Positions 1 to 64,000 of a DNA stretch of 64,000 nucleotides are shown piece by piece. The first letter of the stretch is position 1, and each line of letters begins with the position of its first letter. This DNA comes from Gallionella sp. (lineage in GTDB: Bacteria > Pseudomonadota > Gammaproteobacteria > Burkholderiales > Gallionellaceae): the NCBI GenBank assembly GCA_028687575.1, contig JAQTZW010000005.1, forward strand, positions 1 through 64,000. Direction: 5' to 3'. Both the position numbers and the translations under genes were made by a program. A model generated the notes under the pieces. That model saw nothing but the letters and a program-made list of their open reading frames with translations, had not been told where the DNA came from and searched no databases.

Positions 1-29
1 CCGGACAAATGTCTTGAGTCATCTTCGTC

Positions 30-67
30 TCCTTGATCGAATCGGGGACATCCCCCGCGATCAAGGA
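30..67. repeat. Inverted repeat, 10-bp arms
   Basis: The arm TCCTTGATCG at 30-39 is perfectly complementary to CGATCAAGGA at 58-67. The spacer itself contains a GGGGA/TCCCC pair. No T-run follows on either side, so it is not a classical intrinsic terminator. It could be an element end, an operator or an RNA hairpin of a gene lying outside the window. Confidence 0.6.
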
Positions 68-170
68 TCGGAGATTTCTACGTGAGTTGCAGCAAGGTAA
101 TTTGGATATCGGAAGAAAACGAGAAGGGATCAGCGCGCCACCGCGTTAGCGGTTTAGTTCAACGTGAAAT

Positions 171-214
171 ATACAGAACCACTTCTGTATAAGAAAATCG
201 GTGTTCTGTATAAG
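171..214. repeat. TTCTGTAT repeat cluster, possible operator
   Basis: ATACAGAA at 171-178 and TTCTGTAT at 183-190 form a perfect 8-bp inverted repeat with a 4-base spacer. The unit TTCTGTATAAG at 183-193 recurs exactly at 204-214, giving direct copies 21 bp (two helical turns) apart. Such phasing is typical of a protein-binding site. No gene that it would control is evident in the window. Confidence 0.55.
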
Positions 215-629
215 GTGTCATGGCGCTATGTAACCTTTTGATTTAACAGTGCACTGTAAATAAAACAGGTCGCTCACTCCTGCAAACTCAGCGCCCCTGT
301 TTGGCTGCTGAGAGTGGTTCGTGAACGCATCCGGGCGGGGCATTATAGCCCGGAAGTTCACCCAGCCTATAGCCTTGCTTGTGCCGGTTCATGCGCCCGG
401 ATTGGCGACTGGGGCTGGCGAGCCGGGCTGCGGTGTTCGGGTCAGTTTGCGGTGTTGTACAGTAACTTGATGGCAAAGGCTTCTGCGGCATGTTGATCGC
501 GATGGCGACCCAGGAAGGCAGATCGCAACTGGCCGGGCTGATCGAGTAGCCGAACGGCTTTCCTTCCGGTAACGCGCAAAAAAAGGGTTATATGCATTCT
601 GAGGCTGGAATCAGCCGAATAGTGTATTG

Positions 630-953
630 CTAAACAACTTCGATCACCTGGACGCTAAAGGCAACCTTGAGCCAATTTCGAATCGCGCCAAAAATCGCGG
701 CCAGATTATCCATGCTAGGGTTCCCTTTCGGCGATAGCATACGATGGAGGCTCTTGCTTGGCTTGTTGGTCAGTTCCGCAAGGTGTTCGAATCCGACTGT
801 CGCATTAACCAGGTCGCGAAGAATGAGACGAGCGGCATCGGGTTCGCCACTGAGAAAAAGTGTGGCGGCCTCATCAAGGAGTGCCTTGGCAAATTCTGGA
901 TCGCGCTGTACGCGCTCGACAACGGTCTGTTTGAAATCTCTGGTCAGAGTCAT
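630..953 (-). CDS. HTH antitoxin of a type II toxin-antitoxin pair
   Basis: This 107-residue protein resembles the probable addiction-module antidote family: a helical N-terminal part followed by an Xre-like helix-turn-helix around residues 54-90 (motif region HLAELTNKPSKSLHRML). Family members neutralise the toxin and repress their own operon by binding DNA. It starts within the last codons of the upstream toxin gene (4-base overlap), so translation is probably coupled. The toxin-first order is the one seen in HigBA-type modules. The exact subfamily is not certain. Confidence 0.8.
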   Translation of the reverse strand: MTLTRDFKQTVVERVQRDPEFAKALLDEAATLFLSGEPDAARLILRDLVNATVGFEHLAELTNKPSKSLHRMLSPKGNPSMDNLAAIFGAIRNWLKVAFSVQVIEVV

Positions 954-1303
954 TTGTTCTTACCTCGCTTGGTTTCTGCAAGAGTCTTCTTTCTTGCCTT
1001 GTATTCGTCATGCAGAGAAACTGCCTGTTCAATGGCTTTCTGTTGCCCCTTTTTGGTGCTGCCGCCAAACAGAATGATGAGCGCTTCGCCATCCTTTGCC
1101 AGATAGATCCGGTAGCCAGGCCCCCAATCTATCTTGTACTCGCCTATGCCTCTAAACCATTCAATGTTCGAAGTGTTGCCCAACTCCATTCGAGTCTTGG
1201 CAACCGTCACTTTCGCCGCCGCCTGTGCATCCAGTCCGTTAAACCATGCTTGGTACGGATTGTTGCCATCGGCCTTCACATATTCTTCAAGCTTTATTTT
1301 CAC
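950..1303 (-). CDS. RelE/ParE-superfamily toxin (addiction module killer)
   Basis: This 117-residue protein resembles the RelE/ParE-fold killer proteins. It has the typical core with the motif region GIGEYKIDWGPGYRIYLA (residues about 51-68), the hydrophobic strand ALIILFGGSTKKGQ and a basic, lysine-rich tail. Relatives are ribosome-dependent mRNA interferases or gyrase poisons; the target cannot be read from sequence. The start is a GTG: an in-frame TAA lies two codons upstream, so no longer start is possible. The antitoxin gene overlaps its 3' end. Confidence 0.8.
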   Translation of the reverse strand: MKIKLEEYVKADGNNPYQAWFNGLDAQAAAKVTVAKTRMELGNTSNIEWFRGIGEYKIDWGPGYRIYLAKDGEALIILFGGSTKKGQQKAIEQAVSLHDEYKARKKTLAETKRGKNK

Positions 1304-1394
1304 GGATTAATGGTAACTTAAACGTTACTTCTTGGCAATCGCGCCCTGTGTCCGTTTTGTGCAATCCAAGGTGGACTCCAAATGCAGATGGCCT

Positions 1395-1422
1395 AAAAAA
1401 GTCCGCCGGAGCGGACTTTTTT
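1395..1422. terminator. Bidirectional intrinsic terminator behind acnA
   Basis: The stem AAAAAAGTCCGC / GCGGACTTTTTT surrounds a CGGA tetraloop, with T-runs on both strands. It lies 12 bases past the aconitase stop codon and ends transcription leftwards from acnA. It would also stop any rightward read-through. Confidence 0.9.
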
Positions 1423-1434
1423 ATTGGCTGGCGA

Positions 1435-4128
<2,694 letters not shown>

Positions 4129-4548
4129 GGCAAAGGCTCCGGATACGCGTGAAAAGTGAGGGGCGATTATAACCAGTTACGTTGACTGGCGCGCGCATGG
4201 CAAGATTTTTACCCTCCCATATGGGCATCCATAAGGCTTGTGAAAAATGACGGGATGGTTCTTGCGGACGTGCTTCCTGTGTGCTGCAAGTCATCGGGAA
4301 ATGTTGCCGGATAGGCGAGTTTTTAGAGGTTGAATGATTTTGTAAGGAATGTGTAAGTATCTGTAAAATAATATAAAACGAAGAAAATCAAGCAATTGTC
4401 GGCGGCAGATGGCGCGGCTGGAAATAAATATCGGAATTGCAGGATTTTCGGCGGAACTAGATGAAAAAATCCGCACTAAGTCTGCTAGGATGCGCCACTT
4501 TGCTGGGTTGGTTGGTACGCGCAGCAGTATTAAAAACACACTCTGGGT
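4129..4548. other. Divergent intergenic region, acnA / efflux operon
   Basis: These 420 bases hold the promoters of two divergent units. The part from about 4310 to 4440 is much more AT-rich than its surroundings and contains the three phased TGTAAG/A repeats listed separately. An open frame starting at 4461 encodes a signal-peptide-like start (MKKSALSLLGCATLLG), but it runs out of frame into the outer-membrane protein gene and is not called. Confidence 0.6.
4341..4385 (+). promoter_or_regulatory. Phased direct repeats, likely response-regulator box
   Basis: TGTAAG at 4341-4346, TGTAAG at 4352-4357 and TGTAAA at 4362-4367 are spaced 11 and 10 bp apart, one helical turn each. An AT-rich stretch with a TATA-like element (AATATAAA) follows. 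Tandem repeats with this period are typical of OmpR/PhoB-family activators, which commonly control metal efflux operons. The regulator is not encoded nearby, so the assignment is inference. Confidence 0.5.
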
Positions 4549-6153
4549 TTGCCGATTTTGTTATTGAAAACTATTGTTTCCGATGTACAGCGCCGCGCTG
4601 TATGGCTGATTCCGCTGGCATTACTGTCTGCGTGTGCCGTGGGGCCGGACTTCAAGCGCCCGGCGGCACCGGTCGCAGCGGGCTATACGCCGCAGCCTTT
4701 ACCGGCACAAACTGCCGAAGCCAAGGTTGAACAAGGCAAGGCACAGACTTTCATGCCGTCGCGGGACATTCCACAGGACTGGTGGACGCTGTTTCGCTCT
4801 GCCCAATTGAACAGTCTGGTCGAGCGCGCTTTCAAGGCCAATCCCGATATTGGCGCGGCACAGGCAGCTTTGGCGCAGGCTCAGCAGAACGTCATCGCCC
4901 AACAGGGTTTTTTCTATCCGACAGTGGGTATCAGCTATACCCCGTCGCGCAACAAGCTGGCTGGCAACAACGGCGGGAATTCGCCGGGCATCCAGAGCAA
5001 CGGCACACTGATCCAGACCTATGCCAACCCCGCCGGCCCGAAATATAACGGCCCAGCTTACTATAATTTCCATGTTGCACAACTGACGGTCGGTTATGTG
5101 CCGGACGTATTCGGCCTGCAACGCAGGACGGTCGAATCGGCAGAGGCGCAACTCGAAATCCAGCAGATGCAGTTGCAGGCAACTTACATCACGTTGGCTT
5201 CCAACGTGGTCGCAGCAGCGTTTCAGGAAGCCAGTTTGCGCGGCCAGATTGCCGCTATGGAAAATGTCATCACACTCAATCGCGAGAATCTGGACATTAT
5301 GCGCAAACAGCAGGCGCTGGGTTATGTCGCCGAGATAGATGTGGCAGCCCAGCAGGCGACGCTGGCGCAGGCCGAGCAGGCCTTGCCGCCACTGCGCAAG
5401 CAACTGGAACTGACGCGCGACCTGATACGCGCGCTGGCCGGCAACACGCCCGATCAGGATGTATCCGAAACTTTCACGCTGGCCGACCTGCATTTACCGG
5501 AAGAATTGCCGCTCAGTCTGCCGTCCCGGCTGGTTGAGCAGCGTCCCGACGTGCGTGCTGCCGAGGCGCAGCTACATGCTGCCAGCGCACAATACGGCGT
5601 GGCGATCGCCAACCGCCTGCCGCAATTTTCGGTGCTGGCTTCGATGGGCGGCATGGCCTCCGCACCGAACTGGATGTTCCGCGCCGGTGGCGGGTTCTTC
5701 AGTGTGGTCGGCAATGTTGCGCAGACCTTGTTCGACGGCGGCAGTTTGCGGGCGCAATCTAAAGTGGCGGAACAGGCGTTGAACCAGAGTGCGGCGCAGT
5801 ATCACGGGGCAGTGATCGCCGCTTTGCAGAACGTCGCGGATACCCTGCATTGCATAGCATCCGATGCCGAGGTGCTGAAAGCAGCAGCTACTGCCGAACA
5901 GGCCAGTCACCGGGTGCTGGAATTGACGCAAAAGCAATACCAGGCGGGCTATGTCAGCTACCAGAATCTGCTGCTGGCCGAACAAAATTACCAGTTAGCT
6001 GCCATTGGCCTGATTCAGGCGCAGGCCGCACGGCTGGGTGATAGCGCCGCGCTGTATCAGGCGCTGGGCGGCGGGTGGTGGAATCGCCCGGATGCACCCG
6101 CAACGCTTCCCAAACAATCAGAGAAATCGGCATCAGGAGTACAGGCTTCATGA
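4549..6153 (+). CDS. RND efflux outer-membrane factor lipoprotein (NodT/TolC-like)
   Basis: This is the outer-membrane channel of a tripartite efflux pump. The 534-residue product begins with a hydrophobic segment ending in the lipobox LLSAC, followed by AVGPDFKRP, the hallmark start of NodT-family outer-membrane factors. Two long coiled-coil repeats follow, with the typical AQANVIAQ-type and LLLAEQNYQLA segments. The start is probably TTG at 4549, because an in-frame TAA lies at 4531-4533. A TTG at 4558 is a possible alternative. The stop codon overlaps the ATG of the adaptor gene (ATGA), so the two are translationally coupled. The protein forms the trans-envelope duct for the pump encoded downstream. 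Confidence 0.9.
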   Translation: MPILLLKTIVSDVQRRAVWLIPLALLSACAVGPDFKRPAAPVAAGYTPQPLPAQTAEAKVEQGKAQTFMPSRDIPQDWWTLFRSAQLNSLVERAFKANPDIGAAQAALAQAQQNVIAQQGFFYPTVGISYTPSRNKLAGNNGGNSPGIQSNGTLIQTYANPAGPKYNGPAYYNFHVAQLTVGYVPDVFGLQRRTVESAEAQLEIQQMQLQATYITLASNVVAAAFQEASLRGQIAAMENVITLNRENLDIMRKQQALGYVAEIDVAAQQATLAQAEQALPPLRKQLELTRDLIRALAGNTPDQDVSETFTLADLHLPEELPLSLPSRLVEQRPDVRAAEAQLHAASAQYGVAIANRLPQFSVLASMGGMASAPNWMFRAGGGFFSVVGNVAQTLFDGGSLRAQSKVAEQALNQSAAQYHGAVIAALQNVADTLHCIASDAEVLKAAATAEQASHRVLELTQKQYQAGYVSYQNLLLAEQNYQLAAIGLIQAQAARLGDSAALYQALGGGWWNRPDAPATLPKQSEKSASGVQAS

Positions 6154-7307
6154 TCAAGCTGGATAAAAAAATCGTAGTAATGGCTGTGCTATTGGGATTG
6201 GCCGGCGCGGGTTATCTGGGCTGGAAAAGGTATTTTGGCACGCCAAGCGACGCGCAAGCAGCACCGCCCGCAACACACAAGACCGCCGACACCCTGCATT
6301 TTGATGCCAGCGCACCGCAGTTAACCTTCATTCGTGTTGAGCCGGTCGAAGCGCTGCCAGAGCCGCTGGTCGAGCCACTGAATGCGCGGATTGCCTATGA
6401 TGACAACCATACCGCGCGGGTATTCTCTCCGGTCAACGGACGTGTCGTGAAGATTCTTGCCGAGGCGGGTCAGCCAGTCAGGGCAGGGGACGGTCTGCTG
6501 GAGATGGATGCTCCGGAATACGCACAGGCGGCTGCCGATGTTGCCAAGGCCGATGCTGATTTGTTGCGTAGTAAGGAAGTCTTGGAGCGCGCCCGTTTGC
6601 TGTATGAGGCCAAGGGGGTGGCGCAGAAGGATCTGGAACTGGCCGAGGCTGACTGGCATCAGGCCGAAGCGGAAGCCGTGCGCGCCCGCGCCAGGCTGCG
6701 TAACTTGAACGGTAATGGACACGATGCGGGCGGCACTTATGTGTTGCGCGCACCATTGAGCGGCACGCTCACCGAGCGGCAGGTGAGCGCCGGCAGCGAG
6801 GTTCGTCCGGATGCCAGCAATTCGCTGTTCGTCATTGCCGACACCAGTCATGTCTGGGTGCTGGTGGATATGCCTGAATTGGCACTCGGCAAGGTGAGCG
6901 TCGGCCAGAAGGTGCTGATTCAAGTCGATGCCTATCCCGGCGAATCTTTTCTCGGCACTATCACTGTGATAGGCGGTGCGCTCGATCCACTCACTCGCCG
7001 CATACAGGTGCGTTGCGAACTTGACAATCCGCTAGGCAAGCTCAAACCCGAAATGTTCGCACGCGTTTCGCCTATTGCCGATGTGCATTCCAGTCTGCCG
7101 CGACTACCCAATACCGCCATCGTTACACAGGGTTTGTACAGCTATGTGTTCGTCGAACAGAGCGTGGGCGTGCTGCAACGCCGCAAGGTGACGCTGGGCT
7201 TGCAAGGGCATGAATTCAGTTTCGTCAAGGAAGGACTCAAGGCGGGTGAACGTGTCGTCACCACTGGCGCGTTGTTGCTGAATGCGGAATTGGCGGGTAA
7301 CGACTGA
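6150..7307 (+). CDS. RND efflux periplasmic adaptor (membrane fusion protein)
   Basis: This protein links the inner-membrane pump to the outer-membrane channel. It has 385 residues from the ATG at 6150, which overlaps the preceding stop and is preceded by CAGGAG. An N-terminal membrane anchor (about residues 8-24) is followed by the biotinyl-lipoyl-like half motif VFSPVNGRVVKILAEAGQPVRAGD, an alpha-hairpin (about 130-190), the second half motif LRAPLSGTLTERQVSAGSEV and a beta-barrel domain. The architecture fits CzcB/CusB-like adaptors. No histidine-rich metal-binding N-terminus is seen, so the substrate remains open. Its stop overlaps the start of the pump gene. Confidence 0.92.
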   Translation: MIKLDKKIVVMAVLLGLAGAGYLGWKRYFGTPSDAQAAPPATHKTADTLHFDASAPQLTFIRVEPVEALPEPLVEPLNARIAYDDNHTARVFSPVNGRVVKILAEAGQPVRAGDGLLEMDAPEYAQAAADVAKADADLLRSKEVLERARLLYEAKGVAQKDLELAEADWHQAEAEAVRARARLRNLNGNGHDAGGTYVLRAPLSGTLTERQVSAGSEVRPDASNSLFVIADTSHVWVLVDMPELALGKVSVGQKVLIQVDAYPGESFLGTITVIGGALDPLTRRIQVRCELDNPLGKLKPEMFARVSPIADVHSSLPRLPNTAIVTQGLYSYVFVEQSVGVLQRRKVTLGLQGHEFSFVKEGLKAGERVVTTGALLLNAELAGND

Positions 7308-10300
7308 TGCTGGAAAAACTCATCACTTTTTCGTTGCAGCAACGCGTCTTCGTGCTGGCGGCAGTGCTGGTACTGGTGATTGCTGGCGTGCGCGCCACCG
7401 GCAATCTGCCGATTGAGGCATTTCCCGATGTGCAGGACGTGCAGGTGCAGATTGTCAGCCAGGTGCCGGGTCAGGCACCGGAAGAAGTCGAGCGTATCGT
7501 GACTTTGCCGATCGAACGCGAGATGAGCGGTGTGCCGCGCATGACGCAATTGCGCTCGGTATCCATCACTGGCTTGTCGGTGGTCACGCTGACCTTTGCC
7601 GACAATACCGACGATTATTTCGCCCGCCAGCAGGTGCTGGAAAAACTGCATAACGTAGATTTGCCGCCAGGTGTGCAGCCCAGTCTTGCGCCGCTGACCA
7701 ATGCGGTGGGCGAGGTTTATCGCTATGTATTGGATGTGCCGGCTGATATGTCGCAGAACGAAACGCGGGCGCTGCAGGACTGGGTGATACGTCCCGCCTT
7801 GCGCCAGGTGCAGGGTGTGGCCGATGTGGTCAGTTTCGGCGGCACGGTGAAGGAATACCAGATACGCGTCAATCCCTTCCTGTTGCGCAAGTTTGACGTG
7901 ACGATAGATCAAGTGGCGCAGGCGCTGTCAGTGAATAGCGACAATGCCGGCGGCGGCATTTTGAAGCGCGGCGATGAGGCGCTGGTGATGCGCAGCATCG
8001 GCCTGTTCCAGAATATAGAGGACATCGCACGCGTGGTGGTTAAGGCCAGGGACGGCAAGACCGTGCTGGTAGGCGATGTCGCTAAGGTCGAAATCGGTGC
8101 GCGCCCGCTTTCCGGCATGGTGGCCTTCAACGAGCATGACAGCGTAGTCGAGGGCATCGTGCAGATGACCAAGGGGCAGAATGCTTCCAAGGTCGTCGAG
8201 GCGCTGAAGGAACGGATAGTACAACTGTCGTCCAAATTGCCACCGGGCGTGAAAATTGTCCCTTACTATGACCGCACCCAATTGGTGGAGCATACCGTGC
8301 ATACCGTTAGCGAGAATCTGCTGGTCGGCGCGTTGCTGGTGGTTGCCATTCTGGTGATATTCCTGCGCAACTGGTATGCCGCGCTGGCAGTGGCGGTGAT
8401 CATCCCACTGGCGCTGCTGTTCGCCTTCATCCTGATAGACTGGCGCGGCGTGTCGGCCAACCTGATTTCGCTCGGTGCGGTGGACTTCGGTATCATCATA
8501 GATAGCGCGGTGGTGCTGATAGAGGCATTGATGGTCAAGCTCGCGCTGGCCAAGGCCGATGCACTGCCACAGCACCACGCCTACGGCTGGCGTATTCATC
8601 TTATTAAGCAGACCAGTATCGAGATGGGGCATCCCATCCTGTTCTCCAAGGGCATCATCATCCTGGCGTTTCTACCGATTTTTACCTTCCAGCGCGTGGA
8701 GGGGAAAATCTTCTCGCCTGTCGCTTTCACACTCAGCTTCGCTTTGCTGGGCGCCATCATCCTGACGCTGACACTATTGCCGGCGCTGCTGAGTTTCGCT
8801 GTAAAAAACAAGGATTTGGCCGAGCAACATAGCGAATGGATGCACAAGTTGCAGGAGCGCTACCGCAGTCTGTTGGTATGGGCAGCAAAGCGCCGTAAGG
8901 CGATTCTCACTGCCTCCCTCGGTTTGTTGGCGGTGACATTGGCCTTGTCTCCGCTATTGGGCAGCGAATTCCTGCCCAAACTGGACGAGGGCAACATCTG
9001 GCTGACCATCACCCTGCCGCCGGCGACCGTGCTGGACAAGACCAAGGACATCGAGCGCCAGGTGCGCAAGATACTCAACGAGTATCCCGAGGTGAACAAT
9101 GTCACTACCCAGGTGGGCAGGCCGGACGATGGCACCGACCCCAAGGGGCCGAACAATCTGGAAGTGATGGCCGACTTGAACCCGCATGACACCTGGCGCT
9201 TTGCCGACAAGGAGGCATTGATCGCCGACATGACCCGCAAGATCCAGCAGATTCCGGGTGTGCCGACCAACTTCTCGCAGGTGATACAGGACAACGTCGA
9301 GGAGGCGCTGTCCGGTGTGAAGGGCGAGATTTCGGTGAAAATTTTCGGCCCCGACCTTGAGATACTGGAAGACAAGTCCACCCAGGTTGCCGACATTCTG
9401 GCCGATATACGCGGTGCCACCGACGTGGCAGCCATCAAGGTGGGCGGCCAGACCGAACTGAACATCACGCTCGATAGGCAGCGCATGGCGCGCTACGGCA
9501 TCAACATCGCCGATGCCAATGCCACTATCCAGACCGCGATGGCGAGCAGCACGGTCAACTCCTTCTATGAAGGCGACCGCCGTTTTGATGTGACCGTGCG
9601 CTTGGACAAGCCTTTCCGGGATGCGGTGGATGACGTGACCGATTTGCCGGTTGCCCTGCCTAACGGTGGCTCGATCCCGCTGGGATCAATCGCCAGGATT
9701 GAAGTCCGCCAGGGCGCGGCGCGTGTTGGGCGTGAGGCGGGTGGGCGCGTGGTGGCGGTCAAGGCCAATCTGCTGGGACGCGATCAGGGCAGTTTCGTTG
9801 CCGAAGCGATGGCCAAGGTCAAGGATAAAGTCACCTTGCCGCCGGGCTACAGCATGACCTGGGGCGGCCAGTTCGAAAATCAGCAGCGCGCCATCAAGCG
9901 CTTGAAGGTGATCGTGCCGTTGTCGGTGCTGATGATTTTCGTGCTGCTGTTCTGGGCGTTCAAATCCATGCGCAAGGCGTTGCTGGTCATCATGATGGTG
10001 CCGTTCACGCTGATTGGCGGTCTGGCGGGGCTGGGGTTGGCAGGGTTACACATGTCAGTCTCGGCTGCGGTGGGCTTCATCGCTGTGGCGGGTATCTCGG
10101 TGCAGAACGGCGTGATCATGGTTGAGCAGTTCATCGAAGGGATGCGCAACGGCAAGGATCTGGCGGCAAGCGTGATGGATGGCGCGTTGTCCCGCTTGCG
10201 TCCGATTTTGATGACCGCACTGATGGCGGGGCTCGGTTTGATGCCTGCTGCGTTGTCACACGGCATCGGCTCGGAGACGCAAAGGCCGTTCGCAGTGGTG

Positions 10301-10417
10301 ATCGTCGGCGGCATTGTTTCGGCGACGCTGTTCACCTTGTTGCTGTTGCCGTTGTTGTATCCGGTGTTTGCGGAAGAAAAACGCATAGAACCCGGGCAGC
10401 CACTGACCAGCGAGTGA
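7307..10417 (+). CDS. RND efflux pump, CzcA/CusA (heavy-metal) family
   Basis: This inner-membrane proton antiporter is the motor of the efflux system. At 1,036 residues with about twelve membrane segments and two large periplasmic loops it matches the heavy-metal-efflux RND family. Landmarks are IEAFPDVQDVQVQI near the N-terminus, the proton-relay/substrate motif DFGIIIDSAVVLIE in the fourth membrane helix, and GRPDDGTDPKGPNN in the second loop. The DFG...D...E pattern resembles CzcA-type divalent-cation pumps more than the monovalent CusA pattern, but substrate assignment from this alone is uncertain. It is the last gene of the operon and is followed by a strong terminator. Confidence 0.93.
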   Translation: MLEKLITFSLQQRVFVLAAVLVLVIAGVRATGNLPIEAFPDVQDVQVQIVSQVPGQAPEEVERIVTLPIEREMSGVPRMTQLRSVSITGLSVVTLTFADNTDDYFARQQVLEKLHNVDLPPGVQPSLAPLTNAVGEVYRYVLDVPADMSQNETRALQDWVIRPALRQVQGVADVVSFGGTVKEYQIRVNPFLLRKFDVTIDQVAQALSVNSDNAGGGILKRGDEALVMRSIGLFQNIEDIARVVVKARDGKTVLVGDVAKVEIGARPLSGMVAFNEHDSVVEGIVQMTKGQNASKVVEALKERIVQLSSKLPPGVKIVPYYDRTQLVEHTVHTVSENLLVGALLVVAILVIFLRNWYAALAVAVIIPLALLFAFILIDWRGVSANLISLGAVDFGIIIDSAVVLIEALMVKLALAKADALPQHHAYGWRIHLIKQTSIEMGHPILFSKGIIILAFLPIFTFQRVEGKIFSPVAFTLSFALLGAIILTLTLLPALLSFAVKNKDLAEQHSEWMHKLQERYRSLLVWAAKRRKAILTASLGLLAVTLALSPLLGSEFLPKLDEGNIWLTITLPPATVLDKTKDIERQVRKILNEYPEVNNVTTQVGRPDDGTDPKGPNNLEVMADLNPHDTWRFADKEALIADMTRKIQQIPGVPTNFSQVIQDNVEEALSGVKGEISVKIFGPDLEILEDKSTQVADILADIRGATDVAAIKVGGQTELNITLDRQRMARYGINIADANATIQTAMASSTVNSFYEGDRRFDVTVRLDKPFRDAVDDVTDLPVALPNGGSIPLGSIARIEVRQGAARVGREAGGRVVAVKANLLGRDQGSFVAEAMAKVKDKVTLPPGYSMTWGGQFENQQRAIKRLKVIVPLSVLMIFVLLFWAFKSMRKALLVIMMVPFTLIGGLAGLGLAGLHMSVSAAVGFIAVAGISVQNGVIMVEQFIEGMRNGKDLAASVMDGALSRLRPILMTALMAGLGLMPAALSHGIGSETQRPFAVVIVGGIVSATLFTLLLLPLLYPVFAEEKRIEPGQPLTSE

Positions 10418-10437
10418 ATCTGAAGTGATTGTAGGAT

Positions 10438-10472
10438 GCCATTCCCGCGCAAGCGGGAATGGCAGTTTTTTG
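10438..10472 (+). terminator. Intrinsic terminator after the efflux operon
   Basis: GCCATTCCCGC at 10438-10448 pairs with GCGGGAATGGC at 10453-10463 around a GCAA loop, followed by AGTTTTTT. It separates the efflux operon from the convergent tas gene and may serve both. Confidence 0.9.
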
Positions 10473-10478
10473 GTAAGG

Positions 10479-11513
10479 TTACGGGGCAGGGTTGGGGTAG
10501 CGTTGGTGTACGGACTCGATCTGTCCGATGATGTCATCGGACAGCGTGAGTGCGCTGCTGTCCAGATTTTCACCGAGTTGTTGCACGGTCGTCGCACCCA
10601 GTATCACGCTTGTCGTGAACCAGCGGGTGCGGGCGTAGGCGAGTGCCATCTGTGCGGGATTGAGTCCTGCTTGTTGTGCGATGCGCACATATTCGGCGCT
10701 GGCGGCGGGCACGTTGGGTTTGTTGTAGCGCTGGCCGAAACCGGGGAACAGCGTGATGCGGCCATGCGCCGCCGGATTGGCCAGATATTTTCCGGTCAAA
10801 TGGCCGAACGCCAGCGGGCTGTAGGCCAGTAGGCCGACATTGGTGTGGCGGCAGACTTCCGCGAGACCGGCCTCGAAGGTGCGGTTCATCAGGTGATAGG
10901 CGTTCTGGATGGAAACGATGCCGGGAAGCCTGAGTTGTTCGGCGCAGCGCACGAACTCGCTGATGCCCCAGGGGGTTTCGTTGGAAAGCCCGATGTGGCG
11001 TATTTTTCCGGCCTTGACCAGTTCGCCCAGTGCCTGGAGTTGCTCGGCAATGGGTAGGGTGTCGTGTTCCAGTGCCGCGTCGTAGCTGGTCGCGCCGAAC
11101 ATCGGCACATAGCGGTCCGGCCAGTGGATCTGGTAGAGGTCGAGATAATCGGTTTGCAGGCGTCGCAATGAGCCTTCGATGGCGGCGTTGAGGTGTTCGC
11201 GGTTGATGCGCGGGCCGTTGCGTATCCAGCCGAAGCCGCGCGACGGGCCGGCGATTTTGCTGGCGACGATGAGTTTGTCGCGCTGCTGGTGTTTCAGCCA
11301 GCTGCCGATATAGCTTTCGGTGCGACCCTGTGTTTCGGCACGCGGTGCGACCGGATACATTTCAGCAGTGTCTATCAGGTTGATGCCGCGTGATACGGCC
11401 AGATTGAGTTGCGCGTGGGCATCCGCTTCGCTGTTCTGTTCGCCGAAGGTCATTGTGCCGAGTGACAGGGCGGATACGCAAAGGTCGCTGTTGCCTAATT
11501 GACGGTATTCCAT
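10479..11513 (-). CDS. tas: NADP(H)-dependent aldo/keto reductase, Tas family
   Basis: This 344-residue cytosolic oxidoreductase closely resembles E. coli Tas. Shared stretches include LGTMTFGEQNSEADAHAQL, INLIDTAEMYPV and LQTDYLDLYQIHWPDR. The catalytic tetrad of the superfamily is present: Asp and Tyr in DTAEMYP, Lys in ASKIAGP and His in QIHWP. The C-terminal NADP-binding signature VILGATTVQQL is also intact. A CGGAG lies 6 bases before the ATG. It is a single-gene unit, divergent from the porin gene. The physiological substrate of Tas proteins is not settled. Confidence 0.92.
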   Translation of the reverse strand: MEYRQLGNSDLCVSALSLGTMTFGEQNSEADAHAQLNLAVSRGINLIDTAEMYPVAPRAETQGRTESYIGSWLKHQQRDKLIVASKIAGPSRGFGWIRNGPRINREHLNAAIEGSLRRLQTDYLDLYQIHWPDRYVPMFGATSYDAALEHDTLPIAEQLQALGELVKAGKIRHIGLSNETPWGISEFVRCAEQLRLPGIVSIQNAYHLMNRTFEAGLAEVCRHTNVGLLAYSPLAFGHLTGKYLANPAAHGRITLFPGFGQRYNKPNVPAASAEYVRIAQQAGLNPAQMALAYARTRWFTTSVILGATTVQQLGENLDSSALTLSDDIIGQIESVHQRYPNPAP

Positions 11514-11632
11514 GCTTGCTCCGAATGTTCAAGGTGTTCGAGTAGCAGATGTTAAGACATGAGGCCGGAAAAATCATCGCCTATGTTTGTGTGTGTATAT
11601 GGACGGGCAATCCCGTCAATGATGGAGTCGGT

Positions 11633-12961
11633 ATGGAATCTGCGTGGAATCTTGTGCTTGCCTTGAGCCTGCTGTGCGTCAGCGCCATCTGCCTGGCCAG
11701 TGATGGCGAAACCGAGGAGTTTGGCGCGCATGTGCAATCCACCTATATCTGGCAGCACAAGCCAGCCATCCGTTCACCTTATGCGGGGCCGTTCAGCCTT
11801 GTGCAATATGCCGAGAATACCTATACCTTTTCGCTGACCGGTGCATTCGGTGCGCGGTTGTGGCAGGGGGGCGAGGCGTATTTCGATCCCGAGATTACCC
11901 AAGGCGTGCCGTTATCCAACCTGACCGGTATGGGGGCGTTCTATAACGGCGAGATCACCCGCGCCAGCGGAGCAAATCCGATCTCCTATCGGGTGCGGAT
12001 GTTTGTCAGGCAGACCTGGGGCATGGGTGGCGAGCAGGAGTCGTTACCGAGCGCGATGAACCAACTGGCGGGCACGGTGGATCACGACCGGCTGGTGCTT
12101 ACGGCAGGTTTCTTGCCGCCGCAGGATATTTTCGACGGTAACCGCTATGCGCACGACCCGCGCAGCCAGTTCATGAACTGGTGCAACATGACGCACTGTG
12201 CGTTCGATTATGCCGCCGATGCGCGCGGCAATAGCTGGGGCGTGGCGCTGGAGTTGCACCGCAATGACTGGGTGTGGCGCGTCGGGCAGTTCATGCAGCC
12301 CAAGGATCCGAACCAGCTTCCGCTGGACTGGCAGTTCTTCAAGCACCACGGTCAGAATCTTGAGATCGAGCATGCCCATCAGATCGGCGGCCAACCCGGC
12401 AAGCTGCGCCTGCTGGCGTTTCGCAATACCGCCCGCACCGGCAGCTTTGCCGATGCGATGTCGAGTCCGGGTTTTGCTGCGAGCAATGCGGCAGGTATTC
12501 CCGCAACGTCGCAGGTGCGCCGTGAAGGTGTGAAATACGGCGCCGGCCTGAACCTGGAGCAGGCCATCACCCCGGAGGTCGGCCTGTTCGCGCGCCTGTT
12601 CTGGCAGGATGGGCGCTTTGAAACCTACGCCTTCACCGAGGCGCACCGTTCCTTTTCGCTGGGGACTGCTATCAACGGCGCATTGTGGCAACGTGGGCAG
12701 GATACCGTCGGGCTGGCGCTGGTGCGCAACGCGCTTTCCGGGGTCTATCGCCAATACCTGGCGGCAGGCGGGCTGGGCTATTTCATCGGCGATGGCAGAA
12801 TCAGTTATGCCGACGAGCAGGTGTTGGAGGCTTATTACAGTCTGGGGGTGCGGCCTGATCTGGCCGTGACGCTGGATTACCAGTACCTGCGCAATCCCGC
12901 CTACAACGCCGACCGGGGACCGGTGTCCATCGCCGGTGTACGTGCGCATTGGGAATATTGA
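11633..12961 (+). CDS. Carbohydrate-selective porin, OprB-like
   Basis: This is a predicted outer-membrane beta-barrel of 442 residues including a signal peptide (hydrophobic residues about 7-22, ending CLA|SDG). The start at 11633 has GGAG upstream; longer in-frame starts would spoil the signal peptide. Alternating aromatic/polar strands dominate. The C-terminus DYQYLRNPAYNADRGPVSIAG followed by terminal WEY is characteristic of the OprB family (sugar-selective porins) and its final aromatic residue suits BAM recognition. No sugar kinase or transporter lies next to it, so the ligand is unknown. It could equally pass other small solutes. Confidence 0.82.
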   Translation: MESAWNLVLALSLLCVSAICLASDGETEEFGAHVQSTYIWQHKPAIRSPYAGPFSLVQYAENTYTFSLTGAFGARLWQGGEAYFDPEITQGVPLSNLTGMGAFYNGEITRASGANPISYRVRMFVRQTWGMGGEQESLPSAMNQLAGTVDHDRLVLTAGFLPPQDIFDGNRYAHDPRSQFMNWCNMTHCAFDYAADARGNSWGVALELHRNDWVWRVGQFMQPKDPNQLPLDWQFFKHHGQNLEIEHAHQIGGQPGKLRLLAFRNTARTGSFADAMSSPGFAASNAAGIPATSQVRREGVKYGAGLNLEQAITPEVGLFARLFWQDGRFETYAFTEAHRSFSLGTAINGALWQRGQDTVGLALVRNALSGVYRQYLAAGGLGYFIGDGRISYADEQVLEAYYSLGVRPDLAVTLDYQYLRNPAYNADRGPVSIAGVRAHWEY

Positions 12962-13119
12962 CGCAACGACTAAAGGTTTGCCGATGTTTGCCGTTAAGGC
13001 AACTGGATGATTGAGGGGAGGGGAGGCTAATAGTGATGCCTATCCTGTCAGTAGGTAAACCTTGTCCGTCGGGGGGCTCATAGCCTTGCGCGGCAGGAAT
13101 CGGTAATGAAAGTGGATTT

Positions 13120-16011
13120 GTGCAGATTTCCTGGGATTTTTCGCTGGTATTGATTTCCATTCTGGTCGCGATGGTCGGGGCGTTCAGCGCGTTCATCCAT
13201 GTGCAACGCATGCTGGAAAGCAAGGGGGTGGGTGCGACATTATGGATGATCATGGGCGGCTGTACGCTAGGAGTGGCAACCTGGGCTACGCATTTTGTCG
13301 GCATGCTGGCCCTCCGTTTGCCTGTAGAAATCTTGGTTGACAGGATATTGACGTTCGCATCGGCTATTCCCGCCATCGTTACTGCATTACTCGGTTTTTG
13401 GCTATTGCGCGGCCAGCACGCGGGTTATGCGCGTATCACCATCAGTGCGCTATTTATCGCAACAGGTGTTAGCCTGATGAACTATTTCGGTATGGCTGCC
13501 CTGAAGATTTCACCGGCCATAACCTACAATCCGCTCGCGCTGAGTTGGTCAGTCATTATTGCCGCCATCGCATCCTGGAGTGCCTTACTGGTAATGTTCC
13601 GAGGCGCACGATTACGGATTTCAGCCGTGCCGAGATTGATGCTTGCTGCGCTGATCATGGGGGGGGCGATTTGCGGTATGCATTACATTGCGATGATAGG
13701 CGCGTTATTACCGTCCGGCAGCTTAAACCTGGTCACTGGTTCCGGTATGGATGCTCACAATCTTGCGTTGATCGTGTCGCTCACTTCGGTATTATTTTTT
13801 GGCGGCGGTATCATCGCCGCCCTGTCCGACCAAAACATGGCCAGGAAAAATGCTCAGGCGCTGGTGGCTCTGGAAGAGTGCCATCAGCGCCTGATGGCTG
13901 ATAGCGAACGCAATTCCCACGAGATGACACAATCCTTGCGCGAGAGCGAAGAACGACTGCGCATGACGCTGAAGTTCGCGCCAGATGCTGTTTATATTTG
14001 CGAGGCTGACGGACGTATCGTGTACGCGAATGAGAATGCCGTTGAGTCGTTGGGCTTCAGTCATGCCGAACTATACAAAATGTCCGTGTTCGATCTGGTT
14101 CCCGCAGATTGGCGCGAGACCTACCGGCAAAATTTTGGCACGGTATTGGCCGATAATCAGCACCATGTTGTCGAAATCAGACAGATAGCCAAGGATGGCC
14201 GCAAGATTCCGATGGAGCTGAATGCGGTATTGTTGCCCAATGGTCGCATCTATGGTTCCTGCAGGGACATAACCGAGCGCAAGGCGGTGCAGCGCGCCTT
14301 GCAGGACTCCCAGGAAAATCTGCAACGTCTGCTCAATTCGGTCGCCGAGGGCATCTATGGCGTGGATAACGAGGGGAAATGCACGTTCGTCAATGCGGCT
14401 TTTCTGCGCATTCTGGGATTTGTCAGCGCAGAAGAAGTGGTTGGCCAGTACATGCACGACCTGATACATCACACCAGGTCGGATGGCAGCCCTTATCCCG
14501 GGGATGACTGCCGGATGTACCAGTCTTTCCGTGCCGGTCAGGCGATCTATGCCGACGATGAGGTGTTCTGGCGCAAGGATGGCAAACCGGTGGCAGTCGA
14601 ATACTGGTCGCATCCCATCATCAAGAATGGCATCATCACCGGGGCGGTGGCGACCTTCCTGGATGTCAGTGACCGCAAACGGGCTGAAGAGAAGATCCAT
14701 CAACTGGCCTATTTCGACGACCTGACCAGCTTGCCCAACCGACGTATGCTGCTGGATAGATTGGCCAAGGCGCTGGTGCACAGTGAGCGGAACGATCGCT
14801 ATGGCGCACTGATGTTCCTCGATCTCGACAACTTCAAGACGCTCAACGATACCAAGGGCCACGACATCGGTGATCTGTTGCTGATAGAAGTCGCGCAGCG
14901 ACTTAATCATTGTGTGCGCGAGGGGGATAGTGTCGCAAGGCTGGGCGGGGACGAATTCGTCGTGGTGCTGGAGATGTTAAGTTCCAAAGTGGATGAGGCG
15001 GTCGTGCAGGCAGAACTGGTGGGAGAGAAGATTTCTGCCGCCTTGACTCAGCCTTACCAACTGGACAAATATGCCCATCACGCCACTTCCAGTATCGGCA
15101 TCGTGTTGTTCAAAGGGCAGCAAGAGAGTCTGGATAATCTGCTGAAATATGCCGATACCGCGATGTATCAGGCCAAAGCTGCGGGTCGCAATGCGATACG
15201 TTTCTACGATCCCGAGATGCAGGCCGCGATGGAGAAACGCAGCGAGTTGGAAACCGAGTTGCACAGTGCGCTGGAAAAGCAGCAGTTCCGACTGTATTAC
15301 CAGATTCAGGTGGACAGTCTGCGTCGCGCCATCGGAGCCGAAGTGCTGTTGCGCTGGGAACATCCGGAGCGCGGTCTGGTATCTCCGCTGCAATTCATCC
15401 CGCTGGCCGAGGAAACCGGTCTGATTGTGCCTATCGGCTTGTGGGTGCTCAGAACGGCTTGCGAACAACTGAAAAAGTGGCAGGAAAACGTGCTGACCCG
15501 TGAATTGGTGCTGGCCGTCAACGTCAGCGCACGGCAATTCCGCCAGCCGGACTTTGTCGGGCAGGTACAGCGGGCAATACTGCAAAGCGGCGCAAAGCCA
15601 TCCCATCTCAAGCTGGAGTTGACCGAGAGTATCGTGTTGCAGAATACCGAGGCATCCATCGAAAAGATGCGTGAAATCAAGATGCTGGGGGTGAGTTTCT
15701 CGATGGACGATTTCGGCACGGGCTATTCCTCGCTGCAATACCTGAAGCGCCTGCCGCTGGATCAGATTAAGATAGACCAGTCCTTCGTGCGCGACATCAC
15801 CAGCGACCCCAACGATGCGGCCATCGTGCAGACGGTGATTGCGATGACTGAGGCGATGGGCCTGAACGTGATCGCGGAAGGCGTGGAGACCGAAGAGCAG
15901 ATGGAGTTTCTCGACTTGCGCGGTTGCCATGCTTTCCAGGGGTATCTGTTCAGCAAGCCAGTTCCCATCGAACAATTTGAAGCGCTGCTTGACCTACCGG
16001 AAATCCTTTAA
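13120..16011 (+). CDS. MHYT-PAS-PAS-GGDEF-EAL c-di-GMP turnover protein
   Basis: This membrane protein of 963 residues has an N-terminal MHYT sensor (about 1-245, seven hydrophobic helices) with motif copies THFVGM, MNYFGM and MHYIAM. The middle copy has Asn in place of His. Two PAS domains follow (about 275-395 and 400-525), then GGDEF (about 530-695) with intact GGDEF and an upstream RxxD inhibitory site (REGD), then an EAL domain (about 705-960). The EAL motif reads EVLLRW and the DDFGTGYSSL loop is intact. It could therefore both make and degrade c-di-GMP. MHYT domains are proposed to bind copper and sense gases. The start is GTG at 13120. It is followed after 4 bases by an HD-GYP gene, probably in one operon. 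Confidence 0.92.
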   Translation: MQISWDFSLVLISILVAMVGAFSAFIHVQRMLESKGVGATLWMIMGGCTLGVATWATHFVGMLALRLPVEILVDRILTFASAIPAIVTALLGFWLLRGQHAGYARITISALFIATGVSLMNYFGMAALKISPAITYNPLALSWSVIIAAIASWSALLVMFRGARLRISAVPRLMLAALIMGGAICGMHYIAMIGALLPSGSLNLVTGSGMDAHNLALIVSLTSVLFFGGGIIAALSDQNMARKNAQALVALEECHQRLMADSERNSHEMTQSLRESEERLRMTLKFAPDAVYICEADGRIVYANENAVESLGFSHAELYKMSVFDLVPADWRETYRQNFGTVLADNQHHVVEIRQIAKDGRKIPMELNAVLLPNGRIYGSCRDITERKAVQRALQDSQENLQRLLNSVAEGIYGVDNEGKCTFVNAAFLRILGFVSAEEVVGQYMHDLIHHTRSDGSPYPGDDCRMYQSFRAGQAIYADDEVFWRKDGKPVAVEYWSHPIIKNGIITGAVATFLDVSDRKRAEEKIHQLAYFDDLTSLPNRRMLLDRLAKALVHSERNDRYGALMFLDLDNFKTLNDTKGHDIGDLLLIEVAQRLNHCVREGDSVARLGGDEFVVVLEMLSSKVDEAVVQAELVGEKISAALTQPYQLDKYAHHATSSIGIVLFKGQQESLDNLLKYADTAMYQAKAAGRNAIRFYDPEMQAAMEKRSELETELHSALEKQQFRLYYQIQVDSLRRAIGAEVLLRWEHPERGLVSPLQFIPLAEETGLIVPIGLWVLRTACEQLKKWQENVLTRELVLAVNVSARQFRQPDFVGQVQRAILQSGAKPSHLKLELTESIVLQNTEASIEKMREIKMLGVSFSMDDFGTGYSSLQYLKRLPLDQIKIDQSFVRDITSDPNDAAIVQTVIAMTEAMGLNVIAEGVETEEQMEFLDLRGCHAFQGYLFSKPVPIEQFEALLDLPEIL

Positions 16012-16015
16012 AGCC

Positions 16016-17278
16016 ATGAGTACCTATCACATCAACTTGCATGAAGCGATCTATTCGCTGTCCGATGCGCTCGATCTGGTCGGCGTGACGCACATCCATC
16101 ACGGTAAACGCGTGGCTTACATGGCTGCGGAATGCGGCAAAAGGATGGGCTGGCAGGGACAAGGTCTGGATGATCTGTTTCAGGCGGCTATCTTGCATGA
16201 TTGCGGCGTATCCAAGACGGTGGTTCATTCCAGACTGTTGCAATTTGAATGGGAGCTGGAAAGCGGACATTGCCAGATCGGCGCAGATTTGCTCGATAGT
16301 TGCGCGCTGACATCGAACATCTCTCCTTTCGTGCGTTACCACCATACGCATTGGGAGGAACTGAAAGACATGGACTTGCCGATGCAAGTCAAGCTCAGTG
16401 CCAATTGCATTTTCATGGTGGACAGAGTGGATGTGTTGTCGCTGGCCTCGCTGGTGGATCAATCCAATCTGCTGCTGGGACGGGAGCATATTTGCGAGAA
16501 GATTCTCGAAAAGCGCGGAATCTGGTTTTGCCCTGAACTGGTGGATGCCTTTATTGAGTTATCGCGATCCGAGGCTTTCTGGCTGACATTGGAAAACGAA
16601 CATCTGGATGGCTATGTGTCGGTATGGCTGGCCGAGACCCCGGTGAAAGCCATGAGTTTTGAAGAACTGCGCAGCATCGTCGGAATTTTTTCCTACATCG
16701 TGGATGCCAAGAGTTCGTTTACCAAGGACCATTCAGATGGAGTGGCCAGGCTGGCGCGCTATCTGGGAGAGTTGATGGGACTTGCCGAGACGTCATGCGA
16801 GATGCTGGAACTGGCGGGGTTGCTGCACGATATCGGCAAGCTCCGCCAGCCAGATGAACTGCTGGATAAACCTGGCAAATTGACGGATGAGGAATATCTG
16901 AGGATCAAGCGCCACAGTTTTGATACCTATTCCATTCTGCGCAATATCAAGGGGTTGGAGCAGATCACACAGTGGGCGGCGCTGCATCATGAGCGTGTGG
17001 ACGGTTCGGGTTATCCCTACCATCTGGGGCAAGGCGGATTGCCCCTGGAGGCGCGCATCGTGGCAGTGGCAGACATGTTCCAAGCACTGGCGCAAAATCG
17101 CCCCTACCGAGCTGCCATGCAGCCCGATGCGATCATGCAGGAACTCCGGATGCAAGCGGCGGAAGGAAAGATAGACGGCGGGGTGTTGGACTACATCAGT
17201 GACAATCTGGATGCCTGCTGGCAGCAGGCTGTCCATGCGGGTGTTGCTGAGAAGTCGCTCAGGCCGGCATCACCCTGA
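16016..17278 (+). CDS. Tandem-HD HD-GYP phosphodiesterase-like protein
   Basis: This 420-residue soluble protein carries two HD modules. The C-terminal one (about 225-400) has the full HD-GYP set: LLHDIGKL, then HHERVDGSGYP and VADMFQA, as expected for a c-di-GMP phosphodiesterase. The N-terminal one (about 15-150) keeps the metal pattern HHG...LHDCG...YHH...D, but the GSGYP loop is replaced by a HWEELKDMDLP sequence, so it may be regulatory or act on another substrate. The gene starts 4 bases after the MHYT-GGDEF-EAL gene. Its 3' end overlaps the convergent amrS gene by 20 bases. Confidence 0.88.
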   Translation: MSTYHINLHEAIYSLSDALDLVGVTHIHHGKRVAYMAAECGKRMGWQGQGLDDLFQAAILHDCGVSKTVVHSRLLQFEWELESGHCQIGADLLDSCALTSNISPFVRYHHTHWEELKDMDLPMQVKLSANCIFMVDRVDVLSLASLVDQSNLLLGREHICEKILEKRGIWFCPELVDAFIELSRSEAFWLTLENEHLDGYVSVWLAETPVKAMSFEELRSIVGIFSYIVDAKSSFTKDHSDGVARLARYLGELMGLAETSCEMLELAGLLHDIGKLRQPDELLDKPGKLTDEEYLRIKRHSFDTYSILRNIKGLEQITQWAALHHERVDGSGYPYHLGQGGLPLEARIVAVADMFQALAQNRPYRAAMQPDAIMQELRMQAAEGKIDGGVLDYISDNLDACWQQAVHAGVAEKSLRPASP

Positions 17279-18347
17279 AGCGCTGCCTGCCGAACGCACC
17301 TTCGAATCTGCCGAAATATCCGGCGATGGCGGCATGACAGTCCGGGCAATGGCCATCCTCGGTCAGCCGGTACTGTCCGATCTCATACCAGTCGCGCCCG
17401 ATCAGCAGCACGCCGCAGGACGGACACCAGGTGCTGTCGCCCTCCCGGTCATGCACGTTGCCGGTATAGACATAACGCAGGCCGGCCTTGAGCGCGATGT
17501 CCCTTGAGCGGGTCAAGGTCGCCGGCGGGGTGGCGGGGAGGTCGGTCAGCTTGTAATCCGGGTGGAACGCGGTGAAATGCAGCGGCACGTCATTGCCCAG
17601 TTCGCGGACTATCCACTCGCACATCGCCGTTATTTCGGCTTCGCTGTCGTTGAGGCCGGGGATTAGCAGGGTGGTCAGTTCGACCCACACCTGAGTCTCA
17701 TTGCACAGGTATTTCAGCGTGTCCAGCACCGGTTGCAGGTGCGCGCCGCATTGTTTTACATAGAACTCGTCGGTGAATCCCTTCAGGTCCACGTTGGCCG
17801 CATCCATCTTGGCAAAGAAATCGCGCCGCGTCGCCTCATGGATGTAGCCCGCCGTGACCGCCACCGTCTGGATGCCGCGCGCATGGCAGGCGTCGGCGAC
17901 ATCCATCGCGTATTCGGCGAAGATCACCGGGTCGTTGTAGGTGAAGGCGACACTCTTGCAGCCCAGCCGCTCGGCGCTGTTGGCGATGGCTTCCGGGCTG
18001 GCCTGGTCGGCCAGCTTGTCGAAGTGGCGCGATTTGGAGATGTCCCAGTTCTGGCAGAACTTGCAGGCCAGATTGCAGCCCGCCGTGCCGAACGACAGGA
18101 TGCTGCTGCCCGGATAGAAGTTGTAGAGCGGCTTCTTCTCGATCGGGTCCACGCAAAACCCCGACGAGCGGCCATAGGTGGTGAGCACCATCTTGTCCTC
18201 TATCCTGCCGCGCACGAAGCACGCGCCGCGCTGGCCCTCGTGCAGCTTGCAGTCGCGCGGGCACAGGTCGCACTGGATGCGCCCATCGTCCCGCATGTGC
18301 CAGTATTTTGCCGGGTAGCGTTCGGCCTGGCTGATGGCTTCATCCAT
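17259..18347 (-). CDS. amrS: AmmeMemoRadiSam system radical SAM enzyme
   Basis: This 362-residue protein belongs to the radical SAM branch found with AMMECR1 and MEMO homologues. The [4Fe-4S]/SAM motif is CNLACKFCQNW (CxxxCxxC). An extra cysteine set, CDLCPRDC, lies near the N-terminus and a zinc-ribbon-like pair (CPSCG and CPDC) near the C-terminus. The reaction of the family is unknown to me. The start at 18347 has AGGAG 7 bases upstream and overlaps the end of amrA by 8 bases. The open frame extends further upstream but only as an out-of-frame reading of amrA. Confidence 0.93.
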   Translation of the reverse strand: MDEAISQAERYPAKYWHMRDDGRIQCDLCPRDCKLHEGQRGACFVRGRIEDKMVLTTYGRSSGFCVDPIEKKPLYNFYPGSSILSFGTAGCNLACKFCQNWDISKSRHFDKLADQASPEAIANSAERLGCKSVAFTYNDPVIFAEYAMDVADACHARGIQTVAVTAGYIHEATRRDFFAKMDAANVDLKGFTDEFYVKQCGAHLQPVLDTLKYLCNETQVWVELTTLLIPGLNDSEAEITAMCEWIVRELGNDVPLHFTAFHPDYKLTDLPATPPATLTRSRDIALKAGLRYVYTGNVHDREGDSTWCPSCGVLLIGRDWYEIGQYRLTEDGHCPDCHAAIAGYFGRFEGAFGRQRFRVMPA

Positions 18348-18912
18348 GATCCTGCTCCTGCCACTTGCTGACGGTGTAGCGCGAAAGGGTGACTTGGTCC
18401 GACCAGAAGTCGGCTGGCAGGCCGGCCTTGCGCTTGAGTTGCGCCATGAACTGGCGGGGCTGTGGCAACTGTTCCCAGACCTGCGGCAGGAAAGTGCTGC
18501 GGTGGTAGCCGAATTCGAACACCACCCCGTCCACGCCGGGGCGCAATTGCGCCAGCGCATCGGCTTCGTCGGTGAACTGCATCGGCTGGCTGGCGGAAAG
18601 CAGCGACACCTCGATGCGGGTGCGGGCCAGTTCCGCAGCGCCGAGCGGCGCAAAACGCGGGTCTTGCAGCGCCGCCGCCAGCGCGTTGTGCCGCACGTCC
18701 GCCAGCAGAGAACGGTGTGCCTGCAACGAGCCGATGCAGCCGCGCAGCTCGCCTTGCTGGGTGAGCGTGACGAAACAGGCGCCGGGCTCGGCCAGCCAGT
18801 CGGCCTCCACATTCGGGGCGGTGTGGGCTACGCCCAGCGCCTGCGCGATGGCGTCACGGGCGATCGCAAGCAACAGCCGGCCTTGTTTATCGGTCAGGGA
18901 TTCAGCGGTCAT
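18340..18912 (-). CDS. amrA: AmmeMemoRadiSam system protein A (AMMECR1 domain)
   Basis: This 190-residue protein consists of an AMMECR1 domain, recognised by LRGCIGSLQAHR (about residues 60-71) and ISLLSASQP-type strands in the second half. AMMECR1 is conserved from archaea to humans and its biochemical role is not established. The start at 18912 (ACGGAG 7 bases upstream) lies inside the end of amrB, an 11-base overlap, so all three genes of the trio are translationally coupled. Confidence 0.92.
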   Translation of the reverse strand: MTAESLTDKQGRLLLAIARDAIAQALGVAHTAPNVEADWLAEPGACFVTLTQQGELRGCIGSLQAHRSLLADVRHNALAAALQDPRFAPLGAAELARTRIEVSLLSASQPMQFTDEADALAQLRPGVDGVVFEFGYHRSTFLPQVWEQLPQPRQFMAQLKRKAGLPADFWSDQVTLSRYTVSKWQEQDHG

Positions 18913-19702
18913 GGTTGTTCTCCGTGAAGGCGATCGCGGCATAGCCCACCACCCGCTCGCGCGAACCCGCCGTGTCGCCGGAGTTGCGCAGGTCGAGCAG
19001 ATGCGGCGCAAGGTGATGATGATTTGCGGCCAGCAGCAGGCCGCTGACCGGCGTGCCGCCGCAGGCGCGCTCGTGGGCGATGGGCTGTTGCAGCTTGAGG
19101 ATAGCGTCCACGGTTTCCCGGTCCACCCGGCAGGCTGTCGGGTAGGGCAGGTAGTGGGAGAGGTCGGAGCTGATTACGATCAGCGTCTCGTCTCCGCCCC
19201 ACACGGCTTCCAGCACTTCGGCGACCTCGGCGGCGTCAGCCATGCCGACCGCCAGCGGCAGCAGCGTGAAATCGTCCAGCACGCTTTGCAGGAACGGCAG
19301 TTGCACTTCCAGCGCATGTTCCTCTGCATGAGTCGCCCGGTTGACGCAGACCTGCGGCAGTTGTGCGATGCGCTGTGCGGCCTCGCCATCCAGCATCACT
19401 CGCCCCAGCGGGGTGTCGAAGGCCTCCACGCCGGGCAGCGCCAGTCCGCGCACCGCGACCCGGTGGGTGGGGCCCAGCAGCACGACGCGGCGGATACGGT
19501 GGGCGACATTGCGCAGCGCAGCGTAGGCGCTGGCGGCGATTGAGCCTGAGTAGATGTAACCGGCGTGCGGTACGATCAGCGCCTTGGGTTGCAGGTCAAA
19601 GAGGGGGGCAAGGTCCAGGAATTGCGCGAGCTGCCGGGCAAGTTCATCGGCATCTGCGGGGTAGAACATGCCTGCGACGGCGGGCGGACGGACGACAAGC
19701 AT
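18902..19702 (-). CDS. amrB: AmmeMemoRadiSam system protein B (MEMO family)
   Basis: This 266-residue protein is a MEMO homologue, related in fold to class III extradiol dioxygenases. The metal-site region is visible in PHAGYIYSG, GPTHRVAVRG, EEHALEVQLPFL and SSDLSHYLPY. It is the first gene of the trio, with an AAGGAG 7 bases before the ATG at 19702. Human MEMO1 has been linked to metal binding and redox signalling, but the bacterial function is unknown. It follows the GGDEF/EAL gene by 97 bases on the same strand, so read-through is possible. Confidence 0.93.
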   Translation of the reverse strand: MLVVRPPAVAGMFYPADADELARQLAQFLDLAPLFDLQPKALIVPHAGYIYSGSIAASAYAALRNVAHRIRRVVLLGPTHRVAVRGLALPGVEAFDTPLGRVMLDGEAAQRIAQLPQVCVNRATHAEEHALEVQLPFLQSVLDDFTLLPLAVGMADAAEVAEVLEAVWGGDETLIVISSDLSHYLPYPTACRVDRETVDAILKLQQPIAHERACGGTPVSGLLLAANHHHLAPHLLDLRNSGDTAGSRERVVGYAAIAFTENNHDR

Positions 19703-19799
19703 GGTGTTATCTCCTTGGTGCGACACCGCCCATGTGGGGATGACTGGCGCAGAATCAACTGGCAACATCCGCTTGCCTTGTATGGCTGTCTACCGGGCG

Positions 19800-22265
19800 C
19801 TAGCGGCCATTCAGCAGGCGGGTGAACTCGTCCAGCGGCACCGGTTTGCCGAACAGGTAGCCCTGATAGCAAAGGCATCCGGCTTTTTCCAGGAAGTCGC
19901 GCTGGGCTTGGGTTTCCACGCCTTCGGCGATGACCTCCATGCCCAGATTGTTGGCCATGCCGATGATGGTTTGCGCAATCACGGTGTCTGCAGCCCTGAT
20001 GCCTATGCTACGCACGAAGGACTGATCAATCTTGAGTTGGTCGAGCGGTAGTTGCGTCAGGTAAGACAGCGACGAGTAGCCCGTGCCAAAATCGTCCATA
20101 GAGAAGCGTACGCCGGTCTGTTTCAAGGCCAGCATCTTGGTAATGGTGTCGCCAATGTTATGGATGACGATGCTTTCGGTCATCTCCAGCTTCAGCAGCC
20201 TGGGGTCTATTCCTGAGCGGTTGATGATCTCTGTCACCTGATTGACGAAATCCGGCTGACGGAATTGTCGTTCACTGACATTTACCGCCAGTTGCAATTC
20301 GCAGGTCAAAGGGTCGTTTTCCCAAGTTTTAATCTGCTGGCAGGCCGATTCGATCACCCAGCGACCGATAGCCAGAATATGACCGGTTTCTTCGGCCATC
20401 GGGATGAATTGTACTGGCGAGATCAGGCCGCGTTCAGGATGTATCCAGCGCAGCAGGATTTCGGCACCGGTAATTTTTCCGGTTTGATCAACCTGCATCT
20501 GGTAATACAGGCGGAACTCCTGTTTTTGTAAGGCGTTGCGCATCCCTGCTTCCAGTTGAGTTCGCGCTTCCAGTTCATCCTGCATGACCGGGTCAAAGAA
20601 GCGCAGTGTATTGCGACCTGATTTCTTCGCGGCATACATCGCGGTGTCGGCCTGTTTGAGCAGCTCGTCGAGTTTCCCTCGGTAGTTGATGAACAGCGTG
20701 ATGCCCATGCTGGAGGAACTGTGGAATTCGTATCCTTCCAGCAAATAGGGCTGACTGAGTACGCCTAGCACTTTTTCAGCCACGCTCCGCGCCTGGATCG
20801 CGGCATGGGAAGCATCATCACTCAATCCTTCAAGGATCAGCACGAATTCGTCGCCCCCGAAACGCGACACGGTGTCTTCCTCTCGCACACATCCCTGTAA
20901 TCGTTTTGCCACTTCGACCAGCAACAGGTCGCCTATGTCGTGGCCCTTGGTGTCATTGAGTGCCTTGAAGTTGTCCAAATCCAGGAATATCAACGCACCG
21001 CCGGTTCGGTGGCGAATACTTGCGGCGACCGAATGATGTAGCCGGTCAAGCAGCAAGCGCCTGTTGGGCAGCTGGCTCAGCGAGTCGTAGTAGGCCAGCT
21101 TGTGTATATCTTGCTCGGCCTGTTTGCGTTCGGTGATGTCCGTGAAGGAACCAATATAGTGGGTGACGTGGCCATCCTGGTCGAGTACGGCGGAAACATT
21201 CATCCATGCCGGGAAGATGCTGCCGTCCTTGCGTTTGTTGATGATTTCGCCCTGCCAGTGGTAATTGCTGTTCAGGCTGTCCCACAGGCCCTGATAGAAC
21301 AGGGCATCATGGCGACCCGACTTGAGCAATGAAGGTTTGCTGCCGATGACTTCTTCAGGGCTGAAGCCGGTGATCCGCGTGAATGCGCTGTTGACACGGA
21401 TGATTACGGCGTGCGCATCCGTCACCATGATGGCTTCATCGATCTCAAAAGCAATCGCGGCGATGCGCGAGGCGGCTTCATGTTCCTCTCGGGCTATCAT
21501 CATGCTGTTGAAGGTATGGGCAAGTTCGGCGATATCGCTGGGGCCGCCGGGGATGGCGCGTACCTGGGATTGGCCGCTGCGTGCGCGTCTCATGCTGATT
21601 GACAATTGTTCCAGTGGTCGAGACATATTGCGTGTCAGTGTGCGTATCGCGAACAGGAACAACAGTGCGAAAGAAATGGCGATGGTCAGGTTGGAAATAA
21701 GAATGCTCGTGGTCATCTTGTCCAGTGCCGCCTTGCTCATCACGACCGAAACCTGGCCCAGAAACTCCGGTTTGGTGGCATCACTGAATGGGGTTGCGGC
21801 CGTTGCTTTCGAATATACCGGCGCGGTGAAGTGCCATGCTTCGTTGTTTTCCGCTGTCAGTTTTGCGGTGATCTGAGCATCATCCTGCAGTGGGTGGTAG
21901 TCTGCCTGCTGTAGGGGATGTGATGTGGTATCGGTCAGGTCAATATTGCCATTGCTGAGCAATACCTTTCCTCCACTATCCCTGATCTGAACGCCGGTCA
22001 CGCCCGGGAAGGCTAGGGTGACTTTAACGGCTTCGGCGGCGTTGTCGGCGGAAGAATAGATCAGTGCCAGCGTACTTTCGCGCGCCAGATTCTCGGTAAT
22101 GTGTTGGCCCTGTTCGATCAGATTCTCGCGCACCCGCCTGTTGCCCTGCCACGATCCGGTAAGGGACGAAAGCATGGCCAGCAGCAGGATGCCCAGCGTG
22201 ATCGAGGCACTGATCTGACGTCGGAAGGTGAACTTCTGCAGAAACGATGGAAATTTGTCCGGCAT
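19800..22265 (-). CDS. Membrane PAS-GGDEF-EAL c-di-GMP turnover protein
   Basis: This 821-residue protein has two membrane segments (about 17-35 and 185-205) enclosing a periplasmic sensor of about 150 residues. HAMP (about 205-265), PAS (about 275-385), GGDEF (about 390-555) and EAL (about 565-815) follow. GGDEF is intact with an RxxD inhibitory site (REED). The EAL motif reads EILLRW with DDFGTGYSSL and EGVETQAQ intact, so both activities are plausible. A TAGGAGA ribosome site embedded in the stop codon of the preceding substrate-binding-protein gene suggests coupled expression. That protein probably feeds the periplasmic domain. Confidence 0.93.
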   Translation of the reverse strand: MPDKFPSFLQKFTFRRQISASITLGILLLAMLSSLTGSWQGNRRVRENLIEQGQHITENLARESTLALIYSSADNAAEAVKVTLAFPGVTGVQIRDSGGKVLLSNGNIDLTDTTSHPLQQADYHPLQDDAQITAKLTAENNEAWHFTAPVYSKATAATPFSDATKPEFLGQVSVVMSKAALDKMTTSILISNLTIAISFALLFLFAIRTLTRNMSRPLEQLSISMRRARSGQSQVRAIPGGPSDIAELAHTFNSMMIAREEHEAASRIAAIAFEIDEAIMVTDAHAVIIRVNSAFTRITGFSPEEVIGSKPSLLKSGRHDALFYQGLWDSLNSNYHWQGEIINKRKDGSIFPAWMNVSAVLDQDGHVTHYIGSFTDITERKQAEQDIHKLAYYDSLSQLPNRRLLLDRLHHSVAASIRHRTGGALIFLDLDNFKALNDTKGHDIGDLLLVEVAKRLQGCVREEDTVSRFGGDEFVLILEGLSDDASHAAIQARSVAEKVLGVLSQPYLLEGYEFHSSSSMGITLFINYRGKLDELLKQADTAMYAAKKSGRNTLRFFDPVMQDELEARTQLEAGMRNALQKQEFRLYYQMQVDQTGKITGAEILLRWIHPERGLISPVQFIPMAEETGHILAIGRWVIESACQQIKTWENDPLTCELQLAVNVSERQFRQPDFVNQVTEIINRSGIDPRLLKLEMTESIVIHNIGDTITKMLALKQTGVRFSMDDFGTGYSSLSYLTQLPLDQLKIDQSFVRSIGIRAADTVIAQTIIGMANNLGMEVIAEGVETQAQRDFLEKAGCLCYQGYLFGKPVPLDEFTRLLNGR

Positions 22266-22276
22266 TATCGTTTCTC

Positions 22277-23299
22277 CTAGCGTTCCGGATAAACCATGTC
22301 GAAATGCTGCGCGCGACCAATATTCAGTCCGAGGTGTTTGGCGGTGCGCAGGTTGACGGAGACCAGCACCTCACGCAGCGGAAGCAGGCTGTCGGTGTCG
22401 TTGCTGTCATTGCCCAAAAAGGCGAGTGCGGATTCGGCGAGATGGCGACCCAGTTCGACATTGTCCGGATATAACGAGAAAAGCACCCCTTGACGAACAT
22501 GACCGGGATTGCTCGAAAATACGGCAAGGTTGCGATTCCAGGATTCCTGCAACACCATGGGAAGCACTGTCCCTTCTTCTACCGTGGTGGGGTCCTGTGG
22601 CAACCAAAGGGCATCACGGCTATTGTCACTCTCGGTCATGATCTTGCTGTAGGCAGTCATCGCTCCCCGCAAGTCCAGTGCCTCGATGGCGATCAATTCG
22701 ATATTCTGGGCGCGGGCGGCCTCTCTAGCCAAGCGTACCAGCCAGGAATTCACGCGTGGATCGTACACGGTGTAGATGCGCCGTACCTTCGGCATCAACT
22801 CCTTGATGCGCAAGAACAGTAGCGCGGGGTCGGGGCATAGCACGTTCACTTGCAGATTTCGTGGCCGACTTTCCTGGGTGGTCAATACCCCGCCGACCAC
22901 TACCCGGAAGCTGTTGTCCAGCGCGGTAGTCAATCTGGCAGCCTGTCGGCCCAGCGCGATGATGACTTTGGTGTCCTTGCGGCGCAGGTTGGCGTTCAAT
23001 TCGGTCGCATCGGCATTCGCTTGCACGGCGAATTCATTGACGCGCCCGTGGGTTCTTTCCTGAATGCCCGCGATGATCTGGGTGAATACGCTGCGGTAGG
23101 GTTCGCTGATGTCGGGATAGAGGACGGCGATACTGCCTGTGCCGGGTAACTGGACAGTCTTGTTGTCCAGAGGCTTGGCAGCAGGGGCGGCGGCATAGAC
23201 TGCGCCCGGCAGTAGCGACGAGATCAGCAACAGCAAAGCTGCCTGCAACCAGCGGCGCGGCAGGTTTGCGATCAGCGGTGCTGTGGCTGTGCGATTCAT
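22277..23299 (-). CDS. ABC-type substrate-binding-like protein, likely sensory partner
   Basis: This 340-residue exported protein has a signal peptide (about residues 17-37, ending VYA|AAP) and the two-lobe fold of the ABC_sub_bind family, with motifs such as IAVLYPDISEPYRSVFTQI, TKVIIALGRQA and VFSSNPGHVRQGVLFSLYPD. No permease or ATPase lies nearby. It is the first gene of a two-gene unit, 11 bases before a membrane GGDEF/EAL gene, so it more likely presents a ligand to that sensor than feeds a transporter. The ligand is unknown. Confidence 0.82.
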   Translation of the reverse strand: MNRTATAPLIANLPRRWLQAALLLLISSLLPGAVYAAAPAAKPLDNKTVQLPGTGSIAVLYPDISEPYRSVFTQIIAGIQERTHGRVNEFAVQANADATELNANLRRKDTKVIIALGRQAARLTTALDNSFRVVVGGVLTTQESRPRNLQVNVLCPDPALLFLRIKELMPKVRRIYTVYDPRVNSWLVRLAREAARAQNIELIAIEALDLRGAMTAYSKIMTESDNSRDALWLPQDPTTVEEGTVLPMVLQESWNRNLAVFSSNPGHVRQGVLFSLYPDNVELGRHLAESALAFLGNDSNDTDSLLPLREVLVSVNLRTAKHLGLNIGRAQHFDMVYPER

Positions 23300-23519
23300 G
23301 GTGTCGTGGTTTCGGAGGAGGCGCTGAAGGTCAGCCGGTCAGTTGAATCAGGTGGGCGGATACTACCAAGTTTTTCCCCCTGTTAGCCAAGCGGGAACAA
23401 AAAAATTCAGCTTGGACGAAAAGCTGGGTTAGCATTGTCAACTGAAAGAATTTGACGGGTTCGGAGGGGGATTTCCTCGGCATGGAGTAATGGGGGAGGC
23501 GTGTGGAGAATGGATAGTC

Positions 23520-25367
23520 ATGGATACTGAAGTATCGCCAAGTGCCGCGCCTGTAGGCAAGGGTGGGCAACAACTGGATGTGGCCGATTTGCTGGTGGCG
23601 TATCTGGAACAGATAGGGGCGGAGTATGTGTTTGGCGTACCCGGCGGCGCGATAGAACCGCTGTATAACGCCATCGCAAGAAGCACTCGACGGGGCCGCA
23701 TCCGTCATATTCTTGCCCGTCACGAAAGCGGGGCCGCCTTCATGGCGGATGGCTATGCACGCGAGACCGGCAAGCTCGCCGTGTGCTGTTCGACATCCGG
23801 CCCGGGGGCAACCAACCTCATCACGGGCGTGGCCTGTGCTTATGACAACAACATCCCCATGCTGGTGATTACCGGGCAGCCTGCCTTGCCTTCCTTTGGC
23901 AAGAATCCGTTACAGGAATCGAGTTGCACCGGCATCAATACCCTGGCCATGTTCCGCCATTGCACCCGCTACAACTCGCTGGTCTCGCATCCGCTGCAGA
24001 TGGAGGCCAAGTTGATCGCCGCCTTGCAAAGTGCGGTGCGTGCGCCCAAGGGGCCGGCGCATCTGAGTTTTCCGGTGGATGTGTTCCGCAGCCCCGCAGC
24101 GAATTCCATGCCAGCCTACGACCTGCGCAACCTGCTGCTGGCTTCCTCCATGGTGGATGACGAGGCTGTCGAGAAACTGAGCGAAATGCTGCTCGAAACG
24201 GGCGAGGTGGTACTGTTGATCGGCGGGGATTGTGGCGAGGCGATAGGCTCGATACTGAGATTCGCAACATTGAAGGGCATGCGCTTCGTCACGACACCGG
24301 ACGGTAAAGGACTCGTCAATCCACGTCATCCCCTGTATTGCGGCGTTTTCGGCTTCGGCGGTCATGCTTGCGCCGATGACACCCTGAAGGATCCCGCCGT
24401 GCAGTTGATACTTGCGGTCGGCACCGGCATGGGGGAGTGGAACAGCGGCGGTTGGTGCGAGAGTCTGCTCAACACGCGTTTGGTGCATATTGATGATTCT
24501 GAAGAGCATCTTTCGCGCACGCCGATGGCGCGTCTGCATGTGCGGGGTCGTATCCTGAGCATTTTCAATGGGCTGATAGAGCGTCTCTACGACAGTCAGA
24601 TGGCTGACAGTGCCAGCTATTGCCAGCAATCTCTGCCGTTGCGGCAGACGGAAGCAGAACTGTTGCTGCAAAAAATGCAGGCTGCCCCCGACAAATTCCT
24701 GAGTGATGCGACGCCAATCACGCCGCAACGGCTGATGTTCGAGTTGGGCCAGGCGTTCCCGCCGACCACCCGCTTTCTCGCCGATACCGGCAACAGCGTT
24801 TCCTGGGCAGTTCATTACCTGAATCCTGCCGCCGACCGGCGCTTTTGCGAAAGAAGACTGGGATTGTGCGGTCGCGGTCGCAAGATTTCGTCCGGACGCC
24901 GCAAGGCGGCCAACGGCTGGCTCAGGGTGACGATGAATTTCGTGCCGATGGGCTGGGCGATCGGCGGCGCAATAGGCACGGCGGCGGCCAACCCCAGTGT
25001 GCCGGTGGTGTGCATTACCGGAGACGGCAGCATGTTGATGAACGGCCAGGAGATCTCGGTTGCCGTGGCGGAAAATATGACGGTCATCTTTGTCGTGCTC
25101 AACGATCAGGCGTTGGGGATGGTCAAGCATGGCCAGCGTCTGGCGGGTGCGGAGCAGATAGGCTGCGGCCTGCCGCCGACCGATTTTGCGATGCTGGCGC
25201 GCGCCATGGGGGCTGAAGCGCATACCATCCGGGCGCCGGAGGATTTCTCCCGTTTCGACATCGCCGCGCTTTGCGCCCGCCGGGGGCCAACCCTGTTGGA
25301 TGTGCTGATAGACCCCGATGAAGTTCCGCCGATGAATGTCAGGATGCGCGTCCTGAATAATACCTAA
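23520..25367 (+). CDS. Acetolactate-synthase-like TPP-dependent enzyme
   Basis: This 615-residue protein has the three-domain layout of the acetohydroxyacid synthase/pyruvate oxidase family. The catalytic Glu lies in HESGAAFMADGYAR (about residue 69). The middle Rossmann-like domain spans about 200-340, and the TPP/Mg motif starts with GDGSMLMNGQE (GDG at about 501) and ends at VLNDQALGMV. A C-terminal insertion around 445-480 is rich in Arg/Cys/Lys. No regulatory ilvH partner is adjacent; instead two citrate-synthase-fold genes follow 8 bases later. The true substrate is probably not simply pyruvate plus pyruvate. The start could also be ATG 23490, but its GGAG sits only 2 bases away, while 23520 has GGAGA at usable distance. 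Confidence 0.85.
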   Translation: MDTEVSPSAAPVGKGGQQLDVADLLVAYLEQIGAEYVFGVPGGAIEPLYNAIARSTRRGRIRHILARHESGAAFMADGYARETGKLAVCCSTSGPGATNLITGVACAYDNNIPMLVITGQPALPSFGKNPLQESSCTGINTLAMFRHCTRYNSLVSHPLQMEAKLIAALQSAVRAPKGPAHLSFPVDVFRSPAANSMPAYDLRNLLLASSMVDDEAVEKLSEMLLETGEVVLLIGGDCGEAIGSILRFATLKGMRFVTTPDGKGLVNPRHPLYCGVFGFGGHACADDTLKDPAVQLILAVGTGMGEWNSGGWCESLLNTRLVHIDDSEEHLSRTPMARLHVRGRILSIFNGLIERLYDSQMADSASYCQQSLPLRQTEAELLLQKMQAAPDKFLSDATPITPQRLMFELGQAFPPTTRFLADTGNSVSWAVHYLNPAADRRFCERRLGLCGRGRKISSGRRKAANGWLRVTMNFVPMGWAIGGAIGTAAANPSVPVVCITGDGSMLMNGQEISVAVAENMTVIFVVLNDQALGMVKHGQRLAGAEQIGCGLPPTDFAMLARAMGAEAHTIRAPEDFSRFDIAALCARRGPTLLDVLIDPDEVPPMNVRMRVLNNT

Positions 25368-25375
25368 GGAAAACA

Positions 25376-26173
25376 ATGAGTAATTCTGAAAAAACCGCCG
25401 CGATCCGCACCCGCATCTGGCGGGAAGAGCCTGAAGCCGATAACCCGTTCGCCACCCGCGCCGCCTATTGCCGGGGCTTTGATGTGTATGGCGAGATGTT
25501 GGGCAACGCGCGTTGGGTGGAGATGCTCTATCTGCTATTCCGTGAGCAAGCTCCCAGCCCGGCACAAGCCGATTTGCTGGAAGCGTTGGCCGTGGCGCTG
25601 GCCAACCCCGGCCCGCGCGATGCCTCGGTGCATGCTGCCATGTGCGGCGGGGTGTGCGGCTCGACGGCTGCCTCGACGCTGATGGCGGCGCTGGCGGTCG
25701 GGGCGGGCAATCTGTCCGGCGGACGCGAAGTGTATCTGGCCATGCAGGGGTGGGGTGAGTGCGGTACGGATGTTGCGGCGTGGCGTAACAGGCGTGAGCG
25801 CTTGGCATTGGGTATGGATACAATTTGGCCCGAGCCTGAGCATCCGCCCGGCTTCGACCCGCACGGTGTCAGTACTGCCACGCATGTAAAACAAACGCTT
25901 TCCTGCCTTGCCGGTTTGAGCGAGGGAATATATCTGGTTTGGTTGCAACAAAATCTGCCGGAGCTGGAGTCAATAGTGGGCTGTCCGCTCGCCTTGTCGG
26001 GTGTGGCTGCCGCCGCGTTTGCCGATCTGGGGTTTTCGCCCGATCAGGGCGAGATGCTGCACCTGCTGTTGCGTCTGCCGGGTGCGGCAGCGCATGCGCT
26101 GGAGCAGAAGCCGCTGGGTTACAAGAATTTCCCTTTTGGTACGGTGGAACTGGAGAATGAGGAACAGCCATGA
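25376..26173 (+). CDS. Citrate synthase-like protein A, active site degenerate
   Basis: This 265-residue protein shows the core of the citrate synthase/citryl-CoA lyase fold but is far shorter than GltA (437 residues in this genome). Aligned by eye with GltA, the first catalytic His (274 of Glt[10 protein letters not shown]) is Ser114 in GNLSGGREV. The second (GFGHRVY) may be kept as His156 in EHPPGFDPHG. The catalytic Asp (NVDFYSG) is Leu205 in CPLALSG. It is therefore unlikely to be an ordinary citrate synthase. AGGA lies 7 bases before the ATG. It starts 8 bases after the TPP enzyme and overlaps the next gene by 4 bases. Confidence 0.78.
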   Translation: MSNSEKTAAIRTRIWREEPEADNPFATRAAYCRGFDVYGEMLGNARWVEMLYLLFREQAPSPAQADLLEALAVALANPGPRDASVHAAMCGGVCGSTAASTLMAALAVGAGNLSGGREVYLAMQGWGECGTDVAAWRNRRERLALGMDTIWPEPEHPPGFDPHGVSTATHVKQTLSCLAGLSEGIYLVWLQQNLPELESIVGCPLALSGVAAAAFADLGFSPDQGEMLHLLLRLPGAAAHALEQKPLGYKNFPFGTVELENEEQP

Positions 26174-27006
26174 GTGAACGAAAATACGGGCCGGACAGCT
26201 TGCAGGAAAATGTCGGCGTACTGAAAAGCCGCATGGGGACGTTCTATCCCGGTAGTCATGTGATCTTTCGCGGCCATGACCTGCACCGTGACCTGAAGGA
26301 CATGGACTGGATGGCGCTTTATGTGTTCGGTATCACAGGGCGTCGCTTCAGTGAGCAACAGTTGCGTTTGCTCCATGCCCTGTGGACTTACACCAGCTAT
26401 CCCGATGTCAGGCTGTGGAATAACCGCGTAGCGGCACTGGCTGGCAGCGCACGCAGCACCGGGACGCTGGGGATGGCGGCAGCGTTGGCGGTCTCGGAGG
26501 CTTCGATTTATGGGGGAGGTAACTATACCCGTGCTGTCCGCTTTCTTGTTTTCGCCAGAGAGCATGTGGCAGCGGGGGGCGATCTGGCCGAATGTGTGCA
26601 TCAGGAGCTCAAACGTAACCGCAGCATGGCCGGCTATGGCCGCCCGCTCGTTAATGGTGACGAGCGTAATCCCCATATCCTTGCTCTTGCCGAAGAACTG
26701 GAATTGGATCAAGGGGTTTACTTGCGCATGGCCTTGGAGATAGAGCAAATATTGCTGGCAAGCCGTATGCGCATAAAAATGAACTATGTCGGCCTGTCGG
26801 CTGCACTGGTGGCGGACATGAGTTTTTCTCCTCGTGAGTTCTATCTGTTTGCATTTCCGGCTTTTTTGGCAGGCATGCCCCCCGGTTTCATTGAAGCCTC
26901 AGAGCGTACCGAGGGGACTTTGTATCCTCTGGCTTGCGATGACGTTCTGTATGAGGGAGAATCCTGTCGCCCCTGGTTAAAGTCTGGTAATGATGTGCCG
27001 ATATAG
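26170..27006 (+). CDS. Citrate synthase-like protein B, active site degenerate
   Basis: This 278-residue protein is a second, diverged citrate-synthase-fold protein whose ATG overlaps the stop of protein A (ATGA). By eye all three catalytic positions of citrate synthase are changed: the first His is Tyr114 (SIYGGGNYT), the second is Arg158 (GYGRPLVNGDER, matching [13 protein letters not shown]) and the Asp is Asn205 (KMNYVGL). The CoA/fold landmarks around them remain. The strict coupling to A suggests an A-B hetero-oligomer, either with a new active site or as a binding/scaffold unit for the TPP enzyme. The function is unknown. Confidence 0.78.
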   Translation: MSERKYGPDSLQENVGVLKSRMGTFYPGSHVIFRGHDLHRDLKDMDWMALYVFGITGRRFSEQQLRLLHALWTYTSYPDVRLWNNRVAALAGSARSTGTLGMAAALAVSEASIYGGGNYTRAVRFLVFAREHVAAGGDLAECVHQELKRNRSMAGYGRPLVNGDERNPHILALAEELELDQGVYLRMALEIEQILLASRMRIKMNYVGLSAALVADMSFSPREFYLFAFPAFLAGMPPGFIEASERTEGTLYPLACDDVLYEGESCRPWLKSGNDVPI

Positions 27007-27038
27007 GGCCCGGTACGATCGGAACAATTGAACGATAT

Positions 27039-29108
27039 ATGCCATCATTTCATGCTGGAAAACTGACTGTGCTGCTCGCCATGTTATGGGGCGGAGCCGC
27101 TTATGCAACGCCCTCTGATGAGGAGGAGTTGGCGCTGGTATATGGTGACAAGGCCAATATCAGTATTGCCACGGGAAATTCGCAGTCCACCCGTCGTGCG
27201 CCGTCATCCGCGACCGTAATCACGGCCAACGACATCGCTGATATGGGGGCGACCAATCTGGATACGGTGCTGGAAACCGTACCCGGGCTTCATATTTCCT
27301 ATTCCAGTTCAGGACTGAATTCTATCTACAGTTTCCGTGGCATTGCCACCAGCCACAATCCGCAGGTGCTGATGCTGGTCAACGGCATTCCCATTACCAA
27401 CGTGTTTTGGGGCGACCGTAGCCTGATATGGGGGGGTATGCCGCTTGAGAATGTGGCGCGCATCGAGGTGATACGGGGGCCGGGCTCGGCGGTATATGGT
27501 GCGGATGCCTTTTCCGGCGTGATCAATGTCATCACCAAAACAGCGGCGGATATCAACGGCACCGAATTTGGCTTCGGGGCGGGCAGTTTCAACAGCCGCG
27601 CTGCCTGGATACAACATGGCGGCAAGCTGGGCGAACTGGATGCGTCCTTTTATCTGCGCGCCTCTAACAGCGACGGACAAAATGGCATCATCCGGCAGGA
27701 TGCGCAGTCGGTGCTGGATACGATTTTCGGTACACGGGCATCGCTGGCACCAGGCCCAGTCAATGCCCAGAATAAGTCTGTTGATATGCGCGCCGAGTTG
27801 GCGAAAGATGAGTGGCATATGCGGGCGGGGTATCAGCAACGCGAGTTGGGAACTGGCGCCGGCGTGGCGGGTGCGCTCGACCCGCTGGCGCGGGCGCATT
27901 CTTCCCGGCTTTACTTGGACGCGAGCTACGACAAGGTCAACTGTCTGCCAAACTGGGATGTATCGGCTGTGTTGGGGTATTACAACATCAAGGACAAGCC
28001 CGGCAATCCGGCCTATACCCTGTTTCCGGCCGGGTCTGTCTTGCCTTCGGGGGCATTCCCGAATGGCATGATAGGCAACCCCGGTCACGCAGAGCAGCAC
28101 ACGCACGGCAGCGTGTCCGCCTTCTATACGGGGTTTGCCGATCATCGTGTGCGGGTGGGAACCGGCTTTCGGGTCGAGGATCTTTATGCGACCTGGGAGG
28201 CCAAGAACTACGATGCGAATTTCGCTCCCTTGCCCGGCATAGTGAATGCGACCGGTAACCCGGCACTGATCTACATGTTGCCGCACAAGCGCAATCTGGT
28301 TTATGCCTTCGCCCAGGATGAATGGAGTTTTGCGCAGGACTGGACGCTGACCGCTGGGGTGCGCACCGATCGTTACTCGGATTTTGGCAGCACGACCAAC
28401 CCGCGTTTCGCACTGGTTTGGGATGCGGCCTACAACGTCGTGGTCAAGGCCATGCATGGCAGTGCCTTTCGCGCACCATCTTTCGCAGAACAATTTTCCA
28501 TAAATAATCCGGTGGCTGTTGGCACTCCCAATATTCAGCCAGAAACGATGTCCAGCGATGAGCTGGCGTTTTCCTGGAAGGTTTCGCCCGATTTAGAGAC
28601 CAACCTGAATTTCTTCCAGTACCGGATGCGCAACATCATCCTGCCGGTCGCAGCCAGGTATCAAAATATCGGCGATCAGACAGGGCACGGCATGGAATTT
28701 GATGCGACTTACGATGTTTCCAGCAAACTACGGATTGCTGGCAATATCGCTTTGCAACGCTCGACAGACAAGACTACCGGGCAGGATGCCGGCATAGCAC
28801 CGCATAGTCGCGTGTTCGTGCGTGCTGACTGGCGTGTCGCTCCGCAATGGCAATTGGGCACGACCCTTAATCATGTGGCAGGCCGGATGCGCGAGCCGGG
28901 CGATGTGAGGCCTAACGTGCCTGACTACACCACGGTGGACATGGTACTTCGTCACGATAATTTTGCGAATGACTGGGATGTGCGAGCCGTGGTGACGAAT
29001 TTATTCAACCGCACCGCTTGGGATCCGACCTTTAAGTCGGTCGGCATGCCGTCGGATTTACCCCTGCCGGGGCGTGCTTTTTATCTGATGATACAGAATA
29101 CGCTTTGA
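27039..29108 (+). CDS. TonB-dependent outer-membrane receptor
   Basis: This 689-residue receptor has a signal peptide (cleavage near AYA|TPS), a plug domain (about 50-165) with the motifs SSATVITANDIADMG, VLMLVNGIPI and IEVIRGPGSAVYGADAFSGVINV, and a 22-strand-type barrel ending in an aromatic-rich strand (FYLMIQNTL). It lies 32 bases after citrate synthase-like gene B and is the last gene before a terminator, so it probably belongs to that operon. It would import a siderophore, cofactor or other large ligand using TonB energy. The N-terminal part most resembles colicin/vitamin/siderophore receptors, but the ligand cannot be named. Confidence 0.9.
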   Translation: MPSFHAGKLTVLLAMLWGGAAYATPSDEEELALVYGDKANISIATGNSQSTRRAPSSATVITANDIADMGATNLDTVLETVPGLHISYSSSGLNSIYSFRGIATSHNPQVLMLVNGIPITNVFWGDRSLIWGGMPLENVARIEVIRGPGSAVYGADAFSGVINVITKTAADINGTEFGFGAGSFNSRAAWIQHGGKLGELDASFYLRASNSDGQNGIIRQDAQSVLDTIFGTRASLAPGPVNAQNKSVDMRAELAKDEWHMRAGYQQRELGTGAGVAGALDPLARAHSSRLYLDASYDKVNCLPNWDVSAVLGYYNIKDKPGNPAYTLFPAGSVLPSGAFPNGMIGNPGHAEQHTHGSVSAFYTGFADHRVRVGTGFRVEDLYATWEAKNYDANFAPLPGIVNATGNPALIYMLPHKRNLVYAFAQDEWSFAQDWTLTAGVRTDRYSDFGSTTNPRFALVWDAAYNVVVKAMHGSAFRAPSFAEQFSINNPVAVGTPNIQPETMSSDELAFSWKVSPDLETNLNFFQYRMRNIILPVAARYQNIGDQTGHGMEFDATYDVSSKLRIAGNIALQRSTDKTTGQDAGIAPHSRVFVRADWRVAPQWQLGTTLNHVAGRMREPGDVRPNVPDYTTVDMVLRHDNFANDWDVRAVVTNLFNRTAWDPTFKSVGMPSDLPLPGRAFYLMIQNTL

Positions 29109-29131
29109 GGAATTTCAATAGGTCTGACTGC

Positions 29132-29160
29132 AAGGGGGCGTTGCGCCCCCTTTGGTTTTT
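29132..29160 (+). terminator. Intrinsic terminator after the TonB receptor
   Basis: AAGGGGGCG and CGCCCCCTT form a 9-bp stem around TTG, followed by TGGTTTTT. It closes the TPP enzyme/receptor unit and lies at the convergent junction with mdh. Confidence 0.85.
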
Positions 29161-30151
29161 AGCCCAGCAGATGCTTCACGTGCTCGCGCTCTTCCATCAG
29201 TTCACGGTAGCTGTCTTCCATGTGCTTGCGGCCCAATTCGCTGATTGGCAGATTCTGCACGATGTCGTAATGGCCATTACGGCAGATCACCGGGAAGCCA
29301 TACATCACGCCTTCCGGGATGCCGTAGCTGCCGTCTGACGGTACGCTCATGGTCACCCAGTCGTTGTGGTGGGAACGCAGCAGCCAGTCGTGTATGTGGC
29401 TGATCGCGGCGTTGGCGGCACTCGCGGCGCTGGACAGGCCGCGCGCTTCGATCACTGCCGCACCGCGTTTTTGCACGGTCGGGATGAATTCGCTTTCTAC
29501 CCAATCTTCCCAGCCATTGTGGTGCAGCACGTCCAATACCTTGCGGCCACGGACCTCGACGTGCGACAGGTCGGGATACTGGGTTCCGGAGTGATTGCCC
29601 CACACCACCATTTTCTTGATGTCCTGGATCGGCTGGAACAGTTTCAGGGCGACTTGGGTAATGGCACGGTTGTGATCCAGTCGCATCATCGCGCTGAAAT
29701 TGTGCGGATCGAGGTCGGGGGCATTCTTCATCGCGATCAGCGCGTTGGTGTTGGCGGGGTTGCCGACCACCAGCACTTTCACATGGCGCGCGGCGACCTC
29801 GTTGAGGATGCGGCCCTGTTCGGAGAAGATCGCGCCGTTGGCTTCCAGCAGGTCCTTGCGTTCCATGCCCTTACTGCGCGGACGCGCACCCACCATCAGC
29901 ACCACTTCGGCATCGCGGAAGGCGACGCGCGGGTCATCGGTGGTGATGATTTGCTGCAACATCGGGAAAGCACAGTCTTCCAGTTCCATTGCCACGCCGC
30001 GCAAGGCCTGCTGCGCCGCCGGGATGTCCAGCAATTGCAGGATGATGGGTTGCTCGCGGCCCAGCATGTCGCCATTGGCGATGCGGAACAGCATGTTGTA
30101 ACCGATCTGACCAGCGGCGCCGGTGATGGTGACGCGGATGGGTGCTTTCAT
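29159..30151 (-). CDS. mdh: Malate dehydrogenase
   Basis: This cytosolic NAD-dependent enzyme oxidises malate to oxaloacetate in the TCA cycle. Its 330 residues match the proteobacterial group that resembles cytosolic eukaryotic MDH. The nucleotide-binding loop is GAAGQIGY (about 11-18), substrate arginines lie in [15 protein letters not shown] and the catalytic His in [21 protein letters not shown] ribosome site lies 8 bases before the ATG. It is divergent from the sdh operon with 111 bases between the starts, a space that must hold both promoters. Confidence 0.96.
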
Positions 30152-30262
30152 TGATGCCTCCTCGGTGGAAATAGTGTGCGCATCATAGTGCGTTTGGTTT
30201 CATCGTGCCATGTAATAGGTGTAACATGCCGCCCAGTATTTTCCTCACGGTAAAGGCTGGCA

Positions 30263-30637
30263 ATGAACAAACGTCGTCCCAAGCATCTTGCGTTGCATCT
30301 CATCAAGTTGCCCCTTCCGGGTTTTGTTTCAATCCTTCATAGAGTTAGTGGTCTTGTCCTGTTTCTGGCGCTGCCGGTGCTGCTGCTGATGCTGCAATAC
30401 AGCCTCAATTCGATTGCGACTTATACCGATTTGATGGTGGTGCTGGCGCATCCCATCGCCAAACTCGTGCTGCTGGGGCTGCTGTGGTCGTTCCTGCATC
30501 ATTTCTGTGCGGGGCTGCGCTATCTGGCGATAGATTTGCATTATGTGCGCAGCCTGGGGCAGGCACGCGCCAGCAGCATGGTGGTGATGGCGGTGAGTCT
30601 GCTGCTGACCATTCTGATCGGAGTTCAATTATGGTGA
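30263..30637 (+). CDS. sdhC: Succinate dehydrogenase cytochrome b556 subunit
   Basis: This membrane anchor of complex II has 124 residues and three hydrophobic helices (about 28-48, 65-83, 101-121). The signature SILHRVSGLVLFL contains the family His-Arg pair for quinone binding. LLWSFLHHFCAGLRYLAID carries the heme-ligand His region. It is the first gene of the sdh-gltA-suc run and overlaps sdhD by 7 bases. Confidence 0.95.
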   Translation: MNKRRPKHLALHLIKLPLPGFVSILHRVSGLVLFLALPVLLLMLQYSLNSIATYTDLMVVLAHPIAKLVLLGLLWSFLHHFCAGLRYLAIDLHYVRSLGQARASSMVVMAVSLLLTILIGVQLW

Positions 30638-30978
30638 ATCGTGTCGTGGTCGGCGCGCATTATGGTTTGCGCGACTGGTTGATCCAGCGCGTTACGGCGG
30701 TGGTGATGGCTGCCGGCAGTCTGGCGATGGGCATCTACATCCTGCTGCACCCGGATATGGGGTATGACCGCTGGATTGCGCTGTTCTCCAGCCAGCCGGT
30801 GCGGGCGTTCGCGCTGCTGTTCCTGTTGAGCCTGTTCTATCACGCCTGGGTCGGCGTGCGCGACATCGTGATGGACTATGTCAAGCCTGCCAGCGTGAGG
30901 CTGGTGATACACGTGCTGGTGATTCTGGCCTTGTTGCTTTACTCGATCTGGTCGGTACAAATTCTGTGGGGAATGTAA
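30631..30978 (+). CDS. sdhD: Succinate dehydrogenase hydrophobic anchor subunit
   Basis: This 115-residue subunit is the second membrane anchor, with three predicted helices (about 20-40, 55-77, 90-112). The start [24 protein letters not shown] is typical of betaproteobacterial SdhD, and [15 protein letters not shown] contains the heme/quinone-site residues. The ATG at 30631 overlaps the sdhC stop, and its own TAA overlaps the ATG of sdhA (TAATG). Confidence 0.94.
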
Positions 30979-32741
30979 TGTCGGTGAGCAAACGAACATT
31001 TGACGTGGTGGTGGTGGGTGCGGGCGGCTCCGGGATGCGCGCCGCGCTGCAACTGGCCGAGGCAGGCCTCAAGGTGGCCGTGTTGTCCAAGGTATTTCCG
31101 ACCCGTTCGCATACCGTTGCCGCGCAGGGCGGCATCGCCGCGAGCCTGGGCAACATCAATGCCGACAACTGGCACTGGCACATGTACGACACCGTGAAGG
31201 GCTCGGACTATCTGGGCGACCAAGATGCCATCGAATTCATGTGCCGTGCCGCACCCGAGGTGGTGTACGAGCTGGAGCATTACGGTATGCCGTTCGACCG
31301 GCTGGATTCCGGAAAAATCTACCAGCGTCCGTTCGGCGGCCATATGCAGGAATACGGCAAGACCCCGGTGCAGCGCGCCTGCGCCGCCGCCGACCGCACC
31401 GGCCATGCGCTGCTGCATACCCTGTACCAGCAGAACGTCAAGGCCAATACCAATTTCTTCATCGAGTGGATGGCACTCGACCTGATCCGCGATGAGGATG
31501 GCGACGTGCTGGGCGTGACCGCGATGGAGATCGAGACCGGCGAGGTCATGATCTTTCAAGCGCGCGCGACCCTGCTGGCGACCGGCGGGGCGGGGCGCAT
31601 CTTCGCCTCCAGCACCAATGCCTTCATCAATACCGGCGACGGGCTGGGCATGGCGGCGCGCGCCGGCATCCCGCTGGAAGACATGGAATTCTTCCAGTTC
31701 CACCCGACCGGCGTGTATGGCGCGGGTGTGCTGATCACCGAGGGCGTGCGCGGCGAGGGCGGTTATCTGCTCAACAAGCACGGCGAGCGTTTCATGGAGA
31801 AATACGCGCCGAACGCCAAGGATCTGGCCAGCCGCGACGTGGTGTCGCGCGCCATGACCATCGAGATCAACGAGGGACGCGGTTGCGGCCCGCATGGCGA
31901 CCATGTGATGCTGAAGCTAGACCATCTGGGCGAGGAGGTGATTCGCCACCGCCTGCCGGGGATACGCGAGATCGCCATGAAGTTTGCCCATGTGGACCCG
32001 GTGCACAGCCCGATCCCGGTGGTGCCGACCGCGCATTACATGATGGGCGGCATCCCGACCAATTATCACGGCCAAGTGGTCGCCCCCTGCCACACCGCGC
32101 CGGAAGAAGTGGTGCAAGGCCTGTACGCCGTGGGCGAGTGCGCCTGCGTGTCGGTGCACGGCGCGAATCGGCTGGGCTGCAACTCGCTGCTCGATCTCTT
32201 GGTATTCGGGCGCTCGGCGGGCCGGCAGATCATCGAGGATTTGAAGCGTAATCCACATCCCAAACCGCTGCCTGCCGATGCGGCGGCGCGTTCGCTGGCC
32301 CGTCTGGACAGGCTGGAGAATCAGAAGGACGGCGAGCGGGTCGGTGAGGTCGGCGCACAGATGCGCAAGGTCATGCAACAACATTGCGGTGTGTTCCGCT
32401 TCCCCGAATTGCTGGCCGAAGGCGTGACGCAGATCAAGCAGGTTGCCGAGCGCGCGGCACGCACCGAAATACAGGACAAGAGCCGCGTGTTCAATACCGC
32501 ACGCGTCGAGGCGCTGGAGCTGGACAACCTGATCGAAGTGGCGACGGCGACGATGATAGCCGCACAGGCGCGTCAGGAAAGCCGGGGTGCGCATGCGCGT
32601 GACGATTACACCCAGCGTGACGATGTTAACTGGCTGAAGCACAGCCTGTATTTCCGTGAGGATCACCGGCTCGATTACAAGCCGGTGCGCTTGAAGCCGT
32701 TGACGGTGGACTCGTTCCCCCTCAAGCCACGGGTTTACTAG
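30978..32741 (+). CDS. sdhA: Succinate dehydrogenase flavoprotein subunit
   Basis: This catalytic subunit oxidises succinate to fumarate. It has 587 residues from the ATG at 30978; a GTG 12 bases upstream is in frame but would lengthen the protein into sdhD. The FAD-binding GAGGSGMRA is near the N-terminus and His45 in [10 protein letters not shown] is the covalent FAD attachment site. [23 protein letters not shown]-like (here [14 protein letters not shown]) and the C-terminal [21 protein letters not shown] are family hallmarks. The FAD-linkage His fits the need for the SdhE protein encoded two genes downstream. Confidence 0.97.
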
Positions 32742-32757
32742 CAGGGAGAATGGACTA

Positions 32758-33453
32758 ATGAAATTCCGTATTTACCGCTACAACCCGGAAACCGATGCCA
32801 GGCCGCGCATGCAGGACTATGAACTGGACATCGAGCCTGCTGGCAAGATGTTGCTGGACGCGCTGGTATCGCTGAAGGAGCAGGACGACAGCCTGTCGTT
32901 GCGCAAATCCTGTCGCGAAGGCGTGTGCGGCTCCGATGCGATGAACATCAATGGTCGCAACGGGTTGGCCTGCATCACGCCGCTGGCTACCTTGAAACAG
33001 CCGGTGGAACTGCGCCCCTTGCCCGGTCTGCCGGTGATCCGCGATCTGATCGTGGACATGACGCAATTCTTCAAGCAATACCATTCGATCAAGCCCTATT
33101 TGATCAACAACGACCCGCCGCCCGAGACAGAGCGGTTACAATCGCCCGCCCAGCGCGCGCATCTGGACGGCCTGTACGAATGCATCCTGTGCGGTTGCTG
33201 CACCACTTCGTGCCCGTCGTTCTGGTGGAATCCCGACAAGTTCGTCGGCCCCGCCGGGCTGTTGCAGGCGTATCGCTTCATCGCCGATACCCGCGATCAA
33301 GCCACCAGCGAGCGGTTGGACGACCTGGAAGACCCGTATCGCCTGTTCCGCTGCCACACCATCATGAACTGCGTGGATGTCTGCCCCAAGGAATTGAATC
33401 CCACCGAGGCGATAGGCAAGATCAAGGACCTGATGGTCAAGCGGATGGTATGA
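32758..33453 (+). CDS. sdhB: Succinate dehydrogenase iron-sulfur subunit
   Basis: This 231-residue electron-transfer subunit carries three Fe-S clusters. The [2Fe-2S] ligands are in CREGVCGSDAMNINGRNGLAC, the [4Fe-4S] ligands in CILCGCCTTSCP, and the [3Fe-4S] set in CHTIMNCVDVCPK. The length and order are normal. It starts 16 bases after sdhA and its stop overlaps the ATG of sdhE. Confidence 0.97.
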   Translation: MKFRIYRYNPETDARPRMQDYELDIEPAGKMLLDALVSLKEQDDSLSLRKSCREGVCGSDAMNINGRNGLACITPLATLKQPVELRPLPGLPVIRDLIVDMTQFFKQYHSIKPYLINNDPPPETERLQSPAQRAHLDGLYECILCGCCTTSCPSFWWNPDKFVGPAGLLQAYRFIADTRDQATSERLDDLEDPYRLFRCHTIMNCVDVCPKELNPTEAIGKIKDLMVKRMV

Positions 33454-33692
33454 GCGGGAATGCGGAACAGGCGCGACTGCGCTGGCGGTGTCGGCGCGGA
33501 TTGCTGGAACTGGATATTGTGCTGGGGCGTTTTGTCGAGACGCAGCATGACGATTTATCCGCAAGTGAACGGCAAATATTTGATGAGTTTCTGGATATGC
33601 CGGACAACCCGCTATGGGATATGATTTCGGGCCGGAAAGAAGCGGCGACCGAAGCGCAGGCGGCGTTGCTGGAAAAACTCAGACTGGTTTAA
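33450..33692 (+). CDS. sdhE: FAD assembly factor SdhE
   Basis: This 80-residue protein belongs to the SdhE/Sdh5 family that helps attach FAD covalently to SdhA. The conserved RGxxE motif is present as CRRGLLELD (about residues 14-22), followed by the acidic helix and the PLWDMI segment near residue 55. The ATG at 33450 overlaps the sdhB stop (ATGA); the longer open frame upstream is only an alternative reading of sdhB. Confidence 0.93.
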   Translation: MSGNAEQARLRWRCRRGLLELDIVLGRFVETQHDDLSASERQIFDEFLDMPDNPLWDMISGRKEAATEAQAALLEKLRLV

Positions 33693-33724
33693 CACCTCGT
33701 AATTGACAGAAGATTGGAAAATTG

Positions 33725-35038
33725 ATGGAAATGAAACAGGGCGATGATCGCCAGAACACACGTGTTGCAACACTCACACTCGACGACGGCCGCAGTATCG
33801 AACTGCCGATGATGTCGGGTACGCTGGGGCCGGATGTGCTGGACATTCATGCGCTTAGCAAGCTGGGTGTTTTTACCTATGATGCCGGTTTCTTTTCCAC
33901 GGCGAGTTGTATCTCCGAGATCACTTATATTGATGGCGATGCCGGACTGCTGTATTACCGGGGTTATCCGATTGAGCAGTTGGCCAAAAACCCGGATTTT
34001 CTGGAAGTCTGTTACCTGTTGCTGGAAGGCGAGCTGCCCAATGCCCAGCAGAAATCCGATTTCGAGCACAAGGTGCGTTCGCATCGCGTGGTGCACGACC
34101 AGATGGCCAAATTCTTCAGCGGTTTCAGGCGCGATGCGCACCCGATGGCGGTGATGGTCGGCGTGGTGGGGGCGTTGTCCGCCTTCTATCACGACTCTTT
34201 GGATATCAATAATCCCGAGCACCGCGACTTGGCGGCGGCACGTCTGCTGGGCAAGGTGCCGACCATCGCGGCGATGGCCCACAAGTACCATACCGGCTAT
34301 CCGTTCATGTATCCGCAGAACCGCTTCAGTTATGTGGAGAATTTCATGTACATGATGTTCGCTACGCCTGCCGAGGAATACGTGCCCAATCCGGTGCTGG
34401 TGCGTGCCTTGGAGCGCATCTTCATCCTGCATGCTGACCACGAGCAGAATGCCTCGACCTCCACCGTGCGCCTGGCCGGTTCTTCCGGCGCGAACCCGTT
34501 CGCCTGCATCTCTTCCGGTATTGCGGCACTGTGGGGGCCGGCGCATGGTGGGGCTAACGAGGCCGCACTAAATATGCTTGAAGAAATCGGCGACATATCG
34601 CGCGTGCCGGAATATGTGCAGGGCGTGAAGGACAAGAAATACCGTCTGATGGGATTCGGGCATCGCGTCTACAAGAATATGGATCCGCGCGCCGCCGTGA
34701 TGCGCGAGACCTGCTACGAGGTACTCAAGGCGCAGGGGCTGGAGAACGACAAGCTGTTCAAACTGGCGATGGAGTTGGAACGGATCGCGCTCAGCGACCC
34801 GTATTTCATCGAGCGCAAGCTGTATCCGAATGTGGATTTCTATTCGGGCATCGTGTTGCGCGCACTGGGTATTCCGACCAATATGTTCACGGTAATCTTT
34901 GCCGTAGCCCGTACCGTAGGGTGGGTGTCGCAGTGGAAAGAGATGATGGCTGCCAGCGATCGCAAGATCGGTCGTCCGCGCCAGCTTTATGTCGGCGCGA
35001 CCCGCCGCGATTATGTTGCTATCAATGAACGTGAATAA
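33725..35038 (+). CDS. gltA: Citrate synthase (type II)
   Basis: This 437-residue enzyme condenses oxaloacetate and acetyl-CoA to citrate. The catalytic triad is intact: His274 in GPAHGGANE, His313 in [13 protein letters not shown] and Asp371 in NVDFYSG. The N-terminal beta-rich extension with DVLDIHAL and the [16 protein letters not shown] segment mark it as the hexameric Gram-negative type. I use ATG 33725, with GGAA 6 bases upstream; a TTG one codon earlier is also in frame. It serves as the reference for the degenerate homologues at 25376-27006. Confidence 0.97.
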
Positions 35039-35057
35039 ATCTGCCGATTTTCTGAAG

Positions 35058-37893
35058 ATGATGCAGGACAGCTCTTTGCTGTTCGGCACCAACGCTCCGT
35101 TCGTCGAGGAACTTTACGAACAATATCTGAGCAATCCGCACAGCGTCAGTGATGAGTGGCGCAGTTATTTCGATGGTCTGCCGTCTTTGCCGCAGGGTTC
35201 CAAGGATCAGCCTCATCGCCCCATTCAGCGTTCCTTCGAGGCACTGCCCAAGCAGGTTTCCACCGGCGTGGTGGCTTCCGATGCCGATCACGGGCGCAAG
35301 CAGGTGTTCGTGCTGCAACTCATCAACGCGCATCGTTTTCTGGGTTTGCGGGTGGCCAACCTCGATCCGTTGGCGCGCCACCAGAAACCGGTGGTGGCAC
35401 AACTCGATCCGGCCCATTACGGGCTGACCGATGCCGACATGGACACCACGTTCGAGACGGGTTCGCTGGTCTCGGCGGCGCGCATGACGTTGCGCGAGAT
35501 ACTGAAGCTGCTGCGCCAGACCTATTGCGGCAGCATAGGTGCGGAATACATGTACCTGAGCGATGTGCCACAGAAGCGCTGGATACAGAGTCGTCTGGAA
35601 GGGGTGCGTGGTGCAGCGGTGCTGACCGGCGCGCAGCGTCGCCGCATCCTCGGACGGCTTACGGCTGCCGAAACGCTGGAGCGTTATCTGCACACCAAAT
35701 ATGTCGGTCAGAAGCGTTTTTCGCTGGAAGGCAGCGAGACGCTGATCCCGTTGCTCGATCACCTGTTGCAGCGCGCCGGTAGTCAGGGCGTGCAGGAGGC
35801 AGTGATCGGCATGGCGCATCGCGGGCGGCTGAACGTGCTGGTGAATATCTTGGGCAAACAGCCCAAGATGCTGTTTGCCGAGTTCGAAGGCATCCATGCC
35901 GATCATCTGACTTCGGGCGATGTGAAATACCATCAGGGTTTTTCGGCCAATGTAGCGACTCCTGGTGGCAACTTGCACGTCGCGCTCGCTTTTAATCCCT
36001 CTCATCTGGAGATTGTAAATCCGGTGGTGGAAGGCTCGGTGCGCGCCCGACAGCACCGCATCAAGGATGTCACCGGCGACAAGGTGGTGCCCATTTTGCT
36101 GCATGGCGATGCGGCTTTCGCAGGTCAGGGCGTGGTGATGGAAACGCTCAATATGTCGCAAACGCGCGGTTATCGTACCGGCGGCACGCTGCACATCATC
36201 ATCAATAACCAGATCGGTTTCACGGCTTCGGACAAGCGTGACACGCGCTCCAGCCAGTATTGCAGCGATGTGGCGCGGATGATAGATGCGCCTATCTTCC
36301 ATGTGAATGCCGACGATCCCGATGCGGTGATGCTGGTCACCGAGATCGCGCTGGATTTCCGCATGAAATACAAGCGCGACGTGGTGATAGACCTGATCTG
36401 TTTCAGGAAACTGGGCCACAACGAACAGGACGAGCCGCTGGTCACGCAGCCTTTCATGTACCGCTATATCCGCAAACATCCCGGCACACGGGCGGTCTAT
36501 GCCGAGCGCTTGACGGAGGACAGGGTGATACAGGCGGACGAGGCCGAGGCGATGATCCTCGAATACCGCAAGGCGATGGACGAGGGGCGTAACTCCATTC
36601 AGCCGACGCTGGAGAGCGATGCCGACAAACCGGCCTCCTACTGGAAAAAATTCAAGCGTGCCGTGAAGTGGAACGAGCCGGTAAACACCGCCATCACGCC
36701 GGAACGTTTGCAGCAACTGGCCATCCCGCTAACCACCGTGCCGGAGAATTTCGTGCTGCACTCCCGCGTACAGAAGATCGTCGAGGATCGCGGCGCGATG
36801 GCGCGGGGTGAATTGCCGCTGGACTGGGGGATGGCCGAAAATCTGGCCTATGCGGCCTTGCTCACCGAGGGTTACCCGGTGCGGCTGTCCGGGCAGGATG
36901 CGCGGCGCGGCACTTTCTTTCATCGACATGCTTCCTGGCATGACCAGAATCGCGTGGTGTGGAACGAGGGAGTGCATACGCCGTTGCGGCATCTGGCCCC
37001 CGGTCAGGCCGATTTCGTGGTGATCGATTCGCTGCTGTCCGAAGAGGCGGTTCTCGGTTTCGAGTATGGCTACGCCACCGCCGAACCGAACACGCTGGTG
37101 TTGTGGGAAGCGCAGTTCGGCGATTTCGCCAACGGTGCGCAGGTCGTGATAGACCAGTTCATCGCTTCGGGTGAAGCCAAGTGGGGCAGGTTGTGCGGTC
37201 TGGTGATGCTGCTGCCACACGGTTACGAAGGGCAGGGAGCGGAGCATTCCTCGGGTCGTATCGAACGCTATTTGCAACTTTGCGCCGATTACAACATCCA
37301 GGTGTGCATCCCTTCGACTTCGGCGCAGATGTTCCATCTGCTGCGCCGCCAGATGCTGCGGCCTTACCGCAAGCCGCTGATCGTATTCACGCCCAAGAGC
37401 CTGCTGCGCAGCAAGGATGCCTCTTCGCCGCTGGGCGATTTCACCGGCGGAGGCTTCAGTGCCGTGATTCCCGAGGTGGACGCGCTGGAAAACGCCAAGG
37501 TGCGCCGCATCATCGCCTGCAGCGGCAAGATCTATTACGAACTGCTCAATGCCCGCCGCAGCAAGGAACTGGAGGATGTGGCCGTCATCCGGCTCGAACA
37601 ACTCTATCCGTTTCCGCACGATGATTTCGCCGCGCAAGTGTCGGCTTATCCGAACGCCACTGAATTCGTCTGGTGTCAGGAAGAGCCGGGCAATCAGGGC
37701 GCATGGCACCGCATCCAGCATTATCTGCTGCGCCATCTGCGTGCCGGCATGAAACTGGGCTACGCGTTGCGCCCCTCGTCTGCAGCGCCCGCCGCCGGCT
37801 ACCTCGCGGTGCACAACGAACAGCAGAAAGCGGTGATCGAAGCCGCCTTCAGACCCGATTTGGATGTCAAGAACAACCCAGGAGCATCACGTC

Positions 37894-37907
<14 letters not shown>
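35058..37907 (+). CDS. sucA: 2-oxoglutarate dehydrogenase E1 component
   Basis: This thiamine-diphosphate enzyme decarboxylates 2-oxoglutarate and passes the succinyl group to SucB. It has 949 residues from the ATG at 35058, the start that gives the normal N-terminus ([20 protein letters not shown]); earlier in-frame starts at 35013 and 35025 lie within gltA. Landmarks are the active-site stretch [34 protein letters not shown], the TPP-binding [11 protein letters not shown]...NNQIGFT and the C-terminal [12 protein letters not shown]. It overlaps sucB by 14 bases. Confidence 0.95.
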
Positions 37908-39081
<1,174 letters not shown>

Positions 39082-40077
39082 ATGCCGAAGTTTCAGGCTT
39101 TCCGCATCACCGAGCAGGATGGTCGGTCCGCCGGCAGTCTGGTCTGGCTCGGACTGGACGATCTTGATGCCGGCGAAGTGGTTATCCGCGCGCATTTCTC
39201 CAGCGTGAATTACAAGGACGCGCTGGCGGCCACCGGGGCCGGGCGGGTGATACGCCGTTTTCCTTGTGTCGGCGGCGTGGATGTCGCGGGCGTGGTGGAA
39301 AGCTCGGCGGATGCCCGCTTCAGCGCGGGCGATGCGGTGCTGGTCACCGGCTACGGCATGGGCGTGGATCACGATGGCGGCTATGCAGAACAGGTGCGCG
39401 TGCCGGCGGACTGGGTGGTGCCGCTGCCGCAGGGTTTGTCGCTGCATGATGCGATGGCGCTTGGGACTGCCGGGTTTACCGCCGCCTTGTCCATCCATCG
39501 GCTGGAGCAGAACGAATTGACCCCCGACAGCGGGCCTGTCATCGTCACCGGCGCGACCGGCGGCGTGGCCAGTCTGGCGATCCAGATGCTGGCGCAGCGC
39601 GGCTATCGGGTCGTCGCATTGACCGGCAAGGACGATGCCCACGCCTACCTCGAATCACTAGGAGCCTCGGAGATTCTTTCGCGCAAGGAATTATTGATGG
39701 GAAACCGCCCGCTGGAAAAGGCGCAATGGGCCGGTGCGCTGGATTCGGTGGGGGGCGAGACGCTGGCCTGGCTGACCCGCACCATGCGGCAGAACGGCGT
39801 GATTGCCAGTTTTGGCAATGCCGGCGGGGTCGAGTTGCATACCACGGTGATGCCTTTCATCCTGCGCGGCGTGCGGCTGATCGGCGTGGATTCGGCGGCC
39901 ACCGCGATGCCGTTGCGCCGCACCATCTGGGAGCGGCTGGCGGGTGATCTCAAGCCCTTGCAGTTGGGGCGTGTGACGCACGAGGTGGATTTCGCTCGGC
40001 TGCCGGACGTTTTCCCCGATTTGTTGCAGGGCCGCTCACGTGGCCGCACCGTCGTCCGCTTCCGTCCGGAGGCGTGA
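39082..40077 (+). CDS. acuI: Zinc-free MDR oxidoreductase, AcuI/YhdH (acryloyl-CoA reductase) family
   Basis: This 331-residue NADPH-dependent reductase closely resembles E. coli YhdH/AcuI: SSVNYKDALA, the VGGVDVAGVV segment, ALGTAGFTAAL, the nucleotide-binding GATGGVASLAIQML, LESLGASEILSRKEL and TTVMPFILRGVRLIGVDS. The family reduces acryloyl-CoA to propionyl-CoA and probably detoxifies reactive enoyl-CoA. The start codon follows the sucB stop with no intervening base, so it is co-transcribed with the 2-oxoglutarate dehydrogenase genes. It is the last gene before the tRNA. Substrate inferred from family only. Confidence 0.9.
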   Translation: MPKFQAFRITEQDGRSAGSLVWLGLDDLDAGEVVIRAHFSSVNYKDALAATGAGRVIRRFPCVGGVDVAGVVESSADARFSAGDAVLVTGYGMGVDHDGGYAEQVRVPADWVVPLPQGLSLHDAMALGTAGFTAALSIHRLEQNELTPDSGPVIVTGATGGVASLAIQMLAQRGYRVVALTGKDDAHAYLESLGASEILSRKELLMGNRPLEKAQWAGALDSVGGETLAWLTRTMRQNGVIASFGNAGGVELHTTVMPFILRGVRLIGVDSAATAMPLRRTIWERLAGDLKPLQLGRVTHEVDFARLPDVFPDLLQGRSRGRTVVRFRPEA

Positions 40078-40137
40078 TTCTTAAAGTGTAAATGAGGCGG
40101 GATGCATATCCCGGGCTGCGTTTCGTAGTGGCAACTA

Positions 40138-40169
40138 TTGTGCGAATGTGTCGGGAGTGGTGCTATAAT
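40138..40169 (+). promoter_or_regulatory. Probable sigma-70 promoter of tRNA-Leu
   Basis: A perfect TATAAT -10 element at 40164-40169 lies 26 bases before the mature tRNA start. The best -35 candidate, TTGTGC at 40138-40143, has a long 20-base spacer and is weak. Confidence 0.6.
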
Positions 40170-40195
40170 CCGCAACTTCGCTGGTTTCATACAGC

Positions 40196-40280
40196 GCGAA
40201 AGTGGCGGAATTGGTAGACGCACTGGATTTAGGTTCCAGCGCCGCAAGGCGTGAGAGTTCGAGTCTCTCCTTTCGCACCA
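40196..40280 (+). tRNA. tRNA-Leu (anticodon UAG)
   Basis: The gene folds as a class II tRNA. The acceptor GCGAAAG pairs with CTTTCGC at 40270-40276, followed by discriminator A and encoded CCA (40278-40280). The anticodon stem CTGGA/TCCAG encloses the loop TTTAGGT with anticodon TAG at 40230-40232. A variable arm GCGCCGCAAGGCGT and a T-arm GAGAG-TTCGAGT-CTCTC follow. It decodes CUA-type leucine codons. Its 3' end is partly duplicated upstream of tig (58649-58675). Confidence 0.96.
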
Positions 40281-40458
40281 GCAACATCATTCAATCGGGA
40301 TGCCAGCAGGTGTCAGCGTATCCCGTCAATACTTCACACTTCCCGTTTGTCCGCATCGCCCGAAGGAAGCCCTGGCAGGCGGCGAAATTTCCGTGCGGTT
40401 GGCAGTGTCCTGCATCCATTCGGGATGTGGGTCTTCGTGCGCGCTGTCCCCAATAATC

Positions 40459-40502
40459 ACGCTCCGATGCTGGATATATTTCAGAATCGGAGCGTTTTTT
40501 TT
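40459..40502 (+). terminator. Intrinsic terminator downstream of tRNA-Leu
   Basis: ACGCTCCGAT at 40459-40468 pairs with ATCGGAGCGT at 40486-40495, followed by a run of eight T. It would end a tRNA transcript about 220 bases after the mature 3' end and insulate the downstream HPt gene. Confidence 0.85.
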
Positions 40503-40596
40503 CGGATGTCAGTCGAGCTGGCAAGCAAGAAATCCGTCGGCGCGGGAGTGTCCCGGGATGGATGCTGGTTTGGATTATTAAATGCTGCCCAAATAA

Positions 40597-40613
40597 TAAT
40601 ACTGGTAGTATTA
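40597..40613. promoter_or_regulatory. Palindrome upstream of the HPt gene
   Basis: TAATACT-GGT-AGTATTA is a perfect 7-bp inverted repeat in an AT-rich stretch, 54 bases before the HPt start. It may be an operator or overlap a promoter. No regulator can be assigned. Confidence 0.4.
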
Positions 40614-40667
40614 AAATCCCGGACGGGATGCCGTTAAACCACTGAGAAGCGTTTTCAGCAAGAAGAG

Positions 40668-41027
40668 ATGAACATGATAGATGAATATATTGATATGCCT
40701 GCCTTGCAGGGGCAATACAAGCAGCGGCAGGCTTTCGTGATCAAATTATTGGTTCTGATGCTGGAAAGTCATGCTGATGTTCCTGCCAAGTTGCGCCAGA
40801 TCGTTGAGGCTCAGGATTTATCGGCACTGGCTGCCGAGGCACATCGGCTGAAGGGCGCCATGGTGATGGTTCATGCCATGCCCTTGTTGTTGCAAATCGG
40901 CGAGATCGAGTCGTCGGCCAAGTCGGGTGACCCGGATGTGTTTATGGCTGCAGAGCAATACGCCGTCATCCTGGAGCAATTTCTGGAATGTTTGCAGGCT
41001 TATCTGGGTGGGCAGTCACCGGACTAG
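40668..41027 (+). CDS. Stand-alone HPt phosphotransfer protein
   Basis: This 119-residue helical protein carries the histidine-phosphotransfer signature AHRLKGAMVMVHA (phospho-accepting His about residue 58). It has no other domain. It stands at the head of a block containing three hybrid kinases, none of which has an HPt domain of its own, and 18 bases before a REC-HD-GYP gene. It is therefore the likely relay between the kinases' REC domains and that output protein. AAGAAGAG precedes the start; ATG 40674 is an alternative. Confidence 0.87.
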   Translation: MNMIDEYIDMPALQGQYKQRQAFVIKLLVLMLESHADVPAKLRQIVEAQDLSALAAEAHRLKGAMVMVHAMPLLLQIGEIESSAKSGDPDVFMAAEQYAVILEQFLECLQAYLGGQSPD

Positions 41028-41045
41028 ATTATCTGGAGTGTTGAT

Positions 41046-42143
41046 ATGAAGCGGGTATTTTGTATTGACGATGAACCGGTAAGTTTGCTGGTGCTTGCCG
41101 ATTTGTTGACCGACGAGTTCGATGTGACGACGGCAGGCAGTGGGGAGGCGGCCATGGTCTTGCTGCATGATGGGTTGCAGCCGGACATCATATTGCTCGA
41201 CATCATCATGAGTGGCATGAGTGGATATGAACTCTGCCAGAAGATCAAATCAGATTCGGCGCTACGCGAAATCCCGGTTCTGTATATTTCTTCTCTTGCC
41301 TCCGGCGAGGACGAGGCTTACGGGTTGGAGATGGGGGCGGAAGATTTCATCCACAAACCTTTCCATCCGCCGGTGGTGAAGGCGCGCATACACACCCACC
41401 TGCAACTTGCCGATGCGCGCAAGCAGTTGCAGCGGCGCAATGAAGATCTGGAAGCATTGGTGGTTGAGCGCACCAGCGCTATCGTAAGAAAGACCGAGCA
41501 ATTGCTGGCCGCGCAAAGCGCGATCATTTCGGCATTCTGCGCCCTTGCGGAAACCCGCGACGAAGAGACCGGCAATCATATCCGGCGTACGCAGCATTAC
41601 GTCAGAGCGCTGGCCGAGGCCTTGCGTGACCATCCGCGTTTCAAGACGGCACTGGATGAACCCACCATTGAACTGTATTACCGCTCCGCACCATTGCATG
41701 ACATCGGCAAGGTGGCCATACCGGATGCCATACTCAATAAGCCGGGAAAGCTGACTGCCGAAGAGTGGGAAATCATGAAGACCCATGCCTATCACGGCTA
41801 CAACGCCATCGCGATAACCGAGCGTTCGCTGATGGAAGCTGGCGACAATTTCCTGAAATTCGCCCGTGAGATCGCCTACAGCCATCATGAGAAATGGGAT
41901 GGCAGCGGTTACCCTCAAGGGTTGGCGGGCGATGCCATCCCGCTGTCTGCACGCTTGATGGCGGTGGCAGACGTATATGACGCGCTGATATCCCGCCGGG
42001 CTTACAAGGCACCTTTCACGCATGAGACGGCTATGGAAATCCTTGCCGAAGGCGTGGGCAAACATTTTGACCCGGACATAGCGACCGCCGCGCTGCGTAT
42101 CGGTGACCGTTTCAGGGAGATCGCCGAGCAATTCGCCGACTGA
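41046..42143 (+). CDS. REC-HD-GYP response regulator
   Basis: This 365-residue output protein has an N-terminal receiver (about 1-120; acidic pocket IDDE, phospho-acceptor Asp in ILLDIIM, Lys in HKPF), a coiled-coil linker (about 120-160) and an HD-GYP domain with PLHDIGKVAIPDAIL, SHHEKWDGSGYP and VADVYDAL. All catalytic residues of c-di-GMP phosphodiesterases of this class are present, so phosphorylation probably controls c-di-GMP breakdown. It follows the HPt gene by 18 bases and precedes the giant kinase by 69 bases. Confidence 0.93.
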   Translation: MKRVFCIDDEPVSLLVLADLLTDEFDVTTAGSGEAAMVLLHDGLQPDIILLDIIMSGMSGYELCQKIKSDSALREIPVLYISSLASGEDEAYGLEMGAEDFIHKPFHPPVVKARIHTHLQLADARKQLQRRNEDLEALVVERTSAIVRKTEQLLAAQSAIISAFCALAETRDEETGNHIRRTQHYVRALAEALRDHPRFKTALDEPTIELYYRSAPLHDIGKVAIPDAILNKPGKLTAEEWEIMKTHAYHGYNAIAITERSLMEAGDNFLKFAREIAYSHHEKWDGSGYPQGLAGDAIPLSARLMAVADVYDALISRRAYKAPFTHETAMEILAEGVGKHFDPDIATAALRIGDRFREIAEQFAD

Positions 42144-42212
42144 TGGCTATCTGTTCACGAAGCCGGGCCGAATGAAGCAGAAGCGTACAGTATCGGATCT
42201 TGGGAGGGGAAA

Positions 42213-45200
42213 ATGGGTTCAATCCTGAAACATATCTCTGAGTTGAAGATAGGCGATGTAATGGATCGCCATGTGGTTGCTGTTGGCGAGACTGCAACGG
42301 CAGCTCAGATGATAGAGCGCATGAAGGAAGCTCATGTCGCCCATGTCGTGGTGGTCACCGATGGCAGGCCGGCCGGCATGTTCACCGAGCGGGATCTGAC
42401 GCGCCTGATCCATCAACGCCTCGATCGCAATCAGAGTGTGCGCGAACTGATGAGTGTGCCGGTCGTGGTGGTGCCCGCTGACCTTGGCTTTCGTTCTGCC
42501 TATGTCCAGTTGTGTCTGAGCCGTTTGCGCCACCTGGTGGTGGTGGACCCGTCCGGCAAGGTGGTGGGTGTAGCCGCAGAACGGGATTTTCTCGGGCATC
42601 TGGGCGTGGAGTTGTACCAGCGGGTGCGTAGTCTGACAGGGCAGATAGACACCGGGGTGCCACAGTTGGCGCCGGATTGCCCCATTGTGGATGTGATAGA
42701 CACCATGATCCACGAGCGGCGCGGTTGCGTGCTGGTGGTAGAAGACGGTCGTTATTGCGGTATTTTCACCGAACATCAGGTGCCGACCATCCTGGCGCGT
42801 CACCTGGATGAGCGTGGCGTGACGCTCAAGGAGGTCATGCGCACGGATGTGCTGCCGATTTCGGAAGATACCAGCGTTGCCGACGTGGTGACCCAATTGG
42901 TTGGTGAACGCGTGGGATATGCGGTGGTGGTGCGAGAAAGCGGCGAGATCGTGGGTACCATCGCCCAGTCCAGATTGCTGGAAAGCGTGCGCAGTGCCAT
43001 TCAGGCAGAAGTGGCAGCCCGACAACTGGTGGAAAGTCAGTTGCTGCAGACTGAAGCACAACTTGAAGCCACGCTGGAAAGCACCCCTAATGTTGCGGTG
43101 CAGTGGTATGACTCGAATGGACGCATCCACTACTGGAACCGCGCTTCCGAGTTGCTGTATGGCTGGGCGGCGACCGAGGCGATGGGCAGGACGCTGAGCG
43201 AACTCGGCTTGCTGGCAGAGGATGAACTGGACAGTTTTATCCGCACCTTGCGTGAAGTCGGGGAGTCTGGCGCAACCATCGGTCCCGAGGAATATCAGAC
43301 GCGTGACCGGAGTGGGCTGCCTCGCTGGGTGGATGCCACGATCTTTCCCATACTCGGTGAAACAGAAGGTGAGCCGTTCTTCGTCTGTATGGACGTGGAT
43401 GTCTCGGGGCGCAAGAAGACGGAATTGGCGAGGGCGGAGAGCGAGTTCCGCCAGCGCATCCTGATGGAAAACCTGCCGTTGGCCATTCAGGTGTTCGCAC
43501 CGGATGGCCGGACGTTGCGGGTCAACCGGGCCTGGGAAAATCTGTGGGGAGCATCGCTGGACACCCTTGCGGGATACAACGTCCTGCAGGATGAGCAGCT
43601 GGCACAGGCCGGGATACTGGACTCCCTTAAGCGCGTCTTTGCCGGAGAGGCTGTCGAACTGCCGCTCCATTTCTACGACAAGGCTGTCGCACAAGTTCTA
43701 GCCATGCCGTCGGGAGACGAGAACAGACTCTGGCTGAGGGTGCTCGCTTATCCGGTAAGGGATGCCGCAGGGCAGCTGCTGGAAGTCGTCGTCGTGCAGG
43801 AAGACGTTACCCGCCACAAGGAGGCGGAGGACGCCCTGCGACTCAGTCAGGAACGTCTGGGTTTTGCGCTGCAAGGGGCCAATGATGGCCTGTGGGACTG
43901 GAATCTGGAAACCGACGAGGTGTATTACTCCCCGCGCTGGTTGGGCATGCTGGGTTACCAGCCCGGCGAGTTGCCGCAGACGCTGGAAACTTGGGCCACC
44001 CTGGTGCATCCCGATGATCGGCAAGCGACGCTGGCGCATGTGCAGGATTATCTGGAGGGCTGCAGCACCGCCTATCAGGTGGAATTCCGCATGCGTCACA
44101 AGGATGGTCGCTGGTTGAATATCCTGTCCCGCGCCCGGTTGGCCTGCGACGAATCCGGCGTGCCATTGGTCCCCCGGCGGCTGGTCGGTACGCATATGGA
44201 CATCACCCAGCGCAAGCAGGATGCGCAGCGTCTGCAGGAAAGCGAGGTCAACTTCCGGACGCTATTCGATACCCTGGAAGATCTTCTTTTCGTGATAGAC
44301 ATGAATGGAAGATTGCTCAGGGTGAATCGGCACGCCTGCGAGCAACTGGGCTATTCCGAAGCGGAAATGATGCAGATGATGGCGCTGGATCTGCGCCCCG
44401 AATCAACTCGGGAACAAGCCAGTCGCACCATCGCGGCGATTCTGGCTGGTGAAATGGAGCTGTGTTCGCTGCCACTGCAAACCAAGTCCGGTGAGTTGAT
44501 TGACGTTGAAACCCGGATCACGGCGGGTACATGGAATGGCGCGCCGGCCTTGTATGCCATCAGCCGGGATGTGACCGAACGCAAAAAAGCGCAATCCGCC
44601 TTGCAGGAAAGTGAGCAGCGTCTGCGACTGGCGCTGGATGCGGCGCAAATGGGGGTGTGGGAGTTCAACTTTGCCACTGGGGAACTCTACTGGTCGCCAG
44701 AGATATTCAAATACCTGCATATGCCGCCAAGCGAGCCTTCCAGAGAGTTTCTGTTGCAGATGGTGCATCCCGAAGACCGCTTGGTATCCCAGCAGGCCAT
44801 GGATCGGGCACTGGCAGAACGCATGCCGTATTTTGCCGAATACCGTGTACTGCTGGCTGATCGAATACTCTGGATAGAGGACAGGGGCGAAGTGCAATGG
44901 GATGAATCCGGGCATCCGCTCAAAGTGACCGGCATCGCGCATGACATCTCCGCCCGCAAGCAGGGAGAGCGGGCGCTGCAAGCCAGTGAGGCCAAGGCAC
45001 TTGCGATGCTCGATGCCATCCCGGACTTGATGTTCCGCATTGATGAGCAGGGCGTGTTTCTGGATTACCGCGCCGAGCAATCGAAACTATATGACCAATC
45101 CAGCCAGTCTCTCGTCGGTCGCAACATACGGGAAACCTTGCCCGCCGACTTTGCCAGCCTGCTCGAGAACGAGATCGAGTTGACATTGGCGAATCGCAGC

Positions 45201-48200
45201 CTGCGCACTTTCGAATATCAGCTTCCCATCCCGGATGCTGGCTTGCGCGATTTTGAGGCGCGCATGGTGTACTGCGGCGGAAGCGAGGTACTGGCCGTGG
45301 TGCGCGATATTACGGACAGAAAACTGGCGGAAAAGTCTCTGCGACAGAACGAGTTGCTGATGCGCACCATTCTGGATAACGTCGAAGCCTATATCTACCT
45401 GAAGGATAGGGACGGTCATTACCTGTTCGCCAACCGCCCGGTGCGCGAACTGTGGCGTGCGGAACTATCAGACATCATCGGCTCCGGGGATGGCAAGTTC
45501 TTCGATGCTGCCACGACGGACAAGATTCGGGCGAATGACCGGCAGGTGCTGGACCATGGCGCAGCGGTGCACATCGAGGAAACCAACACAGTTCCCGCCA
45601 CCGGAAAGACTGCCACCTATCTTTCCATCAAGCTGCCGCTGCGGAACGACGATGGCGGCATCTATGCGTTGTGCGGCATCTCGACCGATATCACGGTGCG
45701 CAAAGAGGCCGAAGAGGCGTTGCAGCGCTCACACTCGCTGATCGAAGCCGCGATGGAATCCACAGCGGACGGCATTTTGGTGGCTGACGGTCAGGGTAAG
45801 GTGACGCACTTCAACAAGCGCTTCCTGGAGTTGTGGCGTATTCCGCAGGAACTGGCAGTGTCTGGCGACGACAATCGGCTGATCCAGTTCGTGCTGGAGC
45901 AGTTGAACGATCCGCAGGCTTTTATCGCCAAGGTGACAGAGCTTTACCGCACGCCGGAAGCCAGTTCAAGGGACGAATTGAGCTTCCGCGATGGGCGCGT
46001 GTTCGAGCGGTATTCGCTGCCGCAAAAACTGGGTGACGCTATCGTCGGTCGAGTCTGGAGTTTCCGCGATGTGACCGAACGTAACCGGGCGGTGCATGCG
46101 CTGGCCCGGCGCTCGCAAGAGCAGGCACTCCTGCTGGAGATCGTGCGCGAGCTTTCTGCATCTCTCGAACTGAACGAGGTGTTGCAGATGGTGGCGGCCC
46201 GAATTACGGAATTGACGGCATTCACCACGTCCGCAATCTATTTCTGCGAGGGCGACAAACTGCGCTTGATGGATGCCGTCCCATCGATCCCCAGTGATTT
46301 TCCTGTTCATCTGCGCTATGCAGAGTTGTCTGAACACCCATACATCCGCCAGGTGCTGGAAACCGATCAGCCTCTTTTTCTGGAGGATGCCCGGAAAGTG
46401 GCGCTTACCTCTGAGGAACAGGCGGTTGTTGAGGCGCGCGACCTCCGCTCTATCATCTATCTGCCGCTGCGTGTCGGAGCCGAGGTCTCCGGCGTGTTAA
46501 TCGCCGGTACCACGGGTGAGCGGAAAGTGTTGTCTGCATCTGATGTTGAGATTTGCAATAATTATGCCAGCATGTCGGCACTGGCCATCGCCAATGCCAA
46601 GCTGTATGAGGCAAGTCGCGATACTACGGTGCAGATGGCGCAGCAGTACACCTTTACCCAATCGGTACTGGACAACGCACCGATGGGTATCCACCTTTAT
46701 CGCCTAGAAGCAGACCAACGGATGGTGTTCACCGGTGCCAATCCCGCGGCAGACCGCATCCTGCGCATGGAGAATCGCCAGTTCATTGGCAAAACCATAG
46801 AGCAAGCCTTTCCTCTCCTCGCGCACACTGAAGTTCCCGATCTTTACCGTCGCATCGCTCGCGAGGGCGGCGAGTGGGAGGGCGATCAGATTGTTTATGA
46901 TGGTAGTGCCATCGGGGGAGCTTTCCGGATCAAGGCATTCCAGACCATGCCGGGACAGATGGCGGTGTTCTTCGAAGATGTGACACTCGCCCGGCAGCAG
47001 GAACTGTCGTTGCGCCAGAGTGACGAGCAGTTCCGCAGCATGTTCGAATTATCGCCAGACCCGGTCTGGATCATCGAGCAGGATCACTTCGTTGAGTGCA
47101 ACATCGCTGCGGTGGAGATGCTGGGTTATGCCGACAAGGAGTCCTTGCGCAACACCCATCCTTCCGAACTTTCGCCACCCATCCAGCCGGATGGAGAGTC
47201 ATCGTTCAGCAAAGCCGGACGCATGATGCAGCTGGCTCGTGAGCATGGGGTGCACCGTTTTGAATGGGTGCACCGCCGCCAGGACGGCAGCGATTTTTAT
47301 GCGGAGGTGACACTCTCCGCGATTACCCTGCGCGGGCAGAGTGTCCTTTATTGCTCGTGGCGTGACATCACCGAGCGCAAGGCTGCGGAAGATGCTCTGC
47401 GGCGCAACGAGGAGCGTCTGCGTTTTGCGCTGGGAGCGGCACATCAGGGTTGGTTCGATGCCTATGTGCAAACCGGACATACCGATGTCGGGCCGGAGTA
47501 CCCGCGCATGCTGGGCTACAAGCCGGAGGAGTTCCATACCAGTTTGCAGAACTGGTTCGAGAATATTCACCCCGAAGATGTAGGCTTGGTGCAGGCTACT
47601 TTTCAGCGGATGCTGCAGTCTGATGCGCCGAGCGAGGGCGAATACCGTCGCCGCACCCGTTCCGGCGAATGGAAATGGATGCATACCTCCGGTGCGGTGG
47701 CTGAACGCGATGCCGCAGGCAGGCCGCTCAGGGTTACCGGCATCCACATGGATATAGACGAGCGCAAACGAGTCGAGGCCGAGCTGGATGAATACCGCCA
47801 ACATCTTGAAGAATTGGTCATCCAGCGAACTCAGGAGTTGAGCGCGACCAATCTGCAATTGACGCAAACCGAGTTCGCATTGGCGCGGGTAGGTATCGGC
47901 ATCGCCTGGAATGACATCGAGACCGGTCGCTTCGTCTATGTCAACGATGCGGCTTGCGAGCAGCTTGGTTACACCCGAGAGGAGTTCCTGACCCTGACGG
48001 TGACCGACCTCACCACGCAATATTCCATAGAGGAAGTCAAGGCTGTCGGGCTGCGCATCCTGGAAACCGGCAAGCCTATGCGTCTCGAAACGACGCATCT
48101 CCGCAAGGATGGCAGCGTGCTGCCCGTTGAGGTGACAGCCTATGCTTACCATGCCGGCCAGCAGGACGTGTTGATCGCGTTCTACACCGACATCACCGAG

Positions 48201-49400
48201 CGCAAGCGCAATGAAGCGATCCTGATTCGAGCCAAGGAAATGGCCGAGGAGGGTAGTCGCTCCAAGAGCACCTTCCTGGCCAATATGAGCCATGAGATCC
48301 GTACGCCGCTGAATGCGATTGCCGGCATGGCGCATCTCATCCGTCGCAGCGGGGTTAACGCCGAACAGAGGGCTCGCCTGGACAAGCTGGAATCGGCCAG
48401 CATGCATTTGATGGGCATCATCAATGACATCCTCGATCTGTCCAAGATCGAAGCCGGTCGGATGGTGTTGGAAGAGACCAGCCTGAATGTGGAAGCGGTG
48501 ATGGGCAATATCGTGTCCATGGTGCATGACCGCGCCAAAGCCAAGGGACTGAGCCTCACCAAACAGCTTGATTATCTGCCCCATAGTCTGCTGGGCGACC
48601 CGACCCGGTTGCAGCAGGTGCTGCTCAACTTCGTCGGCAACGCCATCAAGTTCACCTCGCACGGCGGGATCATCCTGCGTGCCGGGTTGTCCGAGGAGAC
48701 GGCCGACAGCGTGAAGTTGCGCTTCGAGGTGGAAGACAGTGGCATCGGCATTCCGAAGGAAGCGCTGGAGCGGCTGTTCACTGCCTTCGAGCAGGCCGAT
48801 AGTTCCACAACCCGAAAATTCGGGGGAACTGGACTTGGTCTTGCGATCAACAAGCGCCTGGCCGCGATGATGGGCGGAGAGGTGGGGGTGAATAGCACGG
48901 AGGGGAAAGGGAGCACCTTCTGGTTTACCGCATGCTTGAAGAAATCCGGGGCCAAGCCAATGGCGAACATGGATGATGCGCCGGAAGATGCCGATATGCT
49001 GTTGAGCCGGCTGCATGCCGGACGGTCCGTCCTGTTGGTCGAGGATGAGCCGATCAACCGAGAAGTGGCGCTGATGCTGTTGGAAGATGCCGGGCTGAAG
49101 GTGGAAGTGGCCAATAACGGCGAGGAGGCGGTGCAGAAAGTGCGTGAAAAGCGTTTCGATCTGATCCTGATGGACATGCAGATGCCGGTGATGGATGGAT
49201 TGACGGCGACGCGTGTGATCCGGGGATTGCCGAATGGTGCGGAGATTCCCATCGTGGCGCTCACCGCCAACGCCTTCGTCGAGGATCGTGCCGCTTGCCT
49301 TGATGCCGGAATGAACGACTTTACCAGCAAGCCGATAGATCCGGGGCAACTGTACGGGTGTCTGCTGACATGGCTCAGCAAGCCGGGGAAGGGTGAGTAG
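42213..49400 (+). CDS. Giant CBS-PAS(x12)-GAF hybrid histidine kinase
   Basis: This is a 2,395-residue, apparently soluble hybrid kinase. Residues about 1-255 hold four CBS motifs (two Bateman modules), which usually bind adenine nucleotides. By eye eight PAS/PAC units fill about 265-1290, each ending in a DITxRK-like PAC signature. A GAF domain (about 1300-1465) and four further PAS units (about 1475-2000) follow. The transmitter has [14 protein letters not shown] (His about 2027), NAIKF, DSGIGI and GGTGLGLAI. The C-terminal receiver (about 2268-2385) has its Asp at about 2321 (LMDMQMP). No membrane segment is seen. It lacks an HPt domain. Several PAS units resemble each other, which suggests growth by internal duplication. 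Confidence 0.93.
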   Translation: MGSILKHISELKIGDVMDRHVVAVGETATAAQMIERMKEAHVAHVVVVTDGRPAGMFTERDLTRLIHQRLDRNQSVRELMSVPVVVVPADLGFRSAYVQLCLSRLRHLVVVDPSGKVVGVAAERDFLGHLGVELYQRVRSLTGQIDTGVPQLAPDCPIVDVIDTMIHERRGCVLVVEDGRYCGIFTEHQVPTILARHLDERGVTLKEVMRTDVLPISEDTSVADVVTQLVGERVGYAVVVRESGEIVGTIAQSRLLESVRSAIQAEVAARQLVESQLLQTEAQLEATLESTPNVAVQWYDSNGRIHYWNRASELLYGWAATEAMGRTLSELGLLAEDELDSFIRTLREVGESGATIGPEEYQTRDRSGLPRWVDATIFPILGETEGEPFFVCMDVDVSGRKKTELARAESEFRQRILMENLPLAIQVFAPDGRTLRVNRAWENLWGASLDTLAGYNVLQDEQLAQAGILDSLKRVFAGEAVELPLHFYDKAVAQVLAMPSGDENRLWLRVLAYPVRDAAGQLLEVVVVQEDVTRHKEAEDALRLSQERLGFALQGANDGLWDWNLETDEVYYSPRWLGMLGYQPGELPQTLETWATLVHPDDRQATLAHVQDYLEGCSTAYQVEFRMRHKDGRWLNILSRARLACDESGVPLVPRRLVGTHMDITQRKQDAQRLQESEVNFRTLFDTLEDLLFVIDMNGRLLRVNRHACEQLGYSEAEMMQMMALDLRPESTREQASRTIAAILAGEMELCSLPLQTKSGELIDVETRITAGTWNGAPALYAISRDVTERKKAQSALQESEQRLRLALDAAQMGVWEFNFATGELYWSPEIFKYLHMPPSEPSREFLLQMVHPEDRLVSQQAMDRALAERMPYFAEYRVLLADRILWIEDRGEVQWDESGHPLKVTGIAHDISARKQGERALQASEAKALAMLDAIPDLMFRIDEQGVFLDYRAEQSKLYDQSSQSLVGRNIRETLPADFASLLENEIELTLANRSLRTFEYQLPIPDAGLRDFEARMVYCGGSEVLAVVRDITDRKLAEKSLRQNELLMRTILDNVEAYIYLKDRDGHYLFANRPVRELWRAELSDIIGSGDGKFFDAATTDKIRANDRQVLDHGAAVHIEETNTVPATGKTATYLSIKLPLRNDDGGIYALCGISTDITVRKEAEEALQRSHSLIEAAMESTADGILVADGQGKVTHFNKRFLELWRIPQELAVSGDDNRLIQFVLEQLNDPQAFIAKVTELYRTPEASSRDELSFRDGRVFERYSLPQKLGDAIVGRVWSFRDVTERNRAVHALARRSQEQALLLEIVRELSASLELNEVLQMVAARITELTAFTTSAIYFCEGDKLRLMDAVPSIPSDFPVHLRYAELSEHPYIRQVLETDQPLFLEDARKVALTSEEQAVVEARDLRSIIYLPLRVGAEVSGVLIAGTTGERKVLSASDVEICNNYASMSALAIANAKLYEASRDTTVQMAQQYTFTQSVLDNAPMGIHLYRLEADQRMVFTGANPAADRILRMENRQFIGKTIEQAFPLLAHTEVPDLYRRIAREGGEWEGDQIVYDGSAIGGAFRIKAFQTMPGQMAVFFEDVTLARQQELSLRQSDEQFRSMFELSPDPVWIIEQDHFVECNIAAVEMLGYADKESLRNTHPSELSPPIQPDGESSFSKAGRMMQLAREHGVHRFEWVHRRQDGSDFYAEVTLSAITLRGQSVLYCSWRDITERKAAEDALRRNEERLRFALGAAHQGWFDAYVQTGHTDVGPEYPRMLGYKPEEFHTSLQNWFENIHPEDVGLVQATFQRMLQSDAPSEGEYRRRTRSGEWKWMHTSGAVAERDAAGRPLRVTGIHMDIDERKRVEAELDEYRQHLEELVIQRTQELSATNLQLTQTEFALARVGIGIAWNDIETGRFVYVNDAACEQLGYTREEFLTLTVTDLTTQYSIEEVKAVGLRILETGKPMRLETTHLRKDGSVLPVEVTAYAYHAGQQDVLIAFYTDITERKRNEAILIRAKEMAEEGSRSKSTFLANMSHEIRTPLNAIAGMAHLIRRSGVNAEQRARLDKLESASMHLMGIINDILDLSKIEAGRMVLEETSLNVEAVMGNIVSMVHDRAKAKGLSLTKQLDYLPHSLLGDPTRLQQVLLNFVGNAIKFTSHGGIILRAGLSEETADSVKLRFEVEDSGIGIPKEALERLFTAFEQADSSTTRKFGGTGLGLAINKRLAAMMGGEVGVNSTEGKGSTFWFTACLKKSGAKPMANMDDAPEDADMLLSRLHAGRSVLLVEDEPINREVALMLLEDAGLKVEVANNGEEAVQKVREKRFDLILMDMQMPVMDGLTATRVIRGLPNGAEIPIVALTANAFVEDRAACLDAGMNDFTSKPIDPGQLYGCLLTWLSKPGKGE

Positions 49401-49465
49401 CGGCTGGTAACGCACGGCAGGGCGTTGCCCTCCAAATCTGAATCCACGACACATAATGATTCGTC

Positions 49466-51361
49466 ATGATAAACAGCAAAATTGATATTTTTCCGTGGGA
49501 TGACAACTTCAACACCGGCATCCCGAAGATAGATGAACAGCACAAGAAGCTGGTTCAATTGATCAACATGTTGGCCGGACGCGTCGCTTTCGGTGCCGAA
49601 GCCCATGTGCTGGATCAGGTGCTGGACGAACTGGCGGCATATGCGGTCTATCACTTCGAGACTGAAGAAGCGATCTGGCATGAATATCTTGCCGAGGATT
49701 CCGCTGAAAGCGCCCATCGCGACATCCATAACTCCTTCGTGCAGCAAGTCGTAGCCCTCAAGACTGCCAGGATATCGCGGCCTATATCCGAGATCGCCGA
49801 GGAGGCGCTCGGTTTCTTGGCGCGCTGGTTGGCTTCCCACATACTGGAAAGTGACCGCTATATGGCCTATGCCGTCCTGGCACGGATGGAGGGTTTGTCG
49901 CTGGACGCTGCCAAACTGCGCGCCAAAGAGCAGATGAGCGGTACCACGCGCGCGCTGATTGACATCATCCTGGCGATTTACTCCACGCTTTCCGTCAATA
50001 CCCTGAATCTGATGCGGGAGTTGGCCACTCACCGTCAGGACAAGGCAGCACTGCTGAGCGCACAACAAGGTTTGCAGGAAAGTGAATCCAACCTGCAAAC
50101 CTTTTTCGACACCATTGATGATTTCCTCTTCGTGCTGGATGGTCAGGGAAAAATCATTGAGGTCAACCGCACCGTGCTGGATCGGCTGGGCTATTCCGAA
50201 TCGGACCTCATCGGACTCAACGTCCTCAAAGTCCACCCCGAGGATCGGCATGAAGATGCCCGCCGCGTCATCGCAGAGATGCTTTCCGGCAAAGGGAATT
50301 ATTGCCCCGTGCCTTTGCAGGCTGCCGATGGCCACCTGATTCCGGTCGAGACCCGGGTCGTCGCGGGGCAATGGAACGGTCAGCCGGCACTGTTCGGGGT
50401 CAGCCGCGACATCAGCGAACGGATCGCGGCTGAACAAAGGATCGCCGAGCAGGCGAGTCTGCTGGAACAATACTTCGACCATTCTCTGAACGCGCTGGCC
50501 CTGCTTGACCGTGATTTCAACTTCATCCGCGTCAACGCAGCCTATGCGCGCGCAGACGAGCGGGATATTTCCGAATTCCCCGGTCACAATCATTTCGATT
50601 TCTATCCCTCGGACGCCCGAGCCATTTTCGAGGAGGTGGTGAAAAGCAGGCAGCCATTCCAGGCATTTGCTAGGCCGTTCGAGTATGCCGCTCATCCGGA
50701 GCGCGGCGTGAGCTACTGGGACATCACGCTGGTGCCGTTGCTCAATATCCGGGGGGAAGCTGATCACCTGCTGCTCTCTCTGTATGACGTCACTGATCAA
50801 AAACGGGTCGAACAGGCACTCTCCGATTCGCGCAATCTCCTTCAGACGGTGATAGATGCAGTCCCCATGCGCATCTTCTGGAAAGACCGCGAATCGCGTT
50901 ATCTCGGCTGCAACCCGCTGTTCGCCAGGGATGCCGGGAAATCCACTCCTGACGAACTGCTGGGCCGGGACGATCACGACATGGGCTGGGCAGAGCAGGC
51001 CGAACTGTATCAGGCGGACGATCGCCAGGTCATGGAGTCAGGGGTTGCCAAGCTCAACTACGAGGAGCCGCAAACCACGCCTGATGGTCAGGCCATCTGG
51101 CTTAGAACTTCCAAGGTGCCGCTGTGCAATGTGCGGGGTGAAACCATAGGGATACTGGGTCTCTATGATGATGTGACTGAGCAAAAAAAGGCCGTGGTAC
51201 AACTGGGTAAGCAGTATCAGGAACTGCTCCGTTGGCAGGAAGTGATGTTGAATCGTGAGGATCGCGTGCTCGAACTCAAGCGTGAGGTCAACGAGTTGCT
51301 GGCACGTCTGGATGAATCCCCACGCTACGGTAGCGCTGTATCCGATAAGGACAAGCCATGA
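49466..51361 (+). CDS. Bacteriohemerythrin-PAS(x3) sensor protein without output domain
   Basis: This 631-residue protein begins with a hemerythrin domain (about 1-130) whose di-iron ligands are visible: His in IDEQHKK, HFETE, HRDIH and HILESD. Such domains bind O2, or react with NO or other redox signals. A helical segment (about 150-215) leads to three PAS units (about 215-340, 340-460, 465-590) and a C-terminal coiled coil ([12 protein letters not shown]). No kinase, cyclase or DNA-binding part exists. The stop overlaps the start of the PocR-PAS kinase gene (ATGA), so it probably modulates that kinase through PAS or coiled-coil contact. Confidence 0.9.
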
Positions 51362-54300
51362 GCACGCATACCCCGCACTCCGACACCGACCATCTGGTGG
51401 ATGGCAAATACGGCATTCAGGATCTGGTGGATATGGAACGCTTGCGCGGTTTGTTCGAGCGCTTCAGCCAAGCTACGGGGCTGACCATCGGCTTTCTCGA
51501 CCACCCCGCGATGAACATTCTCATCGCCACCAACTGGCGGGACATCTGCACTAAATTTCACCGGGGTTGTGCGGCAGCCGAGGCCAACTGCATCAAAAGC
51601 AATCGTAAACTGCTGGATGCGCTGGTTTCGCCTGACCAGACCATCATCGAGGCTTGCGACAACGGCTTGGTGGATTGCGCTGTGCCCATCATCATCGAGG
51701 GTAAGCATATCGCCAGCCTGGCCACTGGGCAGTTGCTGCTGGAGAAACCCGACCTCGTACGTTTTCGTGCCCAGGCTGGGGAATTCGGCTTCGAGGCGGA
51801 TCCCTATCTCGCCGCGCTGTCCGAAGTCGAAGTGGTGGATGAGAAACGACTCAGGGATGCCACCGGCTTCCTGGGCGACATGGCCCAGTTGATCTCGGAG
51901 ATGGGCTACGCCAACCTCAAGCAAAAACAGGAAATGGCCGAGCGGGAAAAGCTTGAGGCAGAACGCAAGGAAAGCGAAAGCCGCTTCCGTCGCCTGCATG
52001 AGAGCCTGCGCGATGCCTTCGTCCAGGTGGGCATGGATGGCAGTCTCCAGTTCTGGAATCCTGCGTACCGCGATATGTTGGGCTACACAGATGACGAACT
52101 GGGCAAACTCACCTATGTCGAACTGACACCCGCGAAGTGGCACGCGATGGAAGCACGGATCATCGCGGAACAAGTGCTGCTCCATGATCAGTCCGAGGTG
52201 TACGAGAAAGAGTACCGCCGCAAGGATGGCAGCCTCATATCCATCGAGCTAAAGACCTTCCTGCTGCGTGACAAGCAGGGCCAGCCAGACGGGATGTGGG
52301 CCATCGTGCGGGACATCAGCGAGCGCAAGCGGACGGAGCAGGAATTGCGCGAGAGCGAAGAAAACCAGCGCACCCTGATCGCTGCCTTGCCGGACGTTAT
52401 CATGCGTTTCGATGCCGATGGTCGCCACCTCTTCACCTCCGGGAGTGTCGAAGCCGTTACCGGCGTGCCTGCCGCCGCATTCATCGGCAAGACTCACCAT
52501 GAGATGGGATTCCCGGAGCATCTGTGCGGACTCTGGGATCATGCCATCCGGCAGCCTTTCCTCACTGGTCAGCCCTATGAGACCGAGTTTGAGATTGATG
52601 GGCCCGCCGGACACGTGATCTTCAACTGGCGCCTGACCCCTGATTTCACCCCAGATGGTCGAGTACGCACGGTGCTGGCGGTCGCACGCGACATCACCGA
52701 GCAAAAACGGGGCGACGCGGCCGTGCGCGAGAGTGAGGCAAAATACCGGGCGTTGATAGAGACTACGGTCACCGGCTATCTCATCCTCGATGCTCAGGGC
52801 CGCGTGGTGGATGCCAATCCGGAATACGTGAGGCTGACTGGTTACAAAGCATTGAGTGAGATCCTCGGTCGCAACGTCATAGAGTGGACGGCGCCGTACG
52901 AACAAGCGAAGAATGCTGAGGCGGTGACCCAATGTGTGCGGGACCGGGGCATCCGCAATCTTGAGATTGATTACCTCTGGCCGGATGGCCGGGTCATGCC
53001 CATCGAGGTCAACGCTACCGTCCAGAGCGAAGGCGGTTCGATGCGTATCATCTCCCTGTGCCGGGACATCAGCGAGCGCAGACGGGTCGAAAATGCACTG
53101 CGTCAGGCCAAGTCTGAAACCGAACGCTTGCTGGCGCAATCCGATCATATGCGCCGCACCGCCCTTTCCATGCTGGAGGACCAGCAACAGGCCGACCAGA
53201 AAATCCATCGCCTGCTGGGAGAAGCCTCGGAACGAGAGTTTTTCCTGCGTCAGAGCCAGCAAGTGGGGCAAATCGGCGGCTGGCGCGCCGATCCGGTGCG
53301 CAACACCGTGATGTGGACCGAGGGTGTTTACGACATCATCGAGATGCCCATGAGCTATAAACCCAATCTGGAGACTGCACTGGATGCCTATCTGCCTGAC
53401 TCGCGTGCGCGCGTGGTGGAAAAGCTGCAACAGACGCTGGCGACCGGCGAGCCGTTCAGCATCCAGGTCCAGGTGCGCGGCGCACAGAGCGGCACCGTCA
53501 AATGGACGGAGTTGCGCGGCCAGTCGCATCGTGATGGCGAGGGTCGCATTGATTACCTGATGGGTACGCTTCAGGACATCACTGACCGCAAGCAGACCGA
53601 ACAGGCGTTGCGGCAAAGCGAGCATGCGATGAAAGAGGCACAGCGCATCGCCCATGTCGGAAGTTGGCATCTGGATATGGCGACCCAGCAAGTGTTCTGG
53701 TCGGAAGAGTTGTACAAGATGTACGGCTATGACCCAAGTCTACCGCCGCCGCTTTATACCGAATCCGTGACGCTCTTTACCCCGGAAAGTTGGAAACGGT
53801 TGAGTTTTGCCATCACGCGCGCCATGGAAACCGGTCAGGGTTACGAACTGGAGCTGGAGATGCTGCCAAAGACCGGCGGCAGGAAGTGGATGTTGGCGCG
53901 CGGCGAACTGGTGCGCGATCAGGACGGGCATCCTCTCATGTTGCGGGGCGTGGTGGCGGACATCACCGAGCGCAAGCAAACTGAACGGGAGCTGGAGGAC
54001 TATCGTTCCCATCTGGAAGAATTGGTCAGAATCCGCACCGAGGAGCTGGCCTCGGCCAAGGAGTCTGCCGAGACTGCCAATATCGCCAAGAGCGCGTTTC
54101 TGGCGAACATGAGTCACGAGATCAGAACGCCGTTGAACGGCGTACTCGGCATGGCTCACCTGATTCGCCGGGAGGGGCTGAACGATCAACAACTGAAGTA
54201 TATGGACACGCTGCAGACATCGAGTGAGCACCTGCTGAACATCATCAACGCCATCCTCGACCTATCGAAGATCGAGGCTGGAAAGTTCGTGTTGGAAGAG

Positions 54301-55212
54301 TCCGAAGTGAGCATCGAACGTCTGGTTGTCAATATCTCTTCCATGCTGCGCGACCGTGTCCATGCCAAACATCTGGCCTGGAGAACCGAGATCGGCGCGT
54401 TACCCGTCAACCTGCTCGGCGATGGCACCCGTATCCAGCAAGGTATGCTCAATTTTGCCGGGAATGCTGTCAAGTTCACCGAGCGCGGCGGCATCACGCT
54501 GCGTGTTCGCCTGCTTGAGGAAGACGACAGCAGCGCGCTGATTCGCTTTGAGGTGCAGGACTCCGGCATAGGCATTGCCCCGGAAGCGCTGACCCGGCTG
54601 TTCTCGGCCTTTGAGCAGGCCGACAGCACTTCGACCCGAAAATACGGCGGAACCGGTCTTGGGCTGGCCATCACCCGCAAGATCGCCCAGTTGATGGGAG
54701 GCGATGCCGGGGCGGAAAGCACGCCGGGCGTGGGCAGCACCTTCTGGTTTACCCTGCGGCTGAAGAAAGGTATTGGCCGCCAGATCGCCATCAAGGCCGA
54801 GCCGTATTCCATGGCCGAGGAGATACTCAAGCGTGATTTCTCCGGCACTCGCATCCTGTTAGCCGAGGATGAGCCTGTCAATCGCGAGGTCTCTTTGATG
54901 ATGTTGGAGGATGTCGGCTTTGTGGTGGATGTGGCGGAAGATGGCCTTGAGGCGCTTAAATTGGCCGATGAGCGGGATTACGCCATGATTTTGATGGACA
55001 TGCAGATGCCGAACATGGACGGTCTGGAAGCGACCCGGCGGATACGTCAGTTGGCAGGGGGAAAGCAGATGTCTATCCTGGCGATGACTGCGAACGCTTT
55101 TGCCGAGGATCGTGAAAGATGTCTGGTTGCCGGCATGAATGATTTCATCACCAAGCCGGTCAAGCCGGAATTGCTCTATGCCACGCTGCTGCATTGGTTG
55201 TCGGGAAAATGA
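51358..55212 (+). CDS. PocR-PAS(x5) hybrid histidine kinase
   Basis: This 1,284-residue soluble kinase starts with a PocR-type sensor domain (about 20-185: [20 protein letters not shown], a Cys-containing CTKFHRGC...NCIKSN stretch and [14 protein letters not shown]). Five PAS units follow (about 205-330, 335-455, 460-580, 635-755, 760-880). The transmitter has His at about 920 in [14 protein letters not shown], with DSGIGI and GGTGLGLAI, and a C-terminal receiver carries its Asp at about 1214. There is no HPt. PocR domains are thought to bind small hydrocarbon derivatives. Its kinase-receiver half is nearly the same as that of the gene at 56021. Confidence 0.92.
54066..54141 (+). repeat. Kinase-core duplication, copy 1
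   Basis: This 76-base stretch around the HisKA phospho-site is identical to 57301-57376. High similarity continues through the ATPase and receiver parts (to about 55210 here, 58440 in copy 2), which marks a recent duplication or gene conversion between the two kinase genes. Confidence 0.9.
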
Positions 55213-55276
55213 TGATTTTTCAGGCGAGATGTCGCAGGGCGTCAGGTCAGCGCCCATTGTTAAGCAAGGAGAAAAG

Positions 55277-56020
55277 ATGAAGCGATTGATGTCGGGTATG
55301 AGATTGTTTTTTTTAGGGATGTTGGTCGCCCTCATCGCCGGCTGTGGCCGTCAGGAACCTCTGGTGGTCTATGCGGGAAAGGGGTTGCAGCGCCCTCTTG
55401 AGGAAATCAAACAGGTCTATGAAAAACGTTCCGGAATCGGACTCAATGTCATCTATGCCGGCAGCGACACACTGCTTTCGACCCTCAAGACGACCGGCAA
55501 GGGGGATGTATTCATTCCAGGCTCATCCTCCTACCTCACCGAGGCAGGCTCCTTGATCACCAGCGATCAGTTTGTGGCCATGCATACGCCGGTCTTTGCC
55601 GTTCACGGCGACAAGCTGAAAACTTATGCAGATTTGCTGAAACTGGGGGTGCGCATCGCTGTCGGCAACAAGGATATGGCGGCTATCGGACGGCTGTCCG
55701 ATGCGGTGCTCAAAGAGGCTCCGGCAGAGTTGAATTTCAGCCGGAACATCGTTGTCTCGGCATCCACAGTGAATGAGTTGTTGAAACTGGTGGCTGCGGG
55801 AGAAGTGGATGCCGCCCTGCTATGGGGGGATATGTTGCAATGGGAGGATGCCAAGGGTTTGACCGCCATTGCGCTGCCGCCGGAATTCCATCAAGTCAAG
55901 GAGATCCGGGTGGCTACGCTGTCCAGCAGTCTTGCACCGCGTGATGCGCGCGACTTTGCCGATTTCGTTGCGTCGGAGGGCAGGGCGGTATTCGAGAAAC
56001 ACGGTTTCGGGAGAAAGTGA
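55277..56020 (+). CDS. ModA-like solute-binding lipoprotein, sensor partner
   Basis: This 247-residue exported protein has a lipoprotein signal (MRLFFLGMLVALIAGC, acylated Cys about 23) and a type II periplasmic-binding fold resembling molybdate/oxyanion-binding proteins (LVVYAGKGLQRPLEEI, GKGDVFIPGSSSYL, VNELLKLVAAGEVDAALLWGDML). No ABC permease or ATPase is adjacent; a membrane hybrid kinase gene begins immediately after its stop. It most likely senses a periplasmic ligand for that kinase. The start at 55277 has AAGGAG about 6 bases upstream. Confidence 0.85.
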   Translation: MKRLMSGMRLFFLGMLVALIAGCGRQEPLVVYAGKGLQRPLEEIKQVYEKRSGIGLNVIYAGSDTLLSTLKTTGKGDVFIPGSSSYLTEAGSLITSDQFVAMHTPVFAVHGDKLKTYADLLKLGVRIAVGNKDMAAIGRLSDAVLKEAPAELNFSRNIVVSASTVNELLKLVAAGEVDAALLWGDMLQWEDAKGLTAIALPPEFHQVKEIRVATLSSSLAPRDARDFADFVASEGRAVFEKHGFGRK

Positions 56021-58459
56021 TTGCGCATCAGGAATAAACTGCTGCTGGCGGTTTTTGGCGTGTCGCTGCTTACGCTGGGGGTCAGCTTCTGGGGTATTTA
56101 TGCGATAGCTGACAAGACGCTGGAATCCTTTCGGGAACTCGGCGGCGAAGCCTTGCCGGGCAGCATTGCCATGGCACGCATGTCGGCAGAGTTCTACCAC
56201 GCGGAGTTTCTGGTGCATGAATATGATCATGAACAGAGCCAGGAACTCCGCCAGCAGATAGAGAAGTCGCTTGCCAATCTGGCGGGGCATGAAACGGCTC
56301 ATGCACTTCATCACCGTGATGAGGCGCTGAATGCCGATGTCGAGATGTTGGTGCAAGGATTTAATCGAGAAATCGCCCAATATCTGTTGCTTGTCCAACG
56401 AGGGGCAAGTCGTGACGAATTGGAAAAGGCTTTCTCGCGTATACATCTTCTTGTCCGCAAGTTTTCCGAACGTGTGTTGCCTTATATCGAGCATGACATT
56501 GCCAGGAATTACCGCCAGATCGCTGAAGTGGAACGGATGGGGCATGAGGCCCGCCAACAATGGTTGCTCAATGTGGTCTCGATTCTCCTTTTCACACTGG
56601 TGCTCAGCCTCTATTTGGCAAAGATACTGTCCCAGCCGCTGCGTGATTTGAGTGAGGCTGCGCGTCAGATCGGCGACGGTAAGTTTTATCTCAGGGTGCC
56701 TGTGACTTCGACAGATGAATTTGGTGAGTTGGCGAAAACTTTTAATGAGATGGCTTCCCGGCTGGAGAATACGCATGGTGAATTGATTGCCGCCAATCTG
56801 CATTTGCAGGACGATATCAAGGAAAAGCAAAGATTGGCCGAAGAGTTGGAGCTTCATCGGCAGAATCTGGAACGGTTGGTCGCCGAGCGTACCTCTGCTT
56901 TGGCTGAACGGGAGCAGCGCCTGGCCGAGACGCAGCGCATCGCCCATCTCGGCAGTTGGCAGTTCGACTTGGCCTTGCATCGGCTGACCTGGTCAGATGA
57001 GACTTTCCGCATCGCCGGAATGGCCGTTTGCAATACGGCGCCCACCCCTGAAGAATATCTGGCAACCGTCCATCCGGAAGATTTGCCTGCTCTGCAGGCG
57101 TGCATAGCGCGGGCGGTATCCCAGCATGTTCCGTATGAAATCGAGATTCGTCATCGCCGTCCGGACGGAAGTTATAACGTTACATTTATTCGCGGACATC
57201 CCGTGGTTGAAAATGGACAAGTCGTTGAACTGGTCGGTTCTGTGCTGGATATCGCCGCACGTAAGGCGGCCGAGCAGGCGTTGGTGGATGCGATGCATGC
57301 TGCCGAGACTGCCAATATCGCCAAGAGCGCGTTTCTGGCGAACATGAGTCACGAGATCAGAACGCCGTTGAACGGCATTCTAGGCATGGCGCATCTGATC
57401 CGCCGCGAGGGGCTTAACGACCAACAGGTCAAGCGCATGGATACGCTGCAAACCTCGAGTGAACACCTGCTGAACATCATCAACGCCATTCTTGAACTTT
57501 CCAAGATTGAGGCCGGCAAGTTCACCCTGGAAGAAAATGAAGTCAAGATTGAGAGTCTGGTGGCCAATATCGCTTCGATACTTCAAGAGCGTTTACAGGC
57601 CAGGCACATCAAGCTAAGAACCGAGATCGGCGTGCTGCCTGACAGCTTGTTGGGAGATGCCACCCGCATCCAGCAGGCGTTGCTGAACTATGCGGGTAAC
57701 GCCGTCAAATTCACCGAGCATGGCAGCATCACCCTGCGTGTTCGCCTGCTTGGGGAAGCCGACGCCAGCGCGCTGATTCGCTTTGAGGTGCAGGACTCCG
57801 GAATAGGCATTGCCCCGGAAGCGCTGACCCGACTGTTCTCGGCCTTTGAGCAGGCCGACAGCACCTCCACCCGCAAATACGGCGGGACCGGTCTTGGGGT
57901 GGCCATCACCCGCAAGATCGCCCAATTGATGGGGGGCGATGCCGGCGCGGAAAGCGAGCCTGGCGTGGGCAGCACCTTCTGGTTTACCGTCCGGCTGAAG
58001 AAGGGCCGGGTGCAGAAGGCGTCTGCCGAAAGCAGTCTGCCTGAAATGGCCGAGGAGATGCTTAAGCGTGATTTCTCCGGTACTCGCATCTTGTTGGTCG
58101 AGGATGAGCCAGTCAATCGCGAGGTCGCACTGATGATGCTGGAGGATGTCGGCCTTGTGGTGGATGTGGCGGAAGATGGACTGGCTGCGCTCAAACTGGC
58201 CGAGGAGCGAGATTACGCCATGATCCTGATGGACATGCAGATGCCGAACATGGACGGTCTGGAAGCGACCGGGCGGATACGGCAATTGGCAGGTCATGGT
58301 CAGATACCTATCCTGGCGATGACCGCGAACGCTTTCGCCGAAGACCGCAAAAGATGTCTGGTTGCTGGCATGAATGACTTCATCACCAAGCCGGTCAAAC
58401 CGGAATTGCTCTATGCCACGCTGCTGAAGTGGTTGTCGGGCAAAACGGCTGGCACTTGA
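56021..58459 (+). CDS. Membrane HAMP-PAS hybrid histidine kinase
   Basis: This 812-residue kinase has two membrane helices (about 7-27 and 188-208) around a helical periplasmic domain of about 160 residues. HAMP (about 208-262), a coiled coil, one PAS (about 305-415), HisKA/HATPase (His about 445 in [29 protein letters not shown]) and a C-terminal receiver (LMDMQMP) follow. There is no HPt. The start is TTG, directly after the stop of the solute-binding protein gene, with GGGAG about 8 bases before it, so expression is coupled. The kinase and receiver domains are nearly the same as in the PocR kinase. Confidence 0.92.
57301..57376 (+). repeat. Kinase-core duplication, copy 2
   Basis: Identical over 76 bases to 54066-54141, and the start of a longer region of high similarity that runs to near the end of the gene. 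Confidence 0.9.
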
Positions 58460-58648
58460 CGGTCGCAGCAATCCCCAGATTGCAAGCCGCCGTCAGGTGT
58501 TGCCTTGCGCTGTAGAACTGCTGCGCGGTTATCTGCTACAATGCTGCGGCCTGAAGTGCCATCCAGGGAAGACAGCGAATTGATTAATGGTTAACTGAAC
58601 GGGTAGCTGAAGCCCTGAAAATATCCATTTAACCCTGCAAATGGGTCG

Positions 58649-58675
58649 GTTCAAGTCTCACCTTTCGCACCAGCA
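58649..58675 (+). pseudogene. Partial copy of the tRNA-Leu 3' end (att-like)
   Basis: This 27-base stretch matches 40257-40283, the T-loop, T-stem 3' strand, acceptor 3' strand and CCA of tRNA-Leu, with two mismatches; similarity continues weakly into CTCATTCAA. The sequence before it does not form the rest of a tRNA and does not pair properly as a T-stem. It lies 33 bases before tig. Either it is the displaced tRNA end left by an insertion at tRNA-Leu, or it is the rest of a decayed second tRNA. Confidence 0.8.
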
Positions 58676-58708
58676 TCTCATTCAAATTCAAACTCAAGGA
58701 AATACAGC

Positions 58709-60007
58709 ATGTCCAGCTTGGAAACTGTAAGCGCGTTACAACGTCGCCTGAATACATCTATTCCCCAACAAACTGTCCGTGGCAAAGTCGCTGAGCGCTT
58801 GAAGCAGATTGGTCGTACCGCCAAGATCGCCGGCTTCCGTCCAGGCAAGGTTCCGCACAAGATTCTTGATCAGTATTACGGTGGTCAGGCTCGTCAGGAA
58901 GCCGTGGGCGAGGCGCTGCAGCGCGCTTTCGCGCAGGAAGTTGAAGCGCTGGGTCTGAAGATTGCGGGTAATCCCGAATTCGATCTGAAAACTGGCGACC
59001 TGGATGCAGAAGTAATCGAATACAGCGCAACCTTCGAGGTTTATCCTGAAGTCGTGTTGGGCGATGTGGCCGCTGAGGCGGTGACGCGTGTAACTTTTAC
59101 GTTGAGTCAGGGCGATGTGGATAGCACCGTTGAGACGATGCGCAAGCAGCGTGCGACTTACGAGGCGGTCAACCGTCCGGCGCAAAATGACGACAAGGTT
59201 ATGATTGATTTCGTTGGCAAGTTGAACGGTGAAGTATTCCAGGGCGGCGAAGCCAAGGATTACCCGGTCACGGTCGGTTCCGGTCGCATGTTGCCCGAGT
59301 TCGAGGCTGCGATCGCCGGCATGAGTGTTGGCGAAGAGAAGTCCTTTAACATGACTTTCCCTGAGGATTACCACGGCAAGGATGTGGCGGGTAAGGAAGT
59401 GACCTTTACCATCACACTGAAGAGTGTCGAAGCACCTGTATTGCCGGCAGTGGATGCGGAATTCGCCAAGTCGGTTGGTGTTGCAGATGGCGATGTTGCC
59501 AAGTTGATTGAAGAAATTCGTAGCAATCTGTCCCGTGAAGTGGAGCGCCGCCTGAAGTCGCGCAACAAGGAAGCGGCAATGGATGTGCTGGTCAAGGTCT
59601 GTGAGTTCGATTTGCCTCGCGCCCTGGTGGGTTGGGAAATGGAAAGCCTGATGCAGCAAACCGTGCGCGATATGGAACAACGCGGCATGAAAATGAATGG
59701 CATGCAGTTGCCACCAGAGTTGTTCCGTGAGCGTGCCGAGAAGCGCGTCAAGCTGGGTCTGATCCTGAATTACCTGGTCGAGAAGCATGATCTGGGTGCT
59801 CAGGCCGACAAGCTGCGCGCCTTGGTGGAAGATTACGCACAGAGTTTCGATCAGCCGGAAGAAGTGGTGCGCTGGTATTACGCCGATCCCGCACGTTTGC
59901 AGGAGATCGAAAATCTGGTGTTGGAAGAGAATGTGGCCGACTGGGTTATGGCTAATGCCAAAGTGACCGATCAGCCTGTGACCTTCACCGAGTTGATGGG
60001 GAACTAG
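58709..60007 (+). CDS. tig: Trigger factor
   Basis: This 432-residue ribosome-bound chaperone and peptidyl-prolyl isomerase acts on nascent chains at the exit tunnel. The N-terminal ribosome-binding loop GFRPGKVP is at residues 42-49. The FKBP-like isomerase domain lies about 150-240 ([30 protein letters not shown]) and the helical substrate cradle follows. The length is normal. An AAGGAAA site precedes the ATG. It heads the tig-clpP-clpX-lon order common in proteobacteria and ends 1 base before clpP. Confidence 0.96.
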
Positions 60008-60008
60008 G

Positions 60009-60617
60009 ATGTCTTACCTGGAACCGCAAAATATCGGCATGATTCCGATGGTCGTCGAGACCAGCGGTCGCGGTGAGCGCGCATACGACATCTATTCCCG
60101 CCTGCTCAAGGAGCGTGTGGTGTTTCTGGTGGGCGAGGTGAATGATCATTCCGCGAACTTGATCGTTGCGCAGATGCTGTTCCTGGAGTCCGAGAATCCG
60201 GATAAGGATATTCATTTTTACATCAACTCACCGGGCGGTTCGGTCACGGCTGGCATGGCAATTTATGACACCATGCAGTTCATCAAGCCCAATGTCAGCA
60301 CACTGTGTATCGGTCAGGCGGCCAGCATGGGCGCTTTTCTGCTGACTGCGGGCGAGAAGGGCAAGCGTTTCTGTCTGCCGAATTCCCGTGTGATGATCCA
60401 TCAGCCTCTGGGCGGATTCCGTGGTCAGGCTTCTGATATAGAAATCCATGCGCGTGAGATTTTGTACCTGAAACAGAAGCTAAATCAGATGCTTGCACAG
60501 CATACCGGTCAGCCGGTCGAGACCATAGAGCGCGACACCGATCGGGATAATTTCCTGAGTGCGGCGGCAGCAGTGGAATATGGTCTGGTTGACCAAGTGC
60601 TTGAAAAGCGTGTTTAA
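60009..60617 (+). CDS. clpP: ATP-dependent Clp protease proteolytic subunit
   Basis: This 202-residue serine peptidase forms the double-heptamer chamber that works with ClpX. The catalytic Ser is 106 in [11 protein letters not shown] and His131 in MIHQPLGG; the Asp lies near 180 in ERDTDRDNF. The N-terminus [23 protein letters not shown] is typical. It begins one base after the tig stop, so it is in the same operon. Confidence 0.97.
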
Positions 60618-60643
60618 CAGCTAACCTGATAGGAAGTATTTGA

Positions 60644-61894
60644 ATGGCTGGCGATAAAAAATCGGATGAGAAGCTGCTGTATTGTTCATTCTGTGGCAAG
60701 AGTCAGCACGAGGTTCGTAAACTGATAGCAGGGCCGTCAGTGTTCGTGTGTGATGAGTGCATCACCTTGTGTAATGACATCATGCGCGATGAGTTGCAGG
60801 GTGGTGAAACTAAGGGCGATAAGGTCGATTTGCCTGTCCCCAAGGAGATTTATGCCACGCTGGGTGAATACGTCATCGGCCAGGAACGTGCGAAACGTAT
60901 CCTGTCTGTCGCGGTATACAACCACTACAAGCGTCTGAAGTCTGACATCAAGGATGGCGTTGAGCTGTCCAAGAGCAATATCCTGCTGGTTGGGCCTACC
61001 GGTTCCGGCAAGACGCTGTTGGCGCAAACGCTGGCACGCATGCTGGATGTGCCTTTCGTGATGGCCGATGCGACTACGCTGACTGAGGCCGGCTATGTCG
61101 GCGAGGATGTCGAGAATATTATTCAGAAGTTGTTGCAAGCCTGTGATTATGATGTGGAAAAGGCGCAACGTGGCATCGTCTATGTGGACGAGATTGACAA
61201 GATTTCTCGCAAATCAGACAACCCTTCGATCACCCGCGACGTGTCGGGCGAGGGCGTGCAGCAGGCCTTGCTCAAACTGATTGAAGGCACCAAGGCATCC
61301 ATACCGCCTCAAGGTGGTCGCAAGCACCCGAACACCGAATTTCTGCAAGTGGATACCACCAATATTCTGTTCATTTGTGGTGGTGCATTCGACGGGCTGG
61401 AAAAGGTCATCCGCAATCGTTCTGTGAAGGCGAGTATCGGTTTCGGTGCAACCATCAGTTCTCAGGATGAACGCAAGACCGGCGAGACGCTACGCGATGT
61501 CGAGCCCGAGGATTTGGTTAAATTTGGCCTGATTCCGGAGTTCGTCGGTCGTCTGCCAGTGGTTGCGACACTTGAAGAGTTGGATGAGGCGGCCTTGGTG
61601 CAGATTCTGACCGAGCCTAAGAATGCCCTGACCAAGCAGTATCAGAAGCTGTTCACGATGGAAGGCGTCGAACTCGAATTTCATGCGGGTGTATTGCAGG
61701 CAATTGCCCGTAAGGCGCTGACCCGCAAGACTGGAGCGCGCGGACTTCGCTCCATCATGGAGCAGGCGCTGCTGGACGTGATGTTCGACCTGCCCTCCAT
61801 GGATAATGTCAGCAAGGTCGTGCTGGATGAGGCGGGTTCTGCTGGCGACATCAAACCTGTCATCGTCTACGCTGATACGCACAAAGCCGCTTGA
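60644..61894 (+). CDS. clpX: ATP-dependent Clp protease ATP-binding subunit ClpX
   Basis: This 416-residue AAA+ unfoldase feeds substrates to ClpP. An N-terminal zinc domain has Cys14, 17, 36 and 39 (CSFCG...CDEC). The Walker A is GPTGSGKT (117-124) and the Walker B VYVDEIDK. The pore loop GYVGEDVE and the sensor region [15 protein letters not shown] are also present. AGGAAG precedes the ATG. It lies 26 bases after clpP, in the same direction. Confidence 0.97.
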
Positions 61895-62042
61895 TTCATC
61901 GAAATTGCCGCAGTCTGCACCGAATTCAGCGGGCAGACTTTGCGGAACAGGATGGCTGGTACATAATCGCCCCCGTGATCTTGCTCTAGTGCATGGAAAC
62001 ACGCTCGAAAGCATATTTCGGGACAGAATTTCCTGTTGCAGG

Positions 62043-62069
62043 GGTTGAATTATTCCGCATTGCCCACAT
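62043..62069 (+). promoter_or_regulatory. lon: Candidate heat-shock (sigma-32) promoter of lon
   Basis: GTTGAA at 62044-62049 and CCCACAT at 62063-62069 are separated by 13 bases, close to the sigma-32 consensus (CTTGAA, 13-15 bases, CCCCATNT). It lies about 32 bases before the lon start. lon is a sigma-32 gene in many proteobacteria. No transcription start is known here. Confidence 0.55.
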
Positions 62070-62100
62070 GTACCGTCTCTGACCACAAAAAGGTATTGCC

Positions 62101-64000
62101 ATGTCCGAACAGAAAATCCCCAGCCCTGACGAGTTGTATCCACTGTTGCCGTTGCGCGATGTGGTGGTATTCCCGCATATGGTTATCCCGCTGTTTGTCG
62201 GTCGTGCCAAATCCATAAAGGCGTTGGAGACGGCGATGGAAGCAGGCAAAGCCATCGTGCTGGTCGCACAGAAATCGGCTTCCAAGGATGATCCTAATAC
62301 GGATGATCTATTCTCAATTGGCAGCATGGCAAACATTCTGCAAATGCTTAAACTCCCTGATGGCACGGTCAAGGTGCTGGTCGAAGGTACGCATCGTGTC
62401 AAAGTGATGCATGTGGTGGATGAGGATAGTCACTTCGATGCCACGGTGCAATTGATTCCGGCTACCGACGATAGTGCCAGTGAGACAGAAGCAATGCGTC
62501 GCGCGCTGATTGCGCAGTTCGAACAGTATGTGAAGCTCAATAAAAAGATTCCTCCTGAAATATTGGCATCCTTGGCCGGTATTGACGAAGCGGGGCGTCT
62601 GGCGGACATCGTCGCGGCGCATCTGCCATTGAAATTGGAGCAGAAACAGGAAGTGTTGGAAATTGCGGGTGTGCGTACGCGTCTCGAACATCTGCTCGGT
62701 CAGCTTGAGGGCGAGATTGACATCCTTCAGGTGGAAAAGCGCATACGCGGTCGCGTTAAACGCCAGATGGAGAAGAGCCAGCGCGAGTATTACCTGAACG
62801 AGCAGGTCAAAGCGATTCAGAAGGAGCTTGGCGAGGGCGAAGAGGGTTCTGACTTTGATGAGTTGGAAAAGAAGATCAAGGATGCCCACATGTCCAAGGA
62901 AGGGCGCGCCAAGGCTGAATCTGAACTGAAAAAGCTACGCATGATGTCGCCCATGTCTGCCGAAGCGACTGTGGTACGCAACTATATTGACGCGCTGATC
63001 GGCTTGCCCTGGAAGAAGAAAACCAAGATCAGTGCCGATCTCAAGCAGGCCGAGCAGGTGCTGGAAGAAGATCATTATGGTCTGGATAAGGTCAAGGAAC
63101 GGATACTTGAATATCTGGCGGTGCAACAACGCGTTGACAAATTGAAGGCACCTATCCTGTGCCTGGTTGGTCCACCAGGTGTGGGTAAGACCTCGTTGGG
63201 ACAATCCATCGCACGCGCCACTAATCGCAAGTTTGTGCGTATGTCGCTGGGTGGCGTTCGAGATGAGTCCGAGATTCGCGGCCATCGTCGCACTTACATC
63301 GGTTCCATGCCCGGCAAGATTCTGCAAAACATGAGCAAAGTCGGCGTGAAAAATCCCCTGTTCTTGCTCGATGAAGTGGACAAAATGGGCATGGATATGC
63401 GCGGCGACCCATCCGCTGCGCTGCTGGAAGTTCTTGATCCAGAACAAAATAGTACCTTTGTGGATCACTATGTTGAGGTGGAATACGATCTTTCTGACGT
63501 GATGTTCGTGGCAACTGCCAATACCTTGAACATACCTGAGGCGCTGCTGGATCGTATGGAGATCATCCATGTCTCCAGCTATATGGAAGACGAAAAGATC
63601 AATATCGCGGCGCGTTATCTTGTCCCCAAAGCGATCAAGAACAATGGCCTCAAGCCCGAGGAAATCAATATCACGGAGAGTGCCTTGCGTGACATTGTGC
63701 GCTACTACGTTCGAGAAGCGGGTGTGCGGGGGATGGAGCGGGAAATCTCTAAAATTTGCCGCAAGGTGGTGAAGTCATTGTTGCTCAAGTCGCGTGAAAG
63801 CATGGTTACCGTAAATTCGCGCAATCTGGACAAGTATCTGGGGGTGCGCCGCTATACCTATGGTGTGGCGGAGAAAAAGAATCAAGTCGGGCAAGTAACT
63901 GGTTTGGCTTGGACGGAAGTCGGTGGAGAATTGCTGACCATTGAAACTGTGGTGTTGCCGGGTAAGGGTAAGACCACGACTACCGGCAAGCTGGGTGAGG
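62101..64000 (+). CDS. lon: ATP-dependent protease Lon (5' part, runs off the window)
   Basis: The visible 633 residues cover the N-terminal substrate-binding domain (PLLPLRDVVVFPHMVIPLFVGR near residue 13), the coiled coil (QREYYLNEQVKAIQKELGE) and the AAA+ module with Walker A GPPGVGKTS and Walker B FLLDEVDKMG. The proteolytic domain with its Ser-Lys dyad lies past position 64000. The ATG at 62101 follows an AAGGT site. It follows clpX after 206 bases with its own probable heat-shock promoter. Lon degrades misfolded and regulatory proteins in the cytoplasm. Confidence 0.96.
   Translation, partial: MSEQKIPSPDELYPLLPLRDVVVFPHMVIPLFVGRAKSIKALETAMEAGKAIVLVAQKSASKDDPNTDDLFSIGSMANILQMLKLPDGTVKVLVEGTHRVKVMHVVDEDSHFDATVQLIPATDDSASETEAMRRALIAQFEQYVKLNKKIPPEILASLAGIDEAGRLADIVAAHLPLKLEQKQEVLEIAGVRTRLEHLLGQLEGEIDILQVEKRIRGRVKRQMEKSQREYYLNEQVKAIQKELGEGEEGSDFDELEKKIKDAHMSKEGRAKAESELKKLRMMSPMSAEATVVRNYIDALIGLPWKKKTKISADLKQAEQVLEEDHYGLDKVKERILEYLAVQQRVDKLKAPILCLVGPPGVGKTSLGQSIARATNRKFVRMSLGGVRDESEIRGHRRTYIGSMPGKILQNMSKVGVKNPLFLLDEVDKMGMDMRGDPSAALLEVLDPEQNSTFVDHYVEVEYDLSDVMFVATANTLNIPEALLDRMEIIHVSSYMEDEKINIAARYLVPKAIKNNGLKPEEINITESALRDIVRYYVREAGVRGMEREISKICRKVVKSLLLKSRESMVTVNSRNLDKYLGVRRYTYGVAEKKNQVGQVTGLAWTEVGGELLTIETVVLPGKGKTTTTGKLGE

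Follow-up and report, generated by a model that had tools for sequence, protein, structure and literature searches.

A recurring bacterial locus that joins a TPP carboligase and a remodelled citrate-synthase-fold pair to a TonB receptor and a candidate c-di-GMP sensor

In the cyanobacterin and maculalactone furanolide clusters, and with the deoxyenhygrolide enzymes encoded by cybE and cybF, a TPP-dependent enzyme turns two alpha-keto acids into an acyloin that a second enzyme (CybF) then fuses with a CoA thioester, as described in the accessible parts of PMC13288894 and PMC8777810. In the same parts, CybF is a ketosynthase-fold homologue of 3-oxoacyl-ACP synthases, the clusters include genes for a CoA ligase and an ammonia lyase, and no TonB-dependent receptor, periplasmic binding protein (PBP) or sensor is named. 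Compared by description, the locus analyzed here is similar in that a TPP enzyme and a second enzyme of another fold are proposed to act in series, but its second proteins, CSa and CSb, have a citrate synthase fold, and neither a CoA ligase nor an ammonia lyase was seen at the loci. A further point of comparison is the group of membrane GGDEF/EAL receptors that are stimulated by a binding protein, such as NspS/MbaA. Our locus likewise has a PBP gene beside that of a membrane GGDEF-EAL sensor, yet the binding protein belongs to PF04392 and is linked to a TonB receptor and an enzyme cassette. GGDEF/EAL receptors stimulated by solute-binding proteins have been reviewed (PMC9602780, accessible in part).

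The locus lies within a window of 64,000 nucleotides from a Gallionella sp. (assembly GCA_028687575.1, contig JAQTZW010000005.1, positions 1 to 64,000 of the forward strand), the window being the whole stretch of DNA that was analyzed. Its genes are as follows:

19800..22265, minus strand: membrane sensor with HAMP-PAS-GGDEF-EAL domains and an sCache_4-like N-terminus, 821 aa
22277..23299, minus strand: PF04392 periplasmic binding protein (PBP), the sole PF04392 match in the genome
23490..25367, plus strand: TPP (ThDP)-dependent carboligase, AHAS/ScyA-like, 625 aa, with Pfam TPP_enzyme N, M and C domains
25376..26173, plus strand: CSa, small citrate-synthase/citryl-CoA-lyase-fold protein, 265 aa
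26170..27006, plus strand: CSb, second small citrate-synthase-fold protein, 278 aa
27039..29108, plus strand: TonB-dependent receptor, 689 aa, with Plug and barrel Pfam domains

The TPP reading frame has a second ATG at 23520, which is the start used in the preliminary description. The tight spacing given there is confirmed by the open reading frame coordinates (8-base gap between TPP and CSa, 4-base ATGA overlap between CSa and CSb, 32-base gap before TonB), as is the carboligase having no regulatory subunit at its side, the gene 3' of TPP being CSa and not an ACT subunit. The PBP and sensor genes, which were absent from that account, are divergent from the TPP-CSa-CSb-TonB operon. A PADLOC search returned no defence system, and no known RNA, riboswitches included, was found at gathering thresholds in positions 18000-38000 of the window.

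The TPP enzyme matches the Pfam N, M and C domains with E-values of 8.5e-40, 2.5e-18 and 2.4e-31, and in an alignment to E. coli IlvI it retains the catalytic Glu of the ARHE motif and the GDG...N motif (GDG...LND), features that it shares with the AHAS large subunits IlvB and IlvI. It differs from them in its score of 269.8 bits against the AHAS model TIGR00118, which has a cut-off of 538, and in the missing ACT neighbour. In addition, the FDDR and KQW of IlvI, which we take to be the sites of the acceptor-binding Arg and Trp of AHAS, are aligned with MGEW and KHG. A housekeeping role for the AHAS-like or citrate-synthase-like genes is ruled out by separate copies, since a true AHAS large subunit (827 bits) is encoded on a different contig of the same genome and a true citrate synthase within the same 64-kb window. 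A frameshift in the TPP gene at around 443-475 was also ruled out because the linker is common to relatives. In NCBIfam, the ScyA model (NF035923) scores 227 bits, far under its cut-off of 1020, and a ScyA-related model 225 bits; of the 25 matches listed, just two align in a single stretch, one being that to the ScyA model. The closest solved structures in the PDB are BbmA and CsmA, for which a function was not found in the open-access literature searched.

The two small proteins are at the edge of what family models can detect. CSa reaches 22 bits against PF00285 (cut-off 27) and CSb matches nothing in Pfam at E <= 1, while the best NCBIfam citryl-CoA-lyase score of CSa (55 bits, cut-off 261) and that of CSb (46 bits, cut-off 245) both fall short. 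Foldseek gives citryl-CoA lyase 6hxp as the top match of both predicted structures (E 1.6e-8 for CSa and 3.9e-8 for CSb, TM-scores 0.65-0.70), with the CSb model being of moderate confidence (pLDDT 78.5). By these models, CSa and CSb have the fold common to citryl-CoA lyase, the ATP-citrate lyase module and citrate synthase without its catalytic set, and they differ from citrate synthase and citryl-CoA lyase in their sub-threshold scores, the lack of His/His/Asp and their occurrence as a pair. The catalytic residues of citrate synthase are His265, His306 and Asp363 (E. coli GltA, Met counted). In all 81 aligned CSb rows (72 distinct), His265 is replaced by Tyr and His306 by Arg, Asp363 is never kept, and the Arg equivalent to R315 is retained, making Tyr/Arg/Arg invariant; in CSb numbering these residues are Tyr114, Arg158 and Arg166. 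CSa keeps His265 in 12 of 83 rows (74 distinct); its Asp363 column is gapped throughout, and the seven commonest letters at position 306, accounting for 77 rows, do not include His. The CSa of the window has Leu, Pro and a gap at the three positions. The loss of these residues argues against citrate-synthase-type aldol chemistry, whereas the invariant Tyr/Arg/Arg, together with the many charged residues conserved in CSb, suggests a working site. The description of the pair as degenerate citrate synthases therefore stands for the catalytic residues but not as a sign of decay, both proteins being strongly conserved.

The gene set is present in Beta- and Gammaproteobacteria and in Geobacteraceae. 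Iron oxidisers and methanotrophs are among its hosts, as are soil bacteria of the genera Collimonas, Rugamonas, Massilia and Methylomonas, with loci in Collimonas silvisoli (L145), Rugamonas rubra (L144) and Methylomonas koyamae (L098). We took 80 of 364 relatives, and found a conserved order of TPP-(SDR)-CSa-CSb-TonB-PBP-sensor. Among 49 long loci (each at least 16.7 kb, all found with CSb, and 12 of them repeating family loci), TPP and CSa accompany CSb in every one, with TonB in 47, the sensor N-terminus in 34, PBP in 33 and an SDR match anywhere in the locus in 24. At least two of the loci counted among those with PBP undetected (16 of 49) or sensor undetected (15 of 49), L103 and L115, do encode a PF04392 protein, together with a histidine kinase. 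In these two Geobacteraceae loci and a third (L122), the CS pair has 59-70% identity, compared with 32-33% for the TPP enzyme and 30-31% for TonB. Across 150 family genomes (CSb at E <= 0.001, TPP at E <= 1e-60), 34 have both CSb and TPP, 2 CSb only, 8 TPP only and 106 neither (Fisher p 1e-23, with kinship ignored). Conserved order and co-occurrence rule out a chance neighbourhood, and the 4-base CSa/CSb overlap is possible in 76 of 94 pairs. The enzyme trio, for which a genome-neighbourhood search had been proposed, thus recurs in many genomes, which excludes its absence elsewhere. A known pathway placing these genes was not found in the open-access literature searched, and the gene set is apparently undescribed so far; PMC12141560, PMC7522526 and PMC3751524 are unrelated in their accessible parts.

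Some loci add an SDR, a sulfotransferase or a P450, and others have no CS pair or consist of the receptor module only. Most of the eight family genomes with TPP and without CSb are explained by contig ends: CSa adjoins TPP at or near the end of the contig in G080, G127 and G146 (L177, L179 and L181), TPP is interrupted by it in G027 (L182), and the TPP match of G011 begins at contig base 8. Real absence of the CS pair seems limited to G028, G131 and G015 (L176, L178 and L180), while G071 (L060) has a conserved TPP gene and a CSb remnant only. Seven of the 150 family genomes (G003, G016, G029, G060, G066, G132 and G141) have PBP without a TPP or CSb match, in each case with sensor and TonB beside it. 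Sulfotransferase genes were found in 5 of 79 loci, P450 in 5 and APS kinase in 4. TPP-TonB-sulfotransferase without a CS pair occurs only in L176 and L178, and a rule by which the sulfotransferase strictly takes the place of the CS pair is ruled out by their co-occurrence in 5 of 79 loci.

Comparison of sequences indicates that CSa and CSb travel together as one unit. The near-syntenic loci L035 and L057 differ only in CSa-CSb-TonB: in 300-base windows, their flanks (1.0-7.6 kb and 11.5-16.6 kb) have 85-100% nucleotide identity, compared with 47-64% over CSa-CSb and 66-77% over TonB. Their proteins are 98% (TPP), 99% (PBP) and 100% (sensor) identical, in contrast to 30% for CSa, 28% for CSb and 76% for TonB. 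In L058, the TPP enzyme is 90-93% identical to those of L050 and L138, with a CS pair 79-89% and a TonB 72-79% identical to those of L056 and L057; this TonB is 53% identical to that of L050. Over 73 loci, the rank correlation between CSa and CSb (0.73) exceeds that of every other pairing within the four-gene operon, followed by TPP-TonB (0.59), CSa-TonB (0.43), TPP-CSa (0.34), CSb-TonB (0.31) and TPP-CSb (0.27). In partial Mantel tests, TonB tracks the CS pair given TPP (0.26-0.30, p <= 0.005 in four sets), and it also tracks TPP (0.30-0.54). The proposed coupling of the trio to a receptor of its own is borne out to this extent: the trio recurs, and receptor divergence follows the CS pair beyond TPP. 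Since neighbouring genes are carried along in the same recombination events, a swap that takes both the CS pair and TonB is not necessarily a sign of ligand matching, and the TonB of L057 is 79% identical to the second TonB of L041, which has the other CS type, a value equal to that for L058.

The PBP was found in 40 of the 42 TPP-bearing genomes of the family, and its divergence tracks that of the sensor N-terminus (rho 0.83, 49 loci). This N-terminus scores 20.3 bits against sCache_4 (cut-off 22.1) and is attached to other outputs in other loci. A PBP with an adjacent, co-diverging membrane GGDEF/EAL sensor is, at the level of sequence, the arrangement that marks a binding-protein-coupled c-di-GMP receptor. 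The divergent PBP and GGDEF-EAL genes within a conserved set point to sensing; the PBP would be the ligand-presenting partner of the sensor, and the sensor an output arm acting on c-di-GMP. The sensor does not follow the CS pair once TonB is accounted for (partial Mantel -0.02 and 0.06, p 0.49 and 0.24); given TPP, p is 0.24 in the smaller sensor set and 0.02 in the larger.

We lean, by a narrow balance, towards a locus that makes, re-imports and senses a small molecule of its own. Intact ThDP motifs and family membership suggest that the TPP enzyme removes CO2 from an alpha-keto acid and couples the remainder to a second carbonyl compound, the product being an acyloin (alpha-hydroxyketone) or a 2-hydroxy-3-oxo acid. 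CSa and CSb would form a hetero-oligomer of citrate-synthase/citryl-CoA-lyase fold, to judge from the conservation of their 4-base overlap, their co-divergence and their transfer together. More speculatively, and by analogy with CybF, the Tyr/Arg/Arg site of CSb could join the acyloin to a CoA thioester by condensation or acylation, perhaps with lactone or furanone closure. In other genomes, SDR, sulfotransferase (sometimes with APS kinase) or P450 may vary the product, which we infer to be acyloin-derived and structurally variable. The product would leave the cell, return through a cognate TonB receptor and be handed to the sensor by the PF04392 protein, probably changing c-di-GMP here and feeding a phosphorelay elsewhere. 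A broader and clearly more tentative reading of the sequences, which we regard as possible but doubtful, is a class of self-signalling systems with exchangeable signals: an acyloin synthase and a heteromeric, remodelled CS pair, the latter a new enzyme family with a Tyr/Arg/Arg site, would make butenolide- or furanone-like signals that enter by TonB and are perceived by PF04392 protein and a membrane sensor setting c-di-GMP or a phosphorelay, with a swapped CS/TonB specificity cassette, diversification by tailoring and listen-only genomes that keep the receptor module.

The same genes could instead serve an environmental compound, taken up by TonB, detected by PBP and sensor, cleaved by the TPP enzyme and CS pair as lyases and oxidised by the SDR. 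TPP enzymes and citryl-CoA lyases are able to act as lyases, and the receptor module does stand alone in the seven genomes noted above. However, the lyase residues are absent from the CS pair, inspection by eye of gene clusters common to several loci showed neither a CoA ligase or CoA transferase nor a permease of the inner membrane, and sulfotransferase, APS kinase and P450 suit tailoring better. It is these tailoring genes, present in a minority of loci, and the inconspicuousness of catabolic genes by eye that favour the synthesis direction, and we consider breakdown unlikely. Less probable again is a CS pair without catalytic function that would assist the TPP enzyme as an accessory protein, scaffold or allosteric partner, replacing the AHAS regulatory subunit, for example by binding CoA or acyl-CoA. 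Such a role would agree with the loss of canonical catalytic residues and with the pair being dispensable beside a conserved TPP gene in L176, L178, L180 and, but for its remnant, L060. It is harder to reconcile with the apparent working site of CSb and with the joint swapping of pair and TonB, which suggests that the pair alters the product. TPP and the CS genes also show little co-divergence (0.27-0.34 over 73 loci, 0.43-0.46 over 49), which, with the Geobacteraceae pair beside so distant a TPP enzyme, argues further against an obligate complex.

The preliminary description had offered, as an example of a carboxylated small molecule, a chelator whose loaded form returns through the receptor. 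The receptor scores above cut-off for both plug (86.9 bits) and barrel (133.2 bits), and among solved structures it is closest to the colicin I receptor, BtuB and ferric-enterobactin receptors, although these matches are generic. In this 99.97% complete genome, IucA/IucC and NRPS condensation domains gave zero matches in searches that did detect the controls. Fur-like sites of at least 13/19 were found upstream of 4 of 93 TPP genes (3.95 expected from mononucleotide shuffles) and 5 of 94 TonB genes (2.30 expected); at 12/19 or better there is a weak excess (25 against 17.15 for TPP, 21 against 12.45 for TonB). These counts give Fur control no clear support; the missing domains and the sites near chance at 13/19 do not support a chelator product and disfavour a classical siderophore. 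A chelator made without NIS or NRPS enzymes is conceivable, and a carboxylated or hydroxyketone ligand of unusual type that re-enters by TonB as a metal complex would fit the receptor in the operon and the weak excess of 12-of-19 sites, but with 13-of-19 sites upstream of TPP not in excess, we judge it improbable, the least favoured of these readings.

If the locus does make and sense its own product, it would be a recurring biosynthesis-plus-sensing system, some of whose hosts are genetically tractable soil bacteria, that links acyloin chemistry to c-di-GMP control and brings into natural-product enzymology a citrate-synthase fold that is heteromeric and catalytically remodelled. L035 and L057 would then be a natural swap of the product-shaping pair and receptor in an otherwise near-identical locus, making ligand specificity directly testable. 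Closely related TPP genes also adjoin different CS types in a TPP tree, which was built by a quick method with long branches flagged and in which the label for loci without a CS pair includes contig-cut loci.

The locus lies in a genome of 2.9 Mb (completeness 99.97%) and comprises an operon of four genes, with a periplasmic binding protein gene and a sensor gene divergent to it.

Genes of the locus in the window
19800-22265, divergent to the operon, sensor with HAMP, PAS, GGDEF and EAL domains
22277-23299, divergent to the operon, PF04392 periplasmic binding protein (PBP)
23490-25367, + strand, TPP carboligase, operon gene
25376-26173, + strand, CSa, operon gene
26170-27006, + strand, CSb, operon gene
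27039-29108, + strand, TonB receptor, operon gene

To the right of the operon begins a TCA block with mdh, sdh genes, gltA and odhA, which adjoins the cassette in the window and, among 30 fetched family loci, only in L053. On the left, c-di-GMP genes are clustered: another GGDEF-EAL protein, this one with MHYT and PAS domains (13120-16011), is followed by an HD-domain protein (15929-17278). A radical SAM protein (17259-18812) adjoins a Memo-like protein (18902-19768), and a hybrid histidine kinase of 2395 aa, with many PAS domains plus GAF and CBS domains, is encoded at 42213-49400.

Profile search finds all three ThDP domains in the TPP protein, and its alignment retains the catalytic Glu and the GDG...N motifs. 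The protein scores far below the cut-offs for both AHAS and ScyA, and in the alignment it lacks the acceptor residues of AHAS. Genuine AHAS and genuine citrate synthase are encoded elsewhere in the same genome. Profile comparison and predicted fold both show each of CSa and CSb to be a homologue of citryl-CoA lyase. All 81 aligned CSb rows (72 distinct) have Tyr and Arg in place of the two catalytic His and retain the next Arg of the substrate region, and none retains the catalytic Asp. CSa keeps the first catalytic His in 12 of 83 rows (74 distinct), with the Asp position gapped in all 83. By residue, therefore, neither is a citrate synthase or a citryl-CoA lyase; both are nevertheless conserved, in a new residue pattern, and the pair is possibly a new enzyme family within the gene set.

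Of 150 family genomes, 36 carry CSb (19 of the 94 of good quality), as do 14 of 250 in an order-wide draw and 12 of 398 in a phylum-wide draw, with two weak matches in each of the latter two and the window's own genome included in every count. The pattern is patchy, even inside the window's own genus. Scanning 84,980 species genomes gave 364 encoding stretches; the best 80 were kept and form 79 loci, which include Oxalobacteraceae, Roseateles, Aquabacterium, Dechloromonas, Sulfuricella, Methylomonas, Moraxellaceae, Geobacter and Pelotalea. Counting a match anywhere within a locus, these 79 have TPP in 72, TonB in 71, and PBP and sensor in 47 each; the 49 loci of at least 16.7 kb have TPP in 49, TonB in 47, PBP in 33 and sensor in 34. 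CSb is present by construction, because every locus was found with it.

The genes of the set behave as modules. Among the four operon genes, CSa and CSb co-diverge most strongly (0.73), their 4-base overlap is possible in 76 of 94 pairs, and they have been transferred repeatedly as a pair. Between the near-syntenic loci L035 and L057, the sensor, PBP and TPP proteins share 98-100% identity, whereas CSa (30%), CSb (28%) and TonB (76%) differ; the flanking DNA is 85-100% identical, and identity returns to 96-100% directly past the TonB stop. L058 has the same kind of CS pair and TonB exchange on another TPP background. In Geobacteraceae the CS pair is found at 59-70% identity, with an adjoining TPP enzyme at only 32-33% and TonB at 30-31%; the SDR of one such locus, L103, reaches 65%. 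L060, which retains TPP and TonB, is a recent loss of the CS pair: CSa is absent and CSb is a fragment (query residues 214-277). Copy number also varies: in L097 a single TPP gene is followed by two copies of CSa and three of CSb, and in L140 the entire TPP-CSa-CSb unit is duplicated in tandem. L168, L169 and L171 carry a distant version (21-36% identity to the window proteins; genes checked by Pfam in L168) in the order TonB-CSa-CSb-TPP-PF04392 protein, perhaps representing an earlier form of the system.

On the receptor side, co-divergence across 49 loci is highest between PBP and the sensor N-terminus (0.83), followed by TonB-sensor (0.66) and TonB-PBP (0.59). This N-terminus is joined to differing outputs: 33 of the 67 sensors carry GGDEF-EAL at a length of about 800 aa, a further 14 have GGDEF-EAL as well (11 of about 1300-1500 aa), 12 have none in the same frame and 8 are cut. 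In L091 the sensor is a hybrid kinase that combines receivers, Hpt, GGDEF and EAL; in L124 it is a kinase. PBP is present, with TPP and CSb both absent, in 7 of the 150 family genomes, and TonB and sensor adjoin it in each. The TonBs of L183, L184, L185, L187, L188 and L190 share 75-78% identity with a synthase-locus TonB, and those of L186, L191, L192 and L194 are more distant (62-69%); the genomes of L190, L191, L192 and L194 also carry a synthase locus elsewhere. Both L048 and L051 have their first TonB gene broken across two frames, with an intact second copy behind it in L051.

TonB divergence tracks the CS pair with TPP removed (partial Mantel 0.26-0.30, p ≤0.005) and TPP with the CS pair removed (0.30-0.54). 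With TonB removed, the sensor does not track the CS pair (p 0.24 and 0.49). These results are consistent with a product that TPP and the CS pair shape jointly and that TonB recognizes. Linkage of neighboring genes could account for part of the tracking, and the L057 TonB is equally close to that of L058 and to one of L041, a locus with the other CS type.

The most likely route, in which we infer both the step from genes to chemistry and the direction of flow, is that the TPP enzyme would form an acyloin on which the CS pair would act with a CoA thioester. The product, in some cases reduced, sulfated or hydroxylated, would be released, re-imported via TonB and passed by the binding protein to the sensor. 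The closest published chemistry that we found is that of the cyanobacterin enzymes CybE and CybF, where O-acylation of an acyloin with a CoA thioester is followed by closure to a butenolide (PMC13288894, PMC8777810); CybF, the second enzyme, differs in fold from the CS pair. Searches of an open-access library yielded no description of this gene set.

An SDR cluster is present in 25 of 80 loci (best 80 of 364 relatives), and Pfam confirms the SDR, Sulfotransfer_3, APS kinase and P450 assignments. The CS pair is absent from L176 and L178, with the order TPP-TonB-sulfotransferase; L180 has TPP-TonB. A gene for an EamA-like permease, assigned by eye, recurs in Gallionellaceae on the strand opposite to TonB and downstream of it (L178, at 12359-13282, L087, L088 and L094) and is a possible exporter.
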